The translations under genes and the position numbers were made by a program. Source: Akkermansia muciniphila (GTDB taxonomy: Bacteria; Verrucomicrobiota; Verrucomicrobiia; Limisphaerales; UBA9464). Taken from it: a stretch of 57,676 nucleotides of DNA. Positions 1 to 57,676 of this stretch are shown piece after piece. Location of the stretch: the NCBI GenBank assembly GCA_945898055.1, contig CAMDGV010000025.1:1-57676 (forward strand). The letters run 5' to 3'. Position 1 is the first letter of the stretch; each line of letters begins with the position of its first letter. The notes beneath the pieces are model-generated. The model saw nothing but the letters and a program-made list of their open reading frames with translations, was not told where the DNA came from and ran no database searches.

Positions 1-18
1 GTTTCTCTCCCTTGAATC

Positions 19-147
19 CTTTGCGTCTTGGCGTCTTGAGCGAAGCGGGCGTGAAATACTGATAGGAAATTGCTTTTTAACGAGGAGGGGAGGGCGGATG
101 AGGTCTCACGCAAAGACGCAAAGACGCAAAGACGCAAAGACGCAAAG
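19..147. repeat. acgcaaag short tandem repeats in inverted arrangement
   Basis: Five perfect head-to-tail copies of the 8-mer acgcaaag lie at 108-147. The opposite strand motif ctttgcgt followed by the degenerate units cttggcgt and cttgagcg lies at 19-42. The two blocks are in inverted orientation about 65 bp apart, so a transcript could fold back on itself. Short dispersed cgcaaag-type repeats of this kind are common in genomes of several environmental phyla. There is no spacer structure, so this is not a CRISPR array. Confidence 0.7.
57..91 (-). repeat. 35-bp RAYT-end-like motif, copy A
   Basis: The reverse complement reads cccctcctcgtt, then aaaaagcaa, then tttcctatcagta. It matches the motif at 44829-44863, which sits at the 3' end of a RAYT transposase fragment, and the one at 2317-2351, allowing one or two single-base gaps. 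It may be a solo end left by a REP-type element. Confidence 0.45.
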
Positions 148-169
148 GGGGAGAAGAAGAGGGGCAGGC

Positions 170-819
170 TACCTGTGACTGGCTATCTGTGCTGCACCAG
201 TCCTCCAACACAGTCTGCTCGCCGGTGTCGTGCTTGTCGTGGGGATCGAATTAGAGGTCCGTGCCCACGGCGTCGCCCAACCAGTGCTGATTGGCCAAAG
301 AGCGCCTGGATCAACTCGGGATCGGCGGCCAACGCCTGGAGCTTTTCCCGTTGCTGGGTCGGATAGCGTACGCCCGGGCCGAGGATCAGTTCCAAATCCT
401 CCCAATGGAGGAACTTGGCCTGTTCAAGATGGGCCGCTCCCAGCCAGAGTGCCTCCAGCCATTGGGCGAGGATGTCCTGGGTGTTTCCACTGACCTTCGA
501 AATGGCCCTCAGCAGCAACTTGTAACTTCCCCGCCTGGGTATCTTCGGGGACGATCTCGATGATTTCGAAGCCGTAGTAGACCAGAAGTTGCTGGTGTTC
601 CCCATCGTGGTAGACGGTGAGCAGGGGATTGCACTTATCGGCGCCGAGGATCAATTAACCGGAGGGCGGCAGGGGTGCCGAGCGGGCGGGTCTCGACGCC
701 GAATGGCGATCCGAAGCGGCGGCCTGAATCGAAATCACCGGCTCGGTCGGTGCGACCAGCGGGGGTGGCGCCTCAGCGACCAGCCCTGGAAACAAGTCGC
801 TACTTTCATCGTCTGGCAT
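170..819 (-). pseudogene. Decayed transposase-like gene
   Basis: Read on the minus strand, a 54-codon frame starts with ATG at 819 (MPDDESSDLF) and stops with TAA at 655-657. The same frame continues directly with LILGADKCNPLLTVYHDGEHQ and on to about 525. Coding signal then moves to a second frame (YKLLLRAISKVSGN and onward) and near 300 to a third (HWLGDAVGTDL, then FDPHDKHDTGEQTVLEDWC). One nonsense codon and at least two frameshifts therefore break one ancestral gene. The last piece resembles a stretch seen in some DDE transposases (DSHxKHYTG..KxLKGWC); this is recalled, not searched. The first 258 bp recur inverted at the right end of the window, which supports a mobile origin. Confidence 0.4.
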
Positions 820-919
820 TCCCCAGGATAAGTCTGCCTTCGCAAGAAATCGCTCAAAATTCAGGGATTTGAACTCGCACCTGATTCCTAGGTTTTACCC
901 CCATTCTTCTGAGGTCTGA
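662..919 (-). repeat. 258-bp inverted repeat, left copy
   Basis: The reverse complement of 662-919 aligns without gaps to 57253-57510 with eight mismatches that I counted, about 97% identity. It begins with tcagacctcag, which could be an element terminus, and includes the first about 52 codons of the transposase-like reading frame. In this copy the sequence continues past 662 into the rest of the decayed gene, so this is the uninterrupted version of the site. Confidence 0.9.
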
Positions 920-970
920 GCGTTGGAACGGTGCGGTTGAGGCGAATTCGGAAATCGTTCCCCGTCCCTG

Positions 971-1438
971 TTACACAGACGGGGTGCGGCGCAGGTTCGC
1001 GCTGCCGGTGCCTGTCAGGGGATTGAACCATCGCAATCCGGGGAACCGGATGAAGTCCGTGTCGGCCGTGTGCAACACCGCTCCATGATCCAGCGCCAGC
1101 GCCGCGATTTGCGCATCGCTCACCCAATTGCCCGCAGTTCCGAGGGCCTCCAGGAGTTCGAGGGTTTGGTGAAGGTGGTCATGGCCGGGGACAATCACCT
1201 GCACCGGCGGTTGCCCCAGCCAGGCACAAACATGCCCGGCCGCTTCCGCCGCCGTCATGGGACTCACGAAGACACGGGGGTTGGTCGCGATGCGGATAAA
1301 CCCAAAGGTCACCACATGGAGCAGGCCGATGGGTTCTGTTCCACCAAGACACGACTGCCACCAGTCCATCGCCCTGGCATGCAACGGAGAGCTGGAGTCG
1401 TGGGCGTAAAGAAGCAGATTGATGTCGGGAATGATCAC
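971..1438 (-). CDS. VapC-like PIN-domain toxin
   Basis: This 155-aa protein is a small PIN-domain ribonuclease of the VapC toxin type, expected to cleave RNA in the cytoplasm when freed from its antitoxin. It starts with the PIN hallmark MIIPDINLLLYAHD, whose Asp5 is a metal ligand. Conserved acids follow in VSDAQIAALA near residue 108 and TADTDF near residue 125. The length suits the subgroup with a long middle helix region. Its start overlaps the end of the upstream antitoxin gene by 4 bp (ATGA), so the two are co-translated. Family knowledge makes tRNA or rRNA cleavage likely; the target cannot be read from sequence. Confidence 0.88.
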   Translation of the reverse strand: MIIPDINLLLYAHDSSSPLHARAMDWWQSCLGGTEPIGLLHVVTFGFIRIATNPRVFVSPMTAAEAAGHVCAWLGQPPVQVIVPGHDHLHQTLELLEALGTAGNWVSDAQIAALALDHGAVLHTADTDFIRFPGLRWFNPLTGTGSANLRRTPSV

Positions 1439-1707
1439 TGGGCGACCCAGCTCCGGGCCTTTGCTAGCACGGCCTCCACTTCCAGGTCGTCGGCCAACCG
1501 ATTGAAGCCCGCCGGGTCCAAGCCGGCACGGAGTCCCAGCGGTCGGGCTTGGATCACGAAGGGACGGCTGACCGCCTGGGTTGTCTTCTGGCTCAGTCCG
1601 ACGCGAATGGAAGCATTCAGCGTCTCTTTGAAGCCGCTGCGGGAACGATGCATGGCTTCCCGGAGCATCCGCTCGACATCCGGATCTAAGGTCACCGTGG
1701 TGCGCAT
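1435..1707 (-). CDS. Ribbon-helix-helix antitoxin (VapB-like)
   Basis: This 90-aa protein precedes the PIN toxin and overlaps it by 4 bp. The N-terminus MRTTVTLDPDVERML is a typical ribbon-helix-helix DNA-binding strand and helix. A Lys/Arg-rich stretch and an acidic C-terminal tail (ADDLEVEAVL) follow, and the tail would bind and block the toxin. By analogy with VapBC pairs it should neutralise the toxin and repress its own promoter. A perfect 8-bp inverted repeat lies 41-61 bp upstream and could be the operator. No other function seems likely. Confidence 0.82.
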   Translation of the reverse strand: MRTTVTLDPDVERMLREAMHRSRSGFKETLNASIRVGLSQKTTQAVSRPFVIQARPLGLRAGLDPAGFNRLADDLEVEAVLAKARSWVAQ

Positions 1708-1747
1708 GAAGTCATCATGATGCTCGTTATTGTGCTGTCAAGATTCT

Positions 1748-1768
1748 AAACCCTGAAGCACAGGGTTT
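1748..1768. promoter_or_regulatory. Perfect inverted repeat upstream of the antitoxin gene
   Basis: The sequence aaaccctg, loop aagca, cagggttt forms an 8-bp perfect palindrome 41-61 bp upstream of the antitoxin start. Antitoxins of this class repress their own operon by binding such repeats. It could equally be a terminator stem for unseen upstream transcription. Confidence 0.35.
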
Positions 1769-2316
1769 TGCGCCCATCCGTGATGCTGAAGAATCGTTTT
1801 AGACCGCTTTGATTCAGCACCCGGGTTGATTGCCTCGCCCCGCAGTCCTGCAAGCCGCAAACAGGGCGATGCAACGAACTGGTGGCACCGGCCCACTCAG
1901 GCCATGACGAGATTAAGAGTGCTTCATCATCCATCCGAACTTACAGAGGCATGGACCATTGAGCGTGAGAAAGCGGTGAAACCCGGATCGAAAAGCGTCC
2001 TCGGACCTCGATGCCAGATCTCCCACCGCGATCGCCCTCGGCCCCCGGCCCCCGGTCGCGTCGTTGCTCGACGAAGGGTGGCTTTGTACGACGACGATTA
2101 TTATTCCCAGTCCCTCGGAAGGTTGACGCGCCAACATAAACTTGTCGTTTGCACAAATATTTTCCGTAACGCCCTACCTTCGTCCGCTTAGCAAAGCGCT
2201 GACCACGTTTTGACCCGAAAATTTTCGAAGGGGGTATAAGAGGACGACTCCCACCCCCAAAGAGGGGATGGGTGCGATTCGGCGGACTTTCATCGGCCAG
2301 AGAAAGAATACTTTTT
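1769..2316. other. Intergenic stretch with no recognised gene
   Basis: The stretch between the toxin-antitoxin promoter and the CotH-type gene holds only weak overlapping frames on both strands with arginine- and proline-rich translations. I recognise no family, RNA gene or regulatory element in it apart from the 35-bp motif at its right edge. Confidence 0.5.
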
Positions 2317-2351
2317 GCCCTCACCGTCAAAGAAGCAAATTTCTATCAATA
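2317..2351 (+). repeat. 35-bp RAYT-end-like motif, copy B
   Basis: The 35 bases from gccctcaccgtc to ctatcaata match 29 of 35 bases at 44829-44863. Both copies translate in one frame to FPSxSKKQ-like or FLPSPSKKQ. It lies 66 bp upstream of the CotH-type gene, with no transposase sequence recognisable around it. Confidence 0.55.
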
Positions 2352-2417
2352 GCTAAAAACACAAATGTGGCGGCTCCGATTGGTGGCATTTTTGACGTTT
2401 TCGCCTAAAGTGGCGCG

Positions 2418-5400
2418 ATGTTCCCCCGTATTGGCTTTCCATCGCCCCGGACATCGACTGCGTCGATTCGGATGGCTTGGGCTGGGATTACCTTCTTTGC
2501 GGCGGCTTTTGCGAATCTTCTGGGCGCGGTTGTCATCAATGAAATCCATTATCAGCCCGCCAATAAGACGAAGTTGGAGGAGTTCATTGAGTTGCATAAT
2601 CCGGGGGCGGCAGCGGTTGATGTCAGTGGGTGGAGGATGGAGGATGGAGGATGGCATTGAATTCACGCTGCCGGCCGGGACGCAGATCGCGGGGGGTGGT
2701 TACCTAGTGGTGGCGAGGGCGCCGGCGGCGTTTCGAGCGCGGTTTGGTATTGCAGCGCTGGGCCCGTGGATTGGCAAACTGAAGAGAGCCGGAGAACGGT
2801 TGCGACTGCGGGACGGGCGTGGCCAATTAGTTAATGCAGTCGATTATGAGGCGGGTTTTCCCTGGCCGACGGCGCCAGCGGGCGGTGGCTTGCCGACGGA
2901 GTCGGGGTTTTCGGCGGAGTTGATCAACCCGGCGCTGGATCGGAATCTGGGAGGTTCGTGGCGAAGTTCGCGGTCGCCGGTGCGGCCTGTGTATATCGCG
3001 GAGGAGGATGGGGCCTGGCATTATCGGAGGGGAACTAGCGAGGCTTCGGCGCCAGTGACGGCGTGGCGCCGGAACGATTTCGCGGAGGATGGCGCGTGGG
3101 CCATCGGTCAGACGCCGATTGGTCATGGGAACGCGGACAACAATACGATCCTCATGGACATGCCAGGCCAATATGTTTCGGTCTTCCTGCGGCGCGTGTT
3201 TACGATGCCCGCTGGCCGGGGGAGTTCTGATTTGAGCCTTCGATTGCGGGTGGCGGACGGTTGCATTGCCTGGATTAACGGAGTCGAGGTGGCGCGGGCG
3301 AAAATGAACGCGGGAGCATTTGCTTTTGATGCGCAAAACGCACCGCGCGCGGGGGCGGCAGGCGGAACGTCGGTCTTGCCGGTCACGCCGGCGATGCTAT
3401 CGGGGCCCTTTAGTTTCTTCGCTTCACCTTCGATCACGGAGTTTAAGAACCCAATCCCGTACGGATTCGCGAATAATGTGATCGATGATGGGTGGATTTG
3501 GCCGGGCGACAATTCCGGGAGATTCACGGTGGACCTGGGTGCGCCCACAACTCTGCAAGGTTTTCGTGTTTATTCAACCTATGCGGGCGGCGGGCGGGGC
3601 GCGAATTGGGCCATCGAATCCTCCCAAGACCAGGTGAACTGGCTGCTGGCGACGAATTTCAATTTCACGACCCGGTTGGGCGGCGGCAAAAACGACGACG
3701 ATTCGGCGCGCGCGGATTACGCGGGCTGGTACAGTTGCAATTTCAACGCGGATGAAGCGATCGCGGGGCGTTACTGGAGAGTGCGGCAAACGGAGGTCCT
3801 AATAAACCATGCGCCGCGCTCCGGCCAAATCAAATTCCAAGGGGCCCGCGATTTCGCGACTTTCGTTTTGACCAACGCATCATCAGATTTGGTAGAAGGG
3901 ACCAACGTGCTCGCGATCCAGGTTTTCAATCGCAATCTCGCGAGCACGGCGTTGATCCTTGATGCGGAATTGTCAGGAGTTCCCGGGGAAAACTCGCCGA
4001 CGCCAGGGCGGCGCAATTTAGTGTTTGCCAGCAACGCGCAGCCGGCCATTCAGGAAGTGCGCAATTTTCCCACTCAACCCACCAATGGCCAACCGGTCGT
4101 GATTACGGCCAAAATTTCGGCCCCGCAAGGGGTGGCGAACGTGACATTGAGTTACCAGGTTGTTTTGCCGGGATCCTATATTCGGAAGAGCGACAATGGC
4201 TACACTGAAGCGGCCAATTGGATTTCGTTGCCCATGAATGACGCTGGGCTGAATGGCGATGGCGCGGTCAATGACGGCATCTATACAGCGACGTTGCCAG
4301 GCTCACTACAAGTTCATCGACGGTTGGTGCGTTATCGCATTCAGGCCAGCGATGCGGCTAATCCTCCGATGAGTGTGATGGTTCCGTATGCCGACGATGA
4401 TTCGCCCAACTTTGCGTACTTCGTTTACAACGGCATTCCCGCCTGGTCGGGCGCGAGCAAACCGTTGGCGCCCAACCAGACGCCGCTGATTCAATTTCCC
4501 GAATCGGTCATGCGGTCGATGCCGGTTTTCCATCTGATCGCGAATTCCACAGATGTGGCGAACAGCCAGTTCAACATGGCCTTTGATGGGGCGCGGATTT
4601 TCGGGACGTTGATTCTCGACGGCAAGGTTCACGATCATATCCAGTATTACAATCACGGGGCCAATTCCACTTACGCCAGCGGCAAGAATAAGTGGCGCCT
4701 GCGGGCCAACCGCGCACGAAAGTTTGCGATGCGCGACGACTACGGGCGGCCCTACAGCGAGGAGTGGGATGAGTTCAATTTGGAAGGCTGCTTGAATCCT
4801 TGGGGCGCCGTTAACCGCGGCATAGCGGGGGTGGACGAGGCGGTCGCTTTGCGCGCTTACCAGATGGCAGGGGTGCCAGCGCCGAATTTCAATTTCCTGC
4901 AATTCCGGATCATCGACGAGGCGGAGGAGGCGCCGCCGAACGACCAGTATGGCGGCGATCTATGGGGTCTCTATCTCGCGAAGGAAATTCCGGATGGATC
5001 GTTCCTCGATGAACGAGGCCTGCCGGATGGGAATGTTTTCCGAATCGAAAAAAATGCCGCCAACCAGAAACATCAGGGCGCAACACAACCGGAAAATGGC
5101 GAAGATTGGACTGACTTTCTGGCGAATGTGCTGTCACGGACGGCGGACACCGCAGCCAATCTGCTTTGGTGGCGCAATAACCTCAATCTGCCGACCTACT
5201 ACAGCGGCCGCGCTATCGATCGCCTAGTGGGGAACATCGACCTGCGGGAGGGGGCGAACTTTTATTTTTATCATCATCCGGACAATCATTGGCATTACGT
5301 GCCATGGGACGTGGATGAATGCGTGTGGAATTGGAATCCCCGCTCGGCGGGCGACGGCTCGAACGGCGGCTTTACGAGCCATAAAGGAAATTTTTATCGG

Positions 5401-6825
5401 TCGCCATTTTTCGATAACCGGGGTGGGACGACCTGGACCCGCGTGCTGGCCAACGCGGTGAACGGCCGCGGCAGCCACGAAGCGTTTGTCAAATTGATGA
5501 CCGACTATGCGACCGATACGTTTTCCGCTGGGCATACCTGGACAATTAACAACGGCAACCCGCTCGGGTATGGCTACGAATTTGTGGAGCAGGAGACGCG
5601 CGACACCGGCGTGCCGAATCGGCCGAGCTTGACTTACATTGGCGCGCCGGCTTTTCAGGCGAATGATCTGCTCGTGCGCTCCTCGGCCTTCAGCCGTAAT
5701 GCAAGCGGGGGCGTGGCCTTTGCCGCGATGCAATGGCGCATCGGAGAAATCTCTTCGCCGGGCATTCCGCTGCATGATCCGGCGCAGCCGCGGATTTACG
5801 AAATCCAACCAGTCTGGACGTCGCCGGAAATCACCACTTTTGTCCAGAGCACACGCATTCCTTTTTCGGCGGCGCGGCTGGGACATACTTACCGCGCCCG
5901 CGTGCGCCACAAGGATGTCAACGGGCGGTGGAGTCGCTGGTCGGCGGCGGTGGAATTTGTCCCGAGCGCACCGGATGTGGCCGTTTACACGCAAAATTTA
6001 GTGATCGCTGAAATCATATATTACCCGCCGGGGGCTACCGCTGCCGAGCAAGCGGCGGGCTATAGTGGAGAAGATTTTGAGTATATCCAATTGTTGAACG
6101 TGGGCGACGAGCCGCTGGATTTAACCGATGTGCCTTTCACGAAAGGCATTAACTTTGATTTTTCGGCGGGTTCCACGCTGGCGGGCCGGGGGAGTGTGTA
6201 TGTGGCGAGGAATCCGGCCGCGTTTGTGGTTCGCTACGGCGCCAACAAAACGGTGGTGGGAGGCTATGCGCCGGACAACTTGTCAAATGATGGAGAACGG
6301 TTGAAGCCCAGCTATGGCGCAGGGACGGCCATTTACGATTTCGACTTCCGGGTAGGCGCAGGGTGGCCGGCCTTAGCCGATGGCCGTCGCTATGGCTTGC
6401 AACTCATCTCGCCCGCATTGCGCCCTGACCCGGCGGCTCCGGCCTCGTGGCGAGCGGTCACGCGTTGGCCGTCCTGGGCGGCGGCGCACGGCGTCACGAA
6501 CCTGACCAGCGATGAGGATGGCGATGGATTGAACGACTTGATGGAATACGCCTTAGGGCTCGATCCGAAAATCGCGGCGCAGTCCCCTGCCCTGCGGGCC
6601 TGGCTGGAGGATAATTATCTGCACGTGGAGTTTCGTCGCCAATCAGGCGCGACCGATCTGCGCGCGGTGGTGGAGTTCTCGTCCGACCTAATCACCTGGA
6701 CCGGCGACGCGGTCTTTGTTTCGTCGCGGGACAATCCAGATGGGACCGCCACCGAAACGCATCGCAACCCCGTGACCATGGCCGGGAGCTATCAGTTCGT
6801 GCGCTTGCGCGTGTCTTTGGGGTGA
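2418..6825 (+). CDS. CotH/lamin-tail secreted protein, frameshifted by a 7-bp repeat
   Basis: This is a large secreted or surface protein of about 1466 aa if the frame is repaired. A signal peptide (MAWAGITFFAAAFANLLGA) is followed by a lamin-tail domain (NEIHYQPANKT..EFIELHNP). Three copies of tggagga at 2631-2651 throw the N-terminal frame into a stop at 2658; with two copies the frame runs on as GWRMEDGIEFTLPAG to the end. An amino-sugar-binding-like domain follows, split by an inserted discoidin-like module (nt 3388-3840: [20 protein letters not shown]). Next come a CotH kinase-like domain (nt about 4500-5400: NMAFDGARIFG, KNKWRLRANR, GLYLAKEIPDG), a second lamin-tail domain and a C-terminal DEDGDGLNDLMEYALGLDP motif. 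CotH domains in spores phosphorylate coat proteins; the role here is unknown. It converges on the AraC gene with a 34-bp overlap. Confidence 0.8.
2631..2651 (+). repeat. Three 7-bp repeats that set the reading frame
   Basis: tggagga occurs three times in a row inside the first lamin-tail domain. Because 7 is not a multiple of 3, one copy more or less changes the frame. Two copies join both halves of the protein. Confidence 0.9.
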
Positions 6826-7808
6826 GGGGTGGGAACCGAATTCTGCTGGGCAAGTTCGTCGCGTTTGCCGGCGGCGCGACGCGCATATTCGCGAGGCGGA
6901 ATGCCCATGGCGGAGCGAAACATGGTGTTGAAGTGGCTGAGGCTTTCGAAGCCGACGGCGAGGGCTGTTTCCAAGACGCTGTAGCCAGGTTGGCTAAGCA
7001 ACGCGGCGGCGCGGTCGAGTCGATAACCTTGCAGATATCGCGACCAGGGCATCCCGAGGTGCTCATTGAAGAGTTGCTTCAACCGCGACTGGCTGAGGCC
7101 CGCGACGGCGGCCAGATCTTTGGCGTAAATGGCCTCGCTGAAGTGGGCCTGCAGATAGTTCAGGGCCTTCTCAACCGGCCGCCAGCCGGTCGTCGAACCA
7201 GCCGGATGCAGACCCTGGCCGGACTGTTGTTCCCAGCGCAAAATCTGCACCAGCATTTCGGTCAGGAGCGTCCGCAGGCGAATCTCGTGGCCGATCCGTT
7301 TTTGATCGAATTCGTCCACGATTTCTTCAAAGGCGCCCGCGAAGCGCGGCGCCAAGGCGGCGGGAGGACGCACCAAGCGGTCGGCAAGGGTTTGGCGGGC
7401 GGTGAAGCGCCGTAGGAGATGCATCCCATCGCTGATGGGCCCCATCTCGATGAGGACACTGGGGAGAAAATAAACGGCGGCGAAGCGAACGGGGTATTGG
7501 GTGCCCTTGTACCAGTGGGCCACGCCGGGACCGGCGAGAAAATAGTCGCCGGCTTTACGTTCAACATCCTCGCGGCCCACGTAAGCGACGGCGGCGCCTT
7601 CGAGGATGGTGCTAAACTCACAGTAGGGATGACGTTCCGGGTGAGGGATGGTGGGGCCAATCTGGACGATTCCGTGCCGCACCCAAATCGGGTATTGTTC
7701 GGTCAACGGCTGGACGGATTCCTTGACTTGGGACAACCACGCGAGCTGTTCGAGCTCGGCGCCGCTGGTTTGTTTCTTTTTCAATCCGATCTTCTGGCTC
7801 TCTGCCAC
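6792..7808 (-). CDS. AraC-family transcriptional regulator
   Basis: This 338-aa protein has an N-terminal cupin-like sensor region (about residues 60-150: HPERHPYCEFSTILEG, then AGDYFLAGPGVAHWYKG) and a C-terminal AraC double helix-turn-helix (about 220-315: DLAAVAGLSQSRLKQLFNE and VGFESLSHFNTMFR). It starts with GTG 6 bp after the dehydratase gene and is the last gene of the operon coming down from the GH127 gene. It is therefore likely to sense a sugar or sugar acid and activate this operon, as AraC and RhaS do. Its 3' end overlaps the convergent CotH-type gene by 34 bp. The ligand cannot be told. Confidence 0.88.
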   Translation of the reverse strand: MAESQKIGLKKKQTSGAELEQLAWLSQVKESVQPLTEQYPIWVRHGIVQIGPTIPHPERHPYCEFSTILEGAAVAYVGREDVERKAGDYFLAGPGVAHWYKGTQYPVRFAAVYFLPSVLIEMGPISDGMHLLRRFTARQTLADRLVRPPAALAPRFAGAFEEIVDEFDQKRIGHEIRLRTLLTEMLVQILRWEQQSGQGLHPAGSTTGWRPVEKALNYLQAHFSEAIYAKDLAAVAGLSQSRLKQLFNEHLGMPWSRYLQGYRLDRAAALLSQPGYSVLETALAVGFESLSHFNTMFRSAMGIPPREYARRAAGKRDELAQQNSVPTPHPKDTRKRTN

Positions 7809-7814
7809 TGTATC

Positions 7815-9020
7815 TTATTTTGAAATGGATGGGTCAACTGCGCTAGTCCTAATTTGGGCGTCTTTGCGCGCGCTGACTTCCGGACGGAGACGGACGCCCA
7901 AGCCCGGTCCAAAATCGAAATAGGCGCGGCCCTCGCGAATGGTCACAGGCCGATCCACTAGGTCGAGATAGTAACCCTCGCAGAACCCGCGCACGACTTC
8001 CATGATCATAGCGTTCGGCAGGGCAGCGCACAGATGCAAGGCCGCAAACAGATTGATGGGACCGGTGCAATCATGGGGCGCAAACGGCAGGTGATAGGTG
8101 TCAGCGAGAGTGGCGATCTTGATACTTTCGGTGATCCCACCAGTCCAGATGACGTCGATCATCGCGATGTGCGCGGACTGCTGCTCTAGGATTTGGCGGT
8201 ATGCGAACTTGGTGAAAAGCCGTTCGCTCACGCACTGCGGGACGCGGGTTTCCTGGACGAGTCGGCGCAAATCGGCGGGGCTGTCCGGTTGGATGATGTC
8301 TTCCATCCAAATCACGTCGTACGGCTCCAGCGCGCGCGCGATACGCAAGGCGCAATTGAGGTCCCAGCGAGAATGGCCTTCGATGGCGATCTCGATTTTG
8401 TCGCCCACGGCCTTGCGGATTTCCTGGATCGTCCAAAGGCCCTGCCGCAAATCCTGCGGCGAAAGGTAATGTCCCACCGGGCCCATGGCGGACCAACCGG
8501 CGGGCCCGGCCAGTCGGGCAGATTCGATCTGCGGGGCGAAGCGATCCCAAGGCCAGACTTTTAATTGCGAATAACCCTGGCTGACGAGCGAGCGGGCGAG
8601 GTCGCCGGGCTGATTCAGGAAGCCATCCTGATCCAAGTATTTTGGAGTGTTGACGCAGGTATTGTAGAGGGGAATGTTTTCGCGAAACTGCCCGCCAATC
8701 AGGTTGAAGATCGGTTGGCCTGCATATTGGCCGAGCAAATCCCAAAGGGCGATGTCGAGGGCGGAAATCGCCCGCATTTCGGCGCCCGCATAGCCAAAAA
8801 AATTGGCGGAGGAAAACAGGTTTTGCCAATGGCGCTCGCGATCAAAAACGGATTTCCCGAGCAACATGGGCGCCGCGAAATCATGGATGACCGCCTCTAC
8901 GGCAGCGGGTATATAAAAGGTTTCGCCGGTTCCTTTGAGGCCGTCGGCAGTAAAAACATGCACCCAGAGGAGGTTGGGATGCTCCGTGAGGCGCAGGGTC
9001 TCAATGCGGACAATCTTCAT
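7815..9020 (-). CDS. Enolase-superfamily sugar-acid dehydratase (D-galactonate dehydratase-like)
   Basis: This 401-aa protein belongs to the mandelate racemase/muconate lactonizing group of the enolase superfamily. The N-terminal capping domain contains the family sequence SALDIALWDLLGQ near residue 90. In the barrel, the first metal ligand and a catalytic His appear as IEGHSRWD (ExH), the second ligand as WMEDI, the third as VSERLF, and the second acid/base His as FAPHDCTGP. An acidic residue followed by His two residues later, plus APH..GP, resembles the GalD dehydratases. The likely reaction is loss of water from an aldonate to a 2-keto-3-deoxy acid. It starts 12 bp after the transketolase C-terminal subunit gene. 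The exact substrate is open; fuconate, arabinonate and galactonate are all possible. Confidence 0.82.
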   Translation of the reverse strand: MKIVRIETLRLTEHPNLLWVHVFTADGLKGTGETFYIPAAVEAVIHDFAAPMLLGKSVFDRERHWQNLFSSANFFGYAGAEMRAISALDIALWDLLGQYAGQPIFNLIGGQFRENIPLYNTCVNTPKYLDQDGFLNQPGDLARSLVSQGYSQLKVWPWDRFAPQIESARLAGPAGWSAMGPVGHYLSPQDLRQGLWTIQEIRKAVGDKIEIAIEGHSRWDLNCALRIARALEPYDVIWMEDIIQPDSPADLRRLVQETRVPQCVSERLFTKFAYRQILEQQSAHIAMIDVIWTGGITESIKIATLADTYHLPFAPHDCTGPINLFAALHLCAALPNAMIMEVVRGFCEGYYLDLVDRPVTIREGRAYFDFGPGLGVRLRPEVSARKDAQIRTSAVDPSISK

Positions 9021-9032
9021 GCGGGCCTTAAA

Positions 9033-10022
9033 TTAACTGGGTTGATGGAGGGCTGATAACACTGTGGAAACAATGTTTTCCGCGGTCAACCCATATTTCG
9101 TATGCAAGTAGGGTAGCGATCCGCATTCCACAAAGTGATCGGGAATGCCAATTTTGATCAGCTTGTTTTTGGTCTGGCAGGCGACAATGAGGTCGGCGAC
9201 GGCGCTGCCTAGGCCGCCGGTGACCACATGATTTTCCGCAGTGACGAGCAAATCAACCGTGGCCGCGAGTTCGGCAATGGTGGCCACGTCCAGCGGCTTG
9301 ATGACCGGAACGTGCAACAAGGTGGCTTCAATCCCCAGAGCAGATAACGTTTGCACAGCCTCGAGGGCGCGGCCGGTCATGAGCCCGGTGCTGATGATGC
9401 CGACATCGGTCCCCTCCCGCAGGCGTTGCGCGCGCTCGAGGCTGAAGCGATAGGTTGCTAAATCAAGGACGACGGGCACCTGCCCGCGCAGCAGGCGCAT
9501 GTACACTGGGCCGTCGAATTCGGCGATGGCGTGAACGGCCTGCATCGTTTCGGTGGCGTCGCACGGGTCGATGACCGTAAGGTTGGGGATGGATCGCATC
9601 AGGGCGAGGTCTTCAATGCCTTGATGGGTGGCGCCGTAGCCGGTGGTCAGGCCGGGAAGGCCCGCGATGATTTTGACGTTGCTACGGCTGAGCGCGCAGC
9701 CGATTGCGATGAAGTCGTAGGCGCGGCGTGTGGCGAAAACGCAATAGGTGGTGCAGAACGGGACAAACCCAGTGCGGGCCAGTCCGGCGGCGATGCCGAC
9801 CATGTTTTGTTCGGCCATACCGATGTTAAAAAATCGATCAGGGAACGCCTCTTTGAACGGGAAAATATCGGTGTATTTGCCTAGGTCGGCTGTGAGGCCG
9901 AGGATTTTGGGATTGCGCGCGCCGGCTTCGACCAGCGCTTTTCCGAAGGGGGCCGTGATCACAGGTTGGCTCTGGACCGCTTCCGAAACGCCCATGGCGA
10001 CGGTTTGTCCGAGTTTAGTCAT
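9033..10022 (-). CDS. Transketolase, C-terminal subunit
   Basis: This is the pyrimidine-binding and C-terminal half of a split transketolase, about 329 aa from MTKLGQTVAMG. Family sequences include FGKALVEAGARNP, GMAEQNMVGIAAGLA with the conserved catalytic Glu, and the C-terminal domain from about residue 200 (GTDVGIISTGLM). I chose the ATG at 10022 because it overlaps the stop of the N-terminal subunit by 8 bp; the longer frame from 10064 adds an unrelated tail. With its partner it should bind thiamine diphosphate and move two-carbon ketol units between sugars. Split transketolases in sugar operons are often specialised, for example for branched or unusual sugar phosphates. Confidence 0.88.
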   Translation of the reverse strand: MTKLGQTVAMGVSEAVQSQPVITAPFGKALVEAGARNPKILGLTADLGKYTDIFPFKEAFPDRFFNIGMAEQNMVGIAAGLARTGFVPFCTTYCVFATRRAYDFIAIGCALSRSNVKIIAGLPGLTTGYGATHQGIEDLALMRSIPNLTVIDPCDATETMQAVHAIAEFDGPVYMRLLRGQVPVVLDLATYRFSLERAQRLREGTDVGIISTGLMTGRALEAVQTLSALGIEATLLHVPVIKPLDVATIAELAATVDLLVTAENHVVTGGLGSAVADLIVACQTKNKLIKIGIPDHFVECGSLPYLHTKYGLTAENIVSTVLSALHQPS

Positions 10023-10860
10023 TTTGCAGCTCCAATTCGCGACGAGCTTGATTCCAATCCACATGGGTGGTGTTTAAAAAGTGCGCTTTCTCGCAATTTT
10101 CGATGGAGGCAACACCTTTGCCCGGGAGCGTGCGCGCGACGATCGCTTTCGGGCGGTTCAACGGTTGGCGGGCGGCCTCCAAGACGGCCACAATTTGCGT
10201 CATGTCGTTGCCATCGATCTCGGTGGTTTCCCAGCCGAAGGCGCGCCATTTATCGGCGACCGGTTCGATGTTCATGACCATAGGCCCATCCGCTTGAATT
10301 CCGTTGCAATCGATGATGGCGACCAAGTTATCCAATTGGAAATGGGAGCCGGACATGGCGGCTTCCCAGACTGAACCTTCCTGCAGTTCTCCATCGGAAA
10401 GTTCGACGAAAACGCGGCTCGATTCGCCGGCGAGGCGCAGGCCTAGGGCCATGCCGACGGCTTGTCCCAAGCCGTGTCCCAGCGAGCCACCCGTCATTTC
10501 CACGCCGGGCGTGGTGTCGATCGTACTCATTTCCAAACGGCATTGATCGGCACCGTATTGCGGGAGTTCCGACGCGGGAAGAATGCCCGCTTCCACGAGA
10601 GCCGCCCAGAGGGCGATAGAATAGTGTCCCGTCGAAAGAACGAAGCGGTCGCGCTTTTCCCAGCGGGGATTCAACGGATCATATTTCATTTCGTAAAAAT
10701 AGAGGGCGGCCAAAATATCGGCGATGCCCAAGCCCTGTCCTATGTAGCCTTGGCCTTTGCCGGAGGCCATGGTGAGGATGTGCTGGCGCAGGTTTTTGCT
10801 GCGCTGCCGCAGGCGCTGGATGTCGGCGGCGCGCCGCTCTTTCCTCTGAGTCTCTTCCAT
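10015..10860 (-). CDS. Transketolase, N-terminal subunit
   Basis: This 281-aa protein is the thiamine-diphosphate-binding half of the split transketolase. It shows GKGQGYIGQGLGIADILAALYF near the start, MTGGSLGHGLGQAVGMALG around residue 122, and the diphosphate/Mg motif SDGELQEGS..NLVAIIDCNG around 155-190. It lies 35 bp after the SDR gene and overlaps the C-terminal subunit gene by 8 bp, implying coupled translation of a heteromer. Its place between a dehydrogenase and a dehydratase suggests a dedicated catabolic enzyme rather than the housekeeping pentose-phosphate transketolase. Confidence 0.9.
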   Translation of the reverse strand: MEETQRKERRAADIQRLRQRSKNLRQHILTMASGKGQGYIGQGLGIADILAALYFYEMKYDPLNPRWEKRDRFVLSTGHYSIALWAALVEAGILPASELPQYGADQCRLEMSTIDTTPGVEMTGGSLGHGLGQAVGMALGLRLAGESSRVFVELSDGELQEGSVWEAAMSGSHFQLDNLVAIIDCNGIQADGPMVMNIEPVADKWRAFGWETTEIDGNDMTQIVAVLEAARQPLNRPKAIVARTLPGKGVASIENCEKAHFLNTTHVDWNQARRELELQND

Positions 10861-10895
10861 ATATTTACTTCTAAAGATTTTGGGAATGCGCGGCG

Positions 10896-11678
10896 CTAAT
10901 CCCGGTCGAGTCCGCCGGAGACGTTCAAACGTTCGGCGGTGATGTAATCAGGCGCGGCAGCGGCCAGCCACACAACGGTTTCAGCCACCTCGCGGCAAGT
11001 GGTGCGGCGGCCGAGCGGGATGCGCGCCGTGCGGCCGGCCAGAAAAGCCTCCAGATCGGTCCGGCCTTCGAGGGCGGCGAAAAGGGCCTCGGTTTTCATT
11101 TGCATGGGGGTGTCCATCATGCCGGGAGCCACGCTGTTGACCTGAATATTGTGGCTGGCCAGGGCGACGGCCGCGGAGCGGGTCAATGAATCGACGGCCG
11201 CCTTGCTCGCCGCGTAGGCAGTATAGTTTGGCAGCGCCATGCGGGAGGCGGGCGAGGTGATGTTGATGATGCGTCCACCGCCGCCCTGTTTGATCATTTG
11301 GCGGCCGGCGGCGGCGGTGGCCAAGGCGATGGAGCGAACATTGACCAGCAAGGTGTCCTCCCAAGATCGCGCGGTCATTTCGCAAAAAGCTTCGGCGGTG
11401 GCATAGGCGGCGCAATTGATCAACACGTCAAGCCGGCCAAAATGATCAGCGGCGGACTGGATCATCGCGACAGGGTCATCGGCGGTTTTGAGATCGACCT
11501 GGACAAAAAATGCGCGGGCCCCGGCGCCGGCGCATTCCCGGACGACCGCCTGGCCGAGCTCAACATTTAAGTCAGCCACGACGATTCGCCAACCGCGGGC
11601 GGCGAGTTGGAGGACAATCTCGCGTCCAAGGCCTTGCGCGGCGCCTGTGACCAAGACCGTTTTTTCGATAAGATTCAT
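10896..11678 (-). CDS. SDR-family sugar dehydrogenase
   Basis: This is a classical short-chain dehydrogenase of 260 aa. The Rossmann motif TGAAQGLG lies at residues 11-18, an Asp for NAD binding in VADLN, the NCAA motif near 88, the catalytic Ser in ITSPAS and the YAASK active site (Tyr/Lys). It starts in a 4-bp overlap with the sugar porter gene upstream. In this operon it is the best candidate for the first oxidation of the imported sugar to its lactone, or for a polyol or ketose step. The substrate is not visible in the sequence. Confidence 0.85.
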   Translation of the reverse strand: MNLIEKTVLVTGAAQGLGREIVLQLAARGWRIVVADLNVELGQAVVRECAGAGARAFFVQVDLKTADDPVAMIQSAADHFGRLDVLINCAAYATAEAFCEMTARSWEDTLLVNVRSIALATAAAGRQMIKQGGGGRIINITSPASRMALPNYTAYAASKAAVDSLTRSAAVALASHNIQVNSVAPGMMDTPMQMKTEALFAALEGRTDLEAFLAGRTARIPLGRRTTCREVAETVVWLAAAAPDYITAERLNVSGGLDRD

Positions 11679-13111
11679 TTAGAGCAGTCAGCGCCTTTCG
11701 ACAATTTTTGGTGAGCGGAGCGTTTTTTCCAAGACGAGGCAATTTCTTCGAGGGTTCGGCCCTTGGTTTCCGGCACCAATCGCCAACAGAAGAAGAACGA
11801 AAAGACACACACGCCCGCAAACAGCCAGAAGACGCCCGCCGGGGATCCGAAACGGTCCTTGGAATAAGCGATCATGGTGGGGAAAAATTGGCTGCCGCAG
11901 AAAAATGCCACCCACAAAGCGACGCCGGCGACGGACATGGCTTTGCCGCGAATTCGGTTGGGAAATATTTCCGCCATGATCAACCAGGCCAGCGGGGCTA
12001 GGCTGCTGACAAAAGCGCCCACGCACAAAAACATCACGACCACCACCCAGTAGCCAGACCAGCCGAAGCGGAAACAGAGCGCCATCAAGGCTAGGCCCAA
12101 CGCCATGGCGGCGCTGCCGGCGAGCAGAAGCGGTTTCCGTCCGGTGCGATCCACCAACCAGAAAGCGACGGCGGTGCAGATGATGTTCCAAATATTCAAA
12201 GGAATGGCCTGCCAGATGGCGTCGGACGCAGTGTTAAAACCGGCGCTTTGAAAGATGGTGGGCGCATAAACCAACAGGATGCTCACGCCAGTCCATTGTT
12301 GGAGGATGGCCAAGACGACCGCGACCATCAGGGCCATGCGCATTCCGGGTTGGAAAACTTCCGCCCAGCCGCCTTCTTCCTGAGAGATCGAGCTCTTGAT
12401 CTCATCCACCGAAGCCTGCGCTTGTTCCTTGCTTTCGCTCCGCTCCAACAGTTGCAAGGCTTCACGTTCGCGATTCTTGGTGACGAGCCAGCGGGGGCTT
12501 TCCGGAAGAATGGTCAGGGCACAAACCCAGATGACGACTGGGAGCAGCGTCGAGGCGAACATCCAGCGCCAGTGGCCGCCACCGGACAAGGCATACGACA
12601 CCACGATCGCGAGAAAAAGGCCGGTGACGATGGCCAGTTGATTGAGCGACACCAATCGGCCGCGGAGGCGCGCCGGGGCCATTTCGGAGATATACATCGG
12701 TGCAACCACCGAAGCTAGGCCGACGCCGATGCCGCCGATGATCCGACCGAAGTAAAATTCCGACATGGTGCGGGGCAGCGCCGTCATGACCGCGCAAGCT
12801 CCCAGCAAAACGGCGGCGACCATCAGCGTCTTCTTGCGCCCCAGCCAATCGCTCAGGGCCACCGAGACAAGCGGGCCGACGATGCAGCCGATGGCCGCGC
12901 TGCTGACCGCGAATCCGGTTTGAAACGCGGTGAGTTGGAACTCCTTCTCCAAAAAAATCAGCGCCCCGGAAATGATCGAGATGTCGTATCCAAAAAGAAA
13001 TCCCCCCAGCGCCGCCACCACCGCCAGGCGAAAAACGTAACCTGTCGCGGGCAGGGCCGCGGAAGCAATGGGGGCGCCCACGGGCGGGTTGCTGGTGTCG
13101 ATGTTGGGCAT
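11675..13111 (-). CDS. Sugar porter (MFS) transporter
   Basis: This is a 12-helix major facilitator of the sugar porter family, 478 aa from MPNIDTSNPP. Hallmarks are GGFLFGYDISIISGAL in helix 1, DWLGRKK and DRTGRKP in the two inter-helix loops, PESPRWL after helix 6 and PETKGRTLEEI at the end. It is probably a sugar/proton symporter of XylE/AraE type in the inner membrane. An in-frame ATG at 13174 would add 21 residues with no membrane features, so I prefer 13111. It overlaps the SDR gene by 4 bp and follows the GH127 gene, so it likely imports the sugar released by that enzyme. Confidence 0.92.
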   Translation of the reverse strand: MPNIDTSNPPVGAPIASAALPATGYVFRLAVVAALGGFLFGYDISIISGALIFLEKEFQLTAFQTGFAVSSAAIGCIVGPLVSVALSDWLGRKKTLMVAAVLLGACAVMTALPRTMSEFYFGRIIGGIGVGLASVVAPMYISEMAPARLRGRLVSLNQLAIVTGLFLAIVVSYALSGGGHWRWMFASTLLPVVIWVCALTILPESPRWLVTKNREREALQLLERSESKEQAQASVDEIKSSISQEEGGWAEVFQPGMRMALMVAVVLAILQQWTGVSILLVYAPTIFQSAGFNTASDAIWQAIPLNIWNIICTAVAFWLVDRTGRKPLLLAGSAAMALGLALMALCFRFGWSGYWVVVVMFLCVGAFVSSLAPLAWLIMAEIFPNRIRGKAMSVAGVALWVAFFCGSQFFPTMIAYSKDRFGSPAGVFWLFAGVCVFSFFFCWRLVPETKGRTLEEIASSWKKRSAHQKLSKGADCSK

Positions 13112-13227
13112 AAATGTGCTTATTCGATATTTACCATGAACCAGACGATTCTGGGCACCATAGGTGAAATCCACTGAGGACAGCGGGCCGTACCTGTTCG
13201 GCTTTCAAATGCGAGGTGCGTGTTCAC

Positions 13228-15018
13228 TTATTGAGGATAAGGCGGTGTCACAAAAGCCCCAGTTTGAAACAGAGGCCAGACTTTTCCCGAGGGCGAAACG
13301 GAGGTGACGCTGTTGCCCTTCCAGCCAATCGTATAGTCCGTTCCACCTCGTTTCATGGTTTGCGTGAACGTGACTAAAGGATAGGTGACGGTCAGTTCGT
13401 CGCCGGCTTTGGCGTCGGTGAACTCGACATAATCTCCCTTCCAAGCCAATTCTTTCTCCTTCTTGCCATTGCGCCAGGCTTTGATTTCCTTGCGCGGCGC
13501 AAAACCGGGCACGCGAATATGAAAGGTCGCGGCCTCGCGGGCGGCGACGGTCACCCGGCCTTGCTCGGGTTGGAAGGTGACGACGTTGCATTCAGACGCG
13601 TGGTGGTTCAGAGCCATATTCACGAAGAGGCCATCCTTATTGGTCGTTACAATGTGATCCCACGCGGTGTGCATCCCAGCCATACCGGTGGGCGGGCAAC
13701 AACCTTCCAAGCTCAAAGTTCCGCCAGACCATTTGTCTTCAGGATCAGTCCGGCAGAAGAAGCCGCCTTCCATACGCTTGACCAACTTCATGCCGTTCAC
13801 GAGCGCTTCGGGTTTGCTGAAGTTCTGCTTAGTCCAGAGATCTTTAAAGGTTTGATCGACGAAAAACTGTTCGCGAGGAAGGTAATTTAGGGTGGTGCGC
13901 TCGACGAAATCCCAATAGCTGGAGCGTCCTCCCACCCCGAGGTAAATGGCGATTTTCATGAGGTCAGCCACGGCGCAGGTTTCGGAGATTTTTGGGTCGG
14001 AAAAATTGTGGTCCCGTACCGCCGCGACCCAACCGTAGTCCGTGCGGAACTCATCAGTTTCCTTGAAGCGCTCCTCCGCCCAATCCAGATAGTTCGCGTT
14101 CTTCGTGATCGCGCCGAGATACGCAATCGGAATCACCCCATGGAGCATGCTATGCATATGCGTGCCATCATGCCCCTTCGCCCGTCCGTCCAAACGCCCG
14201 TCGGCCAACCCTTGGGCGATTTTCAACATCTCCTTGTCGCCCGTGACTTCGTGGTAGCGGACATAAGGCTCCATCGCGCAAAAGTCGAGCGAAGCGCGAT
14301 AAGTGATTTTAAGCGGCTTGCCTTCCCAATCAATCGTCGCGGGCGGGTCCAGCCAGAGGCGGCCCTGGTCGTCGGTCATCATCAAATGCTTCCGCATCGT
14401 CTCGAGGGAACGTTTCGCCTTCTCGAGCGCAGGTTTGTCGCCGGTAGTGACGTAGCTCTCGATCAGGCCGAGCGTAAACCAAGCCGTGGCCCAAACCACA
14501 TCGGTGTCGCCACTCGTCGGAATGAACAAACCGCTGGGGTGATAATGTTTGAGCAAACGATTGCGGACGCCGTTTTGAATGCCCACGCCCGTTTTCAGCC
14601 CGCTCATTTGCCGCATCAGAACGAAGGCGAGATCATTCCGGCATTCCGTATCGCCGCCCGCGATGGCATCGCCCGCAATGGAATACGGCGGATAATTCAG
14701 AGGCCAATTGCCGTAACTGGATTCGTAATTGCGTTCAACGGTGATGGTGCCGGTCAAATAATTCATCGACCACTTCGCCAGCAGCGTCAAATCGACGCTC
14801 TTTGGAATGGAACTCTCTTTTAACGGCTTGATTTTGGATGGCTGCGTGCGAGACAGGACTTTGACGTCGGAAACTGTGCCCATATAGCCGGCGACTCGAA
14901 TATCCGCGCCCAAGCTAGAAACCAATGAAGCCAACCCCGCCGTTGTGGCGAGCATTTGTCTCCGCCAGATAGGGTGACAGGCGCGTGATTGCGCGGCGGC
15001 TTGGGCGACTGCCAACAT
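13228..15018 (-). CDS. GH127-type (DUF1680) beta-L-arabinofuranosidase-like protein
   Basis: This 596-aa protein matches the DUF1680/GH127 fold, an (alpha/alpha)6 barrel followed by beta-sandwich domains. The paired cysteines in LEGCCPPTGM near residue 445 correspond to the zinc-bound catalytic Cys region of HypBA1-type beta-L-arabinofuranosidases. Conserved barrel pieces include WPLNYPPYS, VVWATAWFTLGL and HMHSMLHGVIPI. The N-terminus has an Arg-containing stretch followed by ATTAGLASLVSSLGA, which looks like an export signal, so it may act in the periplasm. It heads the minus-strand operon and is divergent from the cytochrome/DUF1501 pair. The GH127 family includes several specificities, so arabinose release is likely but unproven. 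Confidence 0.8.
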   Translation of the reverse strand: MLAVAQAAAQSRACHPIWRRQMLATTAGLASLVSSLGADIRVAGYMGTVSDVKVLSRTQPSKIKPLKESSIPKSVDLTLLAKWSMNYLTGTITVERNYESSYGNWPLNYPPYSIAGDAIAGGDTECRNDLAFVLMRQMSGLKTGVGIQNGVRNRLLKHYHPSGLFIPTSGDTDVVWATAWFTLGLIESYVTTGDKPALEKAKRSLETMRKHLMMTDDQGRLWLDPPATIDWEGKPLKITYRASLDFCAMEPYVRYHEVTGDKEMLKIAQGLADGRLDGRAKGHDGTHMHSMLHGVIPIAYLGAITKNANYLDWAEERFKETDEFRTDYGWVAAVRDHNFSDPKISETCAVADLMKIAIYLGVGGRSSYWDFVERTTLNYLPREQFFVDQTFKDLWTKQNFSKPEALVNGMKLVKRMEGGFFCRTDPEDKWSGGTLSLEGCCPPTGMAGMHTAWDHIVTTNKDGLFVNMALNHHASECNVVTFQPEQGRVTVAAREAATFHIRVPGFAPRKEIKAWRNGKKEKELAWKGDYVEFTDAKAGDELTVTYPLVTFTQTMKRGGTDYTIGWKGNSVTSVSPSGKVWPLFQTGAFVTPPYPQ

Positions 15019-15700
15019 TAACCCAATATAAAGATTAGGAGGCCAGGGTCTTGCATTTTTCGCCAGATAACATTCGTTTTAAGCCTTTTCGGAAAAGAGT
15101 TTCCGTGCTCGCGCCGCAAAAACTGGGCTTTGCATGCGCTCCAAAGAACGGGGTTGAACTTGTGGGACTATAACGTGGCTTAGGGGTCTTGAGGCGGACC
15201 ACGACGATGGCTTCCGCCGTGTGATCGCGGAGGGACTGACGCAGCCAGCGGACAGACGAACTTCACACTGCGTTGGGTGGCCTGGCGGGCGCCGAGAAGC
15301 AGGGTGGACCGAGGCTGGCCCGCCGCTGCCGCCACGCCGCGTTGGGTTCGGATGTATTCACTCTAGAAATTTTTGTGGGGACATCCCTGTCATACCTGTT
15401 TGCTGGGTTGTTATGGGCCTACCACGCGCCTCTTAACGCCTAAGGACCTTCCAGCGACTCTCGAGAAAACGATGCGCGGAAGGCCCTTTGCGCCTCAACG
15501 AGATACCGCTGGGTACCAGGCTTTAACCCGATGATTCAACACCCTTCCGCTCCAGAGTCGTTGGCCCAAATAGGCGGATTTTTGGCCGGAACCGGATGCA
15601 GCGGTAGTTCACATGGTCTATCGTATTGGTTAATCATAGAACGTTCGGGACAAACCCGTTGTGACTTTATGCCGCGGGTGATGCGGTTGGGGTGGCAGGA
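15019..15700. promoter_or_regulatory. Divergent intergenic region
   Basis: About 680 bp separate the GH127 operon (leftward) from the cytochrome/DUF1501 operon (rightward). It must hold both promoters and would be the natural place for AraC-type binding sites. I see no convincing direct repeat, RNA gene or coding frame in it. Confidence 0.45.
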
Positions 15701-18700
15701 ATGAATCGATTTTCAAGCAAGCACAAGCGGGCGTGGTTGGGACTCTATTTTGCAGTCGCGGCCGCTGTGGGGAACTGGACCGCGCGTGGCGACACCAGGA
15801 TGGAGGCCGAGGGGGCGGCCTTTTTTGAGTCGAAAATCCGCCCCCTTTTGGCCGATCACTGCTACGAGTGCCATAGCTCCCGCAGCAAAAAGGTGAAGGG
15901 CGCGCTGCTGTTGGATACACGCGAAGGTTTGCGCCAAGGCGGCATTGATGGAGCGGTCATCGTGCCGAACGATCCGGATAAGAGCATGTTGATCGAAAGC
16001 GTGCGTTATAATAATGAGGATCTCCAAATGCCTCCCAAGGAGAAGCTTTCGGACGCGCAGATCGCGGATCTGGAAAAATGGGTGAAGATGGGGGCGCCGG
16101 ATCCGCGCGCGGAGGATGCTGCGGTGGCGAAAAGTGGCTACGATATGGCGGCGGCGCGCCAGCAATGGAGTTTCCGTTCCCCGGTCGACCCGGAGCCGCC
16201 CAAGGTGAAGAATGCGGCCTGGGCTCATGGCGCGATCGACCCGTTTATTTTGGCGAAGCTGGAGGAGAAGAACCTCGCGCCGGCGGCGCCCGCGGACAAG
16301 CGGACGCTGATTCGGCGCGCCACGTTCGATTTGACCGGACTGCCTCCGACCGCCGCCGAGGTCGACATGTTTCTAGCGGAATCGAGCACGAATGCATATA
16401 AGAAGGTCATCGACCGTCTCTTGGCTTCGCCTCAATACGGCGAACAGTGGGGGCGACATTGGCTGGATCAAGTACGCTACGCCGATTCGGTGGACAAGCG
16501 GCAAATCGGCCAACCGGGAGATATCAATGAGGCATGGCGTTATCGTGATTGGGTGGTGCAGGCTTTCAATGAGGACCTCCCTTACGATCAATTTATCATC
16601 AATCAATTCGCCGGGGATTTACTGCCGGGGTTGGGTGAAAACGGCTTTAATCCCGACGGCATTGTCGCCACGTCGATGCTAGCCATTGGCCGCTGGGAGC
16701 AGGGCGAGGCGGACAAAGAGAAAATGATGACGGATATCGTCGATGACCAGATCGATGTGACCGGGCGCACTTTCCTCGGGCTGACGCTGGCCTGCGCGCG
16801 TTGCCACGATCATAAATTTGATCCGATCCCGACGCGCGATTATTACGCATTAGCGGGCATCTTCTATAGCAGCCATGTCATCCCGGAAGTTGGATCCAAG
16901 GGCGGGGATACGATGCGCTTGCGCGTGCCGCTGGACAGCCCGGCCGCGTTGGAACGGCGCGAGAAACTGGAGGAGGACATCGTGGCCACGCAGAAGCAGG
17001 CCGACCGGATCACCGATCAACAGATCGCCATCGAGACGAGAAAATTGATACAAGGTTCCAGTGGATATTTGGAGGGGATGGCCGAATACAAGGCGCAACG
17101 GACCACGAACGCGAACCTGACGGCGGCGGAGTTTGCGAAGACATTTATCCGAGATGGCGTGGAGAGCGTTTTGTTGGCGCGCTGGGCGGATCATTTGAGT
17201 TGGACCGAGCCGACCGCGCTGTCGAAAGTGACGGCGGATTTGCTGGGCGAGAAAGGCGTATATGCGTGGCGCAACGCCCAAGAAGCCGACACGCCTTCGG
17301 TCTTAATCAACACCACCAAAAAGGATGCCACTCCAGCGGGGATCAAGCTGCCCCCGCAAAGTGTGGTTATCCACCCATCCCCCAAGGGCGGTGTGGCCGT
17401 GGCGTGGAAGGCGCCGGTGAGGGGCAGATTCCGGATCGTCGGCCGCGTGATGGACGCCAACAGCAGCTGTGGAAACGGCATCGAATGGACGCTGGAGAAA
17501 ATGGGCTCCGGACGTACGCGCCTAGCCACGGGCGCTATCGCCAATGGGGGCGAGCAAAAATTCGCGGATGGACAGGGCGGGGCCAAAATCAATTCGGTGG
17601 AATTTCAGGCGGGAGATATACTCCAGATTTCCGTTTTGCCGAATGGCGAGCATGGTTGTGACTCGACCATGGTGGAATTGGAGATCGCTGATCTTGAACT
17701 TGAGGGCCGCGTTTGGAATCTCGGCAAACAATTGGCGGTGACCGCGTCCAAAGCCGTGAATCCGGCGGAGGATGGCTTGGGGAATACGAAGGTTTGGTTT
17801 TTCTACGACTTGGTGGACCAGCGGTCAACGAGTCCGGAGATTCCGGCGGATTCAATTCTGGCGCAATGGCTCAATCAAGTCGGCACGCCCCAGCACGCGG
17901 AGACCAACGCGGCGATGGCGAAGAAAATTGAAGAGGGACTGCAGGCGGCCGATTTAAAACGTCGTGAGCGCCGGCGGGCCCAGTTGGAAGAATTTAAGAA
18001 AGAATTGGAAACGATTGCCGACGACAAAATCAGCGCGGCCAGCAAACGAATTTTCACCGTGAACGAACCACTGGTGGCGGACGTGGTCATCAATTCGCTT
18101 TATCTGGATCTGAACAATCCACGCGGCCTTTTTTGGAAACCGGCTCGTGATCAAGTGAAGCAATTGCCTTCCAGCGAAACTACTTTGCAGCCCGTCCTGG
18201 CTGAATTGGAGCGGTTGAAGAAAAAACTTTCTGAGTCGCCGAAAAAATTCGCGCATGGTGTCCGGGAGGGCGGCGTTCCAAAAAGCAATTACGTCGGCAT
18301 CCAGGACACGAAGATTCAGATTCGCGGCCGATACGATCGCCTCGGCGACACGGCGCCGCGCGGCTTTCCCACTTTGCTGGCGGGCGATCAGCCGCCTTCG
18401 ATCAGCGAAGGAAGCGGGCGTTTGCAATTGGCGAAATGGATTGCCAGCCCGCAAAATCCGATGACCGCCCGCGTGATGGCCAATCGCCTCTGGCAGTTTC
18501 ATTTCGGCGAAGGAATTGTCTCGACGCCCAGCAACTACGGCAAAATGGGGCAGCCCGCGAGCCATCCGGAATTGCTGGATTTTCTGGCGCTGCGCTTCAT
18601 CGAATCCGGTTGGTCGATCAAGGCGATGCATCGCGCCATCATGCTCTCCGCAGCCTACCAGCAATCCACCGTGGCCAACCCAGAGACGTTGAAAGTGGAT

Positions 18701-19243
18701 CCCGACAATCGTCTTTTCGGGCGGATGAACCGGACCAGTCTTTCCGCCGAAGAACTGCGCGACAGCATCCTCGCCGTGAGCGGAAGTCTTGAATTGGCGA
18801 CGTTGGGCGGGCCGCCGATCCGGGAAAGCAACGCGCCTCGCCGCACCTTATATTTGATGACCGTACGTTCCGATTCGGCGAATTTCCGGACGCTTTTTGA
18901 CGGGGCCGATCCGACAGCGATCGTGGAAAAGCGCGTGACCTCCACGGTCGCCCCGCAAGCGCTTTTTCTGCTCAATAATTCCTTCGTCATCGAGCAGTCC
19001 AAAAAACTCGCGCAACGTTCGCTGAAAACGCCGGCGGCCAATCCGGCGGAAAGAATCCAGAATCTATATCAAACCTTTTATGGCCGTCTCGCCACACAAT
19101 TGGAAATCGACTTCGGCCTGTCGGTGGTGGTCTCCAAACAAATCGCGGGGACGGGGGCGGTTGACACGGAAGCCTTGGAAAAGAAATGGACCCGTTATTG
19201 CCAGGTGCTTCTTTGCGCCAACGAATTTATGTATGTGGATTAA
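15701..19243 (+). CDS. Planctomycete-type cytochrome c / DUF1549 / DUF1553 protein
   Basis: This is an exported multidomain protein of about 1180 aa from MNRFSSKHKR. A signal segment (AWLGLYFAVAAAVG) is followed by a cytochrome-like domain with CYECH (residues about 55-60) and a distal LQMPPKEKLS that can supply the methionine ligand. DUF1549 then carries a second heme-like motif, CARCHDHKFDP, near residue 368. Residues about 525-670 form a beta-rich insert (SCGNGIEWTLEK, FQAGDILQISV) that looks like a ligand-binding module. DUF1553 fills the rest (MANRLWQFHFGEG, VTSTVAPQALFLLNN). The family is abundant in Planctomycetes and Verrucomicrobia and its chemistry is not established to my knowledge. 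It is followed 24 bp later by its usual partner, DUF1501. A periplasmic redox role in glycan use is inference. Confidence 0.9.
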   Translation: MNRFSSKHKRAWLGLYFAVAAAVGNWTARGDTRMEAEGAAFFESKIRPLLADHCYECHSSRSKKVKGALLLDTREGLRQGGIDGAVIVPNDPDKSMLIESVRYNNEDLQMPPKEKLSDAQIADLEKWVKMGAPDPRAEDAAVAKSGYDMAAARQQWSFRSPVDPEPPKVKNAAWAHGAIDPFILAKLEEKNLAPAAPADKRTLIRRATFDLTGLPPTAAEVDMFLAESSTNAYKKVIDRLLASPQYGEQWGRHWLDQVRYADSVDKRQIGQPGDINEAWRYRDWVVQAFNEDLPYDQFIINQFAGDLLPGLGENGFNPDGIVATSMLAIGRWEQGEADKEKMMTDIVDDQIDVTGRTFLGLTLACARCHDHKFDPIPTRDYYALAGIFYSSHVIPEVGSKGGDTMRLRVPLDSPAALERREKLEEDIVATQKQADRITDQQIAIETRKLIQGSSGYLEGMAEYKAQRTTNANLTAAEFAKTFIRDGVESVLLARWADHLSWTEPTALSKVTADLLGEKGVYAWRNAQEADTPSVLINTTKKDATPAGIKLPPQSVVIHPSPKGGVAVAWKAPVRGRFRIVGRVMDANSSCGNGIEWTLEKMGSGRTRLATGAIANGGEQKFADGQGGAKINSVEFQAGDILQISVLPNGEHGCDSTMVELEIADLELEGRVWNLGKQLAVTASKAVNPAEDGLGNTKVWFFYDLVDQRSTSPEIPADSILAQWLNQVGTPQHAETNAAMAKKIEEGLQAADLKRRERRRAQLEEFKKELETIADDKISAASKRIFTVNEPLVADVVINSLYLDLNNPRGLFWKPARDQVKQLPSSETTLQPVLAELERLKKKLSESPKKFAHGVREGGVPKSNYVGIQDTKIQIRGRYDRLGDTAPRGFPTLLAGDQPPSISEGSGRLQLAKWIASPQNPMTARVMANRLWQFHFGEGIVSTPSNYGKMGQPASHPELLDFLALRFIESGWSIKAMHRAIMLSAAYQQSTVANPETLKVDPDNRLFGRMNRTSLSAEELRDSILAVSGSLELATLGGPPIRESNAPRRTLYLMTVRSDSANFRTLFDGADPTAIVEKRVTSTVAPQALFLLNNSFVIEQSKKLAQRSLKTPAANPAERIQNLYQTFYGRLATQLEIDFGLSVVVSKQIAGTGAVDTEALEKKWTRYCQVLLCANEFMYVD

Positions 19244-19267
19244 TAGGGAAGCGACGCCGAGGAACTT

Positions 19268-20704
19268 ATGAAAGAACCTTTCAATCAAAGATGGCCAGTG
19301 CCGCTGAGCCGGCGCAAAATGCTGCAGCGGTTCGCGAATGGATTTGGGATGCTTGGGTTGGCCCCTCTGCTGTCGAGCGAGTTATTGGCCAACCCGACTT
19401 CTTCGGCCAATCCACTCGCATTGAAGACACCGCATTTCGCGCCGCGTTGCAAGCGGATCATTTTTCTTTTCATGTCGGGCGGACCTTCGCATGTCGATAT
19501 GTTCGATCCCAAGCCGAAGCTGGACGAATACAATGGCAAACCACTGCCGTTCGAGCAACCCAAGTTGGTGCGCACGAAAACGGTGAACGTTTTGCGTTCG
19601 CCGTGGCAATTTAAGAAATACGGCCAGTGCGGCACGGAGGTCAGCGAACTGTTGCCCAATATTGCGACGTGCGTGGACGACCTGTGCGTAATCCGCTCAA
19701 TGGTGGCGGACAACATCAATCACAATGGCGCCTGCCTGCAGATGAACACGGGCGAGCAAGCCTTCTCCCGTCCGAGCATGGGTTCTTGGCTGTTGTATGG
19801 TTTGGGCAGCGAGAATCAAAATCTGCCCGGCTTCGTGGTCATCACGCCTGGCCAACCGGCGCAAGGCGCTCCGCTTTGGAGTTCAAGCTTCCTGCCTGCG
19901 AGTTATCAGGGGACGCTGGTATCCGACCTGCAAAATCCGATCGCCAACGTGGCCAACACGACCTTCTTGCCGGAGGAACAGCGCTCGGACTTGGACCTAT
20001 TGAAAAAACTCAACACGCTGCACCAACAACGTCGCGAAGAGGATAGCCGGCTCAGCGCGCGGATTGAATCCTTCGAGCTGGCTTTCCGCATGCAGGCGCA
20101 GGCGCCCGAAGCTTTTAGCATTCAGGGCGAATCAGCGGAAACCAAAAAGCTCTACGGCCTTGATGAGCCGCTGACGGAGACGTTCGGCAAACAATGTCTC
20201 ATCGCGCGCCGGTTGGTGGAGCGAGGCGTGCGTGTGGTCCAAGTGTATCACACGCAAACTAGCAAGCGCACCAGTTGCCAGCTTTGGGATCAGCATGGCG
20301 GATTGAAGACGGAGCTGCCCAACAACTGCGCGGCGGTGGATAAACCAGTGGCGGGTTTGCTGAAGGATTTGAAAGCGCGCGGAATGTTGGAGGATACTTT
20401 GGTCCTTTGGGGTGGGGAATTCGGGCGCACTCCGACCGCGGAGGGGACCGATGGGCGCGAGCATCATCCCTTCGGTTTCACGATGTTCTTGGCGGGCGGT
20501 GGCATCAAGAGCGGCCTGACTTACGGGGCGACGGATGAATTCGGCTGGCATGCCACCGAGAAAAAGGTGCAGGTGCACGACCTCCACGCCACCCTTCTCC
20601 ATTTGATGGGCCTAGATCATGAACGTCTCACCTATCGCTACAGCGGCCGGGATTTTCGACTAACCGATGTGGCCGGCCAGGTGGTCAAAGACATTCTGGC
20701 TTAA
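19268..20704 (+). CDS. DUF1501 protein (Tat-exported, sulfatase-fold-like)
   Basis: This is a 478-aa protein with a twin-arginine signal (PLSRRKMLQRFANGFGMLG). Family markers are FLFMSGGPSHVDMFDPKP, CVIRSMVADNINHNGAC, LPASYQGTLV, WGGEFGRTP and HHPFGFT near the end. DUF1501 proteins are related to the alkaline-phosphatase/sulfatase fold, but the usual catalytic formylglycine motif is not seen here, so hydrolase activity is uncertain. It is the regular partner of the cytochrome/DUF1549/DUF1553 protein upstream. Only 8 bp separate it from the SDR gene downstream, so all five plus-strand genes probably form one operon. Confidence 0.9.
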   Translation: MKEPFNQRWPVPLSRRKMLQRFANGFGMLGLAPLLSSELLANPTSSANPLALKTPHFAPRCKRIIFLFMSGGPSHVDMFDPKPKLDEYNGKPLPFEQPKLVRTKTVNVLRSPWQFKKYGQCGTEVSELLPNIATCVDDLCVIRSMVADNINHNGACLQMNTGEQAFSRPSMGSWLLYGLGSENQNLPGFVVITPGQPAQGAPLWSSSFLPASYQGTLVSDLQNPIANVANTTFLPEEQRSDLDLLKKLNTLHQQRREEDSRLSARIESFELAFRMQAQAPEAFSIQGESAETKKLYGLDEPLTETFGKQCLIARRLVERGVRVVQVYHTQTSKRTSCQLWDQHGGLKTELPNNCAAVDKPVAGLLKDLKARGMLEDTLVLWGGEFGRTPTAEGTDGREHHPFGFTMFLAGGGIKSGLTYGATDEFGWHATEKKVQVHDLHATLLHLMGLDHERLTYRYSGRDFRLTDVAGQVVKDILA

Positions 20705-20712
20705 ACCAGCTT

Positions 20713-21495
20713 ATGGACGAAATACGTGATCAGCGGGTTTTTATCTCGGGCGGTTGCGGCGATATTGGAAGAGCTGTGGCGACGCGATTCCTCGCGGAGG
20801 GCGCCAGCGTTGTGCTCGGGGACGTCATCGATGCGGAAGCCGGCCGGAAGGCCGCGCGGGCGTTGCATGCGGAGCGCGCTTTCTTCGTGGCGTGCGATGT
20901 CAGTTCTGGTCCCTCGGTCAACGCTGCCGTTGATTTTGCGCGAGGGACACTGGGCGGGATTGATACCGCCATTTGTTGCGCGGGGACAGTGGCCAATGAG
21001 TCCATTTTAAACATCACGCCCGCCCACTGGCAGCGGACGCTGAGCGTGAATCTCACAGGGAGCTTGCTCGTGGCCCAAGCCGCCGCCCGTCTGCTGCTGA
21101 AGAACAAGCCCACGGGGAAAAATCATCGCGGCACAATTATTTTAACCGGCAGTTGGGTCCAAAATTTGCCCTGGCCAGAAGGGGGCAGTTATTGCGTCAG
21201 CAAGGCCGGTCAGGAAATGCTCATGAAAGTGATCGCGCAGGAGTTCGCCGCGCAAGGAATTACATGCAACCTCGTTTCGCCGGGGATTGTTTACGCGGGG
21301 TTGAGCAAAGCCATCTATGATCGCGATCCCGTCTATCGGCAGCGCGCGGATGCGACGGCGCCGCTGGGACGCTTGTGCGCTCCTGACGAAGTCGCGGGCG
21401 CATTTCTTTACCTAGCCGGCGCCGACGCGCATTACATCACAGGCGCCAGCATCGTGGTGGACGGCGGAGCTTCCCTGGTGAGAAGGGATACATAG
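20713..21495 (+). CDS. SDR dehydrogenase, candidate 2-keto-3-deoxy sugar-acid 4-dehydrogenase
   Basis: This is a 260-aa classical SDR. The cofactor loop is SGGCGDIG, a variant of TGxxxGxG; Asp in LGDVID selects NAD; CCAG stands in for NNAG; the active site shows TGSWVQ and YCVSK. It lies between DUF1501 (8 bp gap) and a FAH-family gene of the diketo-deoxyfuconate hydrolase type. In known L-fucose and L-rhamnose routes an SDR next to that hydrolase oxidises the 4-hydroxyl of the 2-keto-3-deoxy acid, which is the assignment I infer here. A direct sugar dehydrogenase role is the alternative. Confidence 0.82.
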   Translation: MDEIRDQRVFISGGCGDIGRAVATRFLAEGASVVLGDVIDAEAGRKAARALHAERAFFVACDVSSGPSVNAAVDFARGTLGGIDTAICCAGTVANESILNITPAHWQRTLSVNLTGSLLVAQAAARLLLKNKPTGKNHRGTIILTGSWVQNLPWPEGGSYCVSKAGQEMLMKVIAQEFAAQGITCNLVSPGIVYAGLSKAIYDRDPVYRQRADATAPLGRLCAPDEVAGAFLYLAGADAHYITGASIVVDGGASLVRRDT

Positions 21496-21543
21496 TTCTT
21501 GGCTGTTCGAGAGTGTTCCTCAATTGTATCGATCGAAAAAGAA

Positions 21544-22395
21544 ATGAAATTGATTCGAGTTGGACTGTCGGAAAAAGAAGTGCCGGGCGTTCTCCTGGAG
21601 AATGGAGACCGCGTGAACGTGGCCGGTTTCGGCGAGGATTTTAATGAGCGCTTCTTTGGCAGCAATGGCCCCGAACGCCTGCGCGCTTGGTTGGCCGGCC
21701 AGCGCGATTTGCCGTGCTTTGCGCCGACCGAACGCATGGGCCCGCCCATCACGCGCCCGAGCAAAATTATTTGCGTCGGTTTGAACTACGCAGATCATGC
21801 GCGCGAATCGGGGGTGCCCTTGCCGCCCGAGCCGGTGATTTTTTTTAAAGCCACCACTGCCTTCTGCGGTCCGAACGATCCTCTGGTCATTCCGCGCGGG
21901 TCGAAGAAAACGGATTGGGAAGTGGAACTGGCTTTTGTCATCGGTCACGTCGCGCGCTACGTGAACGAAAGCGACGCCTTAAAACACGTGGCGGGCTATC
22001 TTCTGCACAATGATTATAGCGAACGCGAGTGGCAGCTTGAACGCGGCGGACAATGGGTCAAAGGCAAGAGCGCGGATACCTTCGCGCCGCTGGGCCCGTG
22101 GCTGGCGACACCGGACGAAATCGCCAACGTCCAGGACCTACGCCTTTGGCTCAAAGTGAATGGCAAAATGCGGCAGGACAGTTCCACGGCCAACATGGCC
22201 TTTGGCGTCGCACATATTATCAGTTATTTGACGCAGTTTATGACGTTGCTGCCCGGAGACGTCATCAGCACTGGCACCCCACCGGGCGTCGGCTTGGGAC
22301 AGAAGCCGCCCGTTTACCTGAATCCGGGCGATGTGATCGAACTGGGCGTCACTTCCCTCGGCCAACAACGCCAAGTAGCGCGCGCGGCTGACTAG
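21544..22395 (+). CDS. FAH-family hydrolase, 2,4-diketo-3-deoxy sugar-acid hydrolase type
   Basis: This is a 283-aa fumarylacetoacetase-family enzyme. The core shows ICVGLNYADHARESG, FFKATTAFCGP, the metal-binding TDWEVELAFVIG, VAGYLLHNDYSEREWQLERG, and STGTPPGVGLG near the end. The EREWQLERGGQWVKGKSADTF block resembles enzymes that split 2,4-diketo-3-deoxy-L-fuconate or -rhamnonate into pyruvate and lactate. I use the ATG at 21544 because the family begins MKLxRVG; the longer TTG frame adds an unrelated leader. It follows the SDR closely and would carry out the last carbon-chain cleavage of the pathway. Confidence 0.87.
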   Translation: MKLIRVGLSEKEVPGVLLENGDRVNVAGFGEDFNERFFGSNGPERLRAWLAGQRDLPCFAPTERMGPPITRPSKIICVGLNYADHARESGVPLPPEPVIFFKATTAFCGPNDPLVIPRGSKKTDWEVELAFVIGHVARYVNESDALKHVAGYLLHNDYSEREWQLERGGQWVKGKSADTFAPLGPWLATPDEIANVQDLRLWLKVNGKMRQDSSTANMAFGVAHIISYLTQFMTLLPGDVISTGTPPGVGLGQKPPVYLNPGDVIELGVTSLGQQRQVARAAD

Positions 22396-22459
22396 GAATC
22401 TGAAAGCAAAATTGAAACCAACTTCGACCCACGTGCGGCCGGGCGTGAAACGACTCACG

Positions 22460-23248
22460 ATGAAGAGCATCCAGGCGCATCACGTCGCGCCCGGGACCTC
22501 GACCCTCTGGTGGCTGGGGCAGGCGGGATTCATTCTCAAAACGCCGGGCGGCAAGATCGCCGTCCTTGATCCGTATCTTTCGAACTCCTGCAAAGCAATC
22601 GGCGAGCAAAATAATTTTTTACTGGATCGCCAGACGCCGCCGCCCATGACCCCAAAAGAAATGGTGGGCGTGGATCTTTACCTCCTCACTCACACTCATC
22701 AGGATCACTTAGACCCCGAAACCATTGGACCCTATCGCGCGGCAGGAGGGCGCGGCCAATTTATCGCGCCGCCCGAAGCCGTCGAAAAACTTCGTTCCCT
22801 TACGGTTCCAGAAGAGGAAATAACGATGGTTTGGCCCAACAAAAGCGTGACCATCGGCGACCTGACGGTGCGCGCCACATTTGCGATTCCTTTTGGCGGC
22901 GACGATCTAACGCACGTTGGATATCTCGCCTTCGTGAAAGGGGGGCCCACGATTTATTTCACCGGTGACACGTCCTACGACGACATTCTCGCCGACGCGG
23001 TGGCGCCGCATAAACCGGACGTCCTGGTGACCGTGATCAATGGCGCTTTCAAGAATCTGGGCCCGGCCGATGGCGCCCGCCTCGCAAAAAAGTTAAACGT
23101 CAGAATCACCATCCCCTGTCATCACGACATGTTCTTCGACAATTGCCAGCCGCCCCAAATGCTCCATACCAGCCTCAAGCTCCACGGGATGGGCGATACC
23201 TACCGACTGCTCGAACACGGAACCCCTTTCGATCTGTCGCTGGCTTGA
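22460..23248 (+). CDS. Metallo-beta-lactamase-fold lactonase (UlaG-like)
   Basis: This 262-aa protein starts at MKSIQAHHV. It carries the metal-binding motif THTHQDHLD near residue 77, a further ligand in YFTGDTSYDD near 167 and a late His in IPCHHDMFF. WWLGQAGFILK and LDPYLSN are typical of the UlaG branch, whose model enzyme opens L-ascorbate-6-phosphate lactone. Placed last in an operon with SDR and FAH enzymes, a sugar-lactone hydrolase role is attractive but inferred. No signal peptide is seen, so it should be cytoplasmic. It faces the permease gene tail to tail with a 13-bp gap. Confidence 0.8.
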   Translation: MKSIQAHHVAPGTSTLWWLGQAGFILKTPGGKIAVLDPYLSNSCKAIGEQNNFLLDRQTPPPMTPKEMVGVDLYLLTHTHQDHLDPETIGPYRAAGGRGQFIAPPEAVEKLRSLTVPEEEITMVWPNKSVTIGDLTVRATFAIPFGGDDLTHVGYLAFVKGGPTIYFTGDTSYDDILADAVAPHKPDVLVTVINGAFKNLGPADGARLAKKLNVRITIPCHHDMFFDNCQPPQMLHTSLKLHGMGDTYRLLEHGTPFDLSLA

Positions 23249-23261
23249 AAAGGAGCGTTTT

Positions 23262-24245
23262 CTAACGGTCACTTTTCGCGAGATTTTTTTGAAACCTTTC
23301 ACGGGCTTCTTGGGAAAGTTGATCCAAGACGACCGCGATGATCAGGGCGACCCCTTTAATAATATCCGCGCAGTGCGGATTTATCCCCAGTGAGACGATG
23401 CCGCTGCTGATCACGCCGAGCAAGGTGACCGCGAGCAGAACCCCTAAGATATTGCCGCGGCCGCCGTTGAAGGCGACCCCGCCCAGAATGACAGCGGTGA
23501 TCACATCCAATTCCAGTGAAACGCCAAAGGCCGGCGAAGCAGAACCGAAGCGACCGGCGGTCAGCACGCCCGCGAGGCCCACAATGAGGCCATTGCTCAA
23601 GAAGGCGCCCAAGACGAGTCGCCGCACCGGGATGCCGACCGCGTGGCAAGCTTCGCGATTGCCGCCGATCGCAAAAACGTGGCGGCCAATGGTGGTTCTG
23701 GTGAACAGAAAATGGAGAGAGAGCGCCAGAAGGATCAGCACAATGACCGGCATCGGAATGCCGACCAGCCGGGTTTGCGCGAAGACGCTGAATTCCTTGG
23801 GCACGCTTCTGATCGAGTACCCGCCGGTCAAAAGCAGCACAATTCCCCGCAAGACCGCCATCGTGCCCAGGGTGATGATGATGGGGGACAACTTAACCCG
23901 CCAGACCAGCCAGCCATTGACGAGACCAAGCAAGCCTCCCAACAAGACCGCCAGCAACATCGCGACGAGAGGCGGCATGGACTTGGCCAGCATGGCGGCC
24001 ACGACCGCGGTGAGCGCGAAGATGGAGCCGATCGACAAATCAATGTTGCCGCTGATGATCAGGTATGTCGCTCCAAGACAGGCGATGCCGATGAACGCCA
24101 TTTGCAGAGCCACGACGACGAGATTGTCGAAGGTGACATATTTCGGACTGAAGATGGCCAAGGCGCCCAGGGCGCAGCTGAGGGTGAAGAGCATTCCCAA
24201 GTTGCGCCCGTGCTCGCGTAAAAATCCGCTTTCTTTACGTTCCAT
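23262..24245 (-). CDS. Sugar ABC transporter permease (RbsC-like)
   Basis: This 327-aa membrane protein of the RbsC/FrcB family has about ten hydrophobic helices, with the family core ISGNIDLSIGSIFALTA near residue 65 and GGNREACHAVGI in the cytoplasmic loop. VFNGGRGNILGVLLAVTLLG lies near residue 258 in the form VAFNGGRGN. Its ATG lies one base after the stop of the ATPase gene. With the ATPase and binding protein upstream it forms a sugar importer in the inner membrane. Confidence 0.92.
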   Translation of the reverse strand: MERKESGFLREHGRNLGMLFTLSCALGALAIFSPKYVTFDNLVVVALQMAFIGIACLGATYLIISGNIDLSIGSIFALTAVVAAMLAKSMPPLVAMLLAVLLGGLLGLVNGWLVWRVKLSPIIITLGTMAVLRGIVLLLTGGYSIRSVPKEFSVFAQTRLVGIPMPVIVLILLALSLHFLFTRTTIGRHVFAIGGNREACHAVGIPVRRLVLGAFLSNGLIVGLAGVLTAGRFGSASPAFGVSLELDVITAVILGGVAFNGGRGNILGVLLAVTLLGVISSGIVSLGINPHCADIIKGVALIIAVVLDQLSQEARERFQKNLAKSDR

Positions 24246-24246
24246 G

Positions 24247-25044
24247 TCAGAGAGCGGGAGCGGCCAGCAGCCCGGTCATGGCGGCGACCAAAGTTTCGCG
24301 CTTTGTTTCCGCGGCGGTCACATCCCAGGCAATTCTCCCTTGACGCAATGCGACGATTCGGTCCGCGACCGCAAAAACGTTATCGAGATTATGGCTGATC
24401 AGAATCACGCCCACGCCTGTTTGCGCCACGCGGCGAATAACCTCTAGCGTGGCTTCGGTCTGACGCAACCCTAATGCCGCCGTCGGCTCGTCCAGGATGA
24501 CCAACCGGTGGGCCTTCATGATCGCGCGGGCAATCGCGATCGCCTGCCGTTGGCCTCCAGAAAGACGCTCCACCGGCCGACTCAAATCAGGTAGGCTCGT
24601 TCCCAGGCGATCCAGTTGCGCGCGCGCTTTCTCGCGACTGGCGTGATGATCGATAATCTTCAGCGGGCCGAATCGGAACCGCGTCGGTTCCTCCCCGAGG
24701 ACCACGTTGGCGGCGATGTCGAGATTATCGCATAAAAGAAGGTTCTGGTGGACCGTCTCGATGCCGGCGACCCGCGCTTTTCGCGGAGTGAGGTGATCGA
24801 CCAGCGTGTCGCCCAACCACAACTTCCCCTCGTCGTGCTTGTGCAGTCCGCTGATGATTTTCACCAGCGTGCTTTTTCCCGCGCCATTATCTCCGACCAG
24901 CGCGGTGATCTCGCCAGCCTTAAAACTGACGGAGACGCTATCGAGGGCTTTGACGCCCCCGAAAAACTTGCTGATGCCTTCGCAGCGGACGATGGGAATT
25001 CCCTTCGCCGAATTGGCCTCCGCGCTTGCTGAAATACTTTGCAC
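24247..25044 (-). CDS. Sugar ABC transporter ATPase
   Basis: This 265-aa single-domain ATPase has Walker A GDNGAGKST near residue 53, the signature LSGGQRQ near 162, Walker B LVILDEPTAAL and the switch His in ILISHN. Many ribose-type importers use a fused tandem ATPase of about 500 aa, so a single domain means a homodimer as in the fructose (Frc) type. It lies 36 bp downstream of the binding-protein gene and one base before the permease gene. Confidence 0.92.
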   Translation of the reverse strand: MQSISASAEANSAKGIPIVRCEGISKFFGGVKALDSVSVSFKAGEITALVGDNGAGKSTLVKIISGLHKHDEGKLWLGDTLVDHLTPRKARVAGIETVHQNLLLCDNLDIAANVVLGEEPTRFRFGPLKIIDHHASREKARAQLDRLGTSLPDLSRPVERLSGGQRQAIAIARAIMKAHRLVILDEPTAALGLRQTEATLEVIRRVAQTGVGVILISHNLDNVFAVADRIVALRQGRIAWDVTAAETKRETLVAAMTGLLAAPAL

Positions 25045-25080
25045 TCCCCTGCCTTCTTTCTTGTTCGCTTGCCGGTTGGA

Positions 25081-26184
25081 TTACACCTTCGGAGTGGTCA
25101 GCGGCGTCTCGCTGTAACGCATGATGGTGGAATCGCCATAATACTTTTCTGACTCCGGCGCCTGGGCGTTTTTACCTAAGAGGACGATCTCATTGAGATT
25201 TTCTTTTGTGACCAAGCGCCCGCCTTGCGTGCGGGTCGGCGCGATTTTTTCTCCGTTCAAGAGCTTGAGCATATCGCGCATAAACGCCGCAGAGCTGTAT
25301 GAGAAAAGGTAACTCCAGGTCGCCTGATAAATTCCCCCTTGCGCGATCTTATCCAAAACTAGGCGGGTTCCATCGGCGCTCGCCACCAGGAACTGATCCG
25401 GATTAATTTTCCCAGCCTCCGTCGCCGCCTGGCACGCGCCGAAGCCGGGATCGTCGGCGTGGGCGAGCAGGATTTTCATGGCCGGATGGGCTTGCAGCAT
25501 ATTGGCCGCTCCACTCGCGCCCAAATCAATAGTGTGCCCGTGCGTTTCCGCAACCACCTGACTGCCTGGAGCGTGTTCCTTCAAACCATCCTTCATCCCC
25601 TGCAGGCGAATGCGCAACCAGGGGTCGCTTTGATTGCCAATCACGCCCACTTCCGCTTTGCCACCATGTTTCTCATTGATCCAACGGGCCGCGAATTTGC
25701 CGACCTCATAGCCGCTTTGGTGTTGGTCCAGCACGACGTTCTGCGTGCAACCGGTGACGGGAGAAGCGCCATGGTTGAAGATCGGAATGCCTTTCTTTAC
25801 CGCGCTAGCCACAATGCTTTCCAGGCCATCGGAAGGAAGCGCGATAAAAAAAATCCCTTCGTAACCCTGGGCAACGAACGCCTCTAAATCGGACATTTGC
25901 TTCACGGCATTTCCATCGGCATCCACGATGACGAATTCGACGCCGATCGCGGAACGCGCAGCTTCCTTGCGCATGTCCTCATAAAACTCATTCAGAATTT
26001 CCGCCTTGTGCGGACTGGAGAGGCCAAGGCGCCATTTCTTCGGCTGCCCCGGAGAAGGGTTAGCGCTTTGGTTGCAGCCGATCAGGCCCACACAAGCCAA
26101 TCCGCCGAGCGTGGATCCCACCACGCTCAAGAATCCGCGACGGTGCAAATCGATGCTTTCGCTACGAGGTAAAAGGTGTCGCAT
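25081..26184 (-). CDS. Sugar ABC transporter substrate-binding lipoprotein
   Basis: This 367-aa protein of the periplasmic-binding type 1 (RbsB-like) family starts at MRHLLPRSES. HRRGFLSVVGSTLGG is followed by the lipobox LIGC with Cys near residue 37, so it is a membrane-anchored lipoprotein, perhaps Tat-exported. Family features are GYEGIFFIALPSDGLE, VVLDQHQSGYEVG and LLAHADDPGFGACQA. It binds a monosaccharide outside the membrane and delivers it to the permease. I chose 26184 because the 28 upstream residues have no export character. It heads the operon and diverges from an MFS pseudogene. Confidence 0.9.
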   Translation of the reverse strand: MRHLLPRSESIDLHRRGFLSVVGSTLGGLACVGLIGCNQSANPSPGQPKKWRLGLSSPHKAEILNEFYEDMRKEAARSAIGVEFVIVDADGNAVKQMSDLEAFVAQGYEGIFFIALPSDGLESIVASAVKKGIPIFNHGASPVTGCTQNVVLDQHQSGYEVGKFAARWINEKHGGKAEVGVIGNQSDPWLRIRLQGMKDGLKEHAPGSQVVAETHGHTIDLGASGAANMLQAHPAMKILLAHADDPGFGACQAATEAGKINPDQFLVASADGTRLVLDKIAQGGIYQATWSYLFSYSSAAFMRDMLKLLNGEKIAPTRTQGGRLVTKENLNEIVLLGKNAQAPESEKYYGDSTIMRYSETPLTTPKV

Positions 26185-26362
26185 GGGAATGATAAAACGA
26201 TCGCCCGAGGACCACTCGGAATCAATCCAAAACAGCGGACAATCGTCAGTTTTTATCGGCAATCCCACGATCCAAAAGTGTGGCTAAAAGAGCAAATAAC
26301 ACGGCGAAAAAAGACTGAGGCTTGCGGACATTTAGCGCACTGTGGCGCCGACGCCTCTGCCG

Positions 26363-27162
26363 ATGGAAATAAACGCGGAGAAGGTACGCGCGCAAATCAG
26401 CCTGCGCATTCTGCCGCTGATCTTTCTGATCTATGTGGTGGCCTATCTGGACCGGGCGAATGTCGCGTTTGCCAAAGCCTCGATTTCGGCGGACTTATAC
26501 TTTTCCGAAGCGATGTTTGGGCTGGGCGCCGGCATTTTCTACCTTGGGTATCTGGCGCTGGAGATTCCGGGCGCCTTGCTGGTGGAGTTGTTTTTTCCAA
26601 TCCGGGCTCGACAACCATCATTTTCTGGCTGCCGACGCTGATCAAAAAAGCCTCCGAAGCAGCCGGCGGCGTTTCGATGCGGTGGTCCACTGTGCCCTTC
26701 GCGGTCGGCATGGTCGCGTTGCGAATATTGGGCTGGTCCTCGGATCGAAAAGGCGAAAGGAAGTGGCATTGCATCCTGACGCAAATCACGGCGGCCGCGT
26801 TTTTGACGTTAAACGCCGCACCGAACAACAGCTTCGACTGGTCGATGTTTTGCCTGTGCATGACGGAGGTCGGCGTCTTTGCCTAGCCCGCGCCATTTTG
26901 GGTTTTGCCCACCTTGACGCTCACCAAAAGCGCGGCCGCGGGCTCCATCGGATTGATCAACTCCTTTGGTAGCCTAGCGGGGTTCGTCGGCCCCGTCCTG
27001 ATCGGCTATTTGCTCTCGCATAATTTTACCATGCATCAGAGTTTCGTCTGTCTATCGGCCACCTACGCTTTCTCGGCGGCGTTGATTTTATCCGTCACTA
27101 TCAAAGCGGAAAAGAACTCCCCCCAACCGGCTGGTTGCCAAGCATCAATGAAACTGCCATGA
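26363..27162 (+). pseudogene. Broken MFS (anion:cation symporter type) gene
   Basis: The N-terminus (MEINAEKVRAQISLRILPLIF, AYLDRANVAFAKASI) is a normal ACS-type MFS start through about helix 2. At about 26590 the frame changes, and the sequence resumes in another frame with IIFWLPTLIKKASEAAG and WSSDRKGERKWH, which belong to helices 7-9. Helices 3-6, roughly 160 residues, are missing. A TAG at 26884-26886 then interrupts the same frame before PAPFWVLPTLTLTKSAAAG and helices 10-12. An internal deletion plus a nonsense codon make this a dead gene, probably once a sugar-acid transporter. Confidence 0.85.
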
Positions 27163-27220
27163 CCAAACACGTCGCCTACTCGATCCCAATCCGAACCCGC
27201 CAGCCTCCCTTGACTAGGCC

Positions 27221-27445
27221 GTGCTCGAAAAATGCGGCGCGCTCCTGGACACTTATGCCGTCAAACCCGTGCCCAGTGACAGACCTTTGTTAGGTTTTGA
27301 AAATGAGGTCCTCTCGCTCCATTGTGCGGCTCACACGTCAGGTGCCTTTGAACAACTTCGCGCTCAAACCGTGGCGGAGGTGATTCGCGCTTTGAAAAGC
27401 GAACCCCTCCGAAACGTGGTGAACGCGTATTTCCTGAAACGATAG
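27221..27445 (+). pseudogene. C-terminal scrap of a D-2-hydroxyacid dehydrogenase
   Basis: The frame VLEKCGALLDTYAVKPVPSD, then PLLGFENEVLSLHCAAHTSG, then LKSEPLRNVVN matches the end of SerA/GhrA-like dehydrogenases, including the catalytic-His region where H(V)A(G/A)HT is normal. The NAD-binding domain is absent, and a TAG sits just upstream in the same frame. It lies 58 bp after the broken MFS gene, so a transporter/dehydrogenase pair has probably decayed together. A truncated but expressed 74-aa peptide cannot be ruled out. Confidence 0.7.
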
Positions 27446-27454
27446 GCGTCAAGC

Positions 27455-28882
27455 TTAAGCGAGGATCTGCTGAACGACGGTCCCAGAAACGTCGGTGAGG
27501 CGATAGTCGCGCCCCGCGTAACGATAGGTGAGTCGCTCATGATCTAGGCCGAGTAGGTGCAGGATTGTGGCATGAAGATCGTGGACGTGGACGCGGTCTT
27601 GGATTGCGTCCCAACCATAATCGTCCGTGGCGCCGTGAATATGGCCGCCTTTGACCCCGCCTCCAGCCATCCACATGGAAAAACCGTAGGGATGATGATC
27701 CCGCCCGTCCGTCCCTTGCGCGGCTGGAGTGCGTCCGAATTCGCCGCCCCAGATCACGAGTGTGTCGTCGAGCAAACCGCGTGAGCGAAGATCTTTCAGT
27801 AGGCCGGCAATGGGGCGGTCGGTGGCCGCGCAATTTTTTTCGTGCCCCTTCCTTAGGCTGCCGTGCTGGTCCCAGGGCTGAAAGTCCCCTTTCGCCGTGT
27901 GATACAATTGGATAAACCGCACTCCGCGCTCGACGAGTCGGCGGGCCAGCAGACATTGCTTGCCGAACGAAGCGGTCGTCTCGGCATCGATCCCATAGAG
28001 CTTCTTGGTGGCCTCCGACTCAACGTCGATATTGAAAGCGTCCGGCGCTTCGGCCTGCATGCTGTAGGCAAGTTCAAAAGAGGCGGCGCGCGCCTCGAGG
28101 CGTTCCTCGTCTGGGTGGCGCGTGCCGTGGAATTTGTTCAATTGCTGCAAGGTGTCCAATTGTTGCCGCTGCGCTTTCACCGCCCCAGCGCCTTTGAGGT
28201 TGCGAATGGGATTTTTTAAATCCGAAACAAAGGTGCCCTGATAGGTGGCGGGCAGAAAACTGGAACCATATTGGCGCGCGCCTTCGATGAGCGTCTTGGG
28301 ACCGATGGCCATATAGGCGGGCAGATTTTGATTCTCGGTGCCCAGGCCGTAAGTGATCCATGCACCCATGCTGGGGCGGGAGAAAACTCGCTCGCCGGTA
28401 TTCATCTGCAGGCAGCCACCGGGATGATTTGGGTCATCCGCCACCATCGAACGGATCAGGCAAAGCTCATCCACGCAACCGGCGACCTCGGGAAACAACT
28501 CGCTGACATCCATGCCGCACTGGCCGTATTTCTTAAACGTCCACGGCGACGCGAGCAGATTGCGTTGCTGACCGAGATAGAGCTTCGGCGACGGCTTTCC
28601 GTTGTCACGGCTCAGGATCGGCTTGGGATCGAAGGTATCCACCTGGGACGGACCGCCGGGCATGAAAAGAAAAATGACGCGCTTGGCCCGAGCGGGAAAA
28701 TGCGGCTTTTTGGGCGCGAGCGGATTGATGCCGGCGCCCGAACCCAGCGCGGAAATGGCTGCCCCTTCGTTGGCGCGCGCCTCGGAGGCCAAAAGGCTGG
28801 TGAACGCGAGGGAGCCAAAGCCGGCGCCGGCGACGCGTAGCATTCTCCGCCGAGTCATGGGTTCGAAAAATGGATTTTGCAT
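27455..28882 (-). CDS. DUF1501 protein, second copy
   Basis: This 475-aa paralogue of the protein at 19268-20704 has a Tat-type signal (MTRRRMLRVAGAGFGSLAF). It shares FLFMPGGPSQVDTFDPKP, CLIRSMVADDPNHPGGC, LPATYQGTFV and WGGEFGRTPAAQGTDG. It is the last gene of the minus-strand cluster and begins 18 bp after the cytochrome/DUF1553 gene. The partner relation is kept, so the two copies probably act on different substrates. Biochemical activity is unknown. Confidence 0.9.
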   Translation of the reverse strand: MQNPFFEPMTRRRMLRVAGAGFGSLAFTSLLASEARANEGAAISALGSGAGINPLAPKKPHFPARAKRVIFLFMPGGPSQVDTFDPKPILSRDNGKPSPKLYLGQQRNLLASPWTFKKYGQCGMDVSELFPEVAGCVDELCLIRSMVADDPNHPGGCLQMNTGERVFSRPSMGAWITYGLGTENQNLPAYMAIGPKTLIEGARQYGSSFLPATYQGTFVSDLKNPIRNLKGAGAVKAQRQQLDTLQQLNKFHGTRHPDEERLEARAASFELAYSMQAEAPDAFNIDVESEATKKLYGIDAETTASFGKQCLLARRLVERGVRFIQLYHTAKGDFQPWDQHGSLRKGHEKNCAATDRPIAGLLKDLRSRGLLDDTLVIWGGEFGRTPAAQGTDGRDHHPYGFSMWMAGGGVKGGHIHGATDDYGWDAIQDRVHVHDLHATILHLLGLDHERLTYRYAGRDYRLTDVSGTVVQQILA

Positions 28883-28900
28883 TTTGCGTCGGATACGTTG

Positions 28901-31900
28901 TCAGTTTACCTCGATAAATTCGTTGGCACAAAAAAGAATCTGACAATACGCCTCCAATTGTTCCATGCGGGAGTCGGCCAAAAAGCGCGCCCCCACCGCT
29001 ACCTCCCGCGCATCGGGGAGTCGCCCATAGAGAAGCCGATACGCGCGCATGATTTTGCCATGGATGGTTTTGGAGCCGGGATCGGAATCCAGGCGACGAG
29101 CAAGAGATTTGGCCTGCTGAAGGACAAATGGATCGTTCATCCAAAACAGGGCTTGCGGCGCCACGGTTGAAACGGTGCGCTTCTCGACCACGCGCCCGCC
29201 GTCGGGTTGATCGAAGAGCGAGCCGAAACTGGTCGAGCTTCCGCCCGTGCGGACGGTCATCAGATAAAGCGAACGGCGCGGTGTGGCGATCTCCAGGAAG
29301 CCGGGGCCGCTGACCGTGCGATCCAAGTTGCCGGCCACGGACAAAAGCGCATCGCGTATTTCCTCCGCATCCAGTCGGCGGTCATTCATGCGCCCGAACA
29401 GCCGGTTTTCCGGATCGGCCGCCGCGGTGGCCGGCGCGGCGGCAGCGCTTTGCTGATAGGCCGAGGAAGCCATAATGAGGCGATGCATCGCTTTCAACGA
29501 CCAGCCCGACCGAATGAATTCCTGGGCCAGATAATCGAGCAACTCGGGATTCGAAGGCGGTTCGCCCCTCAAACCGAAGTTGCCGGACGTGCGCACAAGG
29601 CCGTCGCCAAAATGATATTGCCAGATGCGATTCACCATCACCCGCGCGGGGAGGGGATTCTCGGGACTCGTCAGCCACTCCGCCAATTCCAGACGGCCGC
29701 TGCCGCCATCGATCTTTTGCGGATGCTCCGCGGCGAAAATTTTGGGAATGCCGCGCCGGGCCACTTTGCCGGGCGTCTTGGGATTGCCACGGTTGAAAAT
29801 GGGCGAGTCTTTGAACCCCTCGTAGGGCGTCTTGGCCGGGCCGCCTTCCTGCACCGCCACCGCCTGCGGCACGGCCCTCGTCGCCACTTTTTTCTTTTCC
29901 TGCAAAGCGGCTTCCTTCGCCAAAAGCGCGAGGAGATGATTTGAATCAAACTTTTCGTCGCGCTCATGTTTGGTCAGGCGGAAAGGGCCCTTCGCGGAAG
30001 AAATTTCGTTGTACTGGCGCTCGACCTCCGAGTTCCCGGACGCGAGTTCTACTTTGATTTCAGCCCCAAACCACTTGTTCGAAATTTCATTTTCGACTTT
30101 CGCCAGTTGGGCCGGTTCCAATTGCCGATCGTAAACGCGGAACTCCGCGATAGCGCCCGTGAACCGGGCCGCTCCGCCCGAACCGGGACCGCCCAGTTTA
30201 AGCGCCTTGATTTCCGGATCAGATGAGACTCCTTTCGTGCCCTCGTTCTGGCCCGCGACTTCGCCATCGCGCCGCAGCAAATTCCCTTTCGGACCCCAAG
30301 AGAGTGTGATCATTTCATAGCCAACGTTCGTTCTTCCCGCCGCAACAATGTCGCCACTCGCGCCGTCCTTGCGAAAGAGCGCATGCAAGCCGCCGGCGCC
30401 CGTCGTCAGCACGCCGACCCCATGTTTGCCAGCGTCCGAATCCTCCCAGCCAATAATCCGCTGGTTCGCGTCGGCCCCAGCCAGATTCACCACCATGCAA
30501 ACAGTCCCCTCCGGCGGCGCGAAAATGGGGGCCTGAAGCAGGCTTTTGCCACCAAATCGAATCACCGGACGATGGGAGCCGCGGACGGTGTCATTGGTGC
30601 GAATCGGCCCGGGCGCTCCCGAGACCGCGCTCAGGAACTGCCGGTTGCGGCGAGACCGGCTCGGCCAAAGCGAAACTCGTTCGTCTTTTTCCACCGCGAG
30701 GTTCGGATCATCCGCCTGCAATTTGATCAACTCGGCTTTGGCGAGATTTTTTTCCTCGGGCGTGAGCGACTCTTCAGCGGTACGCCTCTGCTCGACGAGA
30801 GCCGAGAATTTTTGGCCAAGCTCACGAATCGAATCTTCGACCACTTTCTCATCCGGCCGATCGGTCGCGGTCCCGAAAAGCTTTTGCCCCCAGGCCGCCA
30901 GCGACGCCTGGTTCGTGCTGGATTCCGCTGGAAATAATAACTCCAACCACTGCCCCAGGATCGAGCCATCGAGCGAATATTTCTGCGCCAATTGGGTCGT
31001 CGTCATCTCTCGCCCGGCGCGCTTGGCCTTTTGATGCTCCCAAGCCGCGCGCAAGTAATCGGCGGCCTGTCGCGCCGCGCGTGCTTCGAGATGATCCAGA
31101 TATTCGAACCGAAGCTGCCGGTTCAATTCCGGTATCTCGCCTTCGAGATCCTGAACCTCCTTTTTATGGGCTTCGATGCGATCCAATTCACATTTCGACG
31201 CCAACGGCACGCGCACCAGCGGCGTGTTGCCGGGGACCGGGCTTGGAATCAGGCGGGTGCTGAAAAAAATTCCGGCCAGCGCATAATAATCTTCAATGCT
31301 GATGGGATCGAACTTGTGGTCGTGGCACCGCGCACAGCCCAAGGTCAGGCCGAGGAAGGTGCGTCCCGTGACATCGACCTGATCGTTGACATAATCAGCG
31401 ATCATCATGTCTTTGTCATTGTCGCCCGGAATGAAATCCGCCAAGGCGAGAAAGCCGGTAGCCACGATCGCATCTTCATTGATTTTGTCGGCGGCAGTCG
31501 GCTGCAACAAGTCGCCCACCACCTGGTAGCGGGTAAATTCGGAATAAGGCATGTCGTCGTTAAACGCTTTGACCACCCAATCCCGATAGCGCCAAATCTC
31601 GCGAAAATCGCTTTCCGCCGGCAACTGAATCAAATCGCGCGCATCGGCGTAGCGCACGACATCGAGCCAATGCCTCGCCCAACGCTGGCCGTACGAGGGC
31701 GAAGCGAGCAAGCGATCCACCACCTTCGCAAAAGCATCCGGCGAGGAATCAGCCTCGAATAGCGCAATCTCTTCGGGCGTGGGCGGCAGGCCATTCAGAT
31801 CATAGGTGGCCCGCCGAATGAGGTTCTGCCGCGTCGCGGGGGGCGCGGCGGGGAGCCCGCGTTTTTCGAGAGCGGCCAGCAGGAAACGATCGACCGGCGA

Positions 31901-32413
31901 CTTGATCCAGCTTTTCTTTTGGACTGGTGGCAGCGACCGCGCCGCGAATTTCTGGAAGGCCCAATGCTTGGGAAATTCCTTCGTCGTGGCGACGTCCGGC
32001 GTCTGCGCGGCGCTGTCCGTGCGGGGATCCTCGGCTCCGTTTTTGATCCACTCCGTAAAATCAGCAATCTGCCGGTCGCTCAATTTTTTCTTCGGCGGCA
32101 TTTGCACATCCGGATTGTCATAGCGGATGGCCGTGAGCAAATAGCTTTTCTCCGGCTCGCCCGGAACGATGGAAGCCTTGCCGGATTCACCGCCCTTGAG
32201 CAGCGCCGCCCGCGTGTCGACCCGCAAGCCACCCTTCAATTTTTCCGCGTCTGCGCTGTGGCATTTGTAACAGCTTTCAATCAGGACCGGACGAATCTTT
32301 TGCTCGAAAAATTCGACTTTATCCGCCGTCGAATCCGCCCGCGCAACAAGGCTGACGAGCATCGCGCCGACCGCAATGAGCCTGCTCCAATAGATTGGCT
32401 TTCTTCCGCGCAT
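28901..32413 (-). CDS. Cytochrome c / DUF1549 / LamG / DUF1553 protein
   Basis: This is an exported protein of about 1170 aa from MRGRKPIYWSRLIAVGAML. The cytochrome part has CYKCH and VQMPPKKKLSD. DUF1549 has CARCHDHKFDPI. Residues about 580-800 form a LamG/concanavalin-like insert (HRPVIRFGGKSLLQAP, ARFTGAIAEFRVYDRQL) that could bind carbohydrate. DUF1553 follows (MVNRIWQYHFGDG, VSTVAPQALFWMND). A TTG at 32533 would overlap the GH36 stop but adds 40 residues ahead of a good signal peptide, so I prefer the ATG at 32413. It parallels the protein at 15701-19243 but has a different insert. Confidence 0.88.
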   Translation of the reverse strand: MRGRKPIYWSRLIAVGAMLVSLVARADSTADKVEFFEQKIRPVLIESCYKCHSADAEKLKGGLRVDTRAALLKGGESGKASIVPGEPEKSYLLTAIRYDNPDVQMPPKKKLSDRQIADFTEWIKNGAEDPRTDSAAQTPDVATTKEFPKHWAFQKFAARSLPPVQKKSWIKSPVDRFLLAALEKRGLPAAPPATRQNLIRRATYDLNGLPPTPEEIALFEADSSPDAFAKVVDRLLASPSYGQRWARHWLDVVRYADARDLIQLPAESDFREIWRYRDWVVKAFNDDMPYSEFTRYQVVGDLLQPTAADKINEDAIVATGFLALADFIPGDNDKDMMIADYVNDQVDVTGRTFLGLTLGCARCHDHKFDPISIEDYYALAGIFFSTRLIPSPVPGNTPLVRVPLASKCELDRIEAHKKEVQDLEGEIPELNRQLRFEYLDHLEARAARQAADYLRAAWEHQKAKRAGREMTTTQLAQKYSLDGSILGQWLELLFPAESSTNQASLAAWGQKLFGTATDRPDEKVVEDSIRELGQKFSALVEQRRTAEESLTPEEKNLAKAELIKLQADDPNLAVEKDERVSLWPSRSRRNRQFLSAVSGAPGPIRTNDTVRGSHRPVIRFGGKSLLQAPIFAPPEGTVCMVVNLAGADANQRIIGWEDSDAGKHGVGVLTTGAGGLHALFRKDGASGDIVAAGRTNVGYEMITLSWGPKGNLLRRDGEVAGQNEGTKGVSSDPEIKALKLGGPGSGGAARFTGAIAEFRVYDRQLEPAQLAKVENEISNKWFGAEIKVELASGNSEVERQYNEISSAKGPFRLTKHERDEKFDSNHLLALLAKEAALQEKKKVATRAVPQAVAVQEGGPAKTPYEGFKDSPIFNRGNPKTPGKVARRGIPKIFAAEHPQKIDGGSGRLELAEWLTSPENPLPARVMVNRIWQYHFGDGLVRTSGNFGLRGEPPSNPELLDYLAQEFIRSGWSLKAMHRLIMASSAYQQSAAAAPATAAADPENRLFGRMNDRRLDAEEIRDALLSVAGNLDRTVSGPGFLEIATPRRSLYLMTVRTGGSSTSFGSLFDQPDGGRVVEKRTVSTVAPQALFWMNDPFVLQQAKSLARRLDSDPGSKTIHGKIMRAYRLLYGRLPDAREVAVGARFLADSRMEQLEAYCQILFCANEFIEVN

Positions 32414-32529
32414 CAATAGTCGTTTTATGCGGGCCAGTCCCTCAGGAACAGGCCGAATACTTTCTCTCTCCACCGGAGAATTTTTTCCGCCGAATTTGAC
32501 AAAGTAACCTCTTGTTTTGGCCGAAGGTG

Positions 32530-34728
32530 TCAACGCTTTTTCCCGACGCTCTTCAGCCAGATGACCTCCGACTGTTCCAGATCCTGGTCCAACAAAATCG
32601 TCAGACCGTCCTTCATTAAATCAGCGCCCGCAACGGTTTTGCGCCCCCCGCTATTCAAGGAGATGGCTTCGTAATTCCTTTGCGGATCAAGCCCCCGCAA
32701 TGGCCATTGGCGAGTTTGATTGGTCGATCCGTTGCGGAAGAAAAAAGCCGCTGCCTCGGCCCCGTTGCGCGCCGAAAACTGGACGGCCTGCCAGTTTTTC
32801 GGCTGGGCCGGCGGCGTTAGATGAAAAACGTGCTCCAGCAGCAAGTGGCGGTACTTTTTGTAATTCGCGACGTTTCGAATAGCGGCTTCAATGACTTCGG
32901 GTGGATAAAGCGAAACGCGCTCGCTCAGGCTGCCGTGCAACGTTCCAAAACCGAAGGAGCCCATCATGCGCGATCGAAACATTGTGTCGAGAAAAGCAGG
33001 CGTTTGCGGTTTAGTCACCTCGTCGTCGCGCATGATCCACGTCATGTTGTGCGAACTCGGTAGCACATAAGCGGCGGCCAGCACATTATCGCGCACATGC
33101 GAGGAAGGCGCCGTCGAATCACTCAGCCAGTTAACCCGCGAACCATGCCGCGCCATTCCATAATCGAGGCGCGTCCCATAGGAACATTGCTCAATGATCA
33201 ATTTGGGATATTTTTTGTGAATTTCATCTAGGAGTCGGTACTTACCCAGGACGGCCGCCTGGCTGCCATTGCCGGCTTGGTGGCCGTGATCGGCGCGGTC
33301 GCAAACGATATCAATGCCCGGTAGGCCGGACGCGTCCCATTTCAGCCAATCCAATTTGTATTCGGCGATGATCCGGAACAATTCCTTGCGAAGATGCGCC
33401 TCCACCTCGGGAGTGCCCAGGCAGAGCATTTTCATCGGATTCCAACCGCCGATGCTTTGCAGGTTGAATTGGCCGTTCACTTTGGTCATCCAACGATCAG
33501 GCAATTTTTCCCGCTCCATGATCGTCACGTCCACCATCTCCGGACAGACCCAGAGGCCGAATTTCATGCCGCGGCCGCGCACGCTTTCGGAAAGGCCGCG
33601 CAGGCCGTTCGGGAGCTTGCGTTTGTCCTCGGCATAGCTGCCGAGGCCGACGCCCCATCGTTCCTTGTTCAAAACATCGGAGTCCCGGTACCATGCGGAA
33701 TCTTGGTAAAAAACTTCGACGCCCAATTTCTTCGCGGCGAATTCGGCCTCCTGCCTGATGCGCTCTTGGACATTCGTCCCTTCCGTGGACCAGATGTCGT
33801 AACAAACGAACGGGAAATTTGGCAACGGTTTCGGCAAAACATAGCTTTGCAAATAGTCGCGAGAGACATTGGCCGCAGTGTCCAGGTCGCCGAGCGCCAG
33901 GCCGACAAATATCCGCGGCGATTCGACCGAAGCGCCGAGAGCTAGGTCCACGGTGGCGCCGCGCCGCAGTCCCCCGGAGAACCGCACTTCTTTCGACGCG
34001 ATACCCCGTTTGAAGTCGAACGCCCATTGCCGCTCCCACTCGATGCCGGCGACCATAAAAGCGCCCTGGCCGCGATTCTCCAGCGCCAGCCAACCGGCGG
34101 CATTGGGTCCGTTCCAATTGCCGCCATCCACCGTCAAAGCATCCCGGATCTCGGCTGAATGCAGCCCATAGGAGTTCCGGGTGACCCAATGGGCGAAGAG
34201 AGGGCCAGCCGAAGAGAGTCCGAGCGAAACCGGATCAAAGACCGACAGTGCTTTGATGGTAGCTCTGCCCTCGTTCCGAAGAACCATCCGCCAATCGATC
34301 ACCGGCGAACCGGGATATGCGGTGATAAAAAGATCGCCCGCTAACTTAGAAGGCCCATGTTCAAATTGAATTTTTAAAGCAGTCCCCCCTCGTTCCGCGC
34401 GCTCCTTTGAATAGCTTTTATGGCGAATAACACTCTCGCCGCTGATGCCAATGGCTTTGATGGATTCGCTCAGAATGTTAAACACAACCGCGCTTTCCTG
34501 GCCCGCCCAATCCGGTCCGCCTTTATTTAGGCGAAACGAATTGAAGAGCACGGAACCGTCTGAGGCGAGTCTCAGCTTCAGAGTGACGGCGCCGCTGTCC
34601 AATGAGACCAGGCCATCGCGACTGCTTACCTTCACCGCCGCCTGCGTCCAGTTATCCGGGAGCATCCCCAAACAGATAAAGAATAGCGAAAGGGGAAAAA
34701 ACCGAGTGCGTGAATATTTTGTGGGCAT
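32530..34728 (-). CDS. GH36-type alpha-galactosidase, secreted
   Basis: This 732-aa protein has a signal peptide (FFPLSLFFICLGMLP). An N-terminal beta-sandwich is followed by the barrel: FVCYDIWSTEGTN, then the QDSAWYRD region, GMKFGLWVCPEMV, the nucleophile Asp in DWLKWDASG near residue 465, and the acid/base Asp in NWLSDST near 540, where GH36 enzymes usually have W(x)SD. It should release alpha-galactosyl residues in the periplasm or outside. It lies upstream of the cytochrome/LamG gene and downstream of the pseudopilin gene on the same strand, which points to a galactoside as target of this cluster. Confidence 0.85.
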   Translation of the reverse strand: MPTKYSRTRFFPLSLFFICLGMLPDNWTQAAVKVSSRDGLVSLDSGAVTLKLRLASDGSVLFNSFRLNKGGPDWAGQESAVVFNILSESIKAIGISGESVIRHKSYSKERAERGGTALKIQFEHGPSKLAGDLFITAYPGSPVIDWRMVLRNEGRATIKALSVFDPVSLGLSSAGPLFAHWVTRNSYGLHSAEIRDALTVDGGNWNGPNAAGWLALENRGQGAFMVAGIEWERQWAFDFKRGIASKEVRFSGGLRRGATVDLALGASVESPRIFVGLALGDLDTAANVSRDYLQSYVLPKPLPNFPFVCYDIWSTEGTNVQERIRQEAEFAAKKLGVEVFYQDSAWYRDSDVLNKERWGVGLGSYAEDKRKLPNGLRGLSESVRGRGMKFGLWVCPEMVDVTIMEREKLPDRWMTKVNGQFNLQSIGGWNPMKMLCLGTPEVEAHLRKELFRIIAEYKLDWLKWDASGLPGIDIVCDRADHGHQAGNGSQAAVLGKYRLLDEIHKKYPKLIIEQCSYGTRLDYGMARHGSRVNWLSDSTAPSSHVRDNVLAAAYVLPSSHNMTWIMRDDEVTKPQTPAFLDTMFRSRMMGSFGFGTLHGSLSERVSLYPPEVIEAAIRNVANYKKYRHLLLEHVFHLTPPAQPKNWQAVQFSARNGAEAAAFFFRNGSTNQTRQWPLRGLDPQRNYEAISLNSGGRKTVAGADLMKDGLTILLDQDLEQSEVIWLKSVGKKR

Positions 34729-34831
34729 GGAATTGTTTGCGTAAAAAACGCTGGAGGTTAGTTGAACCGGGCTCCAGTGGGGTGTATCTCATTTCGAAGA
34801 TGAGCGCAGGCTGCCCAAGCCAATGTGCTGA

Positions 34832-35677
34832 TTACGGGGCTTCGGTGGTTCTTTCCTGGATCCACCGCAGATCCCTGAGGTCGGAAGCCGTGTCAAAAGC
34901 CACCTGGGTGTAATCGACGTAACGGACCGGGAGAGCCGTCTTGGCGACGATCCATTTCCGGATTTCCGAATGGCCGTCCGCAAAAGCGAAACCACAGGCT
35001 CCATTGTGGTAACTCGAGGGCACATCTGACCAACCGGTTCCCTTGACGTCGACGATCATGGCCCCGTCGTTGATGCTGTCCGGTTGCTCATCCACAAAGA
35101 CCCAGGCGTTGGACGGCGAGAGCCTCCGGATGTGGTTCAGCTTTTTGTAAACAACCCGCTCGGTTGGCCACCAATCCTTGGATCCCTTGGTGGCTCCCTC
35201 CCCCATGTAGAAGTTCATCGCCACGCTCCGGACTCGCTCGACCCAGCCACGTTGGCGCTGGGCCTTGGCCACGTATTTGTCCGCTGGACATTTATAGGAG
35301 TTCTTTGCATTCCCCATGTAGGTGGCTAATTTGGCAAACCGGGGCGTCGTCAGAAAAGCGACGTTCGTATTGTCGCTCGCGGTGGTCCAGGTCAGGAAAC
35401 CGGTGATCCAACTGTTCTCGACCATGCCGGGTGCACCCAAGTTCTGGTTCTCCACCAATTGATCGTTATTGTCGAGCGCGTAGGAAGTCCAAGCGAGAGC
35501 CAGTTGCCGAGTGTTGTTCATGCAAAAGATGCCCTGCGCCTTGCTCTTTGATTTACTGAGGGCGGGCAGCAACATCCCCGCGAGAATCGCGATGATCGCT
35601 ATCACCACCAACAACTCAATTAAGGTAAAGGCCCGATCGTTCCCATTCGGTCCGATATTTCCATTTTTAGCATTCAT
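34832..35677 (-). CDS. Pseudopilin-like protein (prepilin signal)
   Basis: This 281-aa protein has a type IV/type II prepilin signal ([20 protein letters not shown]) at residues 15-34, with cleavage before Phe. The C-terminal part carries [28 protein letters not shown] and [19 protein letters not shown], the H-x-G-DGH block of the large Verrucomicrobia/Planctomycete group related to DUF1559. Such proteins are expanded in these phyla and sit beside secreted hydrolases. It lies 38 bp after the large discoidin-repeat gene. It may be part of a secretion or cell-surface pseudopilus; this is inferred. Confidence 0.88.
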
Positions 35678-35715
35678 AAACTTCTTCGAAAACTGGGCTT
35701 CGTGATTACGGATAT

Positions 35716-38700
35716 TTATTTTTTCAGCCGGTAGAATCTCATTCCTTGCGGCTGCGTGATGCGGGTTGGGCTGGTCGCGCCAACCCTATCAGTCCACTGG
35801 ATCGCGTCGATGGTATCGGAGTATTGCAGGGTGGCCGTTCCCGCCCATGAGATCAGCAGGTCGGCCCCGTCTTTCGCCACGAAAATACGGAGCGGCAGCG
35901 CAGCCAGATTGGCCACGGCGTAGTACTCGAATTGCGCCGTTCTGGGAGCATGGCCCATCGTAACGGCCGTCTCGTGAATTCTCCAAAATTGAGACGCGAC
36001 GTTTTCAAAATTGAAGAGCGAAGAGGAATACCATCCGCCGGCATCAGTCCGCAGGCTGCCGTCGTCATTGACGCCACCGCCAGTTGTTTCGTAACGGAAG
36101 TCCGTGGCCGGAGTCCACGTGGCGCCATCGTTGGATCGTTCGACCGTCCAAATAGATCCGCGCGCTCCGCCACCATAGCTGCTGAAGGCGCGGAATAGAT
36201 TCAAAGCCCGCGGCGACCCAAGATCGAGAATCAACTTAGCGTCCAGAGGCCAGATCCAGCCTTGGTCCGTCACGTTGTTCGGGATGCCATAAGGAATCGG
36301 GTCCGACCAGGTCAGATCTGCTGGCGAGGCAAAGAAGTTCAGCGTACCCGAAAGCATCTCGGGTGTGACCGGCAAAGGCTGCGCGAGCGAACCCGAGAAC
36401 TCCAGTTGCGCGGTGCGCGGAGCATGTCCAATCGTCACCGCTGTTTGGCGAATCCTCCAATAACGCGCCGCTGTGCTGCCCGCGTTGAAGGTCGTCCCAA
36501 ACCAGCCGCCGAAATCGGTCCTCGATGTTCCGTCGTCGTTCAAACCACCGTCCTTCGTGTTTTGATAAACAAAATCGGTGGACTTGGTAAAATTGACGCC
36601 GTCATTGGAATATTCAATTGCCCAATTGGCGCCACGACCCGCTCCACCGTAACTGGTGAACGCGCGGAATTTTTGGACGATGGCCGGCACGCGGAAATCA
36701 ACGGTCAATGAGCCCGAATTATCTATCGGCCAGATCCAGCCTTGATCATTCACGTTGTTCGCAATGCCGTAAGGAAGAGGCTGCGCAAAGGTCAACCCGG
36801 CCGGCGACGCGAAAAAGTTCAGCGACCCCGACAACATGCTCGGATACACGTCCAAAAGGCCGCCCTGCACGTTGAAGGTGAACTCAAAGCTTTGCACGAT
36901 GCTCGGCCCGCCCACATTGCCGAACGCGATTCGAGCCGTGTTCAGCCCGCTGCGAAGTCCACCGTTCGGCTTGAAGCTTACCGTCGTAATGATGGAGCCA
37001 ACCGGACGATCGACCGTCGCGGCAACGCTCTGGCCGTTCACCATTAATTGAACGGAACCCAGATTTACCGCAGTGATATTATCCTGCAATTCCACCATGA
37101 TCTTGGACGAAGGATTCACACTGCGGCCAATCGGCACGACCGATTTCACGCTTGGCAAGGGGAGCGCGCTAAAGAACTGCACTCCTCCGGAACGCGGCGC
37201 GTTGCCAATGGTGACGCGAGCTTGTTTGACCCTCCAATGGCGATGCGATTTAGCGCCATTTTCGTTGAAACTGATCTCGTACCAACCCGCGGTGTCGGTG
37301 CGCTTGGCGCCCGTGACCTCATCAACGGCTCCGCCGATTTTTGTTTCGTAAAGGAATTCAGTGTACGGGGTCCACGTTTGGCCGTCGTCGGAATGCTCAA
37401 TGGACCAAGCCGCTCCTCTCCCGCCGCCCGGATACGTTGAATAAACCCGGAATCGAGCCAGCGGCGTCGCCTGCCCGAAATCGACCATCAACTCTCCGGA
37501 ATTATCCTGGGGCCAGATCCATCCAAAATCACTGGCGTTATTCGCAATGCCATAGGGAATCGGATCGGTGAAGAATAAACCCGCCGGCGAGGCAAAGAAC
37601 CGCAGCGGTCCCGAAAGCATGCCCGGCGTCACGAGCAGTTGCGAATCCGGGACCACCGTGAAGGCAAAATCATGGGTTTGATCCACTGCGGTCGTCGTAT
37701 CTCCAAAAATCAGCCGATAATTATTTGCCCCTAGGGCTAATAGTCCGGGTGGATCATAGGTCACGGTGGTGACTTTGCTCCCGCCCGGCTTGTTCAAAGT
37801 CGGAGCGACAACGGTGCCGTTAACGAGCAATTGTACCGAAGCAGGATCGAGCACATTTATGTTATCCTGGATCTCTACCTGGATAACACCATTTTGGCGG
37901 ATGTTCCCATTGCCTGGCCTGTTCGATAGAATAAAAGACGACGGTCCTGCGCTGACAAGGGTCAGGCCAGCCATCCGTCCGGGATCTCCGTTAAAATGCC
38001 CATGGACTTTTCCGTCCACCACCGGCACCTGCGGGAAGAACGTGGTATTGTCTCTCGTGAAGAATCTGCCTAACGGCGCCAGCGCCCTCGTGCCACCCTT
38101 CACGAGGATTTCGCCAGCCGACGCGTAGAAATACAAATCGACATTCGGCGTGCTGCCCAAGCCGCTGATCGTGAAATCGGAGGTTAACGTGATCTGCGCG
38201 CCAAAACCGACAAAAATTCCGTCCGCAAACAAAGCGGATGCCGATCGTCGATCAGTAGCTGGGCTGAGGGCGTCGCCGCCTACGGGCGAAATGCTGAAAT
38301 CAATCGTGGTAGGATCTCCGAGCGAGGTCGAAAGGTTATTGGCGGTGATGGTCATATTATCATCATCTCCTCCGCCTTCCAAACGCGAATCTGCCACCAC
38401 CACGTTCCAAAAATTTCCACCGCCCGCAGGACCCATACCCAAAAATGTGACTCCAATCTCATCGGGACCGGGGTCGTTCCTCGCGCCTTTAAAGTCAACG
38501 TTTACAACCAATGCGGACGTTGCTTCGTTGGCGATAACAAAAATGAATTTATTAGTTTGCAGCGCTGTGAGCACGCCGGTGTCCCCAAAAATAATCTCCA
38601 CATTATTCGTGCCTTCTGGCAGCAGCGTCGGCAAATCGTAAGTGACGGTGGTTACTTTGGAACCGCCGGGCTTGTTCAAAACCGGGGTCACTACCACTTC

Positions 38701-39444
38701 ATTCAAAGTCAATTTAATCTTCGCCGGGTCCAGCGACGTCACGGACCCATCTTCAATTTCCACAATAATGTTTTCAGTCGCTCTCACTCCATGACCCCCT
38801 GGAAACGTCGATTTGATGGAGGGAGTTGTCGATTTCCCCCCGAAGAACTGCATTTCCCCGGAACGTGCCGCATGGCTGAACAAAATCGCGGTTTGCTTGA
38901 TCCTCCAATAACGGGCTGCGGTTCCCTCGCTATTGAAAGCAGTTGCATACCAACCCCCGAATCCTACGACCGCCACCCCGTCATCATCCACCCCGCCGCC
39001 GTTGGTGGCTACATAAGGAAAATCAGTCGATTTTGTCCAATTCACAGCGTCAGCCGAATATTCAATCGCCCAATTCGCCCCGCGCTGGCCCCCATTATAC
39101 GTGGTATAGACGCGAAATTTGGACAAGGCCGTCGGGACCCTGAAATCCACTTGCAACAACCCTGAATTGTCACGCGGCCAAATCCAGCCGCTATCCGAGA
39201 GGTTATTAGCGACGCCGTAAGGCACCGGTGAGTTGAAGGTCAATCCAGCCGGCGATGCGAAAAATTCCAGCGAACCGGAGAGCATGTCCTGCGTCACCGT
39301 CAACCGCTGTTGCGCCGCCCGCGCCGAGCTCAAGACCAAACACAAAACCGTCAAAAAAGCGAGACCCCATCGAGAAAAATAACCCTGCCTGTTAGTTGTC
39401 TTGGGAGGGAGATGTTTGGGTGAATAATCCTTATTTATGCTCAT
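35716..39444 (-). CDS. Secreted protein with four discoidin-like modules
   Basis: This 1242-aa exported protein has a signal segment ([14 protein letters not shown]). Four similar modules lie at about residues 50-203, 603-758, 861-1019 and 1027-1178. Each reads roughly MLSG.L.FFASPA, P.PYG.(A/P)NN, GWIWP.D, FR.(Y/F).(T/S)Y.G..RG, GGWY and RTAQ or RSG. Between them are three Ig-like repeats ([12 protein letters not shown]) and a secretion-linked domain with [14 protein letters not shown]. The C-terminus ends FYRLKK. The modules look like F5/8 type C (discoidin) carbohydrate-binding folds, with an unusual first strand. The same module is inserted in the CotH protein at 2.4-6.8 kb. It likely binds glycans at the cell surface and heads the minus-strand cluster. 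Confidence 0.8.
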
Positions 39445-39863
39445 AGGTTCGATGGAGTATTGGATAGGTTGATGACACCGTTACATTGGTTACATTGAGC
39501 AGAATTCAGTTGAGTCAATCCTTCAGCAGCCGCCCGCCTTGGCTAAGGCCACGCAATAGGTGTGGCCGTTGCGCGGCACAGTTTTTGTGATTGACCAAAG
39601 GCTAACCCTCAAGTCGCGAACTTTCTTACTTTTTAAGCCAAAAGAATGACTGTTTTGGATACGGCAAACCGGACCACATTGGACCGCCCAACGGCTGGTC
39701 GAGGAAACGGCCAGCCTTCCAGAGCTCCGCCATTTCCTTCGTTAAAGCAGCAATGAAGTTCGTTTTAAATAGAGCCTGTTCCCAAGCAGCGCTCTGTTCG
39801 GCCTGCGGGAATCGGTCCGTCGCGGAGAAGGACTAGGCGGAAACCCGGCGGAAAACTCGGGCG
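39445..39863. other. Intergenic stretch with no recognised gene
   Basis: About 420 bp upstream of the discoidin-repeat gene, expected to hold its promoter. No coding frame or RNA gene is recognisable. The glycosidase remnant begins at its right edge. Confidence 0.45.
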
Positions 39864-40500
39864 ATGCGACGGGGCTCAGTCCGGTGTGGTCTACATAACG
39901 TTCGGAAGTGTGACAATCCTCCTGTGAAGAACAGCTACGCGCCGTTTCGCAACTCGAAGACGGGGGATTATGTTTTCAACAACGGCTGGATGAGAGTAAT
40001 CGCGGCGAAACTTTATGACAGCAATGACACTTATGCCTGGGCTAAAAAATTTCTTCAACCCGGTGTCGCCCTATTCAACAACACCTGACTCGGCGAGTTG
40101 GTCGGTGACTTCGAAGACTTCAGAAAGACGCCCGAAATCGCCCCGCACGCCGCCCTGATCTGCAACGTCAATCAAATGCTCCTCGATCCGGATGACGAAA
40201 ACCAGATCACGATATTTCCTGCGATACCTGCCGAATGGGAGCGGCAGGGAGTTGCCTTCAACAAGCTGGCCGCGAAGGGATGCGTTTTCGTTTCGGGCGA
40301 GTTCAGCGCCATGCAAGTCCGGGTGACATTGGAAAATACTTCGGACAAGGTCTGCTCCCGAGATTTTCGCATCTGATTGCCGAAAGGCACAACTGCCGTG
40401 TATCGGCCTGAAAAAGGTGTACGAGTAGAGGAAGGTTGGGTCGTGCTTTCTGCCGTACCACTTCCCCAAAAAGGAAAAGTTGCTTTCAACTTTGTGCCGG
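39864..40500 (+). pseudogene. C-terminal remnant of a glycoside hydrolase with two TGA stops
   Basis: One frame carries GDYVFNNGWMRVIAAKLYD, a TGA at 40086-40088, KTPEIAPHAALICNVNQML, DDENQITIFPAIPAEW, another TGA at 40374-40376, then LPKGTTAVYRPEKGVRVEEG. The middle block (NVNQMLL..ITIFPAIP) is typical of the C-terminal part of GH95/GH65-like and related (alpha/alpha)6 glycosidases. Both stops could come from CGA by one C-to-T change, as in decay. The catalytic domain is missing. It is not read as recoding because the N-terminal domain is also gone. Confidence 0.7.
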
Positions 40501-40554
40501 AGGATTCTTGGGTACCCCGTATTTCCACAGACCACATTACCAAGTTATCGCCCT

Positions 40555-42345
40555 ATGACGACAGCAACCCGTCAAACGAATCGTTTCAAAATAACCTCAA
40601 CCGTCCTGTTGGCCTGCGCCTCTTTGATCTTCTCCATCAACGAACTGTCCGCACGGCAAGTTGAACCCGCGCAACGTGTGGACTACAAAGTGGGATTTCT
40701 CGGTGCTCCGTCTTTTCCCAAGGTGGATTGGAACGACGCGAACATGCAGCGCATGAAAAACCTCGGATTCAATGTCATGCAATTGAACATCGCGTGGGGT
40801 TCGCGGCCCAACGACGAACCGCTCAATTTGGAAGATCTCGTTGCGCTGCCTCAGCCGTTCAGCGCGACGCCGGGAGACATTGATCGGAAGGAAGCTCGGA
40901 CGCCGGAGAAAATCGCCGCGCGAACGTCCAAGATCCAGCAACGCATCGCCATCAGCCGCAAATTCGGATTCCGCACACTCTTTCACTTCGGTGCGCCGAA
41001 TGTTCTTTATCCGCCGCTCGAACCAGACGTTCGCTTGGACCAATGCATTTCCGATGAGGCCACCACCGCCCGCTATGTCGCGCTCATCAAAGCGTTTCAT
41101 GCGAAGTTTCAGGGCGTGGACGATCTGCTCTGTTACACCTACGATCAACACGCATGGATTTGCGCAGAAGCCGGATCGTGTCCGCGCTGCCACGGCGTCC
41201 CGTTGCACGATCGGGTCACAAAATTCGTGAATGCGATGGCCCGTACCTGGCGCGAACTGAACCCGAAGGGCGTCCTTTTCTGGGAGCCTTGGGAACTTTC
41301 CGCTGGCGAAACCTATCGTTGTATCGACTTGCTGGATGCGTCGTGCGTTGGACTTTCACTGCATTCCAGCATTGCGGAGGTGCAAATCGCTTTTCCTGCG
41401 GACCGGTGGTTCAAGAATGTTCTTACCAAAGCGCAAGACCGGAACCTGCCGGTCATCGGCGAACTGTGGACCGGCAGTCTCACGGAAGAAATGGAACCAT
41501 TCACCCATATCGCAACACCCGTGGCCACGTTGCGCGCACTGCGAGCCGTGAACAACGCCGGCAAACTCAAAGGCCTCAAGGAATACTACGGCAACGTCCC
41601 CGACAAAGAAGACCCGAACCTGCGAATGACTGGGCTTTTTTTCGCAAATCCTGACATCAGCGATGACGCCGCGTTGAAGCAACTTGCAAAGCCCTACGGA
41701 AAAATATCTACCACCGTCGCCACCTATTGGAAGCTGACCTCAGAAGCCGTTGAGTTGTATCCGTGGGATGTTTCGTGGCTGGCCCGCACGATTGGCAAAG
41801 TGAGTCCCGTTCACCTGCTCTCTGCCGCGACGATCAAAGGGGCAAGCTGGCAGACGCCAGCCTGGCAATCCAGCCGTCGCACGGCCTTCCTCAGGACCGA
41901 CCAGACCGAACAACCGAATTTTTGGACCCGCGAAAACACCCACCTGTGCCTCGAACAATCGGCCGCAAAAATGGAGGAGGCGATCAAAGTCGCCCAAGCC
42001 GTGGCCGATAAAGTTCCGGCTGCCTGCCAAGATTCATTCGCAAGGAGCATCAATGAGTTGATTACCTTCCGAAAAACCGCGCTTTCGTTCGCCTATCACC
42101 TCCGCGAAACAAATCTGGCCGACCTCGTCCGAGGAGCGACCAAGCAAGGCCTTACTGTCAATCCACAGAATGTGACGGAACTGCGGGCACTGCTGGTCAA
42201 GGATCAGCAAAACATGGGAGTCGCCGAACCCATCCAGACAGCTCTCGCGATGTTCGATGCGGACATCAACAAATTTCTTACAACCTACTTCCTGCCCACT
42301 CCCCCGACGGGCACCAAGATCGGCGCGGCTATTACTTCGCAGTAG
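40555..42345 (+). CDS. Orphan secreted protein, possible TIM-barrel glycosidase-like fold
   Basis: This 596-aa protein starts at MTTATRQTNR with a signal segment (ITSTVLLACASLIFSINELSA). I do not recognise the family. Visible features suggest a TIM barrel: MQRMKNLGFNVMQLNIAWG, FRTLFHFGAPN, LLCYTYDQHAW, GVLFWEPWEL and LPVIGELWTG. Several of these are strand-like with acidic residues at the ends, as in glycoside hydrolases. A CxxC pair (SCPRCHG) could bind metal. The last third is helical (KVAQAVADKVPAAC, LVRGATKQGL). It sits alone between two degraded genes on the same strand and is intact. A longer frame from 40480 adds residues of the preceding pseudogene. Confidence 0.65.
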   Translation: MTTATRQTNRFKITSTVLLACASLIFSINELSARQVEPAQRVDYKVGFLGAPSFPKVDWNDANMQRMKNLGFNVMQLNIAWGSRPNDEPLNLEDLVALPQPFSATPGDIDRKEARTPEKIAARTSKIQQRIAISRKFGFRTLFHFGAPNVLYPPLEPDVRLDQCISDEATTARYVALIKAFHAKFQGVDDLLCYTYDQHAWICAEAGSCPRCHGVPLHDRVTKFVNAMARTWRELNPKGVLFWEPWELSAGETYRCIDLLDASCVGLSLHSSIAEVQIAFPADRWFKNVLTKAQDRNLPVIGELWTGSLTEEMEPFTHIATPVATLRALRAVNNAGKLKGLKEYYGNVPDKEDPNLRMTGLFFANPDISDDAALKQLAKPYGKISTTVATYWKLTSEAVELYPWDVSWLARTIGKVSPVHLLSAATIKGASWQTPAWQSSRRTAFLRTDQTEQPNFWTRENTHLCLEQSAAKMEEAIKVAQAVADKVPAACQDSFARSINELITFRKTALSFAYHLRETNLADLVRGATKQGLTVNPQNVTELRALLVKDQQNMGVAEPIQTALAMFDADINKFLTTYFLPTPPTGTKIGAAITSQ

Positions 42346-42389
42346 TCCCAGCCTTTTGATTCACATAAAAACAGCGTCATTCTGCAACT

Positions 42390-42929
42390 CCTGCTCGCGT
42401 TGCCATTCGGCTTTTTTGTCGTGGTGACAGATTCGGCAAGCATCCCTTCCACCTTCCCGGACCCAGCGGTGCCGATGATTCAGTTGCCCATGGATTTCAC
42501 GTCCCAGCTGGGTCTAGACGCCGATCGATTTAAAAAGGAGAGTTCGTGGACATTCTGAACGTCAAAGGGCCGGGAGCGGTGCGGAATATCTGGCAGTTGT
42601 TTGCGGAGCCCATGGAAATCGAGGTAACGCTGGATGGCGCAGAGCAGCCACAGGCTCGCATACCGGCAAAGGCATTCTATGGAGTCATGCTCGACTTAAA
42701 GGATGACTTCAGCAACAGCGCGGGGATTGTCACCCTACCCAATCCCGCGCCGGGGATGCCGGGGAATCCAGGAGACAACTGCCTCATGACGATTCGCCGC
42801 ATCCGCATCCATGCCACGGAGGATGCAGGCAGAGTTGTTACTGTGGTGAACTGGCACCAGTATCAGAAAAACGCGGCCACTGACACCGCTCCGCTTTCAT
42901 GCCGCCGACAACGAACCTCAGCGGCCTAG
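42390..42929 (+). pseudogene. DUF2961-type gene fragment
   Basis: A hydrophobic, signal-like stretch (LLLALPFGFFVVV) with DFTSQLGLDADRFKKESSW runs to a stop at about 42558. In another frame from GTG 42546 the sequence reads DILNVKGPGAVRNIWQLF, then ARIPAKAFYGVM, which matches the start of DUF2961 domains (GPGVIRHIW..; VPLGDFFG). The segment normally between them is missing and the C-terminal half is gone. It is therefore frameshifted, deleted and truncated. DUF2961 includes recently described glycan-active enzymes, so this is another lost polysaccharide gene. Confidence 0.6.
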
Positions 42930-43025
42930 GCGGTGGGTCAACAGCCCAAAAACCCTTCTCGATTACCTACGCCCCCAATTGATCGTGCGGCCTTTGGTCT
43001 GGTCACGACAGACGGACGCCGATCA

Positions 43026-43058
43026 AAAACCGGGTGCCAGCCGCGAGGCAGGCACCCG
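43026..43058 (-). terminator. Rho-independent terminator of the thrombospondin-3 gene
   Basis: On the minus strand cgggtgcc pairs with ggcacccg (8 bp), then an A/T-side mismatch and a further 3-bp gcc/ggc pair close a 4-base loop. The stem is followed by gtttttgat. It lies 35 bp past the stop codon of the gene at 43093-44385. Confidence 0.8.
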
Positions 43059-43092
43059 ATTGGGAAAGCTCAAAGCCCGAGCCTGAGCCGCT

Positions 43093-44385
43093 TCAGTTGC
43101 GCGCCCAACGGTAGAACCGGATCGAGGTGTTCTCAGTGGAATAGAAACGGGTGACTACCGCCCCAGTGCCATTGATCGTTGCTTCGAGCGTAGTCCACTG
43201 GTTGAGATCGGCAGAACCTTCGATGCGATAGCTTACCCCAGTCGCTGCATTGAAGCGAAACTCGATGGCCGTGCGGATCGAAAGGTCCGACTCCGGGGTA
43301 CTCGCCACGGCATTCGGGTTGAATCCACGCTGGGCCTCGAAACCATCGGTGAAACCATCGCCGTCCGAATCTGCCTTTAAGGGGTGACTGCCGGAATTGC
43401 TAATGCTCACGAACTTACCGGAATTCCCTTCGACCCCGTCGGGCAGTCCATCGCCGTCGGTATCGGCATTCAGAGGACTGGTGCCCGTATCCAACGCACT
43501 CACAAACGTACCCGTATTGGTTTCCACACCGTCCTTCAATCCATCACCATCCGTGTCCGAATTGTTAGCCTTGGTGCCCAAGTTGTACTCGGCCAAATTT
43601 TTCAGCCCGTCATTGTCGAGATCGAGCGCTGCATCATTGACGTTCTTATTCAGACCGTTGGCCTGCTCGTAGATGTCGGGCATGCCATCCCCATCCGCAT
43701 CTCCAGGGAGACCGGCCAACTCATTGATAAAGCCATAGAAGTGAAACGTGTCGCCATCCTGCACCGAATCCATGGTCATCACCAGAGTCCCATCGGCAGA
43801 CGCAACGTACTCGTAGGTCATCATCGCACCCGGTGAGCCGGCGTTAGTGGGTTCGTATTCCGGGTTAGCGGGATTCGGGATCCAACGCGTCCCATCTCGC
43901 GCGATCCGGGGCACCGGCGCATTGGGGGCGTCACTCATCGTGATGTCCTGGGCCGGATTGCCCCAACCGCTCACAAAGAACGATAAGCGATAGATGTGAG
44001 CTTCCCGCAATCCAGTGAGTGTCAACCGTTGTATACCCCCTTTCCCAGCCTCATTGACGCCCCCGTAAAAGAAATCCGTGAATAGGTCTCCTACCCCCGT
44101 GTCAACAAAGACACCCTGACCGCTGTTAACGAAAACGCCGCTGCCGATCAAGAGGGTATAATTCGGCCCCGACGTGCCCTTGGCAGTGAACTTCACTCCA
44201 TTAATGGTGGCGGCGGCGGCATCCGCGCCAAAATCAACGAGGTGCGTGTACTTTTTGGAGACGTCAATCCCAGTCTCGGCGTCGTCGCCGGTAAGCGGGG
44301 TAAAACTCCAAGTGCCGGCCTGTGTCGAAGCCAGTGCATGACTAAGCGCCAAAATAACCGACGTAATTAGTTGGGTATGTTTCAT
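43093..44385 (-). CDS. Secreted protein with thrombospondin type-3 repeats
   Basis: This 430-aa protein has a signal peptide (QLITSVILALSHALASTQA). An N-terminal beta-rich region (about 25-220: YTHLVDFGADAAAATINGV, FYGFINELAG) is followed by calcium-binding repeats from about 225 to 350 (DADGDGMPD, DTDGDGLKDG, DTDGDGLPDG, DSDGDGFTDG). A C-terminal sandwich-like tail (GVSYRIEGSADLNQWTTLEAT .. RFYRWARN) is typical of Verrucomicrobia exported proteins. It is probably a calcium-stiffened surface protein. It stands alone with its own terminator; no operon partner is visible. Confidence 0.85.
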   Translation of the reverse strand: MKHTQLITSVILALSHALASTQAGTWSFTPLTGDDAETGIDVSKKYTHLVDFGADAAAATINGVKFTAKGTSGPNYTLLIGSGVFVNSGQGVFVDTGVGDLFTDFFYGGVNEAGKGGIQRLTLTGLREAHIYRLSFFVSGWGNPAQDITMSDAPNAPVPRIARDGTRWIPNPANPEYEPTNAGSPGAMMTYEYVASADGTLVMTMDSVQDGDTFHFYGFINELAGLPGDADGDGMPDIYEQANGLNKNVNDAALDLDNDGLKNLAEYNLGTKANNSDTDGDGLKDGVETNTGTFVSALDTGTSPLNADTDGDGLPDGVEGNSGKFVSISNSGSHPLKADSDGDGFTDGFEAQRGFNPNAVASTPESDLSIRTAIEFRFNAATGVSYRIEGSADLNQWTTLEATINGTGAVVTRFYSTENTSIRFYRWARN

Positions 44386-44436
44386 AACTTTTTTGGTTAA
44401 AGGGGAGGAGTAAACTTTATGATCTGACTTCGAAAG

Positions 44437-44880
44437 TTGTCAAGCACACGCCGTCTAAATAATGCGGAATCTAAGCGACAGACAACTTATAGACCGAAGT
44501 GGCTGGAGACCAATCGAAGACAGAGGTTTGCCTTGGGCAACGTCCAGACCGAAGAGCTTGCCGCGGACCGTCGATCGTTGCGAGCCGGGATTGATGCGAA
44601 GAAGGTTACCGAAACATTGCAACGCAAGGGCAAGCTGTGGGTTCCGAAATACATCCAGTTTCGTGTGCGGTATTTTTGCGCTGGCGCGATGGTTGGCGGG
44701 CGGGAGTTTGAGGAGGAAATGTTTCATGCCCATCGGCAGCGCTTTGGTCCAAATCGAAGATTCGTTGCGCGCCGAATAAAGGACGTTGAAGCCGAGCTTT
44801 TCACCGTCCGGGATCTGCAAGTGGATTTCCCCTCCGCGTCAAAAAAGCAAACTCCTATCAATAATTTCGGGACAGTCACC
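44437..44880 (+). pseudogene. C-terminal fragment of a REP-associated tyrosine transposase (RAYT)
   Basis: The frame includes VTETLQRKGKLWVPKYIQ, FRVRYFCAGAMVGGREF, RQRFGPNRRFVARRIKD and ELFTVRDLQVDF. These match the distinctive end of RAYT proteins, where RVRYFTDG..LGS..FV, FG.KR..GAR and LRDL are usual. The N-terminal HUH and catalytic Tyr part is missing, so it cannot transpose. Its 3' end runs into the 35-bp motif found twice more in the window. The opposite strand also has a 121-codon frame, but it has no recognisable content. Confidence 0.8.
44829..44863 (+). repeat. 35-bp RAYT-end motif, copy C
   Basis: The sequence cccctccgcgtc..ctatcaata lies at the end of the RAYT fragment and translates in its frame to PSASKKQTPIN. 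It shares 29 of 35 bases with 2317-2351 and aligns with 57-91 inverted. Confidence 0.65.
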
Positions 44881-44890
44881 TGCATACGGT

Positions 44891-45643
44891 TCAGTACGTG
44901 GCGCGGCCACCGGAGAGATCGAACACCCCGCCGGTGGTGAACGAGCAATCCTCCGAGCAGAGCCAAGCCACGAGCGCGGCTACCTCGCTTGTTTGTCCGA
45001 AGCGGCCCATCGGGATTTTGGAAAGCATGTAGTCAATGTGGGTCTGGGCCATCTGCTTGAATATATCGGTTTCTATCGCGGCGGGCGTGACGCAGTTCGC
45101 GATGACGTTGCTGGTTGCTAGCTCCTTACCAAGTGATTTGGTCAGCGCAATGACGCCGGCTTTCGAGGCACTGTAATGCGAGGCATTCGGGTTGCCTTCC
45201 TTTCCTGCGATGGACGCGATGTTGACGATGCGCCCGTAGCCATTCCGTAGCAGATGCGGTATCACGGCGCGGCAGCAGTGAAAGGGACCGGTGAGATTAA
45301 TGTCGAGCACGCGCCGCCATTCCAAGGGGTCTGTCTCCCAGGTTTTAGCGTTAGCCCCGGCGATGCCCGCGTTGTTGACAAGGATATCGAGCTTTCCGAA
45401 CGCTTGTAAGGATGAGGCAGCGCCCGCCTCGGTGGAATCGGTGCGGGTCACATCCACCACGGCGGTGTGAAGGGTGCCTAGCGATTTGAGTTCTTCAGTT
45501 GCTTCAGCGAGCGCGGCGGCATCCACGTCCCAAATGGAGACGTTTGCTCCTGATTTGAGCAGTCGCGAGGCGATGGAAAGTCCGATACCGCGTGCGCCTC
45601 CAGTGACGATGGCGTTTCGGTTATTAAGATCAATTTGGTTCAT
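44891..45643 (-). CDS. SDR-family dehydrogenase, last gene of the seven-gene operon
   Basis: This 250-aa classical SDR has TGGARGIG at residues 14-21, Asp in SIWDVDA for NAD preference, NNAG near 90, a catalytic Ser in NIASIAG and the YSASK site near 156. It ends in FDLSGGRATY. It is the last gene of the run from 54525 downward and lies 104 bp after the lactonase gene. Beside a lactonase and an acid dehydratase it fits oxidation of an aldose to its lactone or of a keto acid, but the substrate is unknown. Confidence 0.85.
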   Translation of the reverse strand: MNQIDLNNRNAIVTGGARGIGLSIASRLLKSGANVSIWDVDAAALAEATEELKSLGTLHTAVVDVTRTDSTEAGAASSLQAFGKLDILVNNAGIAGANAKTWETDPLEWRRVLDINLTGPFHCCRAVIPHLLRNGYGRIVNIASIAGKEGNPNASHYSASKAGVIALTKSLGKELATSNVIANCVTPAAIETDIFKQMAQTHIDYMLSKIPMGRFGQTSEVAALVAWLCSEDCSFTTGGVFDLSGGRATY

Positions 45644-45747
45644 TGTGGAGGGATTCGTGTGTTTGTTCGGTGGAGGGTGGATGATCTGTCGTTGGACGCG
45701 AGGAATTCAAAAACCCGGAGTCTTCCGTTCGGGAGTTAGGTTCGCGC

Positions 45748-46875
45748 CTAATTAAGCCACCGAAGGCACGACGGCATGGGCATCAACACTGGATCGCCCA
45801 CGGCTTTGATTTCTCCGCTCGCCGGATCGATTCGAAAAACGATGACGCGGTTGCCCGACATATTAGCGCACAGGAGCCACTGACCATCCGGCGTAATCAG
45901 CAGGTTCTGTGGGCCTTGGCCGAGGCTGGGTTGGATGGTGATCAATGTGAGTTTGCCATCGTCCGCTATGCGATACACCGCTAGGCTGTCGTGGCCACGA
46001 TTGGTGCCGTAGAGGAATCGGCCGTCCGGTGTGATCTTTAGGTCGGCGCAGTGGCTCTTGCCGGCAAAGTCGGTTGGCAGTGTGGAGATTGTCTGACGTT
46101 CGCTGATCAGGCCCGACGCAGTTGTGTAGTCAAAGAGGGTAACGGTGTTCTTCAATTCGTTGATCACATACACGTGCCTGCCGTTGGGGTGAAACGTTAG
46201 ATGCCGCGGACCAGAGCCCGGTTGCAGCTTCACAAATTGTTGAGCCTCGTTGGGCGTGAGTTCGGCAGTCGCCGCGTCGAGTCGGTAAATCAAGATCTTG
46301 TCGATACCCAAGTCTGCCGCGAGTGCGAAGCGATTGTCCGGGCTGATCACGATGGCGTGCGCGTTGGGGCCTTTTTGCCGTTCTGGATTTACGCTTGATC
46401 CGCTGTGTTGCACGAACGAGGCGATCTCGCCAAGCGAGCCATCTGCCCGCGTCGGGAATGCGGCTACGCTCCCTGACGAATAGTTTGCCACCACAACTGT
46501 CCTGCCGGTCGCATCGACATCAAGGTAGCACGATGCCGTTCCGCGTGAGGTCTGCTGATTCATTCGTTTCAACCTTCCAGTGCGACCCTCGATTGAATAC
46601 GCCGCTACGAACTCATCGCCAGGATCACCGAAGGTTTTAGCATCGATGGCATATAGAAATTGCTTGTTCTTCGAGATCGCCAAGAAGAACGGATTCTGAA
46701 CATCGGTAGTTCGGTGCAACGGCTTTAAGGCGCCGGTCTTCCCATTGAACGCAAACGACTGAATTCCAGCACTAGCACCCGGGGCAAAGGCAGAGATGAA
46801 GATTAGCGAATCTTTGGCATGAATCCACAGGGCGGTGACCAGAAGGGACGCGATAAAATGAATCAAGGGGCGCAT
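45748..46875 (-). CDS. Seven-bladed propeller lactonase (Pgl/YbhE type), exported
   Basis: This 375-aa protein has a signal peptide (MRPLIHFIASLLVTALWIHA). Repeated propeller blades show NPFFLAISKNKQFLYAIDA, GPNAHAIVISPDNRFALAADLG, GPRHLTFHPNGRHVYVINE and GPQNLLITPDGQWLLCANM, as in the 6-phosphogluconolactonase/cycloisomerase family (PF10282 type). The export signal means it works in the periplasm, so the substrate is a free sugar lactone rather than a phosphate. It lies 16 bp after the dehydratase gene. Confidence 0.85.
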   Translation of the reverse strand: MRPLIHFIASLLVTALWIHAKDSLIFISAFAPGASAGIQSFAFNGKTGALKPLHRTTDVQNPFFLAISKNKQFLYAIDAKTFGDPGDEFVAAYSIEGRTGRLKRMNQQTSRGTASCYLDVDATGRTVVVANYSSGSVAAFPTRADGSLGEIASFVQHSGSSVNPERQKGPNAHAIVISPDNRFALAADLGIDKILIYRLDAATAELTPNEAQQFVKLQPGSGPRHLTFHPNGRHVYVINELKNTVTLFDYTTASGLISERQTISTLPTDFAGKSHCADLKITPDGRFLYGTNRGHDSLAVYRIADDGKLTLITIQPSLGQGPQNLLITPDGQWLLCANMSGNRVIVFRIDPASGEIKAVGDPVLMPMPSCLRWLN

Positions 46876-46891
46876 AAGTAATCGGAATGAG

Positions 46892-48022
46892 TTAGAAAAG
46901 TCTCTCCCCTCCTGTATACTTTTTTACGGCATCGAGGTCGAGTGTGAGGCCGAGTCCGGGCGTGTTTGGAATTGCGAGCATGCCGTCGGCATCGAGGTGC
47001 CACCCGCCGGCAGTGATCTCGTCGATGAAGGGAGAACCAGTGAGATACTCGACGAGGTCGGTGCCGGGGAACGCGGAGGCCAGGTGCAGATCAGCGGCGA
47101 GACCGACGGCGGTGTTCCATCCGTGCGGGATGAAACGGACACCGTGCTCCTGCGCCATCCATGCGATGCGGCGCTCCTCGCTGATGCCGCCGACTTTCGT
47201 CACATCCGGTTGCACTATATCCAATGCACGCGCTTCCAGCCACGGCTGAAATGCCTGCCGTTGGGTGAGCACCTCGCCGCCCGCGATGGGTACGGGCGAA
47301 TGTTCGCGCAGTTTGACGTGATCTTCCAACGCGTTGGGAACGAGCGCCTCTTCGAACCAATACACATTGTAATCGGCCAGCATCCGCGCGGTATTGATCG
47401 CCCACTTGTAGCCGTTGGGCCAGAAGGCGTCGCTCCCGCCTGCATCGACCATTAGTTTATTATCTGGTCCAATCGCTTCGCGCGCGGCTTTCACGATCGC
47501 CTCGTCGGTCGTTGCGTTGCGGCGCCCGAACGGACCCCAGCCTATTTTGAAGGCACGGAATCCCAGCGCCCGAACGGCCAGCAAGTGATCGTAGAGCTTC
47601 GCTGGTTCATCCATGAGTAACGACGCGTAAGGCTGCACCCTCTCGCGATAACGTCCGCCGAGCAAGCGTCCGACAGGTTGCCCCGTGGCTTGTCCGAGCA
47701 AATCCCAAAGCGCGATATCCACTCCGCTAATTGCATGTGTGATGGAGCCACCGCGACCGAGCCAGAACGAATTCTGGTGCAACTTCTCACTGACACGCTC
47801 CGGTTCCAGTGCGTTCTCGCCCCGATAGAGTGGTTCCAGCACAGCGAGCGCGGCGCGCACGAGTGCGTCGTTGGTAAACACACTGCCGAGGCCGATCGCA
47901 CCTTCGTCGGTGTGGACGGCAATAAGTGTGTGAACGCAGTCGTCGGGACGTAGCTCATTGCTCCAACCGCCTTCTGGGGTGGCGCCGCGCAGGCCAGCAC
48001 AGCGAATTTCACGAATCTTCAT
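46892..48022 (-). CDS. Enolase-superfamily enzyme (mandelate racemase group)
   Basis: This 376-aa protein starts at MKIREIRCAG. Capping-domain and barrel markers include SGVDIALWDLLGQATGQPV, the catalytic Lys in FKIGWGPFG, metal ligands in MVDAGGSDAF, YWFEEAL and IAGGEVLT, and the acid/base His in FIPHGWNTAVG. The sequence belongs to the mandelate-racemase-like sugar-acid dehydratases or racemases. It differs in catalytic layout from the protein at 7815-9020 (Lys/His rather than ExH), so the two act on different acids. The ATG at 48022 overlaps the M81 gene by 14 bp; the longer frame from 48172 reads through that gene and is rejected. Confidence 0.85.
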   Translation of the reverse strand: MKIREIRCAGLRGATPEGGWSNELRPDDCVHTLIAVHTDEGAIGLGSVFTNDALVRAALAVLEPLYRGENALEPERVSEKLHQNSFWLGRGGSITHAISGVDIALWDLLGQATGQPVGRLLGGRYRERVQPYASLLMDEPAKLYDHLLAVRALGFRAFKIGWGPFGRRNATTDEAIVKAAREAIGPDNKLMVDAGGSDAFWPNGYKWAINTARMLADYNVYWFEEALVPNALEDHVKLREHSPVPIAGGEVLTQRQAFQPWLEARALDIVQPDVTKVGGISEERRIAWMAQEHGVRFIPHGWNTAVGLAADLHLASAFPGTDLVEYLTGSPFIDEITAGGWHLDADGMLAIPNTPGLGLTLDLDAVKKYTGGERLF

Positions 48023-49544
48023 GGGGATGTTCTTGATGGGGTTTATGCCGATGACGGATAAATAATTTTGCCTGCGGGGTAAATTCCACGTTTTCGTCGA
48101 GCGGGAAGATCGGACGTTGGCAACGGGTGTGACCGAGGCTGTGGAGGTTTGCACTCGTGGAACCGGGCGCATCCACGTCGATATAGCGGGCAGCCCAGTC
48201 CCTAAACATCTGCGACTCGCAGTGTGGCGACTTTACCACGACTGCGCCGAAGTGTCGGGGGTCGCAGCCATGCGCAAGGAAAAGTGCACGATCGTAGAGG
48301 CTTACCGCGCGGCTTGTGACGATGAGCGTGAAGTTGCCGAATTGGATCACCGCCGTCCGTCCGGCTTGCCAGAGTTCGCGTGTCGTCTCGCTGTGGAAGC
48401 AACCGTCGGAAAGCATTCGCACGCGGCCTTCGACTGGCAGTGGAGTGAAGCGAGCATGATCGAGCGCGCCGCCAATGTTCGTTTTGACCGAATTGCCAAT
48501 GCCAGCCGCAAATGCTGCCGAGACGGCGTAGGGATCGACGATCGGAATCAGCGCAGTGCCTTCGTATCCGGCTTCGAGCAGCGCGCACAGGATCGCGTTG
48601 CTGTCCCCAGATGCGCCGGAGCTTGTTGCGTCCGCCGCATCCACGAGCACCACGGTGCCGGCATCGTTCGCCTTCGTGATGCGTGCCGCGTCCGGGAGCT
48701 TGGTGAGCGTCACTTGCATTTTCTGGTGATGCTCCCAGAAAAGGTTGGCGAGGTGCAGGGCTTCGCGCTCGGCACGGGCGGGGTCGTTGTCCGTCACCAC
48801 AAAACTGTTCGAGGCGAGCGCTGGAACGTCAGTGAACGGGTTGCCCCACATCATCGCTGCCGAAAGGCCGCCGGGACTTCTCTCGATGGCCATTGCCGCA
48901 TTCACCGCGTGGCGAATCAAACCGGTCTCAGTAATGAGTTCGTCGCCGCGCACCAATGCCGGCACGGTCACCTTGGCCGTCACTGGTCGAACCTCGCCCG
49001 CCACGATGCGTAGCAACAGTTTTGCTGCTCGCTCGCCCGTGCCAAAAAAATCCACGTGCGGATACGTGTGAAAGGCCACAACTGCGTCGCAGTGCTGAAG
49101 CATCCGATCTGTGAGAATGCCGTGCAGGTCGAGAGAGACTACGATCGGCACATGCTCGCCAAGAATCCTCCGCGTCTCCCCGAGCAGCCAGCCCTCGGGG
49201 TCTGCCTCGCTCTCCGTTGCCATCGCGCCGTGCAGAGAAAAGTAAACACCATCCACCGGCGGCGCGGCCTTAATGCTCGCCAGTATTTCGCCAGCGATCC
49301 GCTCAAATGCCGTGTTCGACAGCGTCCCACCTGAAGTAATGAAGTGAGCACTGCACGTCGGCACCAACTGCACGTCAGCGCGCGAATCGAAGACACTGAG
49401 CGCACCGCCAATTTCGCTGCTCACCCTGCGGTGATAGCTGAGTATGTCCGCGCCTCGCCGAAGGGTGAAATCCCCATAGCCGCTCAGGACCGGATTGAAC
49501 GTGGAGACTTCTTGTTTGCATTCAGCGATGAGGATTCTCTTCAT
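48009..49544 (-). CDS. M81-family metallopeptidase/amidohydrolase (MlrC-like)
   Basis: This 511-aa protein starts at MKRILIAECKQEVSTFNP. It has the DUF1485 N-terminal domain with zinc ligands in VVSLDLHG and VAFHTYPHVD, and FSLHGAMATESEADPEG. The MlrC C-terminal domain has LVDAADATSSGASGDS near residue 305. The family is named for microcystin degradation gene mlrC, which cleaves linear peptide products, but most members occur in unrelated catabolic clusters. Its ATG overlaps the stop of the double hydrolase gene by 4 bp. Here it may cleave an amide or an unusual peptide bond in the imported compound. Confidence 0.87.
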   Translation of the reverse strand: MKRILIAECKQEVSTFNPVLSGYGDFTLRRGADILSYHRRVSSEIGGALSVFDSRADVQLVPTCSAHFITSGGTLSNTAFERIAGEILASIKAAPPVDGVYFSLHGAMATESEADPEGWLLGETRRILGEHVPIVVSLDLHGILTDRMLQHCDAVVAFHTYPHVDFFGTGERAAKLLLRIVAGEVRPVTAKVTVPALVRGDELITETGLIRHAVNAAMAIERSPGGLSAAMMWGNPFTDVPALASNSFVVTDNDPARAEREALHLANLFWEHHQKMQVTLTKLPDAARITKANDAGTVVLVDAADATSSGASGDSNAILCALLEAGYEGTALIPIVDPYAVSAAFAAGIGNSVKTNIGGALDHARFTPLPVEGRVRMLSDGCFHSETTRELWQAGRTAVIQFGNFTLIVTSRAVSLYDRALFLAHGCDPRHFGAVVVKSPHCESQMFRDWAARYIDVDAPGSTSANLHSLGHTRCQRPIFPLDENVEFTPQAKLFIRHRHKPHQEHPHEDS

Positions 49545-52270
49545 GGCATCGCCTTCCATTGCTCGTCGAAAAAGCCCGCGCGCACGACTTCCTCGGGAAA
49601 CGTCGGGGAGGTCGGTTGCCACGCCTCTCCGCCAAGTTGGACCTTCATCACCGCCCAATCGCCGAGTCGTGGGAAGAGCAGGTAATTAAAAGTGGCGAAT
49701 TCTTTCTCGTGGAAAGTGTGACCGCTGTTGATCACTAGGTAATGCGCGCCGGCCCCCTGCAGTGGACTCGCGCAGATGAAGACTGGAGCGTGATTTTTGG
49801 AGGAAACCGCTTCGCCGACGAGCCTCACCTCAGTGCGCGTCCATTTGACGGGCAGGTAGGGCAGAGTCCTACGAATCCATTTGTTGCTTCCGGGATCTCC
49901 GAATAAAATGAGGTTTTTCGTGTGCACGTCTTCCTCGGTGACATCCTTGTCGTCCTTTACCGGCAGATTGCCGCGCAGGTAGCGTGCCCATTCATAGGCG
50001 AAGCGGCGAAGGTTCGCATCGGCCCATGCGCCGACGACGGGATTCCATGGTTTACCGGTGCCGCGCACGCAGAGAAACGGCGCGCTGAACGCATCGTCGA
50101 TCGGGCCTTGCAAGCCGGGGCGTTTTCCCGTTGGCACGTTATTGCTGTGGGCGCCGAGGCATCGCCATTGGTCGCCCTGTTTTGCGAGAACGAGTGAGGA
50201 CGTCTGCGCCGGCAGCGTGATATTCACGCCATCAATGCGCAGCTTCGCCCCTCGGTTTTGGAGCATCGGTGGATGAATCGTGAACTGGGTGATGTTCTTT
50301 GGATCCGTGATTTCGACGGTGCCATCATCGTCGACTTTCGCGGAGATTTCCGCGCGCTCATAGTGCTTGGCGAGCGCGAGCAGTTCGAGCCAGTGGCAGC
50401 GGTTGTATTTCAGCGTCCACGTCACGAAGTGCAGTGAGCGCGCCGCATGATCGATTCCCGCCGTGGCAAACTCACCTATTCGGCGCATCTGCTCGGCCTG
50501 TGTTAGCGGATCAATCACGTGAGCAGTACCAGGTGAGATGAGGTTCACTAATTGTAGTCCTTCCTTTGCGAAAGCTTGGCCCATATGGACGTGCGATTCA
50601 AAAAAAACGTCCTTGTCGCCGATCGCTGCGATGGTGGGCACGACGCTCGCGTTCGCCGCGTAGTCCACAGAGTCGAGCAGGTGCAGTCCGAGTTCCTGAT
50701 GCGGCGGAAGCGGGCCGACTTTAATGAATCCCGGAACCGGCGTTTCAGAGAAACGGTGCGTATCCACATATCCGCAGTATGGCCCGATGGCGACGAAGCG
50801 GTCTGGGTGCTTGAGGCCGAGATGCCACGTTCCGGAGGCGCCCATGGACATTCCACGCAGGACGATCCGGTCGCGATCAATTCTGTAGTTCCTACAAACG
50901 GCTTCGATAGCCTCGAAGACATCCGTCTCGCCTGCCCAGCGGTAGCAGTTCTCCACCCGACCAAGAGGATGCAATTCGATGAAATTATTTTTTGGTGCGG
51001 TTATCGCCGCATCATCTCCCTCGGCGAAGCGCGCGCCGAAGCGCACTTCACTCAGCCCTACCGGTTTCGAACTCCCGTGCAGGACAACATCGAGGCGCAT
51101 CGTTTTCGTGCCATCGTAACCGGCAGGAACGATCACTCCATACGGCTGCGTTGAGCCATCCACCGCTGAGACGAAGCCGCGCAGCACACTGCCCTTCCTC
51201 GCGCTCCACGGCGCTTGGTTGGCGAGCAGCGCGTCGGCGCGTTGTAAGCCCCTCGCGCTCGCCTTCTTCATCATCGCTACATCGTTTGGAGCAAGATTTG
51301 TTTCGTAACGCAGTGCCCATTCGACACTCTTATGGAACACCTCGGCATCGGCGAGCAGATCCGGCGCGGATGCCTTCAGTGCTTTGATCCGGTGCGCGAG
51401 TTGTTCTTGTCGGGTTTCGATGTCCCTCCGGTCATTCTCCGGGAGAGTTGCAAGTACAGGCCCTGATCCGCTTGCCACTGCCGCGCCAGCCTCACGCAGC
51501 ATGAACTCCATCGCAGCGCAGGTATCGTCGTAGTTCGTCGAGTGAACGCCGACTTCACGATGGATGCTGAGCACCTTACGGTCAGCCTTCTTGAGTTCTC
51601 CGACCAATCGCAGCACGCTTTGCGGTGGCACGACGACGTCATTGCCGCCGGTCGTGAACGCGACCGGCATCGTGAAGCGCCAAGGCCACAACTCGGCGCT
51701 GCGCTTCTTGTATTCATTCGGTACGTCCGATTTACCGCCACCAAAAGCCGCATTGATCGCCTCCTGAAATCCATTGTATTCGAGCAAGTTTGCGGTTCCG
51801 TTAAGGCTGCAAACGCCGGCGACTAAATCAGGATGTAGCGCGGTGAAGGTCAGAGCTGCCGTTGCGCCCATGGAGGCTCCTGCGACAAAGACGCGCCCGA
51901 CCTTATGGCGCTGCTTTAACTCCGCGATTATCTGCACCACATCCGCCTCGGCCAACGGTCCCATCCACGACGTCTTGGCCCGATAGTCGGGTGACACGAC
52001 GATCAATCTGAACCTCGTTGCCACGTCGCGCACTCCGCGACATTCGTCACGCGAATCATTGATAAACTGCCAGCGATCAGCACCGTGGCCGTGAAAAACG
52101 AGCACTAAATCGTGGGCTTTAGCTGGATCAAAGCCGGGTGGAAGTAGCTCGATGTAGCGTTGATGAGAGCCGTCGGTACCGGCTTTAAATGCCCTATCTG
52201 CCGGTTCCGAACCGACTGCGCAAAAAGCAGTAAAAGCAAGGAAGGCAAGGATAGCGTGCACGATTTTCAT
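49541..52270 (-). CDS. Secreted fusion of two alpha/beta hydrolases
   Basis: This 909-aa exported protein (MKIVHAILAFLAFTAFCAVG) has two esterase-like domains. The first, about residues 35-265, has VFHGHGADRW (oxyanion) and the nucleophile elbow GASMGA near 130. The second, about 385-640, has VLHGSSKP and GMSMGASGTW near 500, with a late His in SPGTAHVID. A linker helix region (about 280-350) joins them, and a beta-rich tail follows (VKDDKDVTEEDVHTKNLILFGDPGSN). Single-domain versions are known as polyhydroxybutyrate-depolymerase- or prolyl-oligopeptidase-like esterases; two complete catalytic units in one chain is unusual. It directly abuts the MFS gene (TGA then ATG) and overlaps the M81 gene by 4 bp. 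Confidence 0.82.
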   Translation of the reverse strand: MKIVHAILAFLAFTAFCAVGSEPADRAFKAGTDGSHQRYIELLPPGFDPAKAHDLVLVFHGHGADRWQFINDSRDECRGVRDVATRFRLIVVSPDYRAKTSWMGPLAEADVVQIIAELKQRHKVGRVFVAGASMGATAALTFTALHPDLVAGVCSLNGTANLLEYNGFQEAINAAFGGGKSDVPNEYKKRSAELWPWRFTMPVAFTTGGNDVVVPPQSVLRLVGELKKADRKVLSIHREVGVHSTNYDDTCAAMEFMLREAGAAVASGSGPVLATLPENDRRDIETRQEQLAHRIKALKASAPDLLADAEVFHKSVEWALRYETNLAPNDVAMMKKASARGLQRADALLANQAPWSARKGSVLRGFVSAVDGSTQPYGVIVPAGYDGTKTMRLDVVLHGSSKPVGLSEVRFGARFAEGDDAAITAPKNNFIELHPLGRVENCYRWAGETDVFEAIEAVCRNYRIDRDRIVLRGMSMGASGTWHLGLKHPDRFVAIGPYCGYVDTHRFSETPVPGFIKVGPLPPHQELGLHLLDSVDYAANASVVPTIAAIGDKDVFFESHVHMGQAFAKEGLQLVNLISPGTAHVIDPLTQAEQMRRIGEFATAGIDHAARSLHFVTWTLKYNRCHWLELLALAKHYERAEISAKVDDDGTVEITDPKNITQFTIHPPMLQNRGAKLRIDGVNITLPAQTSSLVLAKQGDQWRCLGAHSNNVPTGKRPGLQGPIDDAFSAPFLCVRGTGKPWNPVVGAWADANLRRFAYEWARYLRGNLPVKDDKDVTEEDVHTKNLILFGDPGSNKWIRRTLPYLPVKWTRTEVRLVGEAVSSKNHAPVFICASPLQGAGAHYLVINSGHTFHEKEFATFNYLLFPRLGDWAVMKVQLGGEAWQPTSPTFPEEVVRAGFFDEQWKAMP

Positions 52271-53509
52271 TCAATGATCGGTGAGGCAATCGGATGGAAA
52301 GGATCGCCTGATACCAATGACCAGTGCTACCCCGGCGATGACATAGGCGACTGCGGTCAGCGTGAGAAGACGATCAATGCCGAGCGAGAGTTTCCATAGT
52401 CCGCCAAACAACGTCGCGAAGCCGGACATGATTGCCCCGCAAAAATTGAGCAATCCGACGGCGGAGGCTCGAGTGTCGATTGGCACAATCTCGAAAGCTG
52501 CAGGGAAAATGTTTCCCATAAAAAGTCCGCTGAAAAGCCCGAAGGCCGCGGCGGCGATGCGAGTGTTCCCGAGTGCATTGCAATTACCGAGCGCGTGCAG
52601 GCATGGCGCGCAGAGAAGTAGGCTCGCGACCATCAGCCAGAGCCGCGCGGCTTTGGTGCGGCGATACATTTTGTCTGCGAAGATACCGCCACCGATCAAG
52701 CCAACCGCGGTGGTTCCTTGCAGGAAGACCGTTGCATTGAAGGCGGCGTCGGATTGATTGAGAGTGAATTTGTCGTGCAGGAATGTCGGCAGCCATCCGT
52801 AGAGCAGCCACAGTCCGAAGACGAACACAGGGAATACGATGCAGAGCAGCAGAAACGTGCGGACTTTGACGAGTACCACGAGTGCAAGCGTCGCGCCCGC
52901 TTTCGCTGGGCCTCTTGGTCCTTCTTCGTTTACGCATCGGAGGAAGAGGGCGTACGGCAGCGCGTAGAGCAGTCCTATCGCACCAAGAGCGAAAAACGCC
53001 ACCTTCCACTGGCCGCGATCCGCCATCCATCCGCCAAACCAACTCCCCGCGACGGTGCCTGCGATTTGCGCCGTGGTAAGGGCGGCGATCGCACGTGAAC
53101 GACGCCCGGGCGGTTGTGCATTCGCGGTGAGGGCGATTGCATTGGGCATATAAAGTGACTCAGAGATGCCCATTGCTCCACGCAGTGTGAGCAACATTAG
53201 CGCGGAGGTCGCAAAGCCGGTTGCCACGGTAATGATGCTCCAAACGATGAGACTCAGAACCACAAGGAGGCGCTTGGAGAAGCGATCTCCGAGCTGCCCG
53301 GCGATGGGGCAACCAAACGCATAGACCCAGAGAAACGTCGCGCCGATCAGGCCGAGTTGTTTGTCGTCCATTCCGAGGTCGGACCTCAACGCAGGAAACA
53401 TTGCGAACACCGCCTGGCGGTCGGCGTAGTTCAGAAAGTATGCGACCCACATCGACGCCACGAGCAGCGCGGTCCGGCGGTTGTCGTGCGATGACCGAGA
53501 AGGGGTCAT
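52271..53509 (-). CDS. MFS transporter (ACS/sugar-acid type)
   Basis: This is a 12-helix major facilitator, 412 aa from MTPSRSSHDNRRT. Helix 1-2 region SMWVAYFLNYADRQAVFAMFP and QLGDRFSKRLLVVLS are typical of the anion:cation symporter and related families; GIFADKMYRRTKAARLW marks the central loop repeat. It overlaps the deacylase gene by 4 bp and abuts the double-hydrolase gene, so all three are translated together. It should import an organic acid or sugar acid through the inner membrane. A longer frame from 53560 adds 17 basic residues and is unlikely. Confidence 0.88.
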   Translation of the reverse strand: MTPSRSSHDNRRTALLVASMWVAYFLNYADRQAVFAMFPALRSDLGMDDKQLGLIGATFLWVYAFGCPIAGQLGDRFSKRLLVVLSLIVWSIITVATGFATSALMLLTLRGAMGISESLYMPNAIALTANAQPPGRRSRAIAALTTAQIAGTVAGSWFGGWMADRGQWKVAFFALGAIGLLYALPYALFLRCVNEEGPRGPAKAGATLALVVLVKVRTFLLLCIVFPVFVFGLWLLYGWLPTFLHDKFTLNQSDAAFNATVFLQGTTAVGLIGGGIFADKMYRRTKAARLWLMVASLLLCAPCLHALGNCNALGNTRIAAAAFGLFSGLFMGNIFPAAFEIVPIDTRASAVGLLNFCGAIMSGFATLFGGLWKLSLGIDRLLTLTAVAYVIAGVALVIGIRRSFPSDCLTDH

Positions 53510-54525
53510 GCCTCCAGCACTTCCTTTGCGCTCACGCGTCGGGCAATGACGGCGACGCAATCACCCTGTTGAGTGAGGCATGGCGCGCGCATCGTAACGA
53601 GATAGCCGGTGCTTTGAGCGACGATCAATTCCGGTTCGCGGTCGGGACGTTCAAGGTGATGAATGAAGCCGACTGTCTGGCCTCGTTTCACCTTTGCGCC
53701 GAGTTCGAGGGTGATTTCAAAAATGCCAGACTCTGGAGCGAGCAAGTAGTCCTCGCGATTCAGCGCCTGGGTGAGAATTGCCGGGGGTTTTCCGAGACTG
53801 GCCCGTGTCTTCGCGCGACCTTTCAAGATGCCGACATGGATTAGCACGTTGCGCAGGCCACTTTGGGTGAGTCGATGTACGTCGGCGGGAATGCACTCGC
53901 CGCCGCCCAATTCCGTAGTAACGACGAGTTTGCCCTGATTTTCTGCCTCGACCGGCAGCAACCCTTTTCCAGCGATGTCAGCGTAGAGGAAAGCGAAGTC
54001 TGAATTCCACGCGAGCATAGCGGCGAACATCCGCGCGCGCTGATCGCGATCCGCGACGAGGTGCATATGGGCGCACGGCACGAACTCCATGCTGCGTCCG
54101 CCCGAGTGCATGTCGATGACCACGTCACTGAGTGGAAATAGAACTGTCGTAAGAAAGTGCGCGACTTGACTCGTGACGGGACCCTCGGGCTCGCCTGGAA
54201 ACGCGCGGTTCATATTAATGCCGTCGAGGGGTGAGAGGCGCGTGGCCGCGCGCGCTGCGGGAAAGTTCAGCGACGGAATGAGGATAATCCGGCCCGTCAC
54301 CATCTCCGGCGTCAACTCTCTCGCAAGTTTCATTGCAGCAATCTGCCCTTGGTATTCGTCGCCATGATTTCCGCCGAGCACGAGAACCGTCGGTCCCTTG
54401 CCGTGGGCGATGGACGTGATCGGAATCATCACATTTGCCCATCCACCGAGGTTGTGAGAGTAGGGAACCTGGAGAAAGCCCTGTTGCTTGCCGGGTTTGT
54501 TGAAGTCGAGCGAATTGATGACCAT
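53506..54525 (-). CDS. Aspartoacylase/succinylglutamate desuccinylase-family deacylase
   Basis: This 339-aa zinc enzyme of the AstE/AspA (M14-like) family has ligands in GGNHGDEYQ (His and Glu) near residue 55, NMNRAFPGEPEG, and the third ligand in VIDMHSGG near 145. A catalytic Glu in VVTTELGGGE and a C-terminal beta domain (LAPESGIFEITLELGAKV) follow. Members such as DoeB remove N-acyl groups. It is the first gene of the seven-gene operon and overlaps the MFS gene by 4 bp. The likely job is hydrolysis of an N-acyl or related amide bond in the imported compound. No signal peptide is seen. Confidence 0.87.
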   Translation of the reverse strand: MVINSLDFNKPGKQQGFLQVPYSHNLGGWANVMIPITSIAHGKGPTVLVLGGNHGDEYQGQIAAMKLARELTPEMVTGRIILIPSLNFPAARAATRLSPLDGINMNRAFPGEPEGPVTSQVAHFLTTVLFPLSDVVIDMHSGGRSMEFVPCAHMHLVADRDQRARMFAAMLAWNSDFAFLYADIAGKGLLPVEAENQGKLVVTTELGGGECIPADVHRLTQSGLRNVLIHVGILKGRAKTRASLGKPPAILTQALNREDYLLAPESGIFEITLELGAKVKRGQTVGFIHHLERPDREPELIVAQSTGYLVTMRAPCLTQQGDCVAVIARRVSAKEVLEA

Positions 54526-54538
54526 AAGAAGTTTCGGG

Positions 54539-54718
54539 TTAAGTCAGGCCACGCGATGCTTCCTCACTTCTTCGTCGTTCCAATCGAACCCGAGGTCTGG
54601 TCTGGCCTGTCGCAATAACTACAAGCAACTCAATCTGGGTAAATGCTCGCCATAAGAACGATTGCTCTCTGCCGGTACAAAGGCGAGGAACCCTGTTGGT
54701 TGAGAGACTCTTCATAAA
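54539..54718 (-). pseudogene. Truncated pseudopilin start
   Basis: The frame MKSLSTNRVPRLCTGREQSF followed by [18 protein letters not shown] begins like a Verrucomicrobia prepilin ([18 protein letters not shown]). The hydrophobic helix breaks off after VVIA and continues as unrelated GQTRPRVRLERRR before the stop. Only about 36 residues of pilin remain, so the gene was cut when the downstream operon sequence was joined to it. It lies 14 bp upstream of the deacylase gene and could have given that operon its promoter. Confidence 0.65.
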
Positions 54719-55022
54719 CTGATAAAGATCATAGAAAGTATCGGCATCGGGAGATCGGGAACAAGGTAGGCATCTCTCCATGAAAACGCATCCTAATTTT
54801 CCATCGTCGCAAACCGTCGACTCGGAACCACCGTTGCCAAACCTCATGATAGGGGATCCTCTCCCTGAGGTTCCATCCGCTCAATTGACTCAGCCAATTT
54901 GCGGATCGGAAAATTAAACTCGCTCTCGACGTCCATGCCGGGGACCTCAGGGCGGTTCGCAGGGGGATGGGCTTTTCTGAGGTGTGAGTTTTCTAGGGTA
55001 GGGTAGGGGGGCGGAGAGAAGT
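54719..55022. other. Spacer between the operon and rnpB with no recognised gene
   Basis: About 300 bp with no coding frame that I can support. A short gggtagggtagggg run lies at 54997-55013. The promoter of the decayed pilin gene, and perhaps of the seven-gene operon, may lie here. Confidence 0.4.
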
Positions 55023-55419
55023 GTCTTGGAAGAGCTGTAAGCCGAATTCTGTCTTCCCAGCTTACGCTAGGGAGAGAGTCATTTATCTGAGCGACCGATA
55101 CCCGGAACCCGTTTCACTTTCGCAAAACCGACGCGGGCAGCGTCAGGGTCCCCTATTTGGTCTTGCTCCCGGGGAGGTTTTCCATGCCCCGCTTCTTACG
55201 TCGCGAGCGGTGGTCTCTTAAACCGCCTTTTCACCCTTACCCAAGCCTTGCGGCGCGGGCGGTATAGTCTCTGTGGCACTGTCTGTCGGTCACGGTTTTC
55301 ACCGCAGCCTCCCGTGTGTATCCTCGGCTTAACCGAGGTTACACGGCCCCGTGCCCTATTGGAGTTCGGACTTTCCTCCCGCGACTTGCGCCGCGAGCGA
55401 CCCTCCGCTCTTCCAAGAC
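55023..55419 (-). ncRNA. rnpB: RNase P RNA
   Basis: Read on the minus strand, the RNA starts gtcttggaagagc and ends gctcttccaagac, which pair over 13 bases as helix P1. Near the 5' end is gaggaaagtccgaactc, the conserved RNase P segment. Near the 3' end are ataaatgactctc and acagaattcggcttacag, the universal end segments. The length of about 397 nt suits bacterial type A RNA. It is the catalytic part of the enzyme that trims the 5' ends of tRNA precursors. Being single-copy and essential, it places this window on the chromosome. Confidence 0.95.
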
Positions 55420-55761
55420 CCCGTTAGGATGGGGGCGGAAGGGCCCGATGGCGAGTCTGTTGTTGAATTGTTTCGCTCTACGATTTTTGTGGCCGAGGGG
55501 TCGACACTCGGACGGCTTCTTATTCATCTCCGCAACAGAAAATCAAATTTTCATTCTTCAGCTTCGCCAGCTTCGGCACTTGTCGAAAACGGCCGACTAA
55601 TCCGAGCCTTGGTGGCTCATCCGCCCTCACCTTCGTAGTTCTGTTCGGCTAAGAGATCGGGGCAGCGCATCTGGGCAAAGGCGAACACCTCGCGGGTGAA
55701 CGTCTCGCGTAATAGTCGGAATTGAACCTAATAGTCTGGCTTAGAGGCCGAGTACTTGCCC
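55420..55761. other. Spacer upstream of rnpB
   Basis: About 340 bp between the oxidoreductase gene and rnpB, both on the minus strand. It should hold the rnpB promoter. No coding frame or further RNA is recognised. Confidence 0.4.
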
Positions 55762-57156
55762 TTAGATGAAGGTAGGTAACTCGAAGCCTTTCCGGTACTC
55801 GCGGCGGACCAGCGATTGAGTTGCTGCTTCATTATTGGTGAAGCTGAGAGTGGCTTTATCCCAGCGGAGCTCTTGTCCAGGGAAACGAGCGGCTTTGGCG
55901 CAGAGGAGACCCGCTTCTGCGATGCTCGCGCCAGAAGCGAAGGGGGTTTGGACGAAGGCGTCAGGTTTTCCCAGAATCTTATCCACCCAAGAATGCCAAT
56001 GGTTACGTGGGGCAATTGAGGCCAAGCCAGGAAAGCTCTTAAAATCGATAGGCTTACCGCCGATCCAAATCTCCGGATTACCTTCGGGTTGTGCAAAAAG
56101 GATTCCGCCTTCGCAGACAATGAGCGTGCCTGTCCCCGGCCATTTCCCTGTTGGAAGCCCGAGAGCAGCCCGTGAAGGAGCCTGAGATTGGTCGGCGTAG
56201 TGAACAATAAACTGACTCTTGGCAAAGCGCTCACCGACGACCGGATAAGTTAGGGTAGATTGGACAAAACGCGCGTGATAAAAGTCGCTTGGAGTGCGGG
56301 TATGGCACTGCACTGCAGTGGGTGATGGCAGGTCGTAAGCGAAGTAAAGGATATCAAAAAGATGGGTACACCAATCGCCAAACTGGCCGGTGCCATAGTC
56401 CCATGAGGAACGCCACTGCATATTAATGAGTCCTGGGCGATGAGGTGCATCGAGTGCTGCGCCCAGCCACAGAGGCCAGTCGATATGACTAGGGACCGGG
56501 GTAGGCTCTTTTAAGCCACCATACCAGAAGTAGCCTCCTGTTCCTTCGGGCGGACCTCCCACCCAGACATAGGCTTCGACTGCTTTTCCGAGAAGGCCGC
56601 GTCGGAGGATATCCACAGCATACTGACGTCCCACGGGCCCCATGCGTTGGTTGCCCACTTGTGTTACAAGGTTTGGGCAAGCGCGGATTGCGCCTTGGAT
56701 GGCAGTGATTTCAGAGAGTTGTTGGACCAGTGGTTTCTGACCATAGACATGTTTACCCGACTTCATTGCGGTCAGGTCGATGAGAGCATGGTTGTGATCG
56801 GGGGTGCAGACGACTACGGCATCGAATGCGTCGGCATGTTGAGCAAAAGCTTCACGGAAATCGCGGCAAGTGAACGCGTTTGGATGTTCTCGTGAGACGG
56901 CAGAAAGCGCCTTTGCATCCACATCGCACAGTCCGGTAAAAACGACGTTGGGATGCGCTTTAAGTTGACTTCGATCCGTTGGCGCGACACTGCCACCGAC
57001 GCCGATTTGGAGAATCTGTAGTTTGCTATTTTTGTTGGACTGAGCGCGTGCCTGCCACGAGAGCGCGGTCAGACTGGTGGCAAGTCCAGTCCCGGTCTTG
57101 AGGAAGTCTCGACGAGTAAACGAGGAGATTGGGGTTGATTTTTTTTGGGATTTCAT
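55762..57156 (-). CDS. Gfo/Idh/MocA-family oxidoreductase with Tat signal
   Basis: This 464-aa protein starts at MKSQKKSTPISSFT. TRRDFLKTGTGLATSLTAL is a twin-arginine export signal. The Rossmann part begins LQIGVGGSVAP and includes GLCDVDAKAL; the family motif appears as GKHVYGQKPL, with Gln where the usual EKP has Glu. Substrate-domain pieces are VGNQRMGPVGRQ, MQWRSSWDYGTGQFGDWCTHLFD and PRNHWHSWVDKIL. Such exported members carry their cofactor and in some cases act on glycosides by 3-oxidation. It stands alone upstream of rnpB and next to the mobile-element copy at the right edge. The Glu-to-Gln change may alter catalysis. Confidence 0.87.
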   Translation of the reverse strand: MKSQKKSTPISSFTRRDFLKTGTGLATSLTALSWQARAQSNKNSKLQILQIGVGGSVAPTDRSQLKAHPNVVFTGLCDVDAKALSAVSREHPNAFTCRDFREAFAQHADAFDAVVVCTPDHNHALIDLTAMKSGKHVYGQKPLVQQLSEITAIQGAIRACPNLVTQVGNQRMGPVGRQYAVDILRRGLLGKAVEAYVWVGGPPEGTGGYFWYGGLKEPTPVPSHIDWPLWLGAALDAPHRPGLINMQWRSSWDYGTGQFGDWCTHLFDILYFAYDLPSPTAVQCHTRTPSDFYHARFVQSTLTYPVVGERFAKSQFIVHYADQSQAPSRAALGLPTGKWPGTGTLIVCEGGILFAQPEGNPEIWIGGKPIDFKSFPGLASIAPRNHWHSWVDKILGKPDAFVQTPFASGASIAEAGLLCAKAARFPGQELRWDKATLSFTNNEAATQSLVRREYRKGFELPTFI

Positions 57157-57252
57157 AAGAGGATTCCTGAGGATCATTGACTGAGTCACTTAAATCAATC
57201 ATTGGATGCTAGATCGAGTTTTTGGTTGAATTTTACCCCGTTGAATCGAGGT

Positions 57253-57510
57253 TCAGACCTCAGAAAAATGGGGGTAAAGCCTAGGAATCAGGTGCGAGTT
57301 CAAATCCCTGAATTTTGAGCGATTTTTTGCGAAGGCAGACTTCTCGTGGGGAATGCCAGACGATGAAAGTAGCGACTTGTTTCCATGGCTGGTCGCTGAG
57401 GCGCCACCCCCGATGGTCGCACCGACCGAGCCGGTGATTTCGATTCAGGCCGCCGCTTCGGATCGCCATTCGGCGTCGAAACCCGCCCGCTCGGCACCCC
57501 TGCCGCCCTC
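57253..57510 (+). repeat. 258-bp inverted repeat, right copy
   Basis: This copy aligns without gaps to the reverse complement of 662-919, with eight mismatches counted by eye. It holds the start of the same transposase-like frame (ATG at 57353). The match stops exactly at 57510, where the probable group II intron begins. Confidence 0.9.
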
Positions 57511-57676
57511 GTGTGAACATGAAACTGAAACGACTAACCGGTGAAAGACCGAGTACGGTGCTGGCATGGCACCGTGTAGCTGAAGGTAACTGCGTCGCCG
57601 AGAGGCGGGGTGGGGAACAACCTGAAGCGAACCTGTCGTCCCAAAGCAGTCAAACAAGACGGCTGAATCCGATTCG
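57511..57676 (+). mobile_element. Probable group II intron, 5' end only
   Basis: The sequence starts gtgtgaac, fitting the GUGYG 5' boundary of group II introns, at the precise base where the transposase-like exon diverges from its uninterrupted copy. The following structured segments (accggtgaaagaccg, gtgctggcatggcacc, cgccgagaggcg) form short hairpins as in domain I. It runs off the window, so the reverse transcriptase, domain V and 3' exon are unseen. Another insertion at this point is possible. Confidence 0.5.

Follow-up and report, generated by a model that had tools for sequence, protein, structure and literature searches.

Five modules of approximately 160 residues each, encoded within the 57,676-nucleotide stretch of DNA analysed here (the window), constitute, as far as their sequences tell, a strongly divergent clade of the F5/8 type C (discoidin) superfamily and not a new kind of protein. 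The best explanation, to which we assign a probability of about 0.6, is that this clade provides multivalent ligand-binding domains, most likely glycan-binding, to the secreted proteins of one sugar-related gene cluster; the multivalency is suggested by the module copy number. Four of the modules are carried by one protein and the fifth by a CotH protein, as follows.

35716..39444, minus strand: multi-module protein of 1242 aa, defined by its open reading frame, by the modules that the profile found and by the alignment with its ortholog
38827..39312, minus strand: module 1 (aa 45-206); PF00754 29.5 bits, the cut-off being 28.2
37156..37647, minus strand: module 2 (aa 600-763); PF00754 32.9 bits
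36379..36864, minus strand: module 3 (aa 861-1022); PF00754 28.3 bits; the module modelled with alignment A4 (pLDDT 86.8)
35905..36384, minus strand: module 4 (aa 1021-1180); PF00754 16.6 bits, below the cut-off
2365..6825, plus strand: CotH-kinase/lamin-tail-domain protein of 1486 aa, carrier of the fifth module (CotH 4.1e-13, LTD 4.5e-12)
3367..3855, plus strand: module 5 (aa 335-497), within the CotH protein; PF00754 25.3 bits, below the cut-off

The module boundaries are our own placement, and modules 3 and 4 overlap by 2 residues. A profile built on the five copies scored 258-279 bits on each of them, and the next six-frame matches were below 0 bits, confirming what an earlier note on this DNA had stated, namely that 35716-39444 contains four copies and the window five. 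When the whole genome (4.63 Mb in 136 contigs) was searched with the profile, those five copies were recovered and none besides. On 2000 shuffled modules, the top score of a profile made from 11 modules was 9.5 bits. The pairwise identity among the five modules of the window is 48-60%, and the number of invariant columns is 46 across these five and 31 across the 11 modules. The pattern had been called strict in the earlier note. FFASP, P.PYG, NN..D.GWIWP and RG..W are indeed kept in all five modules, so that GWIWP is invariant, but the (N/D) preceding P.PYG is found in three of the five, the remaining two having S and Q, and the L/I downstream of FFASP sits one residue nearer in the CotH copy; the pattern is thus strong, not strict. 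Similarly, the position described as GGWY reads GGWY in part of the modules, but AGWY and GGWF occur as well.

The results of the profile comparisons placed the modules within the F5/8 superfamily. The PF00754 profile matched the 1242-aa protein at 5.1e-22 (78.8 bits, four stretches), and with single modules the curated cut-off (28.2 bits) was exceeded in three of the five. The CotH protein as a whole (23.5 bits) and a protein consisting of a stand-alone module, encoded in a related genome from Lake Baikal (19.7 bits), remained below it. The NedA-like family PF22633 also matched the modules, and no NCBIfam match naming the module was obtained with two modules and the whole multi-module protein. 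In a joint alignment with ordinary F5/8 domains, the NN..D.GW of the modules was placed on the ordinary DG....W (N36-N37...W43 on the D-G...W segment), and the motifs followed the F5/8 order: the DG...W segment, the VDFG strand, the S.DG..W strand, the WR strand, and the terminal E/Q strand. The proposal that the modules stand apart from standard F5/8 type C domains was therefore not upheld, given the PF00754 match, the three modules that pass the cut-off, and the placement of NN..D.GW on DG....W.

The proposal that the modules make up a group of their own, in which the first part is unusual, fared better. The hmmscan alignments to PF00754 begin at module residues 35-49, so that about the first quarter of the module lies outside the profile match, and hhalign of the modules against 16 F5/8-type domains (probability 97, E 1.2e-10) covered columns 49-159 only. 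The ten residues round FFASP align to a gap in ordinary F5/8 domains. In a tree of the 11 modules and the 16 ordinary domains, which were of our choice and all from the phylum of the window, the modules formed one clade (support 100/100, branch 2.45, 100% of 200 bootstrap trees), inside which the only well-supported pairs were WA1-BA1 (97/95) and BA3-BA4 (95/93). As to the comparison set, 18 of 32 generic domains were cut out, of which alignment A3 used 16 (L064 and L076 were dropped) and alignment A4 used 12 of the 16 (L055, L056, L058, and L060 were dropped); the two sets of domains gave agreeing counts.

Three positions that are nearly constant in ordinary domains have changed in the modules: (i) an Asp present in 16 of 16 domains (12 of 12 in the subset) is N in 11 of 11 modules, (ii) a Gly present in 15 of 16 (11 of 12 in the subset) is likewise N in 11 of 11, and (iii) the last-strand Glu, present in 15 of 16 (11 of 12 in the subset), is replaced by Q in nine of the 11 modules and by G in one, with E in the one remaining. 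Most ordinary domains also lack two insertions conserved in the modules, one of ten residues at SG.L.FFASP and one of about 16 at GGG.NDDG..RT. In the CBM32 module of LnbB, calcium is reported to be held by the side chains of D804, T809, and E931, and the Glu to be displaced in CpCBM32 (PMC12926856). This Asp + Thr/Ser + Glu site was not found in the modules by alignment: the Asp position is always N, the Thr/Ser position is S in six of the 11, and the Glu position shows the residues given under (iii). The modules may thus have lost or changed the usual structural calcium site.

These differences bear on the possibility that the modules are ordinary CBM32-type galactose/N-acetylhexosamine binders, in which the odd first part has no functional meaning. 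We consider this improbable, even though PF00754 and the NedA-like PF22633 both match, the Ser/Thr position of the calcium site retains S in six modules, and the best fold match by E-value (below) is CpGH89, an enzyme with CBM32 modules. Against it, the modules belong to a separate long-branched clade, have N, N, and mostly Q in place of the D, G, and E, and carry the two conserved insertions.

Structure prediction was carried out both with the modules alone and with the help of ordinary domains. From the five modules alone, AlphaFold2 produced a poor jelly roll (pLDDT 60.8), whose top match was XepA (Z 8.8), followed, among others, by the receptor-binding domain of Clostridium enterotoxin (up to 7.8) and by discoidins (6.4-7.2). 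When 11 modules were combined with 12 ordinary F5/8 domains, the aided model reached a pLDDT of 86.8 and a pTM of 0.84, its least certain part being residues 21-40, that is, most of the distinctive FFASP-PYG-GWIWP stretch. Foldseek with this model was led by discoidin-type proteins (best 8.6e-6, CpGH89). In a second structural comparison, the C2 domain of factor V gave a Z of 13.2 (rmsd 2.7, 136 residues aligned), and SUN domains, with a Z of 12.9, scored level with discoidins. The match to discoidin structures spans residues 1-162 of a model that leaned on generic F5/8 sequences. Among viral proteins, a fold search listed only ones that were of F5/8 type themselves or had no name, at a best E of 2.1e-5. 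The discoidin fold of the modules is thus strongly predicted; it is a prediction and not independent proof, because the aided model leans on the added F5/8 sequences. That the modules are instead an independent jelly-roll family, resembling F5/8 domains through convergence on a common core, would agree with the unaided model, which matches several jelly rolls about equally, and with the lack of any sequence match to solved structures better than E 0.12. Against this idea stand the significant PF00754 and hhalign matches and the F5/8 order of the motifs, and we regard it as highly unlikely.

The 1242-aa protein is probably secreted, as its signal-peptide-like start suggests. It is composed of a signal-peptide-like N terminus, module 1, an Ig-like domain, a domain of about 200 aa, a second Ig-like domain, module 2, a further Ig-like domain, modules 3 and 4, and a C-terminal tag, the signal peptide and the Ig-like character being assigned by eye. 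Besides the modules, two segments of this framework were considered.

37648..38826, minus strand: linker (aa 207-599) of Ig-like domain, ~200-aa domain, and Ig-like domain; no Pfam family
35719..35904, minus strand: C-terminal domain of ~60 aa (LQ.........W.......SP.........FYRL); 14 genome matches, its own copy counted

A Pfam search with the linker (aa 207-599) returned 0 families at E<=0.1. Among the genomes of the order, linker matches were obtained in 111 of 313, the window's own genome included; full-length homologs, among the matches listed, were restricted to that genome, the Baikal genome (G015), G567, and G612, and the other listed matches are about 65-160 residues long and lie mostly at either end of the linker. 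The Ig-like and ~200-aa domains recur in six proteins of G567 and G612, some of which add domains without a Pfam name. The module was found in none of the six. A C-terminal ~60-aa domain of the same type closes five of them, and the sixth runs off its contig. Module-free homologs of the framework that carry other domains are as expected of exchangeable binding domains, and the framework may accordingly be a display scaffold into which binding domains get swapped.

The fifth module is an insertion. The Baikal CotH protein, which is 46% identical to that of the window over the first part and 58 and 62% over the rest, aligns on either side of the module and has nothing in its place. Among the matches listed for the family, all of the 22 CotH relatives compared (22 places in 21 genomes) are without the module; those counted had an upstream match ending at 315-339 and a downstream match starting at 492-513 of the window protein, and a few further relatives in which a wider stretch surrounding the module is missing (e.g. 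G006, G008, G014, and G039:C197) were left out. The gap at the insertion place ranged from -5 to 33 aa in these relatives, compared with 163 aa for the module. Since all 22 relatives are without it, the CotH copy is a clean insertion, most likely gained in the lineage of the window; together with its module-free ortholog, it plainly illustrates how a protein can acquire a binding domain. Identity of the CotH copy with the ten other modules is 46-58%, Baikal module 3 being the closest (58%). The 11-module tree gives it no resolved position, and we can therefore claim neither that it was duplicated in place nor that a stand-alone module of the Baikal type was recruited.

As the earlier note had suggested, genomes were searched with the profile, and full-length modules were found in two only, the genome of the window and G015, a Pedosphaera MAG from Lake Baikal. 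The searches used overlapping draws of genomes from the family (50), the class (384), the order (320), and the phylum (387), the last of which did not include G015. For the class, order, and phylum, no more than 9 or 11 candidates were scored in each genome, and weak relatives can therefore be missed. The remaining matches were partial (20-27 bits) and occurred in 1, 5, 4, and 7 genomes of the family, class, order, and phylum searches, respectively; one of them, in G540 (apparently residues 2-132), was rejected as a chance match, its frame being ankyrin-like with stops. The genus is represented by 18 further genomes, and the profile search detected the module in none of them. When 84,980 species genomes were scanned for peptide patterns, an approach that detects only close relatives keeping those peptides, there were 22 pattern matches, and the two loci that encode relatives are both on SIBK01000051.1, a Baikal contig that we took to be the same record as G015:C110 (the loci have equal match values). 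We also considered the module as part of a phage or a plasmid, and found no relative in 2.9 million viral contigs (peptide-pattern scan) or in 72,556 plasmid records (tblastn with one module). Among the titles and abstract openings listed in a literature search, mostly of freely accessible papers, none concerned this module. The module clade is very rare in the collections searched, and its patchy spread suggests a transferred accessory locus.

The window and the Baikal contig have a gene cluster in common, in which the gene order has changed. Its members in the window, besides the two module-carrying genes, are listed below.

34832..35677, minus strand: pseudopilin-like protein (N_methyl 6.7e-9), the next gene downstream of the multi-module gene
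32530..34728, minus strand: glycosidase of the GH36/melibiase family (Melibiase 3.3e-31), 61-62% identical to the Baikal one
28901..32533, minus strand: PSCyt1-PSCyt2-PSD1 (DUF1549/DUF1553) protein, cluster member in both contigs
27455..28882, minus strand: DUF1501 protein (DUF1501 2e-151), cluster member in both contigs
15692..19243, plus strand: second PSCyt1-PSCyt2-PSD1 protein, cluster member in both contigs
19268..20704, plus strand: second DUF1501 protein, cluster member in both contigs
9033..13174, minus strand: four genes common with the Baikal contig, their identities taken from the contig comparison
9033-10064 and 10015-10860, minus strand: split transketolase, 64 and 76% aa identity to Baikal
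10896-11678, minus strand: short-chain dehydrogenase, 64% aa identity to Baikal
11675-13174, minus strand: sugar porter, 68% aa identity to Baikal
6792..7808, minus strand: cupin-AraC regulator (HTH_18 3.1e-24, Cupin_2 7.3e-9)

The multi-module proteins of the two contigs are 49% identical and have four modules in the window and five in the Baikal contig. In the Baikal contig, too, the pseudopilin ortholog (66% aa identity) follows the multi-module gene; the cupin-AraC ortholog (64%) is there next to the multi-module gene, and a stand-alone module gene lies beside the CotH gene. A cupin-AraC regulator is also found near framework genes on two contigs of G612. Close relatives of the GH36 enzyme were present in two of 48 other genomes of the family, G015 and G017. 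The neighbours of the enzyme in G017 are of the PSCyt and DUF1501 types, and no module was found beside it in the 16 of 22 kb examined. The modules are thus not needed for the GH36 enzyme, as G017 has the enzyme and its neighbours without a module in that stretch. The window also carries an RNase P RNA, and no tRNA was found in it; neither bears on the modules.

Under the explanation that we prefer, the 1242-aa protein would be exported and would display four modules, of which two are separated by Ig-like domains and two follow each other directly, and the CotH protein would display the fifth. The modules would bind a glycan (or glycoconjugate), holding the glycan, or the cell, near the enzymes of the cluster; the sugars of the bound glycan would then be used by the GH36 enzyme, the transporter, and further enzymes, with the cupin-AraC regulator controlling the sugar use of the cluster. 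Glycan binding and a role in substrate capture are what we infer from this setting. A glycan is favoured as the ligand because of the GH36, sugar-porter, and neighbouring sugar-acid genes, and because of the company that CBM, GH, and PSCyt genes are known to keep: in freshwater Verrucomicrobia, PSCyt, sulfatase, GH, and CBM genes have been described as neighbours (PMC5615132). Carbohydrate binding is plausible from this context, and the carbohydrate-binding family of the earlier note is to that extent a putative one. For CpGH89 it has been reported that CBM32 modules lacking exposed aromatics apparently do not bind sugar (PMC3313936). The modules described here are rich in conserved aromatics, which fits sugar binding and is no demonstration of it.

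A more far-reaching form of this explanation, which we put forward only tentatively, is that the modules represent a new CBM family: a discoidin fold without the usual calcium-ligand acids, having a new aromatic binding surface formed from FFASP...PYG...GWIWP, and a cassette that moves in the form of tandem arrays, of a stand-alone domain, or of the CotH insertion, always within one transferable sugar-related cluster. The status of the clade as a separate carbohydrate-binding family would depend on binding.

The modules could also be protein-protein or cell-surface assembly domains, which would join the multi-module protein to the CotH protein and to further proteins at the cell surface, and would then not be carbohydrate-binding. 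The presence of the module in two different cluster proteins, and of a multi-module and a stand-alone protein in the Baikal contig, would suit such a role. Many discoidins bind proteins or lipids, as the structure matches to factor V/VIII, neuropilin, and DDR2 recall, and PF00754 is classed as a protein-protein interaction domain in freshwater Verrucomicrobia by He et al. (PMC5615132). We nevertheless find this doubtful, since no partner is indicated by the data, and the cluster holds a GH36 enzyme and a sugar porter.

Divergent F5/8 domains that most likely bind glycans, as we prefer to regard the modules, can be compared with four known systems. Freshwater Verrucomicrobia possess PSCyt/PSD gene sets that include CBMs (He et al. 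2017, PMC5615132); these sets are alike in that their PSCyt genes adjoin binding domains or are fused with them, and in their GH genes, whereas neither the module nor the tandem protein is named in the part of that paper compared here. He et al. described the functions of the PSCyt/DUF1501 gene sets as wholly unknown at the time, and binding, if shown, would help in assigning a substrate to one of them. The C2 domains of factors V and VIII gave the top Z of the second structural comparison (13.2, factor V C2), but they are animal domains to which the modules are 15-17% identical, and many other discoidins, as well as SUN domains, came within 1 Z.

With the F5/8 type C domains of PF00754, the modules share the VDFG, S.DG..W, and YWR core motifs, the profile matches, and the predicted fold, whereas they differ in the two added segments (~10 residues at SG.L.FFASP and ~16 at GGG.NDDG..RT), in GWIWP, in having NN for DG and Q for the last-strand E, and in that two of five fall below the Pfam cut-off. 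The clade lies at the detection edge of the standard F5/8 profile, which would fail to pick it up in many cases. CBM32, to which CAZy assigns F5/8-type modules such as those of CpGH89 and LnbB, is similar in its predicted fold, tandem copies, and adjoining glycoside hydrolase, but two of the three side-chain calcium ligands are, by alignment, replaced in most of the modules, in which a binding site is not identifiable; the clade is a natural test of whether the discoidin fold works without the usual calcium-ligand acids.

The 1242-aa protein, which carries four of the divergent F5/8 type C modules, also contains a domain of about 200 aa and a C-terminal domain of about 60 aa:

window 37945-38517: ~200-aa domain, also present in proteins L128-L133 of G567 and G612, genomes whose linker homologs carry no module
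window 35719-35904: ~60-aa C-terminal domain, LQ...W...SP...FYRL

The ~200-aa domain begins with a VxxDFxGxRN-like sequence followed by GAAGGG..WNG, and the Pfam search named no family for it. In L128-L133, which belong to other bacterial families, it is repeated up to four times per protein. The C-terminal domain has 14 matches across the genome, and 12 of these lie in open frames longer than 600 aa; it is possibly a sorting or anchoring tag.

The CotH ORF, which encodes the protein with the fifth module, was compared with its ortholog on the Lake Baikal Pedosphaera contig L021:

window ~5308-5320 (CotH aa ~984): ~70-residue gap relative to the ortholog, close to where the Pfam CotH match ends
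L021:5403-9608: Baikal CotH ORF
L021:9557-10414: stand-alone module gene, overlapping the CotH ORF start by 52 bases

The missing residues follow a PWD motif in the ortholog, and the activity of the window's CotH protein is doubtful.

By eye, the start of the window ORF (2430-2680) appears out of frame. A signal-peptide-like stretch and then lamin-tail-like sequence run in another frame until ~2640, the site of a tandemly repeated 7-base unit. This could reflect phase variation or an assembly error.

Other genes of the window were:

15692-20704 and 27455-32533: two pairs of a PSCyt/PSD1 gene and a DUF1501 gene, one pair on each strand, both with Baikal counterparts
55022-55416, minus strand: class A RNase P RNA gene

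The protein encoded at 48009-49658 is related to the microcystinase MlrC (181.9 bits, far below the cut-off of 999), a relationship of possible interest given that this is a lake bacterium.
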